From: Daphnia carinata
Taxonomy: Eukaryota > Arthropoda > Branchiopoda > Diplostraca > Daphniidae
Assembly (NCBI RefSeq): GCF_022539665.2
Contig: NC_081339.1
Location: 6,696,367-6,760,366 of the forward strand
Length of the DNA: 64,000 bases
Reading direction: 5' to 3'
This document shows positions 1 to 64,000 of this stretch, in pieces. Under the pieces are notes generated by a model that had not been told where the DNA came from, did not search any database, and saw nothing but the letters and a program-made list of their open reading frames with translations. Position numbers and translations under genes: made by a program. How positions within the stretch are numbered: position 1 is the stretch's first letter; each line of letters begins with the position of its first letter.

Positions 1-267
1 CCAAAAACCAGAAGAGAACTAATGGCTGAAAAAAGCCCCGCTAAAGTAAGAGCCTTGGGTGTAGGCAAACCTTTGCTTACCCATGTCTGGTGCCCACGAG
101 CATTTGCATACTTGAAGAGACGAGGGCAACATCTACAAACATTGCTAACAGAGATGTTGGATCAACAACCATTCGGCTACATCGGCAAAAATTCGTAGCA
201 AGTTAAATGACCGGTAGATTATTCACGTTAACTTGGGTCCAAAGGAAACACCCAACGCGAGCTTCCA

Positions 268-275
268 TATATAAG
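268..275 (+). promoter_or_regulatory. TATA box of first C1q gene
   Basis: TATATAAG lies 81 bp upstream of the start codon at 349. The second C1q gene has TATAAG 79 bp before its ATG, and the third has TATATAAAG 81 bp before its ATG. The constant spacing supports a shared core-promoter layout in this family. Confidence 0.65.
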
Positions 276-348
276 AGTGACAATTCTGAACTCCACTATT
301 ACATTTCTACACCCAACTACATCGAGTTGTGTTCGGCATCAGCCAAAG

Positions 349-3300
349 ATGAGCTATTCCGTAAGTCAACAATTATTGTTTCTTTTTTTCTACTTAAACT
401 CAAGGGTGTTTGAATTCGTTTGCATTTTCATCAGCTTGTCACTCTTTTCTCCGTTCTCACGTGCATCGTTTACGGTCAATTGCCTGGAATTTGGAATCAC
501 AATCATTATGGCTTTCGCCATAACGTTGCGTATTCACCTAATGCACCGAGAAATTCAGCTGGATTAGCCATTGACGCACCACACGGCACCGTTGAACAGC
601 CTGAACCACGCAATCTTTATGTTCTTGTTAGAATAGCACGCCTCGAACAAAATTACAGAAATTTAGCAGCAGAATTACGAACAAGTATTCACATAGTTTT
701 ACTGTTTAAGCATACCAATAAATTAGTTACTTTTTTTACCGTAGAGTTATCAGATGCCGATAAGAAAATTACGGATTTAACCAACAACTTGGCAAGTAAG
801 ATTTCCTTACAAAGGAACCTTTTTTTAAATGTGCAAAGCCCCTAAGAAAACTACCTGTCATTGTTAACAGGTACGACGAAAGATTTGGAGCAAACTACAG
901 CCGATTTGGAGAAAACAACAGCCGATTTGGAGAAAACAACAGCCGATTTGGAGCAAACTACATCAAATTTGGCCAACACCAACGCGAACGTTGCCCAGTT
1001 AGAATCGAAATTGAAAGGTTATCCGAGTCATGTGAATGCATTGAAAAAAAGCCATGGCTAATATTGAATCCATTTCCGTATTGCAGAAACTTCAGCATTG
1101 GCATCAGACACGTCAAGTGAACTAGGTACTTTTAAACAGGAGCAGGCCGCTACTAATTTACAAAATGATAACAAAATTACGGATTTAACCAACAACTTGG
1201 CAAGTAAGATATCCTAACAAAGTAACCTCTTTTTATGTGTGCAAAGCCCTAATTGAATCCATTTCCGAATTGCAGAAACTTCAGCATTGGCATCAGACAC
1301 GTCAAGTGAACTAGGTACTTTTAAACAGCAGCAGGTCGCTACTAATTCACAAGATGATAAGAAAATTACGGATTTGACCGCCAACTTGGCAAGTAAGATA
1401 TCCTAACAAAGTAACCTCTTTTTATGTGTGCAAAACCACTGAAAAACTACCTGTCATTGTTAACAGGTACGGCGAAAGAATACATCAAATTTGGCCAACA
1501 CCAACGCGAACGTTGCCCAGTTAGAATCGAGCAAACTACATCAATATTGAATCCATTTCCGTATTGCAGAAACAACACCAACGCGAACGTTGCCCAGAAT
1601 CAGGTTACGATTTACAAAATGATAACAAAATTACGGATCCGAAAACTCCCTAATTAATCCATTTCCGTATTGCAGAAACTTCAGCATTGGCATCAGACAC
1701 GTCATGATGAATGCAGTGAAAAAAAGCCATGGCTAATATTGAATCCATTTCCGTATTGCAGAAACTTCAGCATTGGCATCAGACACGTCAAGTGAACTAG
1801 GTACTTTTAAACAGGAGCAGGCCGCTACTAATTTACAAAATGTTAACAAAATTACGGATTTAACCAACAACTTGGCAAGTAAGATATCCTAACAAAGTAA
1901 CCTCTTTTTATGTGTGCAAAGCCCTAATTGAATCCATTTCCGTATTGCAGAAACTTCAGCATTGGCATCAGACACGTCAAGTGAACTAGGTACTTTTAAA
2001 CAGGAGCAGGCCACCACTAATTTACAAAATGATAACAAAATTACGGATTTAACCAACAACTTGGCAAGTAAGATATCCTAACAAAGTAACCTCTTTTTAT
2101 GTGTGCAAAGCCCTAATTGAATCCATTTCCGAATTGCAGAAACTTCAGCATTGGCATCAGACACGTCAAGTGAACTAGGTACTTTTAAACAGCAGCAGGT
2201 CGCTACTAATTCACAAGATGATAAGAAAATTACGGATTTGACCGCCAACTTGGCAAGTAAGATATCCTAACAAAGTAACCTCTTTTTATGTGTGCAAAAC
2301 CACTGAAAAACTACCTGTCATTGTTAACAGGTACGGCGAAAGAATTGGAGCAAACTACATCAAATTTGGCCAACACCAACGCGAACGTTGCCCAGTTAGA
2401 ATCGAAATTGAAAGGTTATCCGAGTCATGTGAATGCAGTGAAAAAAAGCCATGGCTAATATTGAATCCATTTCCGTATTGCAGAAACTTCAGCATTGGCA
2501 TCAGACACGTCAAGTGAACTAGGTACTTTTAAACAGGAGCAGGCCGCTACTAATTTACAAAATGATAACAAAATTACGGATTTAACCAACAACTTGGCAA
2601 GTAAGATATCCTAACAAAGTAACCTCTTTTTATGTGTGCAAAGCCCTAATTGAATCCATTTCCGTATTGCAGAAACTTCAGCATTGGCATCAGACACGTC
2701 AAGTGAACTAGGTACTTTTAAACAGGAGCAGGCCACCACTAATTTACAAAATGATAACAAAATTACGGATTTAACCAACAACTTGGCAAGTAAGATATCC
2801 TAACAAAGTAACCTCTTTTTATGTGTGCAAAGCCCTAATTGAATCCATTTCCGTATTGCAGAAACTTCAGCATTGGCATCAGACACGTCAAGTGAACTAG
2901 GTACTTTTAAACAGGAGCAGGCCGCTACTAATTTACAAAATGTTAACAAAATTACGGATTTAACCAACAACTTGGCAAGTAAGATATCCTAACAAAGTAA
3001 CCTCTTTTTATGTGTGCAAAGCCCTAATTGAATCCATTTCCGAATTGCAGAAACTTCAGCATTGGCATCAGACACGTCAAGTGAACTAGGTACTTTTAAA
3101 CAGCAGCAGGTCGCTACTAATTCACAAGATGATAAGAAAATTACGGATTTGACCGCCAACTTGGCAAGTAAGATTTCTTTACAAAGTAATCATTTTTTAA
3201 ATGTGCAAAACCACTGAAAAACTACCTGTCATTGTAACAGTTACGACGACAAATTTGGCTAAAACTACATCCGATTTGACCAACACCAACACGAACGTTG

Positions 3301-4258
3301 CCCAGCTAGACTCGAAATTAACAGGTTATCCGATTCATGTGAATGACGGTGAAACATAGGCTTGGCTAATACTGAATCCATTTTCAAATTGCAGATACTT
3401 CAAAAATGGCATACGCCACGTCAAGTGCACTGGATACTTTTAAACAGGAGCAGGCCGGTATTGATTTTAGAAATGAAACTGTTCAACTTAAACCACGTCC
3501 AAAAAATGTTTATCATTTACAGGTGTGAATAGAAACACTGAAACACGAATAACAAATTTGCTAACACCAACGACGATAAACAAAATCCCCGGTTCCTGTT
3601 CAGATCTAAACGATATTGGTTACACAAAAAGTGGACTCTACTCCGTACTGGACAGCAAACAAATCAAAACCGTTTACTGCGATTTCACGAAAAATCCTCC
3701 CAGTTAAACCACTTAACATTTTTCGCGAGAAAAAAAAATGATTAATCTATTTATATTTATAACATTTCAGATTACCAGAAGGCAATTGGCTATCAAGACA
3801 TCAAATCAAAGCCAGTATACTTCTACGTACAGAAAATTCAATCATACTCGTCAAAGTCAGTTCCAATTCCATATGAACGGATCATAATCAACAGTGGAAA
3901 TGCAATGGATCCAGTAAGCGGAAAATTCACAGCACCCGTTACAGGAACCTATTTCTTTTCATTTACTGGACTTGTGCTATTTTCCGTGTCAAACGAAAAA
4001 CTCGTAGAGTTTAACGTGATGCTTTATCAAAATGGTCAAGCAGTTGCACGTAGTCAGGTGAACGAAGTGAACGGTATTGCTAACCCCAATTATGTAAGCC
4101 CATTAGTTCTTCAAACGGTTCTAACGTTGCAAGCCGGAGACAAAGTATGGGTGCAGAGCGACATAATCAACAGAGGGATTCTATACGACAGCAGTGAAGC
4201 CCAATGCACGCATTTTAACGGCTTGCTTTTAGAAGAAGAGATCGCCATTTCCTTGTAG
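349..4258 (+). CDS. Secreted C1q-domain protein with amplified coiled-coil exons
   Basis: Probable secreted, oligomerising C1q-family protein. Exons: 349-360 (MSYS), 435-684, 745-795, 871-1017, a run of 117-nt exons (1087, 1276, 1762, 1951, 2140, 2484, 2673, 2862, 3051), 84-nt exons at 2331 and 3241, then 3395-3457, 3523-3702 and 3771-4258. All introns after the second exon are phase 1, so internal exons can be added or skipped without changing frame. The N-terminus is a signal peptide (LVTLFSVLTCIVYG-Q). The middle has repeated heptad-like TTADLE units and ITDLTNNLA segments. Exon 3523 encodes a fibrinogen-like strip (GSCSDLNDIGYTKSGLYSV, then TVYCDFTK). The last exon is a C1q domain (FTAPVTGTYFFSFTG, ending LLLEEEIAISL). 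The segment 1467-1740 holds a scrambled, frame-broken unit that must be skipped. Using the nine intact 117-nt units gives about 803 aa. The exact splice set is uncertain. Confidence 0.7.
1087..3167 (+). repeat. Tandem 189-bp exon+intron units inside the first C1q gene
   Basis: A 117-nt exon plus a 72-nt intron recurs with a 189-bp period. Intact exon starts are 1087, 1276, 1762, 1951, 2140, 2484, 2673, 2862 and 3051. The units are near identical, including introns, which points to recent unequal exchange. The higher-order block 1276-2140 is partly repeated at 2140-3051. Units near 1467-1740 are deleted or fused. Confidence 0.9.
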
Positions 4259-6559
4259 AGTGGCTAGATTTCATGTAGAGCTTCAGCGTTTATATTTTAG
4301 AACGAAAACCCTATTGTAGATCCATGTGTAATAGAACTCTTACAAACCTTCTTCAAGCACTCTTCAGTATCCGTATCTCCTCAGTCACACCCAAATCCGG
4401 AGAACGAGTTGGCAATACTTTTTCGACCAATTCAAAAATGACTTGGATTCGTCCAACAAAATAAAAAGTTAAGTTTTGCCACTTACAACAAGAACGGCCA
4501 TGTAATACCACCTCTTACCGGAGCAATAGCAACTTCGGCAGAAGTAAAATCATCGTTAGCAACTGTGACTACCATAACTACACTCGCAACACCAGCACCG
4601 GATTCTCACGCAGCTTGACAATAGACACTATACTAAGATCTGTCTCAACAACAGGCACTAAGGAAAGATTAAACCTTGAATCCACCCCCTTTAATTAAGA
4701 TCTTTGGACGTAGGTAAGGGTAGGCTAGACAATAATGACATCGCTCTAACTACCCATGGCCAAACCCCTATGAAGAACACAATACAAAATAAATAAAAAT
4801 AAATAATCTTCAATTTAAAAAAATCCTTCAGTTTCAATTTCCTCGCGTTAATCGAACAAAGGCATAAAACAGGGATTTAAACCGCCCATGAATTGTTAAC
4901 TTACTAGTCGTCCATCAGAATATTGAACTCATTTCAAGACAAGGCAATAAATGAACAAATTGAATGTATAGTATGTAGTTCAACATAATCTAATGTCCAC
5001 ATAATCGAAGTTTTAAAACGGTGTGTGGTAGGCTATTTCATGAATTGGAGGAGGGCACAAATTTTAACATTCCAAAAAAGGGAGAGACTCTCAAAGTATA
5101 TCAACGCGCAAAACAGGTTTGTTAACAATCTGAGTTTAAGCACTTACCAAAAATCCATATCAAGTTGTGAGTCTAACATCCTTTCAAAGGCACCAGCCTG
5201 ACACCCAATGTTTCAATGATGTTCTACAGGTGTCATTCGTAAACACGTGAGCCTCGCACAGTTTAAAAGCGACTGCTACGGAAATCAAAGGGGAACCGAC
5301 AACTGACAACTGAAAAAGAATGTCCTAAATAATCCGTACCCTACCCCTCGCCAACGTAAGAGCCCCGGGTGTAGGCAAGCGATTGGTTCCCCATGTCTGT
5401 CTATTTGTTTTACCCTACCCGACCTCCCATTAAAAAAGGTCTAAGTAAATGTCCTCAACACGGACAAGCCAACTATTAATTTTGGGACGTATTATATGAT
5501 TGGAAGTTTATCTTCCGCAACGCCACACAATAATTAATATAGTTTAGCAACTAGGAGACATTACCCCCTACTGTAGGGGGGGGGGGGGGCGTCAATTCGT
5601 ATGTAAAAAAAAAGAGCGTGGGGCGTTTTTCATTTAAAAAGGGGAATCTCTATCACAGATTGCTACACATAACTGCTGCAGGTAGCATTATTTGAATGTT
5701 TTTTTTCGCCACATCGTTACATAGTCTCCAAGCCTTTATGTTGGTACAGAGTTTCCATCCAGACTTTCCATTTCCAGTTCCCTACGACAAAAATGTGATT
5801 TTGAACTATGTACTCTTATACTGCACTAGCCACTCAATGATTTTCTGTTATAATTTTAATGAACAGCCAATGCCTACCGTGAGGTCATCTAAGATATGAA
5901 ATGCAAATAAATGAATAAAGTTTGGATTGCATGTTCAGAGCTGTTGACAAGGGCAGCTACTTGGTTGTTGGCAGCTAGTTTTTGGCCTCTATGTTTTTGA
6001 AGGGAGAAACCTTGGGTGTGGATTAACTTGTAAACAATTTCGACCATAAACAGACTCCGTCTTTTATGGAAAACCAAATCCCCCATTTCCATCGCAAAGA
6101 GATAGAGCACTCGATCCACGCCCAGATTGGTAGTACTGCCATCGTTTAAACAAGGGCTTTAACAACAGAATTGAAACCCCAACTTCCCGTAAAGTGAGAC
6201 CCTTTGGTGTAGACAAGATGTAGGCCAGATAATAACGATATTACTTTGCTTACCCATGTCCGTTTCGCCGGTTCCCATGCTCATTTTCCTATGGGAAAAA
6301 AAAAACTAACAAAAGAAACAAATAATAATCACATCTGTCCAAAATCATAGAAAAATAATGCCAAGGCAACATTTCTCTTCCAAACACTTACCAGTTAAGT
6401 TTTGTAATTCCCACCATTTTCGAGCTTTTATCGAGACATAATTTCAAAGTTTAAACAGCATAGTCAACAAGTAGTTGTGCCACACGGAAACACGGCGCTC
6501 GATTTAAGTTCACGTTCAATTCGCGCAGTTATTTCGATTAATCATGATCTTGGTTATTT
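4259..6559. other. Intergenic DNA with C1q-associated repeats
   Basis: No gene is visible. About 4260-4770 matches the downstream flank of the second C1q gene (10252-10780). A short motif containing GTGTAGGYAAG recurs near 4700, 5355 and 6200. A G run of about 15 lies at 5576-5590. AATAAA at 4460-4465 is a plausible poly(A) signal for the upstream gene. Confidence 0.6.
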
Positions 6560-6817
6560 GCATTTAACCCAAGGACGACAATTGTCCTTTACAAAAATGG
6601 TCAATCGGTAGCGGTCACTGAGGTGTACGAAGTCATCATCATACCCACAGGTCCTACCTACGCAAGTCCGATAACTCTTCAGTCTACTCTAGATTTGCTT
6701 CCCTGTGATCAAGTCTGGATGGAGATGCCAGAAATGACCGACGGGAAACTATATGGGGACGGTGCAACGTCATTTAATGGCTGGCTTTTAGAAGAAACAA
6801 TTACCCTTTCGCTGTAA
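6560..6817 (+). pseudogene. C1q-domain fragment (C-terminal half)
   Basis: An open stretch encodes the second half of a C1q domain. It begins AFNPRTTIVLYKNGQSVAVT, continues SPITLQSTLDLL with DQVWMEM, and ends FNGWLLEETITLSL before a stop. It aligns with the last 85 residues of the neighbouring C1q genes. No signal peptide, coiled-coil exons or first half of the domain is visible upstream, so it is probably a gene remnant. It could still serve as a terminal exon if an upstream exon lies in unrecognised sequence. Confidence 0.7.
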
Positions 6818-7424
6818 GAGAGAGAGAGACCTGAGTTCACTACGTTAGCATTGACACTGTTGTTTGAAACTGTCTGTTTGATCTCTTCCTTTCGCAGGAA
6901 AATAAACGCACATTTTCTTCGAACATAAAAAGAATGAAAAAAAAGCTTGTTTCTTACCATCAAAGATCATGAAGACCAGGTTGACCAAAATATAATAGCC
7001 AAAGACAATAGGTCGATGAAGAACTTTAAATAAATTGAATCAGAAATTTAAATAGGATTTAACGGAGACCAAAAATAAAATATAGGCTATTGATATGGAC
7101 CTCAAAAGTAAAAACGTTCCATAAATCAATCGATGAAATCTTATCTACATTTTCTAATTAAACGGTTCGTTAACTGTTTAGACGCAAACCAAGGATTTGA
7201 AAGATCTAGAAATAATGGCACGGATTTCGAAGCAAAGGTTCTCATACACATCAAAGAAAAGCTAGAAGGTGCAACAATTATTTTTCTGTTTAAAAACAAA
7301 ATCAAATGAAATTCAAGCAAATCCTCTGATTTTTAAGAAGTTGCGAAACGAGAGTGAGAAACAAAGTCTAAACTTGAAGGTCTTAATACAAACTTGAATG
7401 GTATAATTAACACTTCAATTAAAA

Positions 7425-7553
7425 GCAGGAGATAAAATGGGGGTTTAGATTAAATACCTTTCCAAAGATGTGGCATTGTTTGATGATGCTGATAACCAAA
7501 CTCATTTCACTGGTTTCCTGTTGCAAGAAGATATTTCCTCATTATCTAACTAA
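7425..7553 (+). pseudogene. Short decayed C1q C-terminus
   Basis: A frame encodes the last 40 or so residues of a C1q domain, including ALFDDADNQTHFTGFLLQED before a stop, but contains an in-frame stop near the GDKMGV start. It resembles the end of the third C1q gene (LTHFSGFLLEEDFS) more than the first two. Sequence from about 7170 to 7425 is too degraded to assign. Confidence 0.6.
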
Positions 7554-8195
7554 CAACGTGACTTATTTATTGATTGGATAAATTATGTGAGTAAAAATAT
7601 ACCGCATAGTAATGTGAAATCATGTTAAATGTCAGGGCGATGGTTAAAACGCCGAGACAGCAAATGTTTTCTGAATGTACCTTAAAATTCCGAACATTGA
7701 ACACGAAAAAGTCAAAACTGTAACCACCAAATTTTTCATTCTAAAGCGGGAAAAACCCTATAGAACATAAAACGTACAAAAAATGTTCATAAAAAAAAAA
7801 ACAAGTACTTGCTAAACGAAATGCCATGCCAAAGAAAGGCCAGCCAAACATTCCTGTAGTATTCCAAAGCTATCAGTTTAACGCCGATCCATGTTCTCCA
7901 GTTGTCATGGGCAAGGCCTTCAGTACGTATGCTACACACCACGAAAACCTAGAAGAGAACTAATGACCGCTACAGTAATAGCCTTGCGTGTAGGTATGCG
8001 TTTGCTTACATATGCCTGTGTCCACGAGCATTTGCATGCTTAAAGAGTCGAGGGCAACATCTACAAACATCCGCATACATGGATGTCGGGTCAACAACTA
8101 TTTGGCTACATCGGCGAAATTCGTAGCAAGTTAAATGACCGTTAGATTATTTACGTTACCTTTAGTCCAAAGGCAACACCCAACGCGAGCCGCCG

Positions 8196-8201
8196 TATAA
8201 G
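8196..8201 (+). promoter_or_regulatory. TATA box of second C1q gene
   Basis: TATAAG lies 79 bp upstream of the ATG at 8275, within a block (about 7940-8280) that duplicates the promoter region of the first C1q gene (1-350). Confidence 0.6.
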
Positions 8202-8274
8202 AGTGACAATTCTGAACACCACTATTACATTTCTACAGCCGACTACATCGAGTTGTGTTCGGCAACAGCCAAAG

Positions 8275-10251
8275 ATGAGGCACTCCGTAAGTAGACAGTT
8301 TTTTTTTTTTTATTTCCACTTAAATTCAAAGGTGTTTGAATTCATTTGGATTCCCATCAGTTTGTCACTCTTTTCTCCATTCTCACGTGCATCGTTTACG
8401 GTCAATTACCTGGAATTTGGAATCACAATCTTTATGGCTTTCGTCCTAACGTTGCGTATTCACCTTCCACACTGAGCAATTCAGCTCGATTTTCCATTGA
8501 CGCACAACGCGACACCGTCAAACAGCCTGAAGCACGCGGTCTATTTGTCCATGCTAGAATAGCACGCCTGGAACAAAATTACAGAAATTTAGCAGAAGAA
8601 TTTCGAACAAGTATTTACACAGTTTTATTGTTTTAGCATACGCATAAAATAATAACTTTGCTTACCATAGACTTATCGAATGCCGATAAGAAAATTACGG
8701 ATCTAATCAACAAATTAGCAAGTAAGATTTACTTAGAACGCGAACGTTTTTAATGGGTGCAAAACCATTGAAAGCTTCTCTTCACTGTGAACAGGTACGA
8801 CGGAAGCTTTGGATAAAACAGCCGAGCTGGCCATCTCCAACGCGAAAGTTGCCGAGTTAGACACGAATTTAAAAGGTAACTCTAATCAAATGAATGACGG
8901 TGAAACGTACGTTTCGCTAATATTGAATCCATTTCCAACTTGCAGACACTTCAACATTGGCATCAGACACGTCAACTGCACTAAAAACTTTACAACAGGA
9001 TCAGGCCGGTATTGATTTGAGAAATGATAAAAAAATTACGGATTTAATTTGCAGATTAGCAAATAAGATTTACTTACATACTAACCTTTTTTCTGAGTGC
9101 AATACAACTGAAAAACTACCTATCGTTGTTAACAGGTACGACGGAAGCTTTGAAAGTAACTACAGCCGATTTGGCAACCACAAACACGAAAGTTGCCGAC
9201 TTAGACACGAAATTAAAAGGTAATCCGAGTCAATCGAGTGACAGTGAAACGTCCGCATGACTAATATTGAATCCATTTCGAACTTGCAGACACTTCAAAA
9301 TTGGCATCAGACACGTCAAGCGCATTAGATACTTTTAAAGAGGAGCAGTCCGGTATTGAAATTAAGAAATGAAACGGTTCAACTTAGAGAAGTTAAAGAG
9401 TGTTTTGTCATTTACAGGTGTGAACGCAAACACTGAGATGCAAATAACGAATTTGCAAGGACAAATTGATGGTAATATTGATGAATAATAGCTAAGTTTC
9501 TAAGCTTAAAGCACCGGTACTATTCATGTGTAATAGCAATAACCTGCACCTGTAAAGCTGACGATTTGACGACGGTAAACAGAATCCCCGGTTCCTGTTC
9601 AGATCTAGTCGACATTGGTTACACAAAAAGTGGTCTCTACTCTGTACTGAACGGCAAACAAATTCAAACCGTTTACTGCGATTTCACCAAAAATCCATCC
9701 GGTTAAACTATTTAACATTTGTGGCAAGAAGAAAAAATTAGTCTATTGATATGTATAACATTTCAGATTACCAGAAGGCGATTGGTTATCAAGACATCAA
9801 ATCAAAGCCAGTATACTTCTACGTACAGAAAACTCAATCATACTCAGAAGTTTCTGTTCCAATTCCATATGAACTCACCATAATCAACAGCGGAGAAGCC
9901 ATGGATGCAGCAAGCGGAATATTCACAGCACCCGTTGAAGGAACTTACTTTTTTTCATTTACTGGACTTGCGCGATTTGCGTCGTCAACTGATCTTAGCG
10001 CATTTAACGTACTGCTTTATCGAAATAGTCAATCAGTTGCACGTTGTCAGGTGTTCGAAGTTGACGGTTTTGCTAATGACGGTAATCTAAATCCATTAGT
10101 TCTTCAAACGACTCTAACGTTGCAAGTCGGAGACAAAGTATGGGTGCAAAGTGATATAATCATCGGAGGGATTCTAATCGACTTCAGCGACACCCAGTGC
10201 ACGAATTTCAACGGCTGGCTTATAGAAGAAGAGATCGCCATTTCCTTGTAG
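8275..10251 (+). CDS. Secreted C1q-domain protein
   Basis: Close tandem paralogue of the gene at 349-4258, without the exon amplification. Proposed exons: 8275-8286, 8361-8610, 8671-8721, 8795-8875, 8946-9008, 9136-9219, 9290-9352, 9418-9471, 9558-9701, 9767-10251. They total 1287 nt (428 aa) and join in one frame with phase-1 introns after exon 2. Domains in order: signal peptide (FVTLFSILTCIVYG), linker, coiled-coil segments, fibrinogen-like strip (GSCSDLVDIGYTKSGLYSV, then TVYCDFTK), and C1q (FTAPVEGTYFFSFTG, ending FNGWLIEEEIAISL). The usual donor after exon 5 reads AT instead of GT at 9063. An alternative donor (G|GTATTG) at 9009, also used at 9353, keeps the frame. Probably secreted and trimeric. 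The ligand is unknown. Confidence 0.8.
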
Positions 10252-11857
10252 AGCGGCTGGAATTCATGTAGAGCTTGAGGGTTTCCATTAAAAAAAAATG
10301 AAAAATCTTTGTAGACCCACGAGTAATACAACTCTTACAAACCTTATTCAATCACTCTTCAGTATCCATATCGTGCCAGCCACAACCAAATCAGCAGAAC
10401 TCGTTTGACGATTGTTTTTCGGCCAATGCAAAAACGATTGACTCATCCAACAAATTAACAAGTAAAGTTTTGCAACTTACAACAAGAATAGCCACGTAAT
10501 TCCACCAGTTTCCGATGCGATAGCAACTTCGGCAGAAGCAAAACCATCGTTAGCCACTCGAAATGCCATCACTTCATTCGGAACACCAGCACCTGATTCT
10601 CACCCAACTTGACACTACCAACAACAGGCACTAAGGTAAGGTGAAAAATTGTCATAGAATCCGCCCACTGCGATTTAGATCTTTCGGTGTAGGTAAGGGT
10701 AGGTTTGACAATAATGACGTCGCTTTGTCTACCTAGCCCCTGTTCCCGGTTTCCATGCCCAGCCCCCTATGAAAATATTCAATTAAACAACATCCTTTCG
10801 TTCCCTCAGTTTTCTACCACCCACGTAATTTAGATAATTAAAATAGAAGGATACGAACCGATGTAGGCTATATGATGAACCAGTGGAGAAACCCACTCCA
10901 TCATTTTCGTTAGTCACTAACCGAATGCCTGCGCCATTTTGTTTTTCTATATAAGAGTAAACCTAAGAATAGGTTTATGAAAAAGAAAATGTGTAAATTA
11001 TCCAAGCGGTTTCCAGCATACAAAACCTGTTTTGGGCCAATTCTATTCCCAAAGTCACCTTGCAGATGCAGATTAATCTCTGGTCATTATCAAAAGAAAA
11101 GATATTTGTCTAGGGCAGGTTAGCTAAAAAATTATGTAAGTTTGTTACCGATTGTTCTCTTCGTTGGTTTCCATGCCTTCTATGAATAAGGCTCACGTCA
11201 ACACATTTCAAGGGTGCTCTAAATCAACAGAATCCGAAGTAAAAAGGTTCACCATTTTGTTAAGTTGTTTTTGGATGACTAACATGAAAACATAAAATAC
11301 GTATAACTAGAACTACATATTTTACTTACGGCCATTCATAGAACGAAATTGCTAGATGAAAATCCTATGGATATTTTCTCTTAAACATTTGCCACTTTCC
11401 TATTAAAAGCGAATAAAATTTTTAAGGAACTATCAGAGCCATTCCTCGAAATCGGAAGACGCTGACCAAAATGAACGTCTGTCACGCAACCAACAAATCA
11501 AAAGCCAATCACAATATGCTAAAAAAATACTGAACGTGAAATTTGTTCTGGTAGGTGTTATTCATCATAGAAACCGTAGGGTTCCAATCTCAGTCGCCGT
11601 TATTCTTTGACAGTTCCGTTTGCCACATGAAATATTTCGATATCTGCGGAAATATTAGCCATTACAAAGATTCAATCTTGTCGTCGGGAATCACGCCAAC
11701 ACAACAATCCATCTAAATGTCATTTTACCTTGCCTATACGTACTTTATGTGTTACATAGGCCGTATCAAATCAAGAAGGTGTGAAACCCCTAAAGAAATT
11801 CATGGCCGTCTTTTCGATTTGCATAATGTGAACTTCGAACCAGCAATCGACTAAAAG
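10252..11857. other. Intergenic DNA
   Basis: The first 530 bp parallels the downstream flank of the first C1q gene, including a repeat of the GTGTAGGTAAGGGTAGG motif near 10690. The remaining sequence, to the TATA box at 11858, shows no coding signal that I can support. Confidence 0.5.
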
Positions 11858-11866
11858 TATATAAAG
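11858..11866 (+). promoter_or_regulatory. TATA box of third C1q gene
   Basis: TATATAAAG lies 81 bp before the ATG at 11939, the same arrangement as in the other C1q genes. Confidence 0.65.
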
Positions 11867-11938
11867 GCTGGCTGTCTGATTGACATTTCGTTCATTTCAA
11901 CAGCCAAATTTCGTGGACGGTTGCAATCTCAAGGGAAA

Positions 11939-13008
11939 ATGAAGAACTTGGTAAGTTGTGTAATAATTCATTGTTAAGTTCATACTTTGTTTAGTTTTCA
12001 CGTACTTGTCCATCAGGTTGTGGCCTTGTTTTTCGTGCTGAGTTGTGTCGTTTCCGCCCAATATTTGACTCGCTGGGGCTACGATCCTTATGCTTACCTG
12101 ACTTCAACGCAGGGAATGTCCGAAATGATTGAAGCCCGTGCTCCACATAAATCCAACCGCATGTTTGGCACTCTCGTCAATCGATTCATTCTCAAAAATC
12201 AAGATTCAAGAATTGAAAACCTCGAAATTGAAATTCAAAAATTGAAAGGTATTAGAAATTTTAGGAAAACTCAACATAATACACTTACGTTCAGTCCCCT
12301 GGATTCTCAGCATGTACCTGTACCATCCCTACAATCACCATGGCATCCGTCTCTAAGATACCAACTTCCTGTGGAGACTTGCAACAGATGGGTCACACGA
12401 AGAACGGACTTTATTCCGTGATGGGAAGCAAACAAGTCGAGACTGTTTACTGCGACTTCACAAAGCCATTTGGCGCAGCAGGTACGACCTATCATCTCCA
12501 AGCAAAATACATAAGCAAATAATGAATTAAAATAGATTTTCAGGTACTGATTGGTTCCGTTGGCGTTAAATCAGTGGCAACGAACTTCTACGTTCAGAAA
12601 CACACGAAATTTTCGAGAAGAAATACTCCGATTCCGTTTGAGGTAGAAACCGTAAATAACGGAGGAGCCATGGATTTGGCATCAGGGAAATTTACTGCAC
12701 CCGTTAAGGGGACGTACTTCTTCACCTTTGCGGGACATGCTAGTTTTCCTTCTTCGTTTACTCAAGTAGAAATCCTTAGCATAGATTTTTACAGGAATGG
12801 CAATAAAGTTGGAACGGCCGAAGTTGGCGAGTTTCATTCGGCCAACAATCAGTTATGTCCGTTAACCCTCCAGTCTTCTCAGAACTTGCAGGCTGGAGAT
12901 CAAGTCTGGTTGCAGATTGAAACCGTATCCAGTGGGGTTGAACTATATGACGATAGTCGACATCTGACTCATTTTAGTGGCTTTCTTTTAGAGGAAGATT
13001 TCTCGTAA
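11939..13008 (+). CDS. Secreted C1q-domain protein
   Basis: More divergent C1q family member. Exons: 11939-11950 (MKNL), 12017-12248, 12311-12481, 12536-13008. They total 888 nt, or 295 aa. The N-terminus is a signal peptide (VVALFFVLSCVVSA-Q). It is followed by a short coiled coil (RIENLEIEIQKLK), a fibrinogen-like strip (TSCGDLQQMGHTKNGLYSVM, then VETVYCDFTKPFG) and a C-terminal C1q domain (FTAPVKGTYFFTFAGHASF, ending THFSGFLLEEDFS). The last exon must start after the AG at 12535. The more obvious CAG at 12543 would break the frame. One coiled-coil exon replaces the repeated ones of the upstream paralogues. AATAAA near 13187 may be its poly(A) signal. Confidence 0.82.
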
Positions 13009-13240
13009 AAGCTGTAAACGATGCCTACGAAAGTGCTTATTTAAACATATTAGTTAATTTATCAAAATGTAGGCCTTTAATGTTCCTCCAAGTTGCCATT
13101 ATAATGGCGCACCTGGGCAACTTAAGGGAGACGATTATTCCACATGATTTTCAATTTATATACCAAACACGATGCACCATTGTTATAATAAATATGCGGT
13201 TGCAATGATAAGACTAGTAGTGAATGATGGCACGGTTAGA

Positions 13241-14290
13241 TCAACCGGCTAAACTGGTATAGAGGTGGTTACTCTGAATGTAATTTAGCACTGAATCACT
13301 GATCAGGTATCGAACACTCTCTTCCCGTCTTAATGCTCTCCGAATCTTGGTTGAACTGATTTCATTGGTGATCCATTCCGGAACTATGCTGATGTTTCTC
13401 TGCAAAATGATTCATAGAAACGAGAACGCTTTAATTAAACGATACATAATTATACTGGCAAGTGAATTAACCTGCAGCCGAGTAAGCAAATCGGATTCGT
13501 AAATGAATAGCTGAGGATTTGAACCTGAGCGTGAAATGACTACTAAGCCGTAATTGCACACGATATCTTGAATCTGAATGGTAGCTATGTTAAATTCAAT
13601 CAATCAATGAAATGAATTCAAATAAATGGAAACCAACATCTTCATCTTTCCAGAGGCCAGGTACAGCAAAGGATTCAAGTAGATCAGCACCACACAATAG
13701 CTTGAGATTGATGCTCAAAGGGGATTCTTCATGTGGCATTTTTGCATGTATTTTTTTTGCCCATTCATATTCAGAATGAATGTCATTTAATGCTGTCTGG
13801 GGTACAAGCAATTAAATTTTACAATGACTGTTTTATTTTTGATTCGCTTTACCTTGTGAAAACAAAGTGTTTCTGCGGTTCTACTCCACCCTTCTTGTTG
13901 AGTCTCCCATTCGGAAATGTTGATCCAATTTGATGTTTCAACGGCTAACTTTACCATGGAACATCTGTGGCTAGCAGACACCAACCCCTAGTGTTACAAA
14001 CACCTTGGTACATACAACTCAAACAATAGTCGGGTGGGAAATCTATTCTGTACCTTTTTGGCATACTGATCATGAACAGGTGAAATGATGCCTCCGAGTA
14101 CCTCATGGTCGTTTTTCTGTAGGAAATCCTTAGCTAGCTCTTATTTCAAGAGGAAAAACATCGATTGTTTGGATAAGTCCAGATATGAATGGGTCAAGTT
14201 ACCAAAAATTCTCATATGCATGTTAGTCGGCGGATTGAACGATCCTACTGCTAATAAAACCGTTCGCGTCGGCTTTATACAACTATTCAT
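13241..14290 (-). CDS. Nmnat: Nicotinamide/nicotinate mononucleotide adenylyltransferase
   Basis: Transfers AMP from ATP to NMN or NaMN, the last step of NAD synthesis. Minus-strand exons: 14203-14290, 14054-14139, 13853-13987, 13634-13796, 13472-13584, 13241-13399. Total 744 nt, 247 aa. Family hallmarks: the nucleotide-binding [12 protein letters not shown] near residue 18, followed by [68 protein letters not shown]; and the C-terminal [11 protein letters not shown], the second ATP-binding motif. Length is close to animal cytosolic or nuclear NMNAT (about 250-310 aa), and no long nuclear-targeting insert is seen. The donor after exon 4 (GTTTCC at 13633) is weak but required by phase. It is downstream of, and codirectional with, the frameshifted helical gene. 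Confidence 0.92.
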
Positions 14291-15002
14291 CTTAGTTAAA
14301 TGAGGATGTAACAGGGACAACTAAAAATTCCAATTAAATACAAGAAATTGCACTTTCACTTAGAGTGATTGATTTAACAATGGCTTTGCAGACGAATCAA
14401 CGCGAGGTAAATAGTAAAGCAATAGTCAGATGCCATCTAACGGCGAAAAAAAATAATGCAACAAATTGAATACGAAAAAAGCAATGTTGATGTTTTTAGC
14501 CCTTTGCTAGATGAAAACTTAAAAATTTAACAAAAACTCTCGAAATCTAAATAAAACGACTATTTTCTTTGAGTATTTTCAATGGGCTCGATATGTTTTT
14601 CTCAGATTTTGATATTTGTCAAATTACACTTCCTGTTTACCCAATTTTTCTGACGCTAGAATGGGCTGACGTCTGTAGAAAATGATTTTAAACCACGTTT
14701 TTCAGCCACAAGAAACACACTGTTTGTATTTTGCATTCATTTTGTGATATTCTGTAAGATGTATACGCTGACTACAAAAACCGGTACACAACTGTCACAT
14801 CCAACACTGAGAAGCAACGAAATACAAACAGGTAACATTAAACAAATATTAGAATTTAAATATCGAAGGAAACGGAGTTGGTCTTCATTCTAACTCATAA
14901 GTTACTATTATTTAGTCAGATTTCTCAAAAGATTTCTTTGGTTGTCACCTTTGAACGAGAGGCTTAAACGTCATTAAACGTAAAAATAAATTATGAGAAT
15001 AA
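14291..15002. other. Intergenic region upstream of NMNAT
   Basis: AT-rich DNA between the NMNAT start codon and the stop of the next minus-strand gene. It presumably contains the NMNAT promoter, but no clear TATA element was found. Confidence 0.4.
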
Positions 15003-15938
15003 TTATAGAGAAGACCCAACTCTGGAAGACAAAGACGTTTTATAATAGTTAAAAGCATCGGCAAAATACTCGAGAGCGTTGACATATTCTTTCAGAATAC
15101 GGAAATTACGCTCGTCACGTTGAGAGGCAGTCGAAATAGTGCGTAGTTCAGTTGGCATGATGGCTCTGGTCGGATTGGGTGCTGGAGACATTCGTTTTTC
15201 AGCTAAGTAATAATCCAATTGGCACAACGTCTATAAAACCCCCCCAAAAAAAGATATTAATATTATTCAGGCATTTAAGATTGCAAAAAGACTAACATTT
15301 TTCATTCTGTTTCTGGTGCTGGTGAAGAGTTCTTTGTACGAAGTGTCAGTTCGTTCATAATCCACCTGTTCCCATGCGACAGCTAGCCGTTGAAAAATGT
15401 TGGATGACTCTGTCAGCATAGCCGAAAACTACTCACAATTTTGAAACCAAGTAAAAGAATATTTATTACTTACATTTTTTCTACTAACAATAAATTTAGT
15501 TTAACATACCTCCTTTTGGGAATAGTAAGTTGCACTCAAACTTTGGCCGGGGTTTTTCGGGATGGTGGTGCTCACTTGAAGCCATTCGTAACGAAAGGAG
15601 CATCTTCTGCTACTTTGGCGTCAAAACTCATTCTGAATTTGTCTTGAGACTGTAAAAATGAAATAGATTTTAATTAAATACTCTTTTCTTGAATAGTTAG
15701 TTTAGTCAGGGAAATCTTACGAAATTTTCTTTCCAATTGTTAATGTAGGAAAGATCCACCCCCAGTTGAAGGGCATAGTTTTCGGCCAATACTGAATCAG
15801 ATTCTGGTGGATCACTTCCGGTCACGGTGAATCCGCACGGTTGAATCCAGAATTCGGGGCCTTCAGGGCCCACTGGTGTGGCCCTAGTCAAATCGTCCTT
15901 AACCGGTAGTGACATGACGCGGGAGAGCGACATTAGAA
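15003..15938 (-). pseudogene. Frameshifted helical-bundle protein, paralogue of the gene at 24811-28798
   Basis: Minus-strand exons 15721-15938, 15510-15649, 15297-15428 and 15003-15230 match exons 3-6 of the + strand gene at 24.8-28.8 kb in order and phase. Shared features include W(I/V)xPCG in the first, FRM-x-FD and an aromatic-Y-acidic-WL string in the second, and LC at the start plus a C-terminal RNFRILKEYVNALEYFADAF (compare RNLRDFVIIRDYINLLEYTH). The exon 15510-15649 is 140 nt, against 141 nt in the intact paralogue. One base is missing between the codons for AEDA and FRYEWL, so the frame breaks and a stop follows. Other exons are open and splice sites are intact, so this is either a young pseudogene or a sequence error. 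The exon carrying a signal peptide was not found; the first ATG in the visible frame is at 15933. Confidence 0.72.
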
Positions 15939-17633
15939 CTAGGTAGGAAAAGAAAGGAGAGAATGGGTTAGATTCATCTTGGATTGAGGTAATAACTGCT
16001 GATTTGCAATCACAAATAGAATATGATTTTAACTGTTGAATGATTTAACAGGTGTCGAGAAAAGAACACCGCGGTTCTTTCTGGCAAAGTTTAACAAAGT
16101 AATTGACCACATCTCACAACAAAATGGATGACAGAACTATGGAAAACAACGGCTGAAAACCAGAACTATAGTCTAGCAGAAGGTGTCCTGATAAGGCGGC
16201 CGGATATTGAGATGATGATAAGTCGCTACCGTCTCGTTATCCATCTCTTTTTTTTTTTGTGGCGCCCAAATTCAAACATTGAAAACCGGATGTTGCAACA
16301 TTCGCGAATTCTTGCACCATTTCTTCAGTTCTAAAATGCGACAAACTAACCTGTAAAAAGGGCAAACATCCTCGTGAATTTTATTGAAAGTTGGCTAGTG
16401 ACTGCGGTGATTCGCTAATAAGGCACTGAAATATTGTTTTTAATTTCACTGGTAATTGGCTACTGTGACAGTAGTGTAACGTTGTTCGGACTGAAGAGGT
16501 TATGATTCGAGTGTACACCCCCACTCTCCATTTATACGATTCTTATCAAATTATTATCTTAGGCAGGCGATACAAAAATCACGGAAGTATGCAACTATTG
16601 TCATGTTTTTTCTAGAAGTCTGAAAATAAAGTAGGGAGGTGATTAAAAAAAAAAATAAAACAAATGAAAAAAAAATCGTTATGCTTGACACATGGTGACA
16701 ATGATGGCACGATGCGTTACGTTAATCTTTGTACCCTCACAGAATCATCTAGTAATAACATAAGATCAGTTTCACGTTTGAAGAAGACATTTAAGCAATT
16801 GCGTTGTTGTTTGGATGTCGGCGTGTTAAACAGGAATGCCATTCAACACGCACTGATGCTGAGGGATTTAGGCAGTGCTTTCAATTAAGAGAAACGTGTA
16901 ATCTCAATATGAATCTCAGGTTCAAGTCAACAGCGGACAAGTCTGAATCCGTCTCATCACTTAATCTATTCTCGATCCCCTCGCACGCGTCAATCAGTTC
17001 AGATGTCGCAATTGCATTGCAATCATTGGCAACATGAGCTTCCGTCCACAGGTAGCATGAATTGCACCACATCCTCCCTAACGACCGGTCGCTACCAAAA
17101 TACCCTTTATTTTAAGATAAAACAAAAGAAAAAGGGGGTTTCCCCTACTTGATTCATTGCAACTTGCCTCTGAAATAAAAAACAGATCATCAATGAGTCA
17201 GTTCATCGGTGAGTTTCTCTAGTACAAAGTAGTTAGGACACAATTCACAATAAACAATCACAAAACCGATAAATCGCAGATGAGTAATAATATAATCTTT
17301 TCTCATAAACAAACGGCGTTTTGAGCAACTCTTTCCATGTTTGCTATTACTCGTCCAATAATGATGCGAGGGTGTTATTATAAGCGATGATAGAAGATTA
17401 TTTGAAGACATTCTAAACAAAAAAAGATGACTAACGCGTGCCCAGATAAGATGATCGCATTCTTTTTTCAATCTGTTACGACATAATCCACATGTACTGA
17501 GGAACAAGATAAAATGAATGGCCAGGTGCAGAAGGACGCGAATTCATTTGATTTTATTCAATCTCCATATAAGGAGAGACAGGTTTGTATTGGGAATGTT
17601 ATCGAATTGGAAAGAAAGTTGAAGCATTTCTCC
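15939..17633. other. Intergenic DNA between the helical pseudogene and FUOM
   Basis: No supported gene. The missing 5' exon of the helical pseudogene and the FUOM 3' UTR should lie here. Short open frames at 16.1-17.5 kb have no recognisable domains or paired splice sites. Confidence 0.4.
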
Positions 17634-20600
17634 TCAACTGTTCTCGGTTGTGGCTGCTCGTGGTGGCACCGTTTGCACCGTAGTAGGTTCGGCGATGACG
17701 CCCATTTTCAGAATGATGTTGCCGTAGAGGGCCGTCTCCCTGCAGTGAGAGAGAGAGAGAGAGAAAAAGGTAAACGTGATGACACGACATGAAATTATCC
17801 ATCATCCCAAATAATCTAAAAATAAACTAACCCCGTTTGAACGATGGCAAAAGCTTTGCGTGCCCGACCGTAGAAATCGAACCGTTCCATCGTTTGCCTA
17901 GTGATCCATTTTAAGACGATGAGCTAGTGGATTTCTATTGTTTTGTTTTTTGAAATTCAAACTTACAGTGGAATGTCGCGTTTTTCGGCTTCCTTCATTA
18001 GCCGCTTGTATTCCGGCCACAGAGGCGGTTCCGGTAGGCCTTTGCACCGGTCCGTATCGGTCATATCCATCACGCTGGCCTACATCAAAATCAAATTTGC
18101 ATATGATTTATTTATAAATAATTGTGAATAAATCTTACCGGCGACCAACAATAAGTATCTAACGGCATTAACGCGAGGATAGCTTCCAACAAGGCAGGAA
18201 TCGAATGTCCGTCGGCTCTGATTTGTTTGGCTCCTTCGTTACACATGGAAGCCGTCGGGAAATTGGCATCCGCCAAAACTTTGAAAACAGAAAATCAATA
18301 AAAAAAAAACTATTAAACAAAAATCATTTTCCTATAAAAAAAAAATCATGAAACGGGAGAAATAGAAGAATAATAAAACATTCAATTCTCGCGCCCCCTT
18401 CGTTCGCCTCCCGCACACACAACAAGCGCCAGCGTTTTCTCGGAAAGGTGATCGGCGAGAATGTTGGGACACAACACGTTGCTCGTTCAACAAGGAAAAA
18501 GAAAAAAAATGTGTATCGTCGGTCGACACTCTTCACACGATCTCTCATCACCAGAGAGAAAATAGAAAAAAGGGAAGAAGAGAAAATGAATAACAATGAA
18601 GCGCACCTTGTTACCGAAACTGACTTTTGAAAAATGTAAGAAAAAAAAATGAAAAGAACTATCATCAAATACAACAATATTTTGCCGGTCGCTGTGTAAT
18701 TCAATCCCTTACCCCTTTGAATGTGCTGGCCTGCTTCGTGAATGGACGGATCCGACACGATACCAGCATCACTAAGAAAATAAAGAGATACAACAACAAA
18801 GTCTCCAGGAGGACCAATGAGATCTCACCAAAAAAAACTGAGCTAACCAATCACTGCAGTCACGCTTTTAATTCTTCTTTCCATTCGTGAAAAAAGACAT
18901 AGATCCGCAAACGCTTTGATTTTTCAAACGTGACGTGAAAAATGTTGAAATCGTCCATTTTTAAATCAATAAGACGAATATTTAAAAATGTTTAAAAAGA
19001 ACTGAATGTATGTGAGGGCTCGCGCCTTCCCTAGCCATTAAACATGGTGTTCCTCCCGTGGCGGGAGCACGGAACACGAGTACGTGGTAGGCCTATGCGA
19101 GTTTCCGGGAATAGTGACACCGCGCAAGGAATAGAACGTTTCATTTTTTTATCCTCCCGTCTCCTACGAAAAATGATCAAAGAAAAATAAAAAGAGGGGG
19201 AAAACGATGATTTTCAACATTTTTCACTCAATTCCTTTTCTCTTTAGAAAATAAAAAAAAAACTGTTACGCCAAGATTTTAGGAGGAAAAAAAAAGTGAA
19301 TTCGGGAATGGAAAGAGTTACTCGATCAACACCTGTCAGGTGATGATCCCGACACAGTGGTAAGAAAAAAAAAGACAAAAAGCCCATTACTGAAGGTGAA
19401 AACAAATCGGATTGCACGAGACAAATAAAATGTCCCTACCTGGGCCATCCGTCGCTTAAACAAACATGTCACACACCTGGGCATAGAACAAACAGACAAA
19501 ACAAGAGAGAAAAACAAACATGCCGCCCCCAATTGATTGATTAAAACAATGAACTACTTCCCGTCCACCTGTGATTATGGCTTAAGATGTTTTTCTCCAA
19601 GTGTTTCTTCTTCTTGTAATAATAAAAAAAATACAATGTCCATTGTTTTATTCACTTAGAGAATAAAAAAAAAAAAAAAGGAGGGGGGTTCATCTCTTTA
19701 CCGCACCTTTACGCCGTCAACAATAAAACATTTCCAAAATTTATTTTAAGAGAAACCCCCCGCGGTTTCTACCTGATCGCCTCTGTGTGTGGGGGGGGAG
19801 GAGGGGTACAGGTGTTGAATCCACTCTTTACTGCCAGGGCCTAACGCACATATACGCCGACAAAACTCTTTCTCATTTCCTAGAATTTTATTTTTGAAAA
19901 AAACTGGCAACGTTATTCGATCGAATTTTAGAAATTCCCTTTGGATCTTTTTTTTCTTATTTTTCAAGGGGCGGGCAATTATTTTTCAATTTTTTTTTCC
20001 CTTAAAAAAGAAAAAAGGAGATGAGTGTCCGTCCTTATCTCGTTGCTATTGTTAATTCCATTGGATTAACATTAGATATTTTCTTTATTTTATTTAAAAA
20101 GGGGGAAGCTAGTCGTCCCGTTCCCGGACCGTTTTATTGCTCGGTAAGGATTCGCAGAACCGCTGAGGCTCCTTTATCGCAGTCACGCTGTTTTCTTATT
20201 TAAAGGGGAGCGTGATGAGATGGAAATAAGAAATTTTTAACACACGCACACACGAAGATGCTAACAGATTCTTTCTACCATCAACACCTTCGCCCGTTTG
20301 AGTCCGTCCATGAGAAAGGCGGGGGAAAAGAAAAGGAATCCTCTTTTTCTTCTCTGTGTTGTTTAATCAAAGCGTAAAGAAAAAAAACGGGACAACTTGC
20401 CTATAACAAGCTGAGACCCTTGTCAAAATTCACTAAATGGTTACGCCATTTTGGTTGGGGTGTTGGCAAACTATAATCACGAGAGACGCGAGTGAATGAA
20501 TACTGATCTAAGAATGAGAACAGAAATATGTTTTTGATTGCTACAAGGGACTGGCTATTGTGATGCTGACCAAATGAAAAAAAAAAGATGAATAATAGAA

Positions 20601-21708
20601 AATAAGAAATGTAAAATGGAAGTCTTACAAGGCGATAGATGACGACTATCAAAAACTGTGCGGGCCTATTGTGGGTTCTGTGTGAGAGACACGTCCGGAG
20701 ACGGGAAATCAGGGCCGCCTCCGCGGTACGAATTGTCGCCAATGACGACGGGTACGCAACGGCTTCCTCCCGCCAGTCCGACCGTCACTACTTCCATTGT
20801 GACACATTTTTCTTTTGGCTTTCACTGACCACATCTTTAGGTGTTGAATCTATTTTGAAAATTGTTACGTTTGAACAATTGCCTTTTCATGCCTCAAGAA
20901 TTGATCGTCTGCCATTCAACAATCCACCCACACAGGGCAGTGTTATTGGGCCAATGATTGCTGTCGAGGGTTGACAATGCTTAGATGGACCTTGTTTCGC
21001 AAAGCAGGAACAATGCTATACCAAAGAGAACTGGATATCTTGCAAGGTCAGGAAGCATTGAGGCTAAATTTCAGGGGCAGAAGGGGGCTTCTGATGTCTG
21101 GAGTTTTGTTGTTTCGAAATGTCAGATTGCCACCCAATTGACTCAAGGTTGTGTGTGAAGTCTTTTGGGCTTCGCAAAGATCATCAGAAAGCCACTATTT
21201 CTTCAAATGAAATAACAGCCGGTCATCAAGACCCGGCATTCGATGTAGATGAACTCGACATCTCTGTTAGATCATTAGAAAAATAAACAAGATAATGGGA
21301 CAATAATGGGAGCTTCTGTCGGTTTAGCAGATGGCGTTCACCCATTCTTGATCTTCCGGGAAAGACGCCAAAGATTTTCGTTTTCAAAACAGGCGCCGCG
21401 GTTATTATAATTAGACGGAACGTGAGCACGAAAATAGGAAAGAAAAAAAGAAACGGGTCACGTAGGGCCCTACAGGCTTTTTCCAACAGGCAACAGCTGA
21501 CAGTGTCTGAGCAGACTAGAATAAGCTACAGGTGAGTGTGCTTCTCTTTCTTGTCGATCCCCAAAGCGATTTTTAAGGCAAAATAATGAGACAAATAGCA
21601 TACTATATATTTAAAAAAGTTACCTAATTCATCACCGTGTCCCATCGAGCAGAGGGTGTGCAATAAATCGGGAGACAAAAGTGGGGAAATGCCTTTCAAA
21701 CGACCCAT
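17634..21708 (-). CDS. FUOM: Fucose mutarotase
   Basis: Interconverts alpha and beta L-fucose for the fucose salvage pathway (RbsD/FucU family, cytosolic). Minus-strand exons: 21624-21708, 18139-18278, 17967-18079, 17832-17897, 17634-17739. Total 510 nt, 169 aa; vertebrate enzymes are about 150 aa. Visible family motifs: LKGISPLLSPDLL, MGHGDEL joined across the first splice to VLADANFP, IRADG, LLEAILALMPLDTY, RFDFYGRARKAFAIVQTGE, and ALYGNIILKMGV near the C-terminus. The His and Asp of GHGDE and the Asp of LADANFP occupy conserved active-site positions of the family. The start codon at 21708 begins directly before the conserved KGISPLL. All splice phases agree. Intron 1 is 3345 bp, far larger than the other introns here. 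A GA repeat (17748-17764) lies beside the last intron's 3' splice site. Confidence 0.93.
18279..21623 (-). other. Large first intron of FUOM
   Basis: A 3.3-kb intron, rich in poly(A) and poly(T) runs, splits the GHGDEL|VLADANFP motif. No other gene, RNA or transposon could be supported inside it. Open frames within it are short and lack domains. Confidence 0.7.
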
Positions 21709-24700
21709 GGTTCACAAAATTTTACGTGCTTTTTTTCCCTTATCGGTTTCCTTGTAAACGCCTGGCGGTTCAGCGTTGTCATATTGTTAAAATTTGGCTT
21801 TCAAAATATTTTAAATTTTTCGTCTGCTAAAAATTTTGCACACATGCGCCACTAGTGTTCGTGTTTACTTAGGTTGGCGCCTTTTCGAAAGCTATATTTT
21901 ATATTTGTTCATTTTTTTCTGAATTTTAGATTACCTCCTGATTCTTGAAGTGAGAGAAACCGCTTTTATAAGGGTAAGTCTTCAAATTTTTTTCTCTTTC
22001 AACAGTGTATTACATTTGGTTATCTGGTTGGGCTTCTCGACGTTGATAAAACGTGTTTAATATGGGCTTACTAGTTCCATTTAATGAACTTTTTGAGATA
22101 TGTTATATCAGGGCATCACCACTGTGAATTTTGAGGTCTCTTGAAGCTGCAGGTTTATCTTGGTTTATTTATTAGTATCCTTATTGCAGGGTGGTATTAT
22201 ATGCTGTACTATATCAGACAATGTCACCTATTCGTGTGCTATAGACTATTATCATATATTATCCTTGTCCTCTTTAAGTTCACACATGTGATTGTGTGTA
22301 CTCGTACACACATAATATGTAATTTGAGATATCAGTCTTGTAATCACACACTATGTTTAGGAGATATAGAAATCCCCAAATTTCCCCATTGTCAACCAAA
22401 CAGGTCACTTCTGTTGTGTCTGACGGGTTACGCGAAGCAGCAATGACATAACGTCATCGCTGTGGACACGAAACGTTTTACACCAAGCTTTTTGATAGCT
22501 TTTTTCATTCGTTTTTCGTCTCTGCCTTTTGACTTTATTGATTGCACTCTTCCTCCTCTTTCAACTTATGCCCGTTGATTCAGTTCCGCCATTGGGAAAT
22601 AATTGCACCTAGCACATGACCATCTGTGTGATTCTTCCTTTTTCTTCTCACAGAATGGGTAAAAACCTCAACTTTAGTTTTCCGGCGGTTCCAGGCGTCG
22701 TTTTGACAGTAAGTGGAGACTTGTCTATAGCGAGTGATCGATTTGAGGGGATATCTAGCCGATTTTTCGTTTTCGCACTATTTTCACTTCACGTTTGCAA
22801 ATTACGCCAGATCAATTAAAATAGGCTAAAATCCCGAAAAGAAGAACCATAATAGTCTTTGTTTAAATTTCTAGGGGAGAGATACACATTTAAAAACCTG
22901 CACAGGACCGTGACAATAGTGCAGTCGGTCACTTTTTCTTTCTAGTGGGAAAGCCCGTTGGTTAATCTTGCCTCTATACGAAATTTGACAAAAACCGGAA
23001 GCATTGCGGAAGTAAAAAAAAGAAAGGAAAGGAAACTTCGTCAGATGAGTCTATATATGGTTCTGAACTTTCACCGGTAGCGTCGTTGCAACTCTCCATT
23101 TTCACCTTAGATATTGCATTTCGGGGAGCCAAGATAAAAATGGACTAATCACGTGACGTCATTGCACCAACGGTACACGTTTCCATTCGTGTCGCTCATC
23201 ACTTGTCCCAAGATTAGCGTAGAAAACAAACTCCTCGAAAACAATTTTCGGCTGCGATGTCGAAAACATATTCTTACACAAAATTTGACGTAATGGTCGT
23301 TGAATTTGTGTAGCTATGATCATGCAATAGTCTGGAATGTTCACACGTCATTTTATCCGTTCGCCGTTTAGGCTATTTCCGTTTGCATTATATTTTTTTT
23401 CGGAAAGATAATTTTATCGTACTGTATTACACTTCCCAGGCATTCTTGTTTTGGAATTTTTACGTTGCATATGCCCCGTAAAAAGACAATGAACGAGCGT
23501 GAATTTTGTAACGTCAAATCATTTTGAGTTTTAGATATGACTAGCGAACTGATATCTACTCGATTGCACATCTTGTTCGAATTGTTTTGAAATACCGTTT
23601 TCTGCCTCTAAAAAATTCAATTTTAATTGCGCGTTCACGTGGCTAAATCCACTACTCTTGCATTTACCTGAAATTGAAAAAATTTTTGGCTCGAGTGCAG
23701 CCCTCTAGAGTCAACCGCAGATAGCCCATAGAACTTAATTTGTCGTATCGAAATTTCATAATGAAAAAAAAAAAAATCAGGTCTTGAGGTTTTTTACTAT
23801 TTTTCTTGTTATCCACCCGTAGTATTCAATTTCAACGAAAATTCCTGTTTTACGCTTTTGGTTTTTTCTTATTCCACACCCAAAACAACTCCATTTTTGG
23901 TTTACGATTCAAATGTTTTGCTTTTTTTCTGAGAAAACGTCCGGAAGTAAAATACGAGATGCTGTTTGTATTTCTTCTTCTCTCGAAAATCAAAATTCCA
24001 ATGAAAAAAACAAATGCTACTTGTGGCTTTCACGATATCCTCTTGGCCGACCAGGTTCCGTGACGTCATCGCCTGCGTCACGGATTTCCCTTCCTTCTCA
24101 CCCCTCACAATGGGTCCCGCCCATTTGCTTCTGGCAGCCCACCAATAGCGGTAGATCAACTCCTCGCAGGACAAACACAAGAAAAGATTCCTCTTAGTTC
24201 GTTAACGGCTAACTCAGCATCGCAAGTCTCACAAGAAGTGTGGCTGAAAAAAGAAGGACGGGTTTGAACTCACGGGGAGGGGCGGAGCTATCAAAAACCT
24301 CCCTCCCAAGAATCCAAAGGTTGCGATTTCTTTCCCCACTTTGATGTGTGTAGCTCACCTGTAGATACGGTGTGCACCTATAGGGTGGCCATGGGTGGGT
24401 TGTCCCCCCCCCACTCATCACTAGAGATGGTACGCACAATTATAACCAGTGGGGGGAAATACACACACATCGGGGGTAGAAAAAAGAAATGAAAGGCTGC
24501 CCACGGAAAACGTCGATGCAACGGATCACAAAAATACAACGTGTCCGACGTTAGTTGCAATCAGTTGACATCCAAAGCTCCTTCCGAGTAGGCCGGTTGT
24601 ATTCCCCCACCATATCTCTTGACAAGGAGTTTTTTATTTGTCGTCCTACACATCATCGTGTGCATCACCACGTTTTTTTTTTCTTCTTAAACTCTACATC

Positions 24701-24810
24701 GTGTGCACAATTGAGTTTTTCATTACGTAGTGCAGAAAAATTGTTTTCTTGAAGTTGTGTGTTTCTAACGTGGGGCCTGATCATTTTGCCTAATTGCCAA
24801 ACTTTTTGAA
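21709..24810. other. Intergenic region between two divergent genes
   Basis: Separates FUOM (minus) from the helical gene (plus). It contains perfect CRE octamers TGACGTCA at 23154-23161 and 24061-24068. An isolated exon-like block at 22654-22709 is preceded by CAG and followed by GTAAGT, and opens with ATGGGTAAAAACC. It ends in phase 0, so it does not join the phase-1 start of the helical gene's second exon. No complete gene was recognised. Confidence 0.4.
23154..23161. promoter_or_regulatory. CRE octamer TGACGTCA
   Basis: Perfect palindromic CREB/ATF site. Further copies at 24061, 25546, 27195, 29983 and 30777 form a loose series over 7.6 kb around the helical gene and the leader of the CCCH gene. 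Confidence 0.45.
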
Positions 24811-27800
24811 ATGATGTCATCAAGTGAATTTGTGATTGTCGCCCAACCGATTACAGTCAGACGGATCGTGATCGCTAAACGACGTCTACCTCTGTTTAGT
24901 TTCAAACACATTGGTCAACGTAAGTGAAAATTAAGGTTTTTAATCCCCCGATTTTGTTGTGATTACTCATCTCTTTTGATTTTGTTTTCTTTTTATCTTT
25001 GGGCTGAGATAAAAACAAAACGCTGGGGAGATTGTCTACAATTCCTTGGAAAACAGAAAAATATTTGTGTCTCATCATTGTTCATCAACATATTTTTTTT
25101 GTGTGATGACTGAAATGAGGGAAGGCGATCTATCGTCTTTGATTCGATTCCAGGTAGTAATGAGAGCAATCACGTCAACACAATTTTGTGCCGGCATAGA
25201 CATGTCGTTGGATGAGGGAAAAAAGGACGACAATTTTGGAGATAAGGTCGAACCAAGGTCGTTACCTGAAATTTTTTGATTGGCAAACATTTAGTTAATC
25301 CCCTCTGGCCTTCTCACCTCGTGGTCACTACCTGAGATTTTAATTTTGTGTGTGTGTCCCTTTAGTATTTTTGTTTTTTATTAGAAAATCATTTCGGAGC
25401 AAAAATGAAAAGCTGGGCCTCACGTGCCGTCAAGTCTAGACGTCCATGATTCATCGCAACCATCTTTAATGATGATTAGCTTTTGTTTTTGCGTCTTCAA
25501 TTGGTTCCTGTGCGCAACCCGGATTTCGAAAAAAAAAAAAAAAAGTGACGTCATTTAGGCTAGTTCTCCTCAACAACTCCATTTTCCAATTTTTTGTTTA
25601 TTTTCATGTGTTTCTCTCTTTTTTGAGTCACCCAAAACAACAAAAAAAGGAGAGGAAATTGTCCGGTGCGATCGCGTGGTGAAACGGGGTGGCGGTGGGG
25701 GGGTTTGCGGTTGGTTAGTCACACGCGACGTCGTGTTATACTCCTAAGAGATACGGGTTACAAACGGCCGCTCGTGTCACTCTTGCAGATGTCCCAGAGA
25801 AAAAAATTGATCAACAATTTGTTTTTATTTTAATTGATCATGTTTTTTTTTGTTTGCAGAAGCACGAACTGTCAGTTGGATCGTTTTCATCATCTGCTGT
25901 GCAACGAGAAACGTCATGGCCGCACCAGTCCGACGTCACAAGAGCAACAATAGTCCGATCATGTTCGAAGATGAAACGCCTACAGAGGCCAATGTTGATA
26001 ATGAACACGTTCACCTTGAAGGTAATTGAATTGAATTTTTTTTATTGATTAAAAACTAAATGAATTTTAATTAAAATAAATAAATAGGAGGTGGAACAGG
26101 TGATCGATTCCGCGACGTCCGGCCAAAGTGGGTCAATCCGTGCGGTGGCATTCTTGACGATTCCGGCATAGACCCGGATGCCCCGCCACTCGAAGATTCC
26201 GAAATTGCCGCCAATGCCATCCTGGACGTTGACATTGCTCTCAACCAGATTGAATCCTTCAAAAACGACTTTGTAAGTCTCTTATTTCATTTTTTTTTCT
26301 CTTTCTTTCTTGAATGTGTGGGGCAACCGAAAAAAAAAAGACATTCACCGGATGTCGTTAACATACCTTCACAGCCTCTGGGCCAACGAAATTCATTTCT
26401 ATCCCTCCGGAGAGATTTTAAGAATTTTGTGCGCTCGACTTTTTCGCATCTTTGACAAAGAAGGTGTCGCTCAAAAAGAAAGATCTTGTATGGGCCTGTC
26501 CTTACATGTTTGATACTTAGAGACTACAAGGGTTATGCGGTGTTTTGGCACGGCGGAATGTGTCACTGGAACACAGTTTTTTCTATTTAAAAGAAGAACA
26601 AAATCCTTGATCTCTGGAGAGTCGAAAAGGTCCGACTTTATGATCCGTCATTCAAAACAAAAATCCTACAAGTCGGTGCAAAAAATCCTTTCACTCTTTC
26701 TGTCGCTCTCCTTTCATTTCATTCTCTCTCGAGCATTCTGCCTAAACAAATTTAATTGTTGAGGAATGTTTATCATCTTCTTTTAAAAAGGTGCAAGTGC
26801 ACTTGAACCAGAACCTTCCCTTTTCATCTCGAAAGGTTTTATTTTTAGAATTGAATTATTTTGCGAGTTAAAGTCATGTTTAAAAAAAAATCGGATTCTT
26901 ATCTCTTCGCGAAAAATAAGAAAATCTCGCGTGTTAAGATTTTGTTCTTGGCGTGATTGTCGAACGGGCGTTATTCAACAGGTTGTGGTGACCCCTAAGA
27001 CACGCTAATGAGTACCGGAAACTCCACTTTTTCTGTTTTTATGATGAGCGCTCCCGTTTCTTTTTGTACAAGAACAACACAAAATGACCGCCCACGCATC
27101 AATTTACGCGAAAATTGTCCCGCACAAGGGAATGCCTTAGAAATAGAAACAATTTATAGCAGAAAATATCTTTTTTCCCACGGTAGCAAAGGTGTGACGT
27201 CACTTGCGGTATAGAACCGGAGACACGTTTTTTGGTCTGCCGATATACAAAAAAAAAGGGTCGATCCCGCCGGAAGTAGCTATATATGTACATAACCGCA
27301 ATCTCATTTTAATCGATTACAATTGAATTATTTCAATTCCTTCAGCAAATGTGCGAAAATGCAAAATTGAATAGGGAACAATTAGAAAGGGGGAAAAACC
27401 CCCTCTCAATTTTTTTTTCTTTAAATTCAGGGTAGACTAGTCATACTAGAGAAAGTATGAGACCTATACGAAAATAGCTTTTTTTTTATCTTCCCCCCCC
27501 CCCCCTTTTATTTTGAATAAGCGCTTAGTGTTTTTTCTCCGAAACGGACGTCTTGCAAATTGAAGAACTACTTGAAAAACAACTTGGAATTTTTTAATTC
27601 TCCCTTCTTCTTCGTATTGTCACTTGTACAAATAATCATCAAATACCGTTTTAGAAATAAAAAAAAAAAAAAAGAACTTTTCAATTTTTGCGACCGCAGA
27701 AATAAAATACCATCTCCGGTATGTTTATGCACACACCTACACACGACTCACGAAGAGAGTTCTATTTTCCCACGATCCGCTCTTCCGCTTGCACGCAATT

Positions 27801-28798
27801 TTTTTTCCTCTTTCTTGCTACTGTCGTCTTGAAGACACACCGCAAAAGCCGGATATCCGACGACCTTTTGTCGATCCGGAATTCGCAGTAGTTCCGATTG
27901 CCCAATCTGAATGTAAACCGCAACTTGACTCTGGTTAGCAGTTTTCATATTTAGATGATTCTGTAGGAGAAAGTATTTAAAATTCAATGGAAATCGTTTA
28001 GTGTTTTTCATTGTTTGTTTTACGTTGACGAGGTCAAACAATTTTCGGGGGAGGACAAAGGGGCGGATAGTGGGTGGAGTAGAAAGTGACAAGTGTCATT
28101 CAACATGTCCTACGTGTCTAATCATGTTTGTTTTTGTTTTTGTATTTCATTTGATCCACCAGGTGCGATCGCTCTTCCGGATGGACTTTGACGAGATGGT
28201 CAAAACCTGGGCACACTTCCATTACGATTGGCTGCCGGCCTACGAGGCTGTGCCTAAGGTCATCGGAGCCCAGCTCGTCCCTCATCAACTCGAATCCCTC
28301 GAGGTAAATTATCATTTCATTTCAGTTTAGTACATCGTATTAAATAAGTACTATTTTCTGCTGAATTCATCTAGTTGGGAGCAACGTTGAAAAAGTTATA
28401 CCTGGCTGCTCAGACGATAGCCGTCGGTCTGGAACAGGTCATTCTAGACAGAGCGGTTTACGGTGGCGATTTCCTGGAACAATTTGCCACAACGGAGAAT
28501 AAACTCGCAATGGTAATTGATTTGAATCATTCACGAACGATCATTACCCGTTAACCCAATTGATTCAACGTGAATGTAGGTCCTGTGTTCGCTGCAGATG
28601 GCCATGATCGAGAAACACGTTGAGCCAGATGCTGACGCTGTTCGTCAGTTGATGGACAACAAATACCGCGATATGCGGAGCGCCTCGGGTCGCAATCTCC
28701 GAGATTTTGTTATCATTCGAGACTACATCAACCTGCTGGAATACACTCATCAAGTTTTGCAACACTTTCAAAATGGGCCGTCTGGATCGAGTAGCTGA
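24811..28798 (+). CDS. Helical-bundle protein with N-terminal hydrophobic segment, function unknown
   Basis: Exons: 24811-24919 (provisional), 25860-26021, 26088-26272, 28163-28303, 28375-28512, 28580-28798. The frame is continuous throughout and gives 317 aa. The first exon has a strong GTAAGTG donor and the right phase, but the start is not certain; an internal ATG at 25916 is the alternative. The frame upstream of 25916 encodes TVSWIVFIICCATRNVMAAP, which looks like a signal peptide or anchor that would be lost with the later start. The rest is mostly predicted amphipathic helix: ILDVDIALNQIESFKNDF, LGATLKKLYLAAQTIAVGLE, LCSLQMAMIEKH, and RDYINLLEYTHQVLQHF near the C-terminus. Two cysteines (NPCGG and LCSLQ) are conserved in the paralogue at 15.0-15.9 kb and could form a disulphide. 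The size, the four or more helices and the secretion signal are reminiscent of helical cytokines, but this is inference. No known family was recognised. Confidence 0.68.
26273..28162 (+). other. Large third intron of the helical-bundle gene
   Basis: A 1.9-kb intron with long A, T and C homopolymers and a perfect CRE octamer at 27195-27202. No nested gene was found. Confidence 0.6.
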
Positions 28799-30431
28799 AC
28801 TAAAAAAACAAAAGAAAGCTTAGAAAAGATTGTCAAAAGAACTTCTCTGGAATGGAATTCATATTCGTCGGTTATTATCTCAACAAATTGTTATAGAACT
28901 ACATGACTACTACCTTCAACTAATTGAATGTTCCCCCCACCCACTATTTATTGACATAGGAACAAAATATTTGAGTATTATATTGCACACACATGATTAA
29001 CGTATAAAAGTTTTGTCTGTGTAACCCATCGAATGTTTTGTGGCCAATTGATTTCCACAAGTAGTTAATCCTACAGCTCCCACATCAAGTCCTCCCTTTT
29101 GATTTTCGTTATTGTGTGTACCTCTGTGTTGTAGTTAGTATGTTGGTGAAACTCTGACTGTGATATTATTCAAATCTGACTCGTTCGTGTGTATACCAAG
29201 GCCCCCAAAGTTTCACTCACCACCGTTCTTTGATTCCGTTCCAATGTTTTCCTATTTTTGAGATGGATGGTTTCCCTGAAATGCAAACATCTCTACTTTA
29301 AACATGCAATGGTATGATACACCCTGTTCTGACAGCTAATGTAAAGACTAGTGGTAGTAGTAGCTATGATAGGTAGCCTTCATGTATGAAAAGCATCTGC
29401 CAGGCTGCAAAAATTTTTGAATGACCACCTCTCGTATACATCCCAAGGAGAAAGACCAAACACGTTCTGATGACCCGTAGTTATTATTATTATTATTGTA
29501 TTCGATTCTATTTATTGAAACACACAGCGATACAGAGAGTAAATGCACACACTAATCTTTGTTGTGTTTGGCCATCAAATAAATGCTGATCATGATGTAT
29601 AATTAACAGTATTTTTACATGTCTAGAAACAGGAAATCCCAGCAGCAATGATACAAAAACATCACACTGCATCGTGTTTCACAGATGAACAAAACAAAAA
29701 ATCTAGCAGACGAAAATGTCGTGAATCTGTGTTGTTTGTGCGTACGTGCTCGTCCAGTTGAAATCGTAGAGTTACGCCATTATATTCCACGTTAAAATCA
29801 GTCAAATAGTTCCCAATGCAGATTGTGTCCAATAATTGTATAAATATAGTACGTGTTTTGAATTGAACTACTAAGAACCGTGTTTCTTTTACTTATTAAA
29901 AAAAGGCCCTGAAATTCACAAGATGGACACTTGGCAAAACCGTCAATTGGCATTGAAATGAACTAAGAAACGCTGACATGGATGACGTCAATGCTAAAAA
30001 TATTCTCTTTCAATAGAAATCTTACCGGAGAAATATCGGCTATGGTAAAAATGCCTCATCTACATAATTATTTTGCGTAAACATATCGACCATGAAATCT
30101 TATCATTTAAGGTTGTGGTCAAGTACAACGACCGAGGCTACCTTCCAAGAGGGACCCACTCGGCCTTACTCGTTCCCATGAAGGAGTTTTGAATTCGACG
30201 TTTTACGTCAGCATTGCGCGGCATCTTGCGAGTGTTTTTCGAATAACGATTCACCGACGTTTTCAATCTGGCTCTCTCCTCTCCTCTTTCGAGCCGCCAT
30301 TTTCCTGTCCTCTCTGCGTCAAGGCCGGGAGGGACAACGAGAGAAGTCTTGTGACTTTGGTTTCGTTAGGAAAACCAAGCCGTTCTGTGCCCCATCGTTG
30401 GACGCAGTTTCTTTTTCTCTTCGTCGCAAAA
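28799..30431. other. 3' flank of the helical gene and promoter of the next gene
   Basis: The 3' UTR probably extends from 28799. AATAAA at 29578-29583 is a candidate poly(A) signal. An ATT microsatellite lies near 29480-29498. A perfect CRE octamer sits at 29983-29990. The more GC-rich stretch 30190-30430, with GCCGCCATTTT near 30292, looks like a TATA-less promoter. Confidence 0.4.
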
Positions 30432-32322
30432 ATGCTTCGTTCCAAGGTAAAGTTCTCACCTTGACGGCCACTTGTTTGTGTCTATTTTCTTATGTAGATG
30501 AATCGTAACGTATTGTGAACGCTAGTGATTAAACAGTCGTCCATTTCTGGTGGTTGTTGTTGGGTGGCTCTCTCTGGCTCCCGCCCACCTTCTATCGTGC
30601 TTTGTTTTGATCTCTTAATTCCCTACTACTACCTGAATATCCGTCGAATTGCAATTGAATTCGATTTGGTTTAAGGTAGGGGACGATAACATTCGCCTCC
30701 CTCATCTGTGAAAACAAAGAATGCTGAAATCCAACGAACAATGGGGTTAGGTGGGAAATTTCCAAATTTTACGAAGTGACGTCAGCTTTCGATTTTTTTC
30801 ATTTCTTTTTCTACCCCCTGATACTACATCGCGCGCGCTCCCTCTTGCGTCATTACACCATTCAATTCTAGTGGAAAGGGGCAACTAAAGTGGTGTTTTT
30901 TGAGACTCGTTTAGTGACTGCGTCGTGGGATTTTTGCCTTTCTTTGAACTTCGTGATAACGTACCTCGATCAAATCGTATTTCACATAGAATTTTGGCTT
31001 CCCAGAAATGATTTATCAACATTAGGTGACCCACATCACGTTTTATCAGTGTTTTGACAAATATTTCTTAACGCGTTTCTGACGTTGCAGATTTAATTAC
31101 TTAACTACATTTTTTTTCTTTTAATTTGTTTCTGATTTTAGATTATGTGCCATGCCTTTTGAAGTGGTGATCTATGTGGTAAGCCCTTGTGCCAGCCTTC
31201 TGAGCCTTCAGAGCTGTGCCGGCCACCACTCGGCCCACGAACTGCTGACTGACTACGCCCCTGTTTGCCCTCCACGCTTCTTCTGAGTTTTCTGAGCGCT
31301 TCACCAAAATCCAACCTATGTTATATACCCTTGAAAATCCCATCATACACTACTGCTTTATTTTGTAACTTACACTTGGAAGGTTCAATCTTGAACCTTC
31401 TTGGGAAGGCTGTGTGTTCTGGCACTAGGGGACATCCCATGCTTCTTGTGAGTACCAAAGTCCTACATTTTATGCTGTTTTTACATCAAAATTCATTTGG
31501 CTTTACATCTGCAGGTTTTATATGAATCTTCAAAAACACTTTTAAAGTGTATGTGTGTGTGCGTAACTCTTGCATCCCTCTGTTTTTCACACTGTTCTGG
31601 TAGTAGGCTTCACTTTCCAAATCTTCAAGTTGTTTCGTGCCTTCCAACCTTGAAGAGAAAACAAAAAAAAACCACCCGGTCTAGTCAACAGGGCACAAAC
31701 AAGCCAACCTCACCAAACACCATCTTCTTAAGAGACGGGGACAAAAATAGGAATTGGAAAGAAAAGAACAAGATTTGAAAGCCAAAGTGAAGACACAGCC
31801 CAGAACTTCACTCTGTATTTTTTCATATAAAAAAACGAAAAAAACAAAACAAAACAAGAAAACACAAAGCAAAAAGAAATCTTCATTTAAACAAAAAAAA
31901 AAAACAAGCAAGAAAAAAGGAAACAGAAAAAATTATTTATTGATTTAATTAAGCCCTCAAACTCGTTTTCAGCGTCATCCAACGTCTATTAGTTTTGATT
32001 CTTACCCACTATAATTGAGTTTTTCATTCACGAAACACAAGATATCCCACTAAAAGTCAGTTGTAAATCGAAACAGATCGTTGTCTGTTGGACGTTAGGA
32101 TAATTCGTTGCAGTCGTTACTGCTACTATGCATATTTTCTATTATAAAGGTAATTAAAACAACCAATATTGTTCATCAAGTGCTAAAACTAATCTGCCTT
32201 TCCATGTGTCTTATCAACCAGGTTTAAAAAAAAAAGGGAAGAGGAGGTGAAAGTCCTGTTGGTGGATACGGCCGGACGAGGAGGTGGAGGGGCAGAGGGT
32301 TTTTGGGGGCAGTCGTAGTGCC
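30432..32322 (+). other. Probable 5' leader exons of the CCCH gene with a short upstream ORF
   Basis: ATG CTT CGT TCC AAG at 30432 is followed by a donor (GTAAAG). A block starting at 31142 is preceded by TTTTAG and followed by GTAAGC near 31178. Spliced together they give a short ORF (MLRSKIMCHAF) that ends in a stop. This would be an untranslated leader with a uORF for the gene starting at 32323. The link is inferred only from order and splice signals. A CRE octamer lies at 30777-30784. Confidence 0.3.
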
Positions 32323-35300
32323 ATGCGTTACGCAGCTCCCGTTGCCATGCCTGCCGGCTTAGGTGAGTGGCTTGGCGCCGAACTGGAAGCCAGAGGCGTT
32401 GAAGCCGCATCACTCTACGCCCGCGCTGTCTTGTCCATCTTGCTCCACTCGGAAGTGGCTGAGGCCGAAGCCGAGCTCGAGCTCGATCCCGATACACAGC
32501 GCGCCTGGAACCCGCGCGCCGCATTCGAACTGGAATTGCGGTTGGAGCGCCATACGAAGGAAACGAGACGCGGACGGCCGTCGAAGAAGAATTTTGCAGC
32601 CAAAAGTTGCGGCACTGGCCATCATCTCTCTAAACGGTCGAGCAATATGGCCACCAACAAGTACGTTTGACTTTCCCTTATCACAATTTTAATGTCACAG
32701 TTGCAATAAGCCAAACTTTGGACTTGGTTTTTTTTTTCCAGTGGACGTAACCAGGGACAATATGCGACGCTGAGGAGGCGTCCACATTCGTGGAACGGCG
32801 ATGAGGAGGCGCTGAAGAAGTGCGCCGCCATTGAGTGCCTGCTCTCGGCCACGGACGACGGCCAGTGGGGCCCTGTTGAGAAGTTGGTTGATGAACTCTG
32901 CGCCCGTCTCAAACTGCTCCAGCTGGAGCAGAGCGGCGGCGCCGGTGACGTCAAGCAGCGCTGGACCAACCACGGCAGCGCTCCCGAATGTTTTGAAGCG
33001 GCCAGCTCCTCCGACTCGGACTCGTTTACCAGCGTCTCGTCGCCAGAAGGCGGCGATCCGGCCGAACACTACCGCCAGGCTTTCCCCCCGCTCGAGTACC
33101 TCTCTGACTCTGATCAGGTAGTTTCATCAAGTCGAAGCTGCATCTCTTTCCTTTCATAACCCATTTTTTTTCATACAATTACAGAGCACCCAGTTGGTGA
33201 CTGAACCGATATGGAACGTTCGCAAATCTGCCGACAAGACCCAGCAGACGCGTGTCCGTTTTGTCCGGATGCCCGGAACACGTTTGTCACCGCCTCCCAA
33301 TCCCCCGTTAGCCATAGTTGATTCGTCCTCTTCTCAACAAGTCGAGGTCTATGGCGAGTCTTGCGCTTCGGAGGCTTACTTTGGGGATTGTTCTAGAGAT
33401 AGTTCCCTTGAGCGAGCCCCGACCCCGCCCGTCAATAGTTGCACCGCCAACAGCAACACCAAAGGGCGTCTTTACGAACGAGGCAGCGGATTCGATGGGG
33501 AAGATGGGGCTGCACTTTTGAGCGACGTGCTGAACAATGCCTTCAAGTCGTTCTGTCAGCTTCACGAAGACGAATATCCCGTCCTCTGCTCGGAATCGCC
33601 TGTCACTCAAAATGTGGGTACTCTGAATGATTGGAAAAGCGAATCTGATTGGAGTCATCCGGTTGGAGATGCTAGCAATATTTGGGCTCCGGTCGAGTCG
33701 GATTGGGCTTTAATGGGGCCCGAGCCAACGACGCCATGGCTTTCCGATTTGGTGGCGAAATCGTCCGCAGATACAGCTGTCCAGCTGAGCTTGGCTCTGC
33801 TGAATCATCATCCGGAGAAGAGCGGATTCAGCCCCGTGTTGGCCAGATCGCTGCAAAAGGCTCTGCCCAAGAGCAGCAAGTTGTTGGAATGGTTGGCCAA
33901 TCTCGCTACTTCCGGAGAAGTTGGAAAAGGTGACCCTGACGAGCAAGAAGTGGAACACATTTTGAAGGAGACTGAGCGGGCCGAAGACGAGGAAGAAGAG
34001 AATCTCCTCACGTCGCCAAAGACCCACTTCTGTCCCATTCAACAAGAAGGGGATGTGGAAGTCCAGGTAACTGAAATAATATAATTCTGAACTTTAACAG
34101 CCTAATCTTTTGCGTTGTTACACAAATTAAAGGTGAGCGACGGAGCAACGTTTGATGTGGACGCTCAGCCGGAAGAAGTTCACTTTCTGCGCAGCCCTAG
34201 TGGCGCTCTTTACCTACCAGATTGTGAGGAGAACGGTGACGGATGGAAGGGCTGGGCCAAGTACATGGTCTACAAGTTACCGCCTTCCCCAAGTCCGTTG
34301 CCGTTGCCTTCAGATCAGACAGAACAGGAGCAACAGACCAGCCGCTCGGCCACTCCGTTTACATTGAAATTTCGTGTCGTTCAAACGGAAAAGTGCTGTC
34401 AAACAGATTCGAGGCTATCCATCAATCCTGGTATTTGCTATTTCTTATCCTACGTTTTATAAAAATGTGATTCATTATTAATCTGTTTTTGTTTTTACTT
34501 GCAGATAAAATGTCCTCTGTAACACCTCGGGCCATCTCGTATCCGTTTTCAGCGTCTTTGACTACTAGCCATAGTTTGCTGGATGTAGGAGATGTGTGGA
34601 AGTTCGATGCGGAAGCTGTTAACAAAGAGCTGAAAGAAGATCTGAAAGGAGACGTTGAAATCGGAGATAAAAAAGATGAGAACGAGGAAAAGGAGGTGAT
34701 CGTTGGCAAAGAGGAAGAGATGGACGGTCTGTTGAACGAAGTTTGGAACGTTGCCACGACTCTCAATCACGATGGCGATGACGAAGAACTTGTCGATGGT
34801 GGCATTAACTCGCCATCCGTTGATGTGTTAGAGACCACTGCTGACATTGACCCAGTTCCCGATGTGAAGGTTGTGCTGGTGCCAGCGGAAACGGCACCTG
34901 TTGAAGAGGATGTTAGCGAATACACTCTGGACGAACTGTGGGATCCATTCGAGGATGAAAGTGGACGTGTTGACCAAGTCGACGTTTGCGAATGGATACC
35001 ACAGTCCTACGGCTTGGCGGATGACGGTTGCGAACAGTGGGCTGATCCGGATGCCTTGGCGGGATCGTGGCCGCCGCCCAACATCCCCGTCGAGTACCTG
35101 GACGACGAGTTTTTCGAAGAAATTTACGGCTCTTTGGATTCGATGAAAACTTCGGAGACGACTGGCGGCGCTGGAAAGAACAGTCGCCGTCGAAGGCGTC
35201 GCAGCAGCCAAAAGCAGCAGACGGCCCGGCGTCCCAAACGCCCTTGCAGTTTCTTTGTCGAAGGTGAATGTCGCCGGCCCGATTGCAAGTTTTCACACGA

Positions 35301-36206
35301 TCTTGGTACGATAACGTGCAGATTCTGGATCGAGTCCTCTTGTTTTAAAGGTAATTGATGTCGTGTTGTTGATGTTCCCGAAAAGTTCATTCAATTTCAA
35401 ACGTTTATGTTCGTTTCATTCGCAGGTGAAGAATGTCCGTTTCTACATGGTCTACCAGTTGCCGATAATTCGCGCGATCGGAACCGCAGCTGCTCAGATG
35501 CCGAATTGTCGGAAAGCTGTGGCTCCGAGGATGCTGTGGAATTTCCGCATAAGTTTGGCCGTGCTGGTAAATCCAGTCACGGCCGTAAGAAGTTCCAGTT
35601 CGATTTGGAAGCCGACTTCCCATCGCTTTCGCAGGCTAAAATCAACAACCAAACGGGTGACCCGAAACCATCACGTTCCGGGCCCGGTCCGTTGATCAGC
35701 CAGTCTCGTCCCATCGCCATCACGCAAGGCTTTGCCGCTGCCGACCACACTTCGACCACTGCCGGATCCTCCTTGGAGAATGGAGCGGGTGAAATGCCGG
35801 CCAACAGTGGATTGAAACGGCGTCGCAAACGCTTCCCATGCCAACGCGTCAGCGCTTTCAACTTTGTATGAATTGATTTTTTTTTTAATCAAATGTTTCA
35901 TGTAATAAACATTTTATTTTACAGGTAGGAACTTCGACTGAATCTTCTCCTGGTGAAACAGTTTCTATCAACGTTGTGCCGGCCGGGAAACGATCCCGCA
36001 AAGTGGCCAAAGTGACTCTGTGCACAACCACGGCTGGATATAAACGCCAAGAGAAGGTCAGTAAGAGGAATGTCGAGGCCATCGGCGTCGTGACGCAATC
36101 GGAGCGGCGACGCACTAAATCGGAGCACGACAATGGCAGCGTGATTGTCGTTCACGGGGGAATAGGGTCGCGTCTGCGTCTCTCTTCCAGTTACAAAGAA
36201 GGTTAA
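32323..36206 (+). CDS. CCCH-type zinc-finger protein
   Basis: Exons: 32323-32660, 32742-33117, 33185-34066, 34133-34430, 34505-35350, 35426-35865, 35925-36206. Total 3462 nt, 1153 aa, with all phases agreeing. The N-terminus (LGEWLGAELEARGVEAASLY) looks like a small helical domain and precedes a basic RRGRPSKKNFAAKS patch. The middle is acidic and low complexity. Near residues 880-925 are two consecutive CCCH fingers: C-X7-C-X4-C-X3-H (CSFFVEGECRRPDCKFSH) and C-X7-C-X5-C-X3-H (CRFWIESSCFKGEECPFLH), the second split by the exon 5/6 junction. A basic RRRRRRSSQKQQ tract precedes them and a DFPSLS motif follows. CCCH pairs of this type usually bind RNA, so a role in mRNA regulation is plausible but not shown. 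The exons are more GC-rich than their surroundings. I do not recognise the orthologue. The next ATG (32347) is an alternative start. Confidence 0.88.
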
Positions 36207-37739
36207 GGACATACACTTTACAACTAGACAACAAAACTATGTGAATCCTGTACCCCCCCTACTCCAACCGGTGGTCCTATTGTACGAGTTGTGTACGTGT
36301 TTTTTTAGTTACTACCCCCCCCCCCTTTCCAAGAAAGAAAGAAAGAAAAAAAATTTAATGATAAGAAAGATTTATATTTAGCTTCAGCCAATCTCTACCA
36401 AACACGTTTTAACCACCTTAAGTCTCGCCCAGCCCGCCATTTTTACCACCTACAATGTGCTTGGCTCTCATTCATGAAAAGAAGAAAGCAAAAAATGTAA
36501 CCCTTTTCTCCTTAAAAGTTAATTTCTCGTTAATTTCATCAGTTTCTTTTAAATTCACCAATCTCCCAACCTCTGTTGGTTTTCAAACAAAATTTTTACA
36601 ACGTTGCCTCGTTTCTTCATCCGTGTCTCCCAAAATAATTTTTTTTGTGTGATTGTGACGTCGTTCCGAGGCTGCCCCCCCCCCCCCCTTTTTTTTTCTA
36701 TTTTTTCCTTCATTTCTGTTTCCTATTCTTCCGGCGATTTAGTTTCCTTTCTGTTTCTATCTGTCCGTTGGTCTCCCCAGTTTTTTTCTGAAGCGCCGGA
36801 ATGGCGTACATCTCGCGGTGCTTTCAATTTTCAATTCAAAATTAATCTCTTACAAAAATTTGAAAAATTTGCTGCCATCTTTTTTTTTATTGTTGAAATT
36901 TTTTTAACGAGTTTTTCAAAAAAAAGGAAGAAAAAGCCCGCCTGTCACCGTCTTTCCCGCACGTGTTCTCGTCTTGATTGATTTATTTTTCTTTTGCGTT
37001 CTTGTGGCGTCATCGAGTTCGTGTTAGTTCGTTTCGTCGCTAATGAACTGTCCTTCCTTTCCCTCTACTGCTCCCCCTTTATTCGTATTTCGTCGAAATG
37101 CAAATGTTGAGTGAAGTAGCCAAATGTCATCTATTGTAAGAGGGAAGGAGGGAAAAAAATAAGGTGTATCTCTTTAGATGATAGAGAGAAACTCCCCCAA
37201 AAATATTTACAAAATTACTGAGAGGATGATTTCACAATAAACTTCCCCTCCCCAAATCTATTTTTGTTTGTAGTTTGGGTCAACGTGAAAAAAAAAAATC
37301 ATCAAACTAAATCGACTTGTTTTTTTTTTTATTATTATTTTTTAAAATTTTGATAAGATGGCGTCATGCCAGCTACAACTAGATTCAATACAATTGGCGC
37401 CTAGTCCCACCAAAAAGAGGACGGAAATAAAATGCATGGCAACAATGCTAGCAGACGAGCTTCTTTTTCGTCGCGAGGTGGCGTCATTTGTCATTTACCG
37501 CCAAGGTTTTGTGCGGATAGGAATGTGTTAGTGAATCCAAAATTGAGAATTATTTAACGTCCTCAGCAGATCCATTTTTCTAGGTGTGTTTCTCCCCGTG
37601 CCGTGCAAAATTAAACTAATTAATGTAATCTGTAAATGGATTTGAGGTCAGGTGATCAGCAGAAGATATTACTGTTTTAACTATTAAGCACAACATCTTG
37701 ACCACCCATGACTTAAAAGTTACTTGTTTCATTTTAGCT
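36207..37739. other. 3' UTR and AT-rich flank of the CCCH gene
   Basis: Long homopolymers (C at 36315-36325 and 36677-36689, T and A runs) and no coding signal. The 3' UTR of the CCCH gene presumably ends in this stretch. Confidence 0.5.
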
Positions 37740-38150
37740 AATCCCTGTTGCCATGATGCTCTTTGGAAAGACTACAATGGTATGCTTTTGCTATTTGATA
37801 CACACTCAACTCTTTTGCTGCATAAGCAGCCAGAATATTGCTGATGTTACCTTCAGTTAATTTTTTTTTGGAAACTTTTTTTTACATCCAATAGATTACG
37901 TAGGAACAAAAATATCTTTTCTGGCTCCTTTATCAACCTGTGCCGTCAAGTAAGGAAACAAGCTGGGGATGAAACATGTCTATTTTGGTACCAAGTAAGT
38001 CTTAGTAATAATTCTAGTTTCTTGTTAAGAACTAAAGAAAAGTTTCTACGTTTGATGCTTCAAAAACACTATGTGGACATTGATGTTTTGTGTGAAAGAG
38101 AACTGTGACAAAGCAATCTGCTTTTTCTGTGGTTCTACGCGTCAATGTTT
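37740..38150. repeat. Left member of a diverged repeat pair
   Basis: Parts of this segment (CATGATGCTCTTTGG..., AGTAATAATTCTAG..., TTTGATGCTTCAAAA..., TTCTGTGTGAAA-like) recur in the same order at about 39310-39700. The pair brackets the broken CCCH gene copy at 38.39-39.25 kb. Confidence 0.55.
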
Positions 38151-38389
38151 CAGTAAAGGTTTTTTTTTCCCATAGACTTCAGTGGTTCAGTAGTTCATGT
38201 TTTTATGTTACTACAATTAGAACATCCCAGGTTTGCCCTATGATTTACCGAGTACTTGAACTTCATCCAAGTATCTGAGTTGCTTGGAGATGACGATGAT
38301 AAACAATTGTAAAAATTATTTTATTTATTATTATTGTTTTTTAATCGCAACAACCATTTATTCTTTTCTTTTTGTATGTTGCTAATGAA

Positions 38390-39250
38390 GTATGGACACC
38401 CCGCGTCGCCTTCGAACTGGAATTGCGACTTGAACGTTATACAAAAGAAACGAAACATGGCCGTCCGTCGAAAAAGAACTTTGCAGCCAAAAGTTGTGGT
38501 ACTGGCCATGATCTCTCCAAACGGTCGAACAACATAGCAGCCAACGAAACAAAAGCCAAGTATGTTTGACTTTTCTTATCATATTTAATTTCACACTTGC
38601 AATATGCCACCAGGGACAATGTGCGACGCTCAGAAGGCGTCCTCAACCGTGGAACAGTGACGAAGAGGCTCTGAAGAAGTGCGCCACTATAGAGTGTATT
38701 CTCCCGTAAACGTATGATGGTCAGTGAGGTCCTGTTGAAAAGTCGGTCAATGAACTTCGCGCCCGCCTCAAGCTCCTGCAGTTGGAGCAGAATGGCTGGG
38801 CTAGCTGCGGTGGCGGACACGTCAAGCAGCGCTGGACTAATTCATGGCAAATGCTCCAAAATGTATCAAAGCGGCCAGTAGCTCCTCTTCGGTCTTCTAT
38901 ACCTATGTATCTTTGCCGGAAGATGGCGATCCAGCCGAACACCACCACCAGCCTTCGTGAACCCCGAAATTTACCACTGGGCCTTGGTCGGGCCAGGTAG
39001 TAAGTTTAGCCGACATTGTTTTATTGTTTTATTTTATTAAGTGCCTCTTTTCTTGACATAATCTATTTACATGTTTTTGTAGAGTATCTAGTTGGTGACT
39101 GAATCTATATGGAATGGAACTTTCAGAAGTGTACCGAGAAGACCCAGCAAACGCGGATTCGCTTCGTCCTGGTGGTCAGAACAGGTTTGGTACCGATTCC
39201 ACAGTTGCTTTGTCCACCTCACAGCAAGTCGAAGTGCACGTCTAGGGTGA
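38390..39250 (+). pseudogene. Partial duplicated copy of the CCCH gene (exons 1-3)
   Basis: Positions 38395-38561 encode a near copy of the end of exon 1 (AFELELRLERYTKETKHGRP, then SKKNFAAKSCGTGHDLSKRS). The intron 1 position is retained, with a GTATGTTTGAC donor and CCACCAG acceptor. Exon 2-like sequence follows (RRRPQPWNSDEEALKKCAT) with premature stops (TAA near 38708, TGA near 38728). About 39082-39250 matches the start of exon 3. Because the introns are kept, this is a DNA-level duplication, not a retrocopy. The first part of exon 1 and everything after exon 3 are missing. Confidence 0.85.
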
Positions 39251-39309
39251 GTCATGTGCTTCAAAGTCCCTATGAACACTCGCTGCTTGATAATTTTTTT
39301 TTAATAGCT

Positions 39310-39700
39310 AATATCCAATGTCATGATGCTGTTCGCAAAGACTGCACCACAGCATGCATCTACTGCTTTGTTTGACATCCATCAAATTGTTCTAGTAAGC
39401 AGATAATATCTGAGGATTCCTTCTAGTTTCATCATTTTTTGTATTTAGGAAGCCGTTTTTACACTTGACGATAGTGGAGGAACTGAACTGCTTTTTGTGT
39501 TAGTTTGGTAACTCAGCTTCTTTATCGTCCAGGCAACGACCCAGCATATGAAAAGATCTTCGTTTTGGCAACCAGGTTAGTCCAAGTAATAATTCTAGTC
39601 TGCTTGTTTAAACCCTTCCAAAAAAAAAGTTTCTATTTAAGTGCTTCAAAAGGCGATGTGTTAATCGAGATTCTGTGTGAAATGGTACTGCGTCAAATTA
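39310..39700. repeat. Right member of the diverged repeat pair
   Basis: Counterpart of 37740-38150, in the same order and orientation, on the other side of the broken CCCH copy. It shares CATGATGCTGTTCGC, AAGTAATAATTCTAG and GTGCTTCAAAAGG-type blocks. No protein identity was recognised. Confidence 0.5.
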
Positions 39701-40836
39701 ATTTTGCCTTTTTTAGTGTGGTTTTAAGCGTGATTATGGTTCAGCAAGTACGAAGGCTTGGATTTCATTGCCTCTTGTTTAGATTAGGTTAGCAAATATT
39801 TGTTATTTCCCGATAAACTTGTCCATTTCGTAATAGACGGTTTTCCCGTTCATGGACAGGTTTACACGTGTAGAGCTTATAGCTCGCTTATTAACATACC
39901 AGACTTCTCTCTTATTTTTTTCTTCGGGCAAAAACGATCGTGGTTTTCTGCAGATAAATCGTACATTTGGGGATTGCACATAAGTTGCCGTACTGCCTAA
40001 GTGGTGGTAAGGTTCGGCCGTCATTGCCAAACCTAACTGCTTGCACTTGTATAGTGGTAATCATGAAAGTACTGTGTTTCACTGCACTCAGACTTAGTTG
40101 CAGTTGGTTTTTTTAGTCATATTTTTCTTTCATTGTGGCAAGTGTTTTTGAAAGTAATTATAATTGCACGAACAATACCTTAATTGCATTTGGCAATGGC
40201 ATTTGCTTCCCCTACTCAGTACTAGATTTTTTAAAATTTTTCTTATTTTATTGCGAGGAATTCTTTATTACAATTCGACCCTAAATTTTTGCGATAAATG
40301 TTTTAAGTGGTCAAATCACGTATTGCACCAAAATATTTGAACCAAGGGGGTTCATTGCATATGCTTGCACCGACGAGAACAGGTTTTTTCTTCAAATCCA
40401 GTTCGTATATACTAGAAACCTTTTCCTTTCAGTTCTGTAGTACGTAATGACAATCTTTATTTTGAAGTCTCATGAAATCTAATTTCACACATTGTTAGTC
40501 ATCACTCAGATGGTTATCAAACCTCAGGTTACGCTCTTGTATTTTTCAAACTAGGATATTTGTTTTCCCCTTTCTTCCAATTTTCGTGACAGTGTTTTAA
40601 AAACTTATTGTGAATAGATATATGATCGGCATTTCTTTTGTGTTTGGAAGAAAAAAAAACTTGAAGGCTATTTACTTCCACCTCTTTTCGTCTAACCTAC
40701 ACCTTTGCCCGAAGCGAAATGTCTAACTGGATGGGGGGGATGGTGGACTAAAGGAAGTACTGTGTTCGTTAGTAGCCTTTATTTTAAGTGCTTATTATTT
40801 GCTGCCGAATTGGGTGTGGATAAAGTTACTGTTGTT
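39701..40836. other. Intergenic DNA
   Basis: AT-rich sequence with no supported feature between the CCCH-derived repeats and the stop codon of the minus-strand C1q gene. Confidence 0.4.
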
Positions 40837-41990
40837 TTAAATTTCTTCCTCTAAAAGCCACCCGTTAAAGTTCGTGCAATAGGTATCACCGTCGTCGAAT
40901 AAAACGCCAAATACAATATCCCTTTTAATCTCCACCCAGACTTCATCTGTGGCGTTCAACTTCAGAGTTGATTGAAAGGTTATTGGACTTAGATAATTAG
41001 GGTTTGTAACGGGGTTGACTTCGTTTATCTGGCTGCGTGCTACTAGCTGATTATTTCTGTAAAGCATTATCCATAGTGCACTTAGACTTCCAGCTGAAGT
41101 CACCTCAAATTGCACGAGTCCCGTAAAAGAAAAAAAGTAAATTCCTGCAACTGGTGCTGTGAATATCCCAGTTTCTAAATTCATGGCTCCTCCATCGTTA
41201 AGGATTGCGCGATCAAACGGAATTGGGGTGTTCTCTGTCGAAAATTTTTTGGTTTTCCTTACGTTAAAGTATACTGGTCTTGTCTTAATATTTTGATAGC
41301 CAATCCTCGTCTGGAAACCTGAAATTTGTGTAGTAAAATTTGAAATAATTTTTCTCCCTCTGTTTAAATTAGCGAAATGAAATAATTACCTGGATCATTT
41401 AGTGGCTTGTTGAAGTCACAGTAGACCGTTTCAACTTCCCGAAGTCCTCTAATTGAATAAAGTCCATTTAAAGTGTGGCCTAGCATCTGTAGGTCTCCAC
41501 ATGATGATGGCATTCCGTTGATGGATCGCAGTTGGTGTTTAGAGTCGTCGAAGCCAGTGGGACTAGTATCGAAGGACCTGGTTGCATCAGGGATGTGTGG
41601 ATTCTACAGGCCGATGGTAAGGGGGGCCGTCCTTAGATAATTTGGAATGGTTTCGTTGTGAAAGGCTTACCTGTTGTAGTTGGGCTTCCAAGCCTGTGAC
41701 TTTTTCATTCAATACGTTTATTTTATTTATCAGTGATTCCATGATTTCATTCTAAAAGAAATGAGATTTGATATTGCGTGAAGTTGCGAAGTTGGACTGT
41801 TGCAAATGAATCTGTCTTAAAGTGCACATAGGACATCAAAATGGAACAAACAATTTCTTACGTTATTTTCTTGAAGCTGTTGAAATCGATCCTCCAAACT
41901 TAGGGCAGCAGCTGTGGAGCAAGTTGACCAAGCCAACACCAGCATTCCTATTGGAAACAAAGTACAAAAAATACGAGCTATGTTGTACAT
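40837..41990 (-). CDS. Secreted C1q-domain protein
   Basis: Fourth C1q family member, 30 kb from the cluster and in the opposite orientation. Minus-strand exons: 41862-41990, 41671-41751, 41390-41603, 40837-41318. Total 906 nt, 301 aa. Hydrophobic N-terminus (IFCTLFPIGMLVLAW...CSTAAA) as signal peptide, then a coiled coil across exons 1-2 (LEDRFQQLQENN, ESLINKINVLNEKVTGLEAQ). A fibrinogen-like strip follows (SSCGDLQMLGHTLNGLYSI, then VETVYCDFN), and a C-terminal C1q domain (FTAPVAGIYFFSFTGLVQF, ending FNGWLLEEEI). Intron phases are 0, 0, 1, so only the last matches the cluster genes. All phases close cleanly, and nothing suggests decay. Confidence 0.88.
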
Positions 41991-42040
41991 TTTTCAAATA
42001 TTTCGGGTAGTTCCTGTTTTAATATTAGGCCTAAATACCG

Positions 42041-42048
42041 CTTATATA
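42041..42048 (-). promoter_or_regulatory. TATA box of minus-strand C1q gene
   Basis: TATATAAG on the minus strand, 51 bp upstream of the ATG at 41990, the same octamer as at the first C1q gene. Confidence 0.6.
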
Positions 42049-43590
42049 GGACCCCCAACCCCTATGTTGGTTGTTGGATGTTACGTTTATCGCGTAATTT
42101 TATCGTTCGCGTGTATTTGATGGCATGATGTTTGAGTGGACTTGATAACTAGGTAGTAACGGTAAATAAAGCTATATATCTGTAGGTACATACGATCTAT
42201 TTACAAATGTTATCGATTAGCGCCCCAAGAAACTTTTCTCACGCTTCATCACCATTTACTTGACTTCTCTGGAGAAAAAATTGATCGACAATTATAACCC
42301 GGCTGAAATGTGTTACTCAACTGTAACATGCAGTCGAACTAATTGTTATTATTGTTAAACAAAATTCAGCGTTATTTAGCTATTTGTCTGAATGTTTTAG
42401 GTTATTTGGCAGCATATGGTGCCTTTTGGATTGAAAATGTTAAATGCATACTGACAGTTGGAAAGAGATAACAACCGAAAAATGATCGTTTTTGCCAGAC
42501 GCATAATTGAAGGTTAGAATACTTAAGGAATTATTTGGCGCATTCTTTTGTTGCATCATATATAATTTATCTAACAATTAGTGATGGTATTTTTAGTTGA
42601 AATGCAAACCGACGTATCTTTTCTGTCAATTTCCATCACTGAATTTTGCCAATTTTGAAATTTACTTTTGACCAAGACGTTTAAAACGTGAAAAGGTCTT
42701 AAGTAAATGCAGCAGTTTTTTTGTTTGTTGTTGCAAAATAATATTATCTAGCTGTAAAGTCCATATTTGTAATAATATTCTTTTCCCATTTCAAATAATT
42801 GAAATTCAAAAGCTGTTGAGAAATATCTCCTTTTTCCTAGCCTCAGTAGACAAACAAAATTGTTGCATAGTGTAATATCATACAAACAAGTCACAACAAA
42901 AGTGGACGTTGAAAACTGATGCAAGTTTTTTATCTATTACCAATATTCAGGTAAACATGTTACCAATTTTACTTTTTCTGAATGTTGCCTGTTAATTTTT
43001 CCCCTTTTCAATAGAAAAGGGTTTTATATTGGTGTTCATAGCCGTCCCATCAGCCAGTTTGGACACCAACAGCGACATACCAGGCATGAAGAACAAAAAT
43101 TTAGCAGTCATCGGGTCGAGCATCTAATAAGTCGTATGTATATTTCTATTACTAAGGATGAAGAGAAATTCAGTGCTATCAGCATTCAGAAAAATAACGA
43201 CCGTTCATGCGTTTGCACAGCGGTAACATGTAGCAGGTCTCGCTGCTGGGAACGCATCTATAGGTACATATTAAAAGCAATGTTATAATAATATAACTAC
43301 GGTTATACAAGTTATAATAATTATACGTTACCTAGTAATTATCATTGTCGCGCTTAATGTAAGCTCTCCATTCAGTTAGCATCACAGACCAGATCGTCAC
43401 ATCACACTTGGAAAAAAAAATGGATTACATATATAACAGCTACCTCAAATTTTTATAAAGTAGACAATCACGTGTAGTTACGCGATAAAACAGTACAGAA
43501 GAAAACCAAACGTATCTATTTACCAGATATTAGGAAGGTAGGACAGGTCCAGTGGAAGATCCTTGCGCAACTGTGAAATTTTCGATTTGA
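42049..43590. other. Intergenic AT-rich DNA
   Basis: No gene or repeat that I can support before the first copy of the exon-array unit begins near 43.6 kb. Confidence 0.4.
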
Positions 43591-44424
43591 CCACGGCATT
43601 AAATACTCACAGACGCGTGTCACATCTTGACTTTGTCGGAAGAAAAGTGTAGGGTAGAGAAACAAAATTCCGAAGGTCAACAGCAGTCAAAGGAAAAAGT
43701 TTTTATTTGCATATGGAGCTCGAGTATATGTCCATTCCCCCTCATTTAACCCAATAGATGCAATGACCTAGAAGAAGTGAATAACCTTAGGCAATTGAAA
43801 AACAAAAAATCAAAACCCCGTTTTGCATTTTCTCAGTAGCCCATTCACCTGCACGACATGCACTAGTGTAGATCCCTCGCTCTTAATTCTGGTGTAGTGA
43901 TTCACACTATTTCCACACGTGGTCCACACCAATTACGCACTTCAAAAAGCACTGGGTTTTGCCTCTGCACTGGTGTTGTTTAGTTGCACATGTCAAGCCG
44001 CATTTTGTTGGGTGGTAAGATAAGTCTAGCTAGAATAGAAAACGTAGATTAAGTTAAGGATAAGTAGGTCTAAAGTTAAGATTAAAGCTATTTTAAGTAA
44101 GGCGTAAGCGTAGTCCACTTTTGCACAACACTATCTCAGCCATTTTCTTTCCCTTTTTTATGCAATTATTTACAGTAGTCGTCGTTCGCTAACCATTTTT
44201 CTACTAACAATTGTACGTTTCGACTTGTTCACACAATTTACACATGAACCGCCAATCCAAACAACCTCCTGATCATTAATTAACGATTAATAACCAATTT
44301 CTTTTTTCAGGAATTTTTTTTGCTATGTAACTGTGATTTGTGTACCTGATGCTTCTTAGAATTAAGACGAAACTTGTTGCTGTTCAAATATTTAAAAAAC
44401 AATTTTTCGCTCCTGTACAATCAG

Positions 44425-45900
44425 GAGGGCAATCTCTGGGGTCGAAGAGGACACTGGAAAACGAGGATCGCCGTCGCAGCCATTGGAATACCGTCCAGAA
44501 TTCTGAGGTATATATTTACAAATTTAATGTCTAATCGTTTTTTTTTTTAATATGTATATAGGAGGGCCACATTCACCACCGAAGAGGACTGTTGGACAAC
44601 GAGGGTCATCGCCAGGAGCCTAGTCCAAAATTGCAAGGTATATAAAAAAAAAATTAGTGTCTTACCACGTTCTATGTATTAATCTGTGTATAGGAGGGCT
44701 GGCATACCTACCGAGGAGGTTTAGTGTACGTCGGGGATCGCCGCCGAAGTCGCCAAGGATTGCCAGGTATTACTTCATCAATTTTAAGTGGTTAATCGTG
44801 TTTGTTTTATGTATTTAGGGTGCTCCACATCACCACCGAGATGGGCCAATAGACTTCGAGGTTCGCTGTCGGAGCCACCAGGAATCGTCGCCGAAAATTG
44901 TCAAGTATTTAATTAGAAGTCTTAGATTTTGAACTAGATTTTATTTGTTTTTATGTATTTAGGAGGGCCTCACCACCATCGAAGAGGACGCTGGACATTG
45001 AGATCGCCGCTGCAGGAACTAAATTGCTGACACGGGTATAGAAGGATTTTAAAAAATACGCTTAAGTGTTTAATCATGTTTTTTTTTATGTACCTAAGAG
45101 GGCCTTACTACCACCGAAGAGGACGCTGGAGCATCGCCATCGTTGCCATTGATGTTTCAAGTATATCTTTTACACGTTTACCTGTCAAATCGTGTTTTTT
45201 AATAATACATTTACGAGGGCTCCGTCTTCGCCGAAGAGGACCACAGGACAACGAGGTTCGCCGTCGGAGCCACCAGGGTCGTCGCCCAAAATTGTCAAGT
45301 ATTTAATTAAAAGTTTTAAGTTCAACACTGATTTTATTTTGTTTTTATGTATTTAGGAGGGCTTCACGCACCATCGAAGAGGATGCTGGAGTGTCGAGAT
45401 CGGGTTTCAGGTATATCTTTTACACATTTAATTCTCTAACCATGTTTTTTTTGTCTTAGGAGGGCTTCGTCATCGCCGAACAGGATCATTGGACAACGAG
45501 GTACGTCGTCAGAGGTACCAATATTGTCGCCCAAAATTGTTGAGTATTTGATTGAAATTTTTATGTTTTACACCGTGATTTTATTTTTTTTATGTATTTA
45601 GGAGGGCCTCACACTGTAAAGCATTCTTCTTGTCGGAAGAATGACTTTACGTTACTAAGACATCGAAGTGAATAATGGAGCAACGAGGATCGCCGCTGGA
45701 GGAACGAGATCGTCGCGTTGAATGTTTGAGGTATTTGTTTACACGTATAAATGTATAACCATGTTTTTTTTATTATGTATTTAGGAGGACTCCATCATCG
45801 CTGATGAGGACCACTGGACGTCGTGGATCTTCAATGTAGCAACGGGAATCGTCGTCCAACACCGAGATTCACGCCCATTAGGTCAATGGAAAACAAAAGG
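44425..45900 (+). repeat. Tandem exon-like array, copy A (11 blocks)
   Basis: Blocks of roughly 55-130 bp mostly begin GAGGGC and end before GTAT. Spacers of about 50-60 bp run from GTATAT or GTATTTAATT to a T-rich tract and TTTAG, TATAG or similar. Nearly every block is thus flanked by AG and GT like an internal exon. Later blocks alternate between two types with distinct spacers, so the true repeat is a dimer of about 280 bp. Single blocks are open in one or more frames, but no frame stays open across the spliced series. One block (from 45602) carries a 35-bp hairpin insertion. Confidence 0.85.
45616..45650. repeat. Hairpin insertion in the exon-like array
   Basis: GTAAAG-CATTCTTC and GAAGAATG-A-CTTTAC form a stem of 14 bp with one bulge around a 6-nt loop. 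The corresponding blocks of copies B and C lack it, so it is a later insertion, possibly a tiny foldback element. Confidence 0.7.
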
Positions 45901-46656
45901 ATGGTACGGTTGAGTATTGCCTAATCGGCATTCGCTTACTTTATTCCGTATTATGTTTCGTGTGTTTTAACAAATGTGTTCCCTTCATTCTTTGTTCCTT
46001 TCCGTTATTTTCCCTTAAGCATTACGGCTTATGATTTCACAGTTCACTGAGCACTCAAATTCACTACACCTGTCCCCCATGGTTCATTCACGGTTTGTTT
46101 GCTTTTTTGCACCGGTTTGGGATTAGTGCATCAAGTAATGTAGCTCTGTTTACATTGGTTTTATGCTAAGTATTTAGTTGGTGTAGGTTTACTAACACAA
46201 ATTGCTTTTAAAATGATAGTGAGGCAAATTAAATTGATTTGGTCTATGAATTCTGTTTTCTTTTGAGTATGGACTAGTAATTTGAAAAGATATGAATAAA
46301 AAAACAATTTATCGCGTGCGATCGGGTTGCTAACCCGATTTATCAACCTGATAACTTCAAACTTGCCCCATAAACGGAATGAACAACCCGCTGAACAAAA
46401 AAGCGGGTCGCTCTATCGGGTCTGACCCTGGTAGTAGTTTTCCTCAGCTGATTAGATGTTTTGCAACGCTGTCTCAAACATGGCTGTACATGGAACTCCT
46501 CACCTCAGTTTTGTCTTTTAAATCGCAGGAAATTGTAATGCCAACCAAGAATACCGGTACATAAATGACAATTTAATGTTGGTTCTTTATATGGCATTCT
46601 GATTCTGATATGTAAAGCAGATCAGTATCCAATTTTACTGAAAGAAGTGAATATGT

Positions 46657-46660
46657 ATAT
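46657..46660. repeat. Target-site duplication of the LTR element, left
   Basis: ATAT directly before the 5' LTR matches ATAT at 49504-49507 directly after the 3' LTR. Confidence 0.7.
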
Positions 46661-46929
46661 TGTCGCGTCGGAAATATTCGATTCGTCACCGCGGTAGCGA
46701 CAACAGCGCTAGGATGGAAATCCCGCCCCAGTTATGGCCGTCCTTTGGAGCACCACCCTCGTCGCCGGATATAAAAGGGGCGACTTGGCACACCTGTGGG
46801 GGCTTTTTGATTAATTGGTTAGAGCAGTTAGTTTTGCAGTTGTGTTATGGAACCTTGTGGTGAAATACACATTATCTTTTAATCTGAAGCACGACGTCTC
46901 TATCTTGGTAAAGATCCATGGCCGTGACA
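46661..46929 (+). repeat. 5' long terminal repeat
   Basis: A 269-bp LTR starting TG and ending CA, apparently identical to 49235-49503. An internal TATAAAAGG promoter lies near 46772. The next bases (TGGTGGAGATG) begin with TGG, as expected for a tRNA primer-binding site, though the tRNA was not identified. Confidence 0.93.
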
Positions 46930-47233
46930 TGGTGGAGATGCAGGGTACCACCTGTTAGGCTGAGTAAGGTAAGCGCAATTGTTGTTCTTTTCGCACGGGT
47001 CTTGGGAAGTTTTTGAATAAGGGACTTGGAGGCAGGTGCTGTTTAGGGGTCCTTGGGAAGTGTGACCGGCCGGCTAGAAAGTGCCTTAAATTGCCGTGGT
47101 ACAGGACCACAGACCTGGCCGATTTCCTTGATTCGCTGTTAGGTTGAGACCCGTCCGAGTAAGTTGTGGAAAGCGCGTAGTGAAAGCCCGACAGGCCTAC
47201 CATTGGGTGGGAGAGAGAGACGTAGCTCGGTGG

Positions 47234-47791
47234 ATGAGTACGGATCCGCCTAGGCAGAGCAGGCGTTTACGAGGGTTAGCCGCGTCCCCGATAAGCGAGG
47301 AAGGACAGCGCAACGTTGGTCTTGACGGAAGTCAGGCGGAATCTCTAAAGAGAGTTACAGAAGTAGGGGCACGGACTGCCAAAGCGATCGGCCATACCTT
47401 TCCGAGAAGAGGAATCGTATCACTGAACCCGATCGGAAAGTCGAACGCGAGGACAAGTTCCTCAGAAGTAGGGGCACAGACTGCCAAAGCGATCGGCCAT
47501 ACCTTTCCGCGAAGAGGAATCGTATCACTGAACCCGATCGGAAAGTCGAACGCGAGGACAAGTTCCTCAGAAGTAGGGGCACAGACTGCCAAAGCGATCG
47601 GCCATACCTTTCCGAGAAGAGGAATCGTATCACTGAACCCGATCGGAAAGTCGAACGCGAGGACAAATTCCTCTTGTAGGTATCGGAAGTTTGATCAGGA
47701 AGCAAGATCGAGAGATAGTGGTGTAGGAGAACAAACGTGTATTGATCCGAGGGAGCAACGGAAGATAGCCGAAAAGCAAGGAACCTTTTAA
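47234..47791 (+). CDS. Leader ORF of the retrotransposon with three 35-aa repeats
   Basis: Open frame from an ATG at 47234 (the frame stays open back to 47144). The central part holds three tandem copies of a 35-residue unit (EVGAxTAKAIGHTFPRRGIV...), matching the 105-bp DNA repeat. The sequence is Arg-rich, with no known domain. It could be a real accessory protein or just an open stretch in the element's leader; the in-frame repeats keep it open. Confidence 0.35.
   Translation: MSTDPPRQSRRLRGLAASPISEEGQRNVGLDGSQAESLKRVTEVGARTAKAIGHTFPRRGIVSLNPIGKSNARTSSSEVGAQTAKAIGHTFPRRGIVSLNPIGKSNARTSSSEVGAQTAKAIGHTFPRRGIVSLNPIGKSNARTNSSCRYRKFDQEARSRDSGVGEQTCIDPREQRKIAEKQGTF
47360..47674 (+). repeat. Three tandem 105-bp repeats in the LTR element leader
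   Basis: Units begin at 47360, 47465 and 47570 (GAAGTAGGGGCAC...), differing at only a few bases. The period is a multiple of three. Confidence 0.95.
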
Positions 47792-47873
47792 CGAGTGCGC
47801 AAGGGAAGGAAGAGATAAGGGGTTAGACGATTTTTCTGGAGCTTTACCGCTCGTTATAGCACCAACGCTTGAA

Positions 47874-48956
47874 ATGGCCCAACGTGCGGAATTTAGAGGA
47901 AATGATGGACCTCCCGCCCGTGTACCTGCACAGGCAGGAGGAGCCGCTCAGCGTGCACCGGCTCATCCATCGCAGTATCGTGAAGTACCAGTTTTCCGCG
48001 GAGGACCAGACGATGACGCCGCTGAATGGATAGAACGTTTCGAGAGGACCGCCAATTTTAATGGATGGGGTCCCGCTGAGAAAGCGGAATACTTTGGATT
48101 ATTCGTAGAAGGCACAGCAAAGGATTGGCTAGCTTGTCAAATAGGACAGGTGGTCTGGGACGATGTTGCTCCGCGTGAAGCCGCGCCTGGGAGGGAGGCC
48201 GAAACCGGGATAAGGGGCCTACGAACGCGATTTTTAGAAACATTTCGCTCGGAGGATTTCGACCGCTATCATAAAGCTAGGCTACGTAATCGGAAGCAGG
48301 AGGCTTCGGAAACGGTCGTAGGATATTTCTATGACGTGCTCAATCAGTGCCGTAGGCTGAACCCTATGATGTCTGAAGCGAAGAAAATAGATTATCTTTT
48401 GCGTGGGCTTAATCAGCCTTTGAAGCGAGAAATGACAATTAAACAGCCCCGGACGACAGATGAATTTTTTAGAGCATTAAAAATTTATACTAGGGCATAT
48501 GAGGATTCAGAGAAGCCGCATCAGGTAGTTAATTTTATGGGACAAGCGAAGGAACCTATTCCAGCCAAGCGAGTCACGTATGCTGACTACGAAGAAAGGC
48601 GAACTCCGTTGAAACAAGAAGCCTACGAGTCCGACGCAAAGCGAGACAGCACGCGCCCAGGGTCGCATGACGAGTTAAAAAATTTAATACGCGATATGGC
48701 AGCTCGGATAGAAGAGCTGGAACGAGGGACTAAACAATTATGCCTGGGAGGGGAGAATACTTCTCGAACAGTAGACGGAAAACCAATCTGCTACCGATGT
48801 GGACGCTCCGGTCATATTGCTCGTTTTTGCGAGACCAACTCGGGTAATACGAGACCACGATCACCAACACCCGATCGGGAAGGAAGAGAGGACGAAAGGG
48901 GACCAAACGGACGTGATGGAAGCCGGCGAGAACGTGAGGACATGAGAAGAGACTGA
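47874..48956 (+). CDS. gag: Retrotransposon Gag polyprotein
   Basis: A 360-aa capsid/nucleocapsid protein that would assemble the virus-like particle and package element RNA. The N-terminus is Pro/Ala-rich, then comes a retrotransposon gag core (AAEWIERFERTANFNGW near residue 40, FVEGTAKDWLACQ near 80, FYDVLNQCRRLNP near 155, YLLRGLNQPLKREM near 180). Near residue 305 is one CCHC zinc knuckle, CYRCGRSGHIARFC (C-X2-C-X4-H-X4-C). A basic/acidic Arg-Glu-Asp tail follows to the stop. No pol frame follows. The fold matches Ty3/gypsy elements. Confidence 0.93.
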   Translation: MAQRAEFRGNDGPPARVPAQAGGAAQRAPAHPSQYREVPVFRGGPDDDAAEWIERFERTANFNGWGPAEKAEYFGLFVEGTAKDWLACQIGQVVWDDVAPREAAPGREAETGIRGLRTRFLETFRSEDFDRYHKARLRNRKQEASETVVGYFYDVLNQCRRLNPMMSEAKKIDYLLRGLNQPLKREMTIKQPRTTDEFFRALKIYTRAYEDSEKPHQVVNFMGQAKEPIPAKRVTYADYEERRTPLKQEAYESDAKRDSTRPGSHDELKNLIRDMAARIEELERGTKQLCLGGENTSRTVDGKPICYRCGRSGHIARFCETNSGNTRPRSPTPDREGREDERGPNGRDGSRREREDMRRD

Positions 48957-49222
48957 ATAGCGTGGTTGGAAAAGGACACTAACTGGCCACGCCATCTCTT
49001 GGTCGGCCGGTGAGTATTGAGGCTACGAGCGCTAGATGGGTCGGCGGCGGCCCCAACTTTTATTCATGAGAAATGCTTTTATTTACTTTATTCCCCCCTA
49101 TAAATGAAGTCAATGTCGTGTAATTCCTCTAACCCTGTAATCCCTCTACCCCGTAACACAAATATTAGATTTTAGACTTCTATTTTCCTGGCACACGAGC
49201 GCGATCGGGACGAGTCGCGACT

Positions 49223-49234
49223 TAAGGAGGGGGA
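49223..49234 (+). other. Polypurine tract
   Basis: A purine-rich run (AAGGAGGGGGA) directly before the 3' LTR, the expected plus-strand primer of reverse transcription. Confidence 0.8.
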
Positions 49235-49503
49235 TGTCGCGTCGGAAATATTCGATTCGTCACCGCGGTAGCGACAACAGCGCTAGGATGGAAATCCCGC
49301 CCCAGTTATGGCCGTCCTTTGGAGCACCACCCTCGTCGCCGGATATAAAAGGGGCGACTTGGCACACCTGTGGGGGCTTTTTGATTAATTGGTTAGAGCA
49401 GTTAGTTTTGCAGTTGTGTTATGGAACCTTGTGGTGAAATACACATTATCTTTTAATCTGAAGCACGACGTCTCTATCTTGGTAAAGATCCATGGCCGTG
49501 ACA
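49235..49503 (+). repeat. 3' long terminal repeat
   Basis: 269 bp, TG...CA ends, reads the same as the 5' LTR at 46661-46929, followed by the ATAT target-site duplication. Confidence 0.93.
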
Positions 49504-49507
49504 ATAT

Positions 49508-51600
49508 ACAGTATATATTACGTATATGAATTATCTTACATTGAAATTTTGCATAAAGGCACATTTGTTCGTCGTCATTATTAAGATTCTGGATCTTTTC
49601 GTTTACGGTTAAATTCTGTGCGCATATGACTCGCGCTGTACTAGTTAATTGCATGCAATTTAATAATTTTAATTTAATGCACTATTTAATTCATGAGTGT
49701 TAATAATAAATAATAATAATGAGTGCTGGTTAAGCACACATCCACTGAAGTTCTTGTATTTAATAACTTTGTAATAGAAAATATCGTATCTAAATTGACA
49801 ACTATCGGAAGAAGGAATATTTCGCGTTAATGTCGTTAATTCCTTTAAATGATATGGAAATATGATGTGATATGTATTGTAACAAATGCCGCAATAGTAA
49901 AACGTTTTGCCCGAGAAGTTAAAAGTCTGAGGTTCGAATCCGAGGAAAATACCTCTGGATTGTATTTCTTTATATATCAAAACATTCCCTTTGAGAGGCA
50001 TAGACAAATAGGCCACATGGTTCATGATTTCTTTGTCATATACATTTAGATAAGAAGAAAATATCTTTCAGTAAATTTTTCTAAGTCGAGAAGTAGTCCC
50101 CAAAAAACTAAGGACTGCTAGTTGAGGTAGAGCATCGGATCATCATGTCGAAGACATGATGTTCGACTCCCATAAAAGTGGTAGAAGGTGAAGAATTTAC
50201 AATTAATTTAAGTAATTTAATATTGCAATTGTAAATAGATTAAAATGATGGTCTTGCATTAAGTTGAGTTGAAAGTGTGGGTGAAGGACTGATTTTTGTA
50301 TCGTCATGCGAAGCTATTAGCAATGGTGTTGGGTGTCAGAATCACTGACGTTATTTCCCAGACTTTCATTGCCTTCCAAAATCGTCTGCTAGACGAAACT
50401 CGATTCGCGAAAATGCTGAAGTATCTTTCATTGTTACTCCTGTTGAAGTCGAGGCGAATAGCTGAAACACACGTATCATTTCATCTCTTTTTTGCCTCAT
50501 CATTGTATGGAAACTAGGTCGGTAACCCTTTTGTTTTGCGTTTTTGCGTTTTGTTAAAACTTTACAATGTCATTTTCAAGTGAGGTTTTTATTTGTTTTT
50601 AGGTAGCTGTACAGACATGTAAAGACTGGTGGTTGCAGGTCATGAAACACAATTCCTTTATACAATACCTTTCCATTTTTATTGCTTTAATTTTTTTCAT
50701 TTTAGCCGCTGAATGAAGCTGGAACAGAACAGATTGGAATTTTAGTGTCACAACATCTGGCTGGCTGGACGATGAAACATCCCTCTGTGGACACAGACGT
50801 TGCGTCAGGTTTTTATCCGTAGATTCTTCCTGGGATAATAACTTTGCAACCAACACTGTGACTTTGATAGCTAGCAGTTGAGTAGCCTTTCAATTCCAAA
50901 CAAAAGAAGTCATGGTAATTGTATGTTTTGTATACATTTCTGTATAAACTATCACTTATCTAGATTACTCAATTGACATGACACTTTGTATGGCTGGTCC
51001 GGGAGTAATGCTGTTCGAAGTATCATGTGTTAGTACAGGCTGACAAGAATCACAAACACATTGTAAACTATAATACGGTAAGAAAATACCTTGGAATTGG
51101 AAGAAATGGCAATTTTTATTATATAATTTATTATATTTATAACAGGTGTGTAAAAACCATTTTCTAGCCCATTTATCTATTTTTAGCCTGTTTATTATAT
51201 TTATACAATATCATACCATTTTTATTGTATAATTTTTGTCTGTTTAGCCGCCGAATGGAGCTGGAACAGGAGAGATATGAATTGTAACAGTAAGACATGA
51301 TTGGCTGGACGTTTCAACGTTTCTGTGAGATTATAGACTTATTTAGTTATATAAATCATATAGATTAATTTAAAGATTGAAAAAGGAGTTATATTATTAT
51401 GGTAGGATAATTTTGTTTTTGTACCAACTGACGAGAATAACAAAATTTTGTATAACTTATTATGCACCCATGGCAAAATTTTGTAAATTATTGATTGTCA
51501 TTCAGTGAAAAGGTTGGATTAGCATATAGATAGAGATAGATATAATGACATACAGATAAATAAGTTAATAGTTATTCCAAGTCAGAACAGGTAAATAATC
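49508..51600. other. AT-rich DNA with tRNA-like pieces and a diverged repeat pair
   Basis: No protein gene. Box-B-like GAGGTTCGAATCC lies near 49930, and a tRNA-like sequence at 50110-50180. A diverged direct repeat (AGCCGCYGAATGRAGCTGGAACAG, then GGCTGGACG) lies at about 50704-50775 and 51246-51315. Confidence 0.5.
50110..50180 (+). pseudogene. tRNA-like sequence
   Basis: D-arm and A-box-like GGTAGAGCATCGG and B-box-like GTTCGACTCC are in tRNA spacing. The anticodon region is replaced by a perfect 9-bp hairpin, CATCATGTC-GAA-GACATGATG (50141-50161). It cannot be a normal tRNA. Confidence 0.45.
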
Positions 51601-52169
51601 AAGTAATTGCAGTATTTGTTTTTTAATGGTATTTTGCAGGTACAAGTCTCACATACATATTTCAACTGTATTGATAAAATATTCAATGCTTAATAATTTT
51701 ACTTCCATTTAATAACAGGTTAGTAATGTGAAATTTTTTACATGGTAACATGATAAATACCAAAAGTGAAGAAATCTAGAAGTCACAAGGAACATAAAGT
51801 TAGGTACTATAAATTTTTCAACTTCTACAACTATTTTCAATTTCTCATATAATGCAGTTTGAAAAACGGTCCGAGTAAACACTTCAGCACCCTCTCACAC
51901 ACGGACTGGAAAATGGTCGTTTCCTAAAGAAATGGAATACTATTGGTAAGAGTTTGATTTAATTATGATTTAGTTGGCTAACATAGACTTAGAACTAATT
52001 TAATCGAAGTTGATATGCTCATACTTTCTACAACTAAAGAAGACACAGAAGCTATTTAGCATAAATTCAATTTACCTGACACGCGAATCGATCGACCATG
52101 GTGTTATAGTTGAGGTACTTTTGTAGAGGCAAGACTATGTACGAATGTGATTACCCAGCGTCTAGATGA

Positions 52170-54900
52170 CGCCTTAAATACTCGCAGACACGTGTCACAT
52201 TATTGCTTTCTCGGAAGTAGAGTGTAGGGTAGAGGGACCTAATTCTGAAGGTCGATAGGTTGAAGGGCAAATTTTTATTTTCAGGTGAGCCCGAGGTTAT
52301 AGCCATTCCCCATCGATTTATCCTACGTTACTTTAATTTTTTTTTTGTTACCAAGGCCCTAAAACAGATGAAGAACCTCGGGCATTCACAAAAAGGAGGG
52401 GGGAGAGGAAGAAAAAAAAGAATCAAGCAGCTCAGTAGCTCTTTCACCTGCACGCGGTGCACTAGTGTAGATTTGTTGCTTGCACTCCTCATCTAATTAT
52501 TCTTAGAATGTTCGCACATGCACCCAGCTTTCGCAATTAGTAGATTAATCAATTACGCACAAATAACGCACTACACCAGCACAGGGTTTTATTAGTTGGG
52601 TAGTACGATAAGTCTAGATGAAATAGGTAAACGTAGATTAAGTTAAGGATAAGTAGGTCTAGAGTTAAGAGTAAGGCCACTTTAAGTAAGGCGTAAGCGT
52701 AGTCCACCTCAATTCGTTACCTTTGCACAACACTATCTCAGCCATTTTCTTTCACTGTTTTATGCCACTATTAATTCAAACAACCTCCTGATCATTAACT
52801 AACGATTAATTACCAATTTCTTTTTCCAGGAAATTTTTATTCAATGTAACTGTAATTTGTGTACCTCATCCTGTTAGAATTAAGATGAAACTTATTGCTG
52901 TTCAAATATTCAAAAAAAAAATTGGTTTTTTCTCGTTTCTGTACAATCAGGCGGGTAATCCTGATCTCTGGGGCTGAAGAGGACACTGGACAACCAGAGT
53001 CGCCGTTGCAGCCACTGGAATATCACCCAGGATTTTGAGGTATATATTCAAAAATTTAGTATCTCAACATGTTTTTTCGGTTTGTTTTAATAATTTATGT
53101 ATCTAGGAAGGCTACATCTCCACCGAAGAGGACCGTTGGTCAACGAGCGTTATCGCCAGGATCTTCGCCCAAAATTCCAAAGTATTTAAGAAATTTAAGT
53201 GCCTCACCATGTTTAATATATTAATCTGTGTATAGGGGGAAGGCAACACCACCGAGGAGGACTACAGGACGTTGGGGGTCGCCGCTGCAGTCGCCAAGGA
53301 TTGCCAGGTATCACTTTAACAATTTTCAGTGTTTAATCGTGTTCATTTATGTATGTAGGATGGTTAGATCACCACCGAGGTGGGTCACTAGACAACAAGG
53401 TTCGCTGTCGGAACCACCAGGAATCGTCGCCCAAAATTGTCAAGTATTTAGTTGAAAGTATTAGGTTATGAATTATGTTTTTTTTTTTTTTTTTGATGTA
53501 TTTAGGAGGGCAGGACCACCATCGAAGAGGATGCTGGGCGTCGAGGATCGCCGCTGTAGCAACGAGATTGTCGGCATAGGTATTGAGGGTTTTTTAAAAG
53601 TAAGTCTAAGTATTTAATCGTGTTCTTTTCTCTGTATCTAAGAGGGCCTCACCATCACCGAAGAGGGCGCTGGAGTACCGATATCGACGCCGTGGATGTT
53701 TCAGGTATATCATTTACTCGTTTAATTGTCGATTCATATTTTTTTTAATGTATTTAAGAGGGCTTCATCTTCGCCGTCGGAGCTACAAGGATTGTCGCCC
53801 AATATTGCCAAGTATTTAATTATAAATTTTAAGTTTTATACCCACTAACTTATTTTGTTTTTTATGTATTTAGGAGGGCGCAATCATCGCCGAAGACGAT
53901 CACTGGCCAACGTGGTTCGCCGTAGAAGTCACCAGTATCGTCGGCTAAAATCGTCAAGTATTTAATTCAAAGTCTTATGTTTTACACCTTGATCTTATTT
54001 TGTTTTATGTATTTAAGGTGGGCCGCACCATCATCGAAGAGGATGCCGGACATTGAGGGTCGTTGCTGGAGGAACGACATTGTCCGCAATGGAGGTTTTA
54101 GGTAATTTCTTTACATGTTTATTTGTCTAACCATTTTTAAAAAATGTATTTAGGAGGGTTCCGTCGTCGCCGAAGAGGACTACTGAATGTCGTGGATCGT
54201 CGTTGGAGCAACGGGAATCTCCGCCCATCCCCGAGCTACACGCCCATTAGGTCGATGGAGGAAAAAAGATGGTACGGTTGAGTATTGCCTATTGGCATTT
54301 TTCTACTTTATTCCGCGTTATTCGTGTATGGTAGAAACTGTTGCTCTTGTCATTTATTCCTTCCCGTTATTTTCCCTTAAACATTACGGCGTACGGTTTA
54401 ACTTTCACCGAGGACGCAAATTCACTACACCTATAGACCACGGTTCGTTCACGGTTTGTTTGCGTTTTTGCACGGTTTGTTTGCGTTTTTTACACGGTTT
54501 GGGATTAGTGGATCGGGTAATGTAGTTCTTCTTTCATTGGTTTCATGCCAAGTATTTAGTTGGTGCAGGTTTACTAACACTTGCTACTTCTAAAATAAAA
54601 AGTAAAACAAATTAAATATATTTTATGTCTGCATGCTCTTTTTTGAGTATGGTTTCGTGACCACTGTAATACAGGAATAAATTAATAATCGCGTGCGGTC
54701 TGGTTGCTAACCCCGATTTGACAACCCGATAAAAACGTGATGGGGCAGTAACCCTTCTAACCTGCCCCATAGACAAGAATAAATAATTCGCTGAACAACA
54801 AACCGGTTCGAGCGAAACGGGTTTGTTGGGCTCATTGGCCCTACAGTTTTTCTCAACGGATTTGGAGGTATTGCAACGCTGTCTTTTTTGAGTTTTCGTC
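52170..54900 (+). repeat. Exon-array repeat unit, copy B (left palindrome arm)
   Basis: Same order as copy A. It starts with TTAAATACTCGCAGACACGTGTCACAT-like sequence (52177), a probable TATA-like element plus a GACACGTGTC palindrome. A consensus donor CAG|GTGAGC follows at 52285, then the GGATAAGTAGGTCTA segment, the array, and the CACGGTTTGTTTGC tail. Confidence 0.85.
52951..54270 (+). repeat. Tandem exon-like array, copy B (10 blocks)
   Basis: Ten blocks with acceptor-like starts near 52951, 53107, 53235, 53358, 53506, 53641, 53757, 53873, 54016 and 54152, each followed by a GTAT donor-like start of a 50-60 bp spacer. The same two block types alternate as in copy A. A block-type frame such as EGRTTIEEDAGRRGSPL ends in a stop here but stays open in copy C. 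Confidence 0.85.
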
Positions 54901-55927
54901 TACATGCAAGATACGTTTGTTTTTTTCCCCTACAAACTGACTAGAATAACAAAGTTGTTGAATTAACTGGAGATGAGTATGTAGGAAAGTGAGATATGAC
55001 GTCGTGGATTAAAAATTAACACTCAGCGAAAAAAGATATTATTAGCAAATTATGAGGAATTGCAATTCATAAAATTTTTTACCGATTGGGTTTTATTTAA
55101 TACACCACCCCACGGAAAAGGAAATAATACCGCATAATAATATGAATAATTGATGTAAAATATAAAGCACTTTTAATGATCGGGTAATTGGTTAAAAAGT
55201 CGTTTATGGGTGTTGTAAGAAAAAATATGGCAACTAAATGTTACTTTACTTGTGATATAATAATAGTAATTGATATAATAGTCAGCAGTTGAATCAGTTC
55301 ACTATTTAATAATCAAACTTGTTTAAAAGAAATTTATGTAAATTAAAAGCAGGCAGTTACCTGCTCGATAAATTATGAAAAATAATAAAATTGTAACAGA
55401 GTCAAACATAGCTGCACATACACCTAAGCAAACAAATATAAATGATGTGTTTGACAAATACATGTAGCCGCAGTTCAAAACAAAAACAAATTTAACAGAC
55501 TAATATTTAAATGATGGGGGCGACATCATTAAAAAGGAAATTGTGAAAAGCAACTCTAACATTCCTTTGTAGACTAACAGTGAAATTTGTGAAAAAAACT
55601 GAGTGGCAAAAACTTGTAAATTTCATTGTCCTTGTTCATTTTGTTGGTTTTTTCGTTAAATGTAATGATATTAATATTTGTATTAGTAATTATTTTGTTC
55701 ACGATTATGATGAGCGAAAGAAATGTATGTATTTATTTAATACCGTTTATATTGTGATTTACCACCATGTAGATTAGAAGAAACGACTTACGTTTAATTT
55801 GCTTTCTTTATTTTTAATAACTGGGAAACATTGACAATCATTTGACATATACTCATTTTATTACAACTGAAACACAGACACAATTAACACTACACACAAA
55901 CACACACATACACCTGTTGAATATGTA

Positions 55928-55997
55928 GTAACTATGGAGTATCGAACCCTAATTTTCGGCGTATCTTGCCGATGCTCAACCATTGAGCTATAGTCAC
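55928..55997 (-). tRNA. Degenerate tRNA-like gene (left mirror)
   Basis: 70 nt. The acceptor stem GTGACTA pairs fully with TAGTTAC (one G-T), the D arm is GCTC...GAGC, the anticodon stem TCGGC/GCCGA surrounds loop AAGATAC, and the T arm holds GGTTCGATACT. The anticodon would be GAT (Ile), but position 33 is A instead of U, so a functional tRNA is unlikely. Mirror partner at 57936-58005. Confidence 0.4.
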
Positions 55998-56089
55998 TTA
56001 CAAACAAATGTATTATACCTTGAGTCAACGCACGAACATATTGTCTAGTTAATATTATAATCTTGCTATACTATTGGTCAGTCTGACCT

Positions 56090-56790
56090 GTTATTGTTTA
56101 TGTATCATGGCATATTTGTAGAGGATCCGGCTATGATGTCGGAAGACAGAGGTTCAAACCCAGTAGGGAATAAAAGTATAAAAAGCTTTAAATATTCTAT
56201 CACATATTTTACTGTTACTCATATTTCTGAAAACGTGTAAAAGATGACGGGTCGCTGTACCATTTGTTAGTCTGACCATAGAATTTACAAGTGTTGTAGC
56301 TTATGTGTAGAGAGTCCAGCTCCGGTATCAAAAGAATGTGGTTCAAATCTTACGGATTGGTAAAGCTTTCTGCAAGCATGAAATCCATACATTTATGTTT
56401 ATTATATTACATTTATTGAATGCGTAATAGGTTGTCTAAAGATCACTTGCAAAAATGGTTGTCAATGTAATGTAACTCATAGCTCAATGGTAGAGCATCG
56501 GCTTCGTAAGCCAAGTGATTAGGGATCGGTCCCCAAAAGAGTTCAACCATAAAATGAATGATTCAAAAACAATATATACGATATAGTATCATCAAAGGTT
56601 TCTAAAATTGTAAAAGGTATGCAACAATCCCAAATGTAGAAGCCATGATATTGCAATATATATGCAGCAATCTAATTGCAAAAACTATTAAAAATTTTCC
56701 TTTCTGCACAATGGACATAGCTGAATTGCGTGGGTTCAAATCCCATATAACTATGTCGATGCTCTACCATTGAGATACTTGTGACGCTTC
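56090..56790. repeat. Cluster of tRNA-like remnants, left of the palindrome axis
   Basis: Besides the element at 56474, B-box-like stretches occur near 56150 (AGAGGTTCAAACCC), 56338 (GTGGTTCAAATCT) and 56735 (GGGTTCAAATCCC), each preceded at about 40-50 bp by an A-box-like segment. The one near 56735 faces a reverse A-box (GATGCTCTACCATTGAG). Confidence 0.5.
56474..56543 (+). tRNA. tRNA-Thr(CGT)-like sequence
   Basis: 70 nt. Acceptor AACTCAT against AAGAGTT (one mismatch), D arm GCTCAATGGTAGAGC, anticodon stem TCGGC/GCCAA with loop TTCGTAA (anticodon CGT), weak T arm (GGATCGGTCC). Mismatches in the anticodon and T stems suggest a pseudogene. Mirror copy at 57390-57460. Confidence 0.45.
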
Positions 56791-56861
56791 AGGAAAGTTT
56801 AAGTCTTTAACACTTGCGTTACGTAACAGTGCGCGCAAGTCAATAGAAAACCTTATCCCAA

Positions 56862-57075
56862 TGGGGGGATATAGGGGGGCAGATGCCAGAAACGCAAAGC
56901 GTCCGCTCCCCAACTCGAAGGTTCCTGGGTTCGATTCTCAGTTAGGTCTCCGCTTCCACAGGCTTCCTACCTTCCCAGGTGTCACGATTCCACGTGGCCG
57001 CTCTAGTTGGGTAACTTCGTGCGAAGCACGTGAACGGATATTTTACAAAAACTTAATCTCAAAAAAAAAAAAAAT
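56862..57075 (+). mobile_element. tRNA-derived SINE
   Basis: Starts with a tRNA-like head (GGGGGGCAGATGCCAGAAACG, then GGTTCCTGGGTTCGATTCTCA, a B box). A non-tRNA body follows with the inverted CTTCGTGCGAAGCACG, then an A-rich 3' tail with a 14-base A run. It lies at the palindrome axis and has no mirror copy, so it probably inserted into the spacer. Target-site duplications were not clear. Confidence 0.6.
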
Positions 57076-57389
57076 TCCAATAAATATATGTTACTCTTTA
57101 TTGAGTATACAGAAACTTTATAATATACATTTGATATTAACCGTAGCCATCACAGATGATAATAAATGAATATATATTATATTTATTGTAATTATTATTT
57201 ATTTGTTTTTCAAACAAATCGATATACAGATTTATAAACCATATCGAATATTTACATTCATATATTTAGAATTTTAGTTAGTATCTTGGTTTCTACTATT
57301 GGGAGTGTTGCATAGCATTTGCAATATTAGAAACTTTTGATGATAATACATGGAATATTTTGTTCATTTGAAACAGATTTATATGTCTG

Positions 57390-57460
57390 AACTCTATCGG
57401 TGATCGATACCTCTACAATCGACTTACGAAGCCGGTGCTCTACCATTGAGCCATTAGTTA
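57390..57460 (-). tRNA. tRNA-Thr(CGT)-like sequence (right mirror)
   Basis: Inverse copy of 56474-56543: D arm GCTCAATGGTAGAGC, loop TTCGTAA, acceptor AACTAAT/ATAGAGTT. It has diverged in the anticodon and T stems, so it is likely non-functional. Confidence 0.4.
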
Positions 57461-57935
57461 CATATCACTGATAACCATTTTTGCAAGTAATCTTTAGACA
57501 ATCTATTGCACAATTTCAATGAAAATAAATTTTTAATAGAACTGTATGAAGTGCACTTATTTTAAGCAGTGTGTGAGATTTGAAACCCGGTCTTCTAACA
57601 CCGTAGCCGGACTCTCTACACACAACCTATACAACTTGTGAATTGTATGGTCAAACTATCTATTGTTATAGCGAACCGTCATCTTTTACACATTTTCAAA
57701 AAAATGAGTAACAGTAAAAATATATGTATGTTATTTTCAAATTCCAACGTGTTTGACATTAGTAGCACCCATTGGATTTGAACCTCTGTCGTCTCACACC
57801 ATAGCTGGACCCTCTACAGATGTACTATGATACATGTACAATTTTTGGTCAGACTGAAATAGTATAGCAAGATTAAAGTATTAACTATACAATATGTTCG
57901 TGCGTTGATTCAATGTATAAAACAATGATATGTAA

Positions 57936-58005
57936 GTGACTGTAGCTCAAGGGATGAGCATCGGCAACCGACTCCGAAGATCAGGGTTCGATACCCCATA
58001 GTTGC
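57936..58005 (+). tRNA. Degenerate tRNA-like gene (right mirror)
   Basis: Inverse copy of 55928-55997. GTGACTG start, D arm GCTC...GAGC, T arm AGGGTTCGATACCCC well paired. The anticodon stem is imperfect (TCGGC/TCCGA) with loop AACCGAC (CCG). Confidence 0.4.
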
Positions 58006-58999
58006 TGAAAGTTCAACGAGTGTATATGTGTGTTTATGTGTAGTGTTAATTGTATCTGTGTTTCAGTTGAAATAAAATGTGTCAATGTAATATGATCGTG
58101 TCAATGTTTCAGTTATTGAAAATAAAGAAAATTAATGAATTAAACATAATTCGGTTCTTCAAATCTATACAATATTGGATCACAATATAAACGGTATTAA
58201 ATAAGTACATACAATACTTACACTTATCAAAATCGTGTACAAGGTAAATACTAAAACAAATTATATCATTAAACTTAACGACGAAAACAACAAAGTGAAT
58301 AAATACAATGAAATTTACAAGTTTATCCCACTCAGTTTTTCATGAATTTCACTATTAGTCCACAAAGGAATGTTAGAGTTGCTTTTTACAACTTGCTTTT
58401 TGACGATGCCGGCCGCATCATTTAAATATTAGTCTGTTACAATTTTTGTTTGCTTTGAGCTTCGTCTACATGAATCTGACAAATACATATCATTTATACT
58501 TATTAACTTAACAGGTGCGTGTGGCCGTGTGCAAACATGTTTAACACTGTTACAATTTTATTATTCTTCATAATTTATCGAGCAGGTAACTGTTTTTAAT
58601 TTACTCTTTTTTGCCAAATTTGAATACATTTATTTTTAATAACATAAATCTTTTTTAAAAATAAGTTTGATTATCAAATACTGAATTGATTCAACTAATA
58701 ACTGTTATACCATAACCGAAGTAACATTTAATTACTATGGTTTTTCGTACAACACCCAAAAACGACTTTTTAATCAAGTACCCATTCATTAGAAGTGCTT
58801 TATATTTTACATCAATTATTTTTATTATTTTCCGTGGGGTGGTTTATTAAATAAAACCCAATCGGTAAGAAATATTTTATAAATTTCAATTCCTCATAAT
58901 TTGCTCCTAATATCTTTTTTCGCTGAGCATTAATTTTTAAGTCACGACGACATGTCTCACTTTCCCACATACACATTTCCAGTTAATTGAACAACTTTG

Positions 59000-61900
59000 T
59001 TATTCTTGTCAGTTTGTAGGATATATCTTGCATATAGACGAAAACTCAAAAAAGACAGCGTTGCAATACCTCCAAATCCGTTGAGAAAAACTGTAGGGCC
59101 AATGAGCCCAACAAACCCGTTTCGCTCGAACCGGTTTGTTGTTCAGCGAATTATTTATTCTTGTCTATGGGGCAGGTTAGAAGGGTTACTGCCCCATCAC
59201 GTTTTTATCGGGTTGTCAAATCGGGGTTAGCAACCAGACCGCACGCGATTATTAATTTATTCCTGTATTACAGTGGTCACGAAACCATACTCAAAAAAGA
59301 GCATGCAGACATAAAATATATTTAATTTGTTTTACTTTTTATTTTAGAAGTAGCAAGTGTTAGTAAACCTGCACCAACTAAATACTTGGCATAAAACCAA
59401 TGAAAGAAGAACTACATTACCCGATCCACTAATCCCAAACCGTGTAAAAACGCAAACAAACCGTGCAAAAACGCAAACAAACCGTGAACGAACCGTGGTC
59501 TATAGGTGTAGTGAATTTGCGTCCTCGGTGAAAGTTAAACCGTACGCCGTAATGTTTAAGGGAAAATAACGGGAAGGAATAAATGACAAGAGCAACAGTT
59601 TCTACCATACACGAATAACGCGGAATAAAGTAGAAAAATGCCAATAGGCAATACTCAACCGTACCATCTTTTTTCCTCCATCGACCTAATGGGCGTGTAG
59701 CTCGGGGATGGGCGGAGATTCCCGTTGCTCCAACGACGATCCACGACATTCAGTAGTCCTCTTCGGCGACGACGGAACCCTCCTAAATACATTTTTTAAA
59801 AAATGGTTAGACAAATAAACATGTAAAGAAATTACCTAAAACCTCCATTGCGGACAATGTCGTTCCTCCAGCAACGACCCTCAATGTCCGGCATCCTCTT
59901 CGATGATGGTGCGGCCCACCTTAAATACATAAAACAAAATAAGATCAAGGTGTAAAACATAAAACTTTGAATTAAATACTTGACGATTTTAGCCGACGAT
60001 ACTGGTGACTTCTACGGCGAACCACGTTGGCCAGTGATCGTCTTCGGCGATGATTGCACCCTCCTAAATACATAAAAAACAAAATAAGTTAGTGGGTATA
60101 AAACTTAAAATTTATAATTAAATACTTGGCAATATTGGGCGACAATCCTTGTAGCTCCGACGGCGAAGATGAAGCCCTCTTAAATACATAAAAAAAAATA
60201 TGAATCGACAATTAAACGAGTAAATGATATACCTGAAACATCCACGGCGTCGATATCGGTACTCCAGCGCCCTCTTCGGTGATGGTGAGGCCCTCTTAGA
60301 TACAGAGAAAAGAACACGATTTAACACTTAGACTTACTTTTACAAAACCCTCAATACCTTTGCCGACAATCTCGTTGCTGCAGCGTCGATCCTCGATACC
60401 CAGCATCCTCTTCGATGGTGGTCCTGCCCTCCTAAATACATAAAAAACAAAATAAAATAATGGTCTATAACTTACAACTTTCAATTAAATGCTTGATAAT
60501 TTTGGGCGATAATCCTGGTGGATCCGACGACGAACCACGTGGTCCAGTGGTCCCTCTTTGGCGATGATGGCGTCCTCCTAAACAAATAAAAAACAATAAT
60601 TAATGGTGAATGAATTAATGGTAAAAATACTCAATGTAATACTTGACAATTTTAGGCGACGATCCTGATGCCTCGGACGGCAATTTTCGTTGTCCAGTTG
60701 CCCTCTTCGGTGGTGATGTTGGCCATCCTAAATACACAAAATAAAACACGGTTACACGTAGACGTACAAATCATTTACCTGAAACATCCATTATGACGAT
60801 CTTGTTACTCCAGCGGCGATCCTCGATGTCCAGCATCCTCTTCGATGGTGGTGAGGCCCTCCTAAATACATAAGAACAAAATAAAACCATAATTCACAAC
60901 CTAATACTTTCAACTAAATACTTGACAATTTTGACCGGTGGCTCCAACAGCGAGCCTCGTTGTCTAGTGGTCCTCTTCGGTGGTGATCTAATCATCTTAC
61001 ATACATAAACGAACACGATTAAACACTTAAAATTGTTAAAGTGATACCTCGCAATCCTTGGCGACGGCGGCGGCGGCGATCCCCAACGTCCTGTAGTCCT
61101 CCTCGGTGGTGTTGCCTGCCCCCTATACACAGATTAACATATTAAACATGGTAAGGCACTTAAATTTTTTAAATACTTTGGAATTTTGGACTAACATCCT
61201 GGCGATAACCCTCGCTGTCCAACGGTCCTCTTCGATGGAGATGTGGCCTTCCTAGATACATAAATTATTAAAACAAACCGAAAAAACATGGTGAGATACT
61301 AAATTTTTGAATATATACCTCAAAATCATGGACGATATTCCAGTGGCTGCGACGGCAATTCTCGTTGTCCAGTGTCCTCTTCGACCCCAGAGCCCCAGAG
61401 ATCAGGATTACCCTCCTGATTGTACAGAAACGAAAAAAACCAAAAAACAGCAATAAGTTTCATCTTAATTCTAACAGGATGAGGTACACAAATTACAGTT
61501 ACATTGAATAAAAATTTCCTGGAAAAAGAAATTGGTAATTAATCGTTAGTTAATGATCAGGAGGTTGTTTGGATTAATAGTGGCATAAAACAGTGAAAGA
61601 AAATGGCGAAATGGAGATAGTGTTGTGCAAAAGTAACGAACTGATGCGAACTACGCTTACGCTTTACTTAAAGTGGCCTTACTCTTAACTCTAGACCTAC
61701 TTATCCTTAACTTGATCTACGTTTACCTATTTCATCTAGACTTATCGTACTACCCAACTAATAAAACCCTGTGCTGATGTAGTGCGTTATTAGTGCGTAG
61801 TTGACGAATCTACTAATTGCGAAAGTTGGGTGCACGTGCGAACGTCCTAAAACTAATTAGATGGGGAGTGCAAGCAACAAATCTACACTAGTGCACCGCG

Positions 61901-62190
61901 TGCAGGTGAAAGAGCTACTGAGCTGCTAGATTCTTTTTTTTCTTCCTCTCCCCCCTCCTTTTTTGTGAATGCCCGAGGTTCTTCATCTGTTTTAGGGCCT
62001 TGGTAACAAAAAAAAAATTAAAGTAACGTAGGATAAATCGATGGGGAATGGCTATAACCTCGGGCTCACCTGGAAATAAAAATTTGCCCTTCAACCTATC
62101 GACCTTCAGAATTAGGTCCCTCTACCCTACACTCTACTTCCGAGAAAGCAATGTGACACGTGTCTGCGAGTATTTAAGGCGGTAGACGAC
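59000..62190 (-). repeat. Exon-array repeat unit, copy C (right palindrome arm)
   Basis: Inverse complement of copy B, read from about 62190 down to 59000. The TTAAATACTCGCAGACACGTGTCACAT-like start is at 62150-62180, the donor-like CAG|GTGAGC near 62075, the array at 61415-59669, and the tail near 59.4 kb. Confidence 0.85.
59669..61415 (-). repeat. Tandem exon-like array, copy C (13 blocks)
   Basis: Thirteen blocks on the minus strand, with acceptor-like starts near 61415, 61250, 61122, 60990, 60857, 60726, 60575, 60430, 60294, 60175, 60060, 59919 and 59779. The three extra blocks relative to copy B include another alternating pair. Sequence identity to copy B is high in blocks and spacers alike. 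Confidence 0.85.
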
Positions 62191-62211
62191 GCTAAATATT
62201 CACTTTCGTAA

Positions 62212-62274
62212 AATGTCCTTCCTCTACAAATACACTACAATTCTTAACACCATCGTCATTCGATTAGCCTATCA
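62212..62274 (+). other. Outward-facing exon-like ORF at palindrome edge
   Basis: ATG at 62212 opens MSFLYKYTTILNTIVIRLAY and runs into a consensus donor (CAG|GTAAGT) at 62275. About 160 bp further, TTTTTAG|GAAACGACG and then a GTAGGTG donor-like site mark another small exon-like block. The left arm has the inverse counterpart (near 52.1 and 51.9 kb) but with a different reading, so coding is doubtful. Confidence 0.25.
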
Positions 62275-62760
62275 GGTAAGTTGAAGTTATGCTAACTAGC
62301 TTCATTGTCTCCCTTAATTGTGGAAACTAAGAGGTTATTTCAACTTCGTAATTTATTAGCTCTAAATCTATGTTAGCATACTAATCCATAATTTAATCAA
62401 ACTGTTACCAATAGTACTCCATTGCTTTTTAGGAAACGACGATTATTCAATCCTTGTTCGGGTAGGTGCTGAAGTGTTAACTCTAAGTCTCTTTCAAACT
62501 GCATTGAAAGAGGAACGAAATTGTTAAATTCCATTAATTATTTAAAATATTTATAGTACCATACTATAGGTTCGCTGATTCTCATAGGTTTTCACACTGC
62601 TGGTATTCATCACGTAATCATCTACTTTAATTCACATTACAGACCTGCTATTCCTGAAAGTAAATAGAAATTATTATGCATCGACAACCTTTTCAATACA
62701 GTTCAAGTATGTGAGTGTAATTCTTGTACCTGCAGAACACCATAAAAAAATTTCTCCGTG

Positions 62761-64000
62761 CATCTAAATCTGCTTGATATTTCAACTGTTCTAACTCTGA
62801 ATAATTTTCAAATAATTTTATGTTTAACATATACTTTGTCACACGCCAAATTGTCCTGATCTCTTTAAACACAAGCAAAGTTAGATCTTTAACTTATAAG
62901 GCATCAATAAAAGTGGATGAAACTTGGTAAAAAAAACCTTAAATTAACACAAACAAATAAAAAAACATTAAATGTGTCAAATTAATTAAATTTAATGACA
63001 ACTTCTTAATAATATCCATGCAAATTAAATAACGCTTTGTCCAGGAAAGTAGATCAAAAGCTAAAGTAAAGATTGAAAAATGGAATTGTTACAAGTTCAT
63101 GGCAATTACAATGGCAAACACCCTAAAATATAGAGAAAGATATAAAGAAAGTTTCTTATCCCTACCTTTCTTAAGCTTTCAGTGATTGTATGCACCTTTG
63201 CTTTTCTTGCGTAACTGTTTTCTACAACCATGTCGCTCCAACATTTACCAAACCGATCGCTTCCCGTGGTTAGCTACTTCTTTAAATGCATGAAATACCA
63301 ACATAAACTTTTCTTTCGTTACTAAACGTTCACAACATTAAATGTTACACGTTCAGCAAATTAAAAACAAGATAAATTTCGAGAATAAAACACGTTATCA
63401 TTGTTAGAAATCGACGAATAAATTATCTGTACCTGTCTGAGGCAAAACTACAGGTGAGATTAACGTCGACGACGGCCACGATCATCCCCTAGTTAGAAGT
63501 ACTGCGATCGACGAATGTCAAAGCGGATGGGGATGCCAACGCTGCTCCGGTTAACAGTGTTGCAAAACAGCGCCAGCAAATAACCGAGTCATTCCCGGTA
63601 CACTGCCATCAATCTGAAGATATTCTGCAACGGTTTCCAGTAGGAAACTACATAAGATACGCTAAGATGTGTTCCATTTCAACGGGAAACACATATTTAG
63701 ACTTGAGGAGGTGGTTTCTTCATTCTCGTATAAAAACCGTGTATGAAGAACTTGGGAATTCGAGGTCCACATGAGAAATCGACAGATAAAGACGAACGTA
63801 TAAGACAAACGTGAAAAACCTTGCCACACTTCAACGCTTAATAAAGGTGTTTCACTACAATGATAAAAATGATACTTAAGTATATGCTGTCTTCTCAATT
63901 TTTCCCGGAAGTTTTGCCCTTTAAGTTTGGCCAATACAAGTTCTTCTCATAGAACTGGATCACGACTTGCGGGCAAAGTTTGTTAGCTAGGCTTGATGGA
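62761..64000. other. AT-rich flank
   Basis: No gene that I can support. A short open stretch near 63650-63770 lacks any recognised motif. Confidence 0.4.

Follow-up and report, generated by a model that had tools for sequence, protein, structure and literature searches.

The window, the 64,000-nucleotide stretch of Daphnia carinata DNA analysed here, carries three arrays of short exon-like blocks separated by short T-rich spacers, and this raises the question whether such arrays belong to a gene for a spliced noncoding RNA, to a protein-coding gene in decay or to a repeat of another kind.

Anatomy of the arrays

The earlier note had reported arrays of 11, 10 and 13 blocks, and the same counts and positions were recovered when the block boundaries were placed by hand:

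44425..45913, + strand, array 1, 11 exon-like blocks and 10 spacers of 49-62 nt
52951..54281, + strand, array 2, 10 exon-like blocks
59655..61415, - strand, array 3, 13 exon-like blocks, in the right arm of a palindrome

The blocks had been described as ending before GTAT, and this tetranucleotide comes next in 30 of the 34, with GTAA in three and a change of GT to GC in one. The description of their starts as mostly GAGGGC is loose, the exact hexamer being present in 16 of 34 blocks. The AG said to precede each block lies exactly at the boundary in 25 of 34, is found one base later in eight and is lost in a single case, block 7 of array 1; the nine blocks that lack an exact boundary AG count against a spliced RNA. 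So does the GTAT donor, which is unlike the usual splice donor GTRAG. The spacers are short and T-rich as claimed, running from GT to AG over 49-67 nt in the window arrays. A window ORF holds a likely 60-nt intron (685-744) that resembles them, but it was not used as evidence because the frame is open through the intron too.

The order of these signals was assessed without a trained model by following chains of consecutive spacers of 46-69 nt that open with GTAT or GTAA and close with a T-rich AG, against 50 dinucleotide shuffles of each array. The window arrays gave chains of 10, 8 and 12 against at most 3 in the shuffles and 0 on the reverse strand, and five further arrays gave chains of 5-11 against at most 4, with 0-1 on the reverse strand. 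Automatic segmentation of 26 arrays, which misses some blocks (e.g. two of the 11 in array 1), yielded 269 blocks with a median of 82 nt and 243 spacers. Most of the spacers (225) are no longer than 85 nt, with a median of 56 nt (IQR 53-60) and 52% T, and the blocks are richer in GC than these spacers (55.2% vs 21.8%), as exons are richer than introns in lncRNAs. A YTRAY branch-point motif is present in 119 of the 225 spacers and was given no weight as evidence.

Two block types had been said to alternate, together with two spacer types, as the product of an amplified two-exon unit. Block ends of two kinds do recur, ..TTGTCAA and ..TTTCAG, but similarity at offset 2 exceeds that at offset 1 in array 1 only (0.67 vs 0.64, against 0.60 vs 0.63 in array 2 and 0.65 vs 0.67 in array 3), so that neither strict alternation nor the clean amplification of a pair is borne out. 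Satellite DNA was rejected as an explanation, since the units are not near-identical head-to-tail copies and the mean identity between blocks is 0.60-0.73. Tandem Repeats Finder listed just a pair of 21-nt repeats at 45676-45716 and no array with the period of the blocks.

The palindrome and the conserved unit

A single palindrome of 11.3 kb, which the earlier note had overlooked, has arrays 2 and 3 in its two inverted arms. The main alignments of the arms are 79% and 87% identical, rising to 98-100% around 53480-54913. In an Rfam scan of the window a single tRNA, and no other family, reaches the gathering score:

51558..62818, no strand, whole palindrome, arms 51558-56650 and 57282-62818
55927..55997, - strand, tRNA gene or tRNA-like sequence at the palindrome centre, 43.3 bits
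56474..56544, + strand, tRNA-like sequence, 26.8 bits, below the gathering score
57936..58006, + strand, tRNA-like sequence, 26.6 bits, below the gathering score

Each array is part of a conserved unit of about 2.7 kb in which a 5' region bearing a TATA-like box is followed by a predicted long first intron, the array and a conserved end:

43593..44353, + strand, 5' region of array 1, with TATA-like TTAAATA and an acceptor for the first intron but no exon-1 donor GTGAGC
52167..52877, + strand, 5' region of array 2, TATA-like box at about 52167, donor CAG|GTGAG after 52284
61476..62187, - strand, 5' region of array 3, limits approximate
54228..54302, + strand, conserved end of the last block of array 2; GTATTGCC comes next
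54560..54890, + strand, 3' region common to other copies, with inverted repeats and no covariation

In array 2 the 5' region also has a T-tract and a CAG acceptor before 52830, all positions being read by hand. The region changes more slowly than the array, with a mean of 0.064 changes per taxon (52203-52877) against 0.093. The exon-1 donor GTGAGC is present in 12 of 16 copies, an incomplete retention that counts against a spliced RNA. Exact matches to two patterns from the 5' region were absent from viral and prokaryote contigs, as expected for an animal sequence. Single sequences of the 3' region fold somewhat better than their shuffles (z -1.9 and -2.4); a conserved RNA structure was rejected for this region, as an alignment of 16 sequences gave seven pairs and no compensatory change.

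Copies in the genome

The genome contains at least 40 array loci. For the 5' region 40 copies were compared, of which 28 stand as 14 inward-facing pairs with members 9-14 kb apart, and inverted arms were found at the window and at nine further loci checked. Copies on different contigs share a series of exon lengths (83/82, 76, 73, 82, ..., 84, 73, 83, 85, ..., 126), and the number of blocks per array varies. Over the array, the two arms of some palindromes reach identities of up to 100%, which probably reflects arm-to-arm gene conversion; the arms of a single palindrome may also belong to different clades (C9d). ARAGORN detected tRNA-like genes in nine of 12 palindrome centres and none in the other three. 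Five of the 11 TTAGG clusters lie within 20 kb of a match to the family. C1q domains were detected as well, and both these and the TTAGG arrays are in keeping with an arthropod genome.

Rates of change at splice sites and motifs

Divergence was compared among 15 of the 26 arrays, and the p values of the rate tests come from related copies. Blocks, at 0.79 changes per column, and spacers, at 0.82, diverge alike (p=0.53). The splice dinucleotides do change more slowly, with moderate statistics: over 46 columns their rate is 46% of that expected from base-matched sites (p=0.0003 from related copies). As block averages, donor positions +1 and +2 have relative rates of 0.52 and 0.24 against 1.0-1.4 at +6 to +10, whereas the A of the acceptor AG, with 0.99, is not slowed.

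When clades were tested separately and corrected for reference-copy bias, the splice dinucleotides of clade I (10 arrays) gave a rate ratio of 0.50 (p=0.027, related copies). In clade II (nine arrays) two references gave ratios of 0.62 and 0.46 for the donors (p=0.085 and 0.028) and 0.85 and 0.78 for all splice dinucleotides pooled (p 0.23, 0.15). Its acceptors are not slowed (1.06 and 1.11), which counts against a constraint on splicing, and donor positions +3 to +6 are not slowed in either clade after control (0.93-1.15). For a purine-rich block motif of the GAAGAGG type the rate is 0.52-0.70 of that expected (p between 0.0001 and 0.058), and several further block 7-mers, CGCCCAA, CAAAATT and ATCGAAG, are equally slow or slower, which weakens the case for a spliced RNA.

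Reading frames and rival explanations

The main rival to a spliced noncoding RNA, in our view rather unlikely, is a decayed coding family: a many-exon repeat gene that formerly coded, or in a few copies still does, was spread by palindromic duplication and is now represented mostly by pseudogenes whose splice sites are remnants. Several copies are suggestive of such a past. The frame of array 1 stays open across four blocks and part of a fifth, in the copy C9:7236985 one frame meets a single stop over 13 blocks, a six-block part of another (C9:7040773) has a frame without stops, nine of 12 blocks have at least one stop-free frame in nine copies of clade I, and in many copies an ATG stands behind a conserved TTAAG immediately upstream of the array. 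Against these stand the sizes of block indels, which are not multiples of three in 83 of 101 cases, much as in spacers (111 of 142), and the rates of change, which are no lower in blocks than in spacers and have no common third-position peak. The selection test for each frame that the earlier note had asked for was run as pN/pS and gave 0.32-2.38 per block and frame, with no frame consistently favoured. No protein relative was found for the spliced frame of array 1, where none of 10 candidates reached E<=0.1, or for a 147-aa read-through ORF, where none of 20 reached E<=0.01. None of the copies listed has the frame open through all its spliced exons that a protein gene with tandem exon duplication would have, the C9 cases coming nearest. 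Coding as the present state of the family was rejected on the three-frame translation of the spliced copies listed, the indel sizes, the offset rates and pN/pS, and the earlier statement that no frame stays open through the series holds among the copies listed. A hyper-variable protein gene, still coding and subject to frame-shifting alternative splicing, would account for the variable number of blocks and for their being stop-poor in more than one frame; it is very improbable, as no frame has a lowered pN/pS across blocks and most spliced copies among those listed have stops in all frames.

The family might instead be a palindromic, foldback-type non-autonomous mobile element or a telomere-linked repeat, with the AG/GT order a useless by-product of an old tandem array. 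This is quite unlikely, even though the number of loci and inward-facing pairs, the arm identity and the nearness to TTAGG clusters would all suit it. It does not predict the slower change of the splice dinucleotides and the 5' region, and arms from different clades are unlike the clean insertion of a whole element. No transposase was found in the window, where 49000 to 64000 holds no ORF of at least 120 aa with a usual start codon, or in seven ORFs of at least 100 aa from three other loci, which have no Pfam match above the cut-off; non-autonomous elements do lack one.

We give about an even chance to the reading that the arrays represent a multicopy family of intron-rich genes, kept in palindromes, whose product is a spliced noncoding RNA. 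It builds on what was observed of the anatomy, the number of copies, the palindromes, the loss of any common reading frame and the slower change of the 5' region and, with moderate statistics, of the splice-site dinucleotides; from the sequence we infer a promoter, transcription, splicing, gene conversion and whatever role the RNA or its splicing may have. The unit would open with a promoter-like conserved 5' region and a long first intron and continue through 10-13 mini-exons to a conserved 3' end. Often two such units would face each other in a palindrome of 10-14 kb with tRNA-like genes usually at its centre, and gene conversion between arms would keep some of them nearly identical. Selection would act on transcription and splicing, through donor sites and enhancer-like block motifs, and not on a protein. 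The earlier proposal, of a spliced noncoding or formerly coding gene whose duplicated unit carries its own start, comes close to the picture from the copies in the conserved start, the missing frame and the tendency of splice dinucleotides to change more slowly than base-matched controls; the clean two-exon amplification is not supported, and the splicing itself is a prediction.

Should the blocks prove to be spliced, introns and splice signals would in this gene family outlast the message of the exons, in dozens of copies per genome, and selection on the act of splicing could be tested directly. With tRNA-like sequence in their centres and TTAGG arrays close to some copies, the palindromes are also candidate chromosome-domain elements.

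Comparison with known systems

Among the titles and abstract openings listed in literature searches none describes such a layout, though a description may exist. Foldback and long-TIR DNA transposons have long inverted arms with internal tandem blocks and are similar to the arrays in both respects, but the arrays have no transposase in the material examined and possess a conserved promoter-like region and splice features. Sex chromosomes carry amplicon palindromes with facing gene copies, as found here, where arm identity over the array is as high as 100%; the array units, however, are small, lie on many contigs and apparently encode no protein.

The dg/dh repeats of fission yeast, which are associated with siRNA production and H3K9 methylation at centromeres, are laid out as inverted arms about a centre with tRNA genes. 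The arrays resemble them in their inverted arms, putatively intron-bearing, and in a tRNA-like centre (9/12), and differ in having 10-13 short predicted introns and in the three of 12 centres where no tRNA was detected. It is conceivable, though speculative and doubtful, that the family is an independently evolved animal counterpart of these intron-bearing heterochromatic repeats, in which convergent intron-rich noncoding genes would flank a tRNA-bearing centre, the many mini-introns would recruit the splicing machinery, and by way of it factors of RNAi or chromatin, to chromosome domains that bear telomere repeats or are special in another way, and selection would keep splicing rather than its product. 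The centromeric dg/dh repeats produce an intron-bearing noncoding RNA, according to a passage of PMC5322907.

For multi-exon lncRNAs, PMC4245815 and PMC4338330 report slow change at splice-related sites and exons rich in GC; the former mentions that Drosophila does not show the constraint at exon ends, and raises for human lincRNAs the question of selection on the act of splicing. The pattern among the copies resembles this constraint. Like multi-exon intergenic lncRNA genes, as portrayed there (PMC4338330, PMC4245815), the arrays combine GC-rich exons and weak exon conservation with a constraint that appears linked to splicing, and unlike them they consist of exons that repeat each other, in dozens of copies that often face each other in palindromes.

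Arrays and splice signals

The window corresponds to 6696367-6760366 of contig C9. Its three arrays are built of GC-rich, exon-like blocks and T-rich spacers of 49-67 nt, and their positions and block counts agree with the earlier note. Across the 26 arrays sampled, GC content is 55.2% in blocks versus 21.8% in spacers.

44425-45913, + strand: array 1, 11 blocks
52951-54281, + strand: array 2, 10 blocks
61415-59655, - strand: array 3, 13 blocks

The motif directly 3' of the block is GTAT in 30 of the 34 blocks, as previously claimed, GTAA in three, and in one GC replaces GT. The acceptor AG lies exactly at the block start in 25/34, is shifted one base later in eight and is lost in one; the claim that blocks mostly open with GAGGGC after an AG holds for the AG and is loose for the hexamer, which in its exact form opens 16/34. 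Consecutive GT..AG spacer chains, sought without a trained model, reach 10, 8 and 12 compared with at most 3 in 50 shuffles, which bears out the paired splice signals with T-rich spacers, and the same test found no such chains on the opposite strand of the three arrays. Block 10 of array 1 (129 nt) carries a short inverted repeat around TTGTCG at 45616-45650 that looks like a small insertion.

Across 15 arrays the splice dinucleotides change at 0.353 versus a base-matched expectation of 0.773 (46 columns, p=0.0003). Because this test fixed the sites in one copy, it was repeated using only columns where the reference copy carries the consensus base. Clade I, one of two groups of array copies (10 arrays), then gave a ratio of 0.50 for all splice dinucleotides (p=0.027), with 0.59 for donors (p=0.14) and 0.40 for acceptors (p=0.051). 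Clade II (9 arrays, two references) gave 0.85 and 0.78 for all sites (p=0.23 and 0.15), 0.62 and 0.46 for donors (p=0.085 and 0.028), and 1.06 and 1.11 for acceptors. By position, relative rates are 0.52 and 0.24 at donor +1 and +2, and 0.99 and 0.56 at acceptor -2 and -1. An apparent slowness of donor positions +3 to +6 (p=0.004, 15 arrays) was gone under the consensus-base control (0.93-1.15). GAAGAGG-type motifs have rate ratios of 0.67 (p=0.058), 0.70 (p=0.011) and 0.52 (p=0.0001); among 84 frequent block 7-mers GAAGAGG occurs most often (18 times) and has a relative rate of 0.56, and some others (ATCGAAG, CGCCCAA and CAAAATT; 0.42-0.44) are slower. We take GAAGAGGA to resemble an SR-protein enhancer.

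Coding tests

Most of the spliced copies listed have stops in all frames, in line with the earlier observation that no single frame stays open through the series. The exceptions are C9:7236985, on the window's contig, with one frame that has 1 stop over 13 blocks, and C9:7040773, a six-block part with 0 stops; in array 1 a frame is open across four blocks and part of a fifth. In 17 non-independent pairs aligned both ways, indels of 1 mod 3, 2 mod 3 and multiples of 3 number 65, 18 and 18 in blocks and 72, 39 and 31 in spacers, and indel density is lower in blocks than in spacers (0.007 versus 0.020 of sites). Changes per column are 0.79 in blocks and 0.82 in spacers, with no common third-position peak in the per-block rates by offset (15 arrays). 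The earlier proposal of dN/dS in each frame was carried out as pN/pS, which ranges from 0.32 to 2.38 per block and frame with none consistent (9 + 9 arrays). From the stops, indel sizes, offset rates and pN/pS it is concluded that the family appears to maintain no protein at present. Of the earlier alternatives, a spliced non-coding or a formerly coding gene, the former is preferred; the family may have coded for a protein in the past, or a minority of its copies may do so still.

Unit layout and family size

When 16 copies are aligned over the region that precedes the array, TTAAATAC is present in the copies that reach that site in full (arrays 1-3 and C3c, a family copy on another contig). 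GTGAGC is a possible exon-1 donor in 12/16 copies, absent from array 1, and a T-tract with an AG acceptor follows about 545 nt downstream of its position; by eye, this putative first-intron acceptor is lost or shifted in copies C2b and C9e. Averaged over 18 copies, change per taxon is lower in the 5' region (52203-52877, mean 0.064; bins 0.044-0.107) than in the array (mean 0.093; bins 0.057-0.131), the end of the last block is conserved, and values exceed 0.2 past 54828. This profile and the 5' layout place the unit at about 52130-54830, close to the duplicated 3-kb unit with its own start region of the earlier note. ORFs of 95-109 aa that look alike lie antisense to the 3' region at 54612-54899 (-) and 59038-59325 (+) of the window and at 2960-3289 (-) of L009, another family locus; the L009 ORF has no Pfam match.

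In the 108 Mb (106 contigs) searched, the array query gave at least 115 matches, corresponding to at least 40 distinct array loci, a lower bound from 40 scored among 116 first-look candidates. The upstream flank gave 81 matches, the palindrome centre 215, and the 5' region 41 rows, two of which belong to a single copy, making 40 copies. Copies of the 5' region on C4, C45 and C65 have no array among the matches listed, so an array at every 5' region copy is not required. Many centre matches on C6 (0.07-2.5 Mb) and C4 (6.26 and 6.49 Mb) likewise have no array matches listed nearby, some being opposite-stranded and a few kb apart.

Palindromes and their setting

The earlier observation is confirmed and its interpretation supported in part; the palindrome, the copy number, the conserved 5' region and the tRNA-like centres are additions to the earlier note. 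Arrays 2 and 3 form the arms of an inverted repeat (51558-62818), 98-100% identical for stretches within 53480-54913 and its partner and 80-99% for other long stretches; array 1 has no inverted partner within the window. Neighbouring 5' region copies up to 20 kb apart are ordered + then - 14 times, ++ twice and -+ never (40 copies), the number of +- pairs being equalled in 0/20000 strand shuffles, and facing pairs lie 9.2-13.7 kb apart. A sample of 26 arrays contains both arrays of 10 facing pairs, eight of which are 100, 99.9, 99.6, 97.6, 96.0, 91.0, 81.0 and 74.4% identical between arms in alignments of at least 1100 nt; arrays 2/3 and the C3c pair gave none that long. Between palindromes, identity of copies is mostly 69-93%, except for two adjacent C9 copies (98.7%) and C1 versus one C3 arm (94.7%). 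The tree places one C3b arm closer to C1 than to the opposite arm of its own palindrome, and the C9d arms split between clades. The high identities point to conversion or an origin in the recent past, or to an assembly effect, and the low ones suggest that a palindrome can be old.

ARAGORN detects tRNA-like genes in 9/12 palindrome centres examined (window, L009, L016, L018, L019, L021, L023, L027, L028) and none in L011, L013-L015 and L024. In the window and four other loci searched, the tRNA-like genes that reach the Rfam gathering score number 1 (window), 5 (L009), 3 (L018), 3 (L019) and 2 (L027), with none in the window outside the palindrome centre. The C7 palindrome centre (L011, 6095-6683) has a simple-sequence array reading as HIPYPIS/GIWDMGY repeats.

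Kilobase-scale TTAGG arrays lie internally in C4 (4.796-4.802 Mb) and C9 (5.968-5.972 Mb), with family copies on both sides, and are either interstitial telomere repeats or assembly joins; TTAGG arrays occur on C5 and C47 too. Nine contig ends and an internal piece, taken as samples, contain none. Of 11 TTAGG clusters, five are within 20 kb of a listed family match versus 2% of the genome (binomial 1.3e-6), with the limit picked after the data were seen and several queries pooled, centre-only matches included.

Other features of the window

46661-49503: LTR element between arrays 1 and 2, 269-bp LTRs 100% identical
47874-48956: its gag ORF, Pfam matches just under cut-off
1063-3209: three blocks of 189-bp tandem repeats, 2-4 copies
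9751-10251 and 12574-13008: two ORFs with C1q domains
32000-36000: GC-rich (49-53%), containing ORFs, of which one shows similarity to CCCH zinc fingers under the Pfam cut-off

From the gag ORF to the 3' LTR this LTR element has no other ORF of at least 120 aa that begins with a usual start codon, and it looks like a young non-autonomous insertion.

Proposed working and comparison

Most likely the array is transcribed from a promoter into an RNA that is then spliced: 10-13 small introns would be removed, and the product would code for nothing. In human lincRNAs most constraint is described as splice-related in PMC4245815, whose authors state that the exon-end pattern was not seen in Drosophila, which calls for caution in an arthropod. 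Two facing copies would permit convergent transcription, and read-through would yield a long hairpin RNA. In fission yeast, according to PMC5322907, the intron and splice sites of the centromeric dg RNA promote H3K9 methylation, and the palindrome layout of the window family may be said to recall that system.
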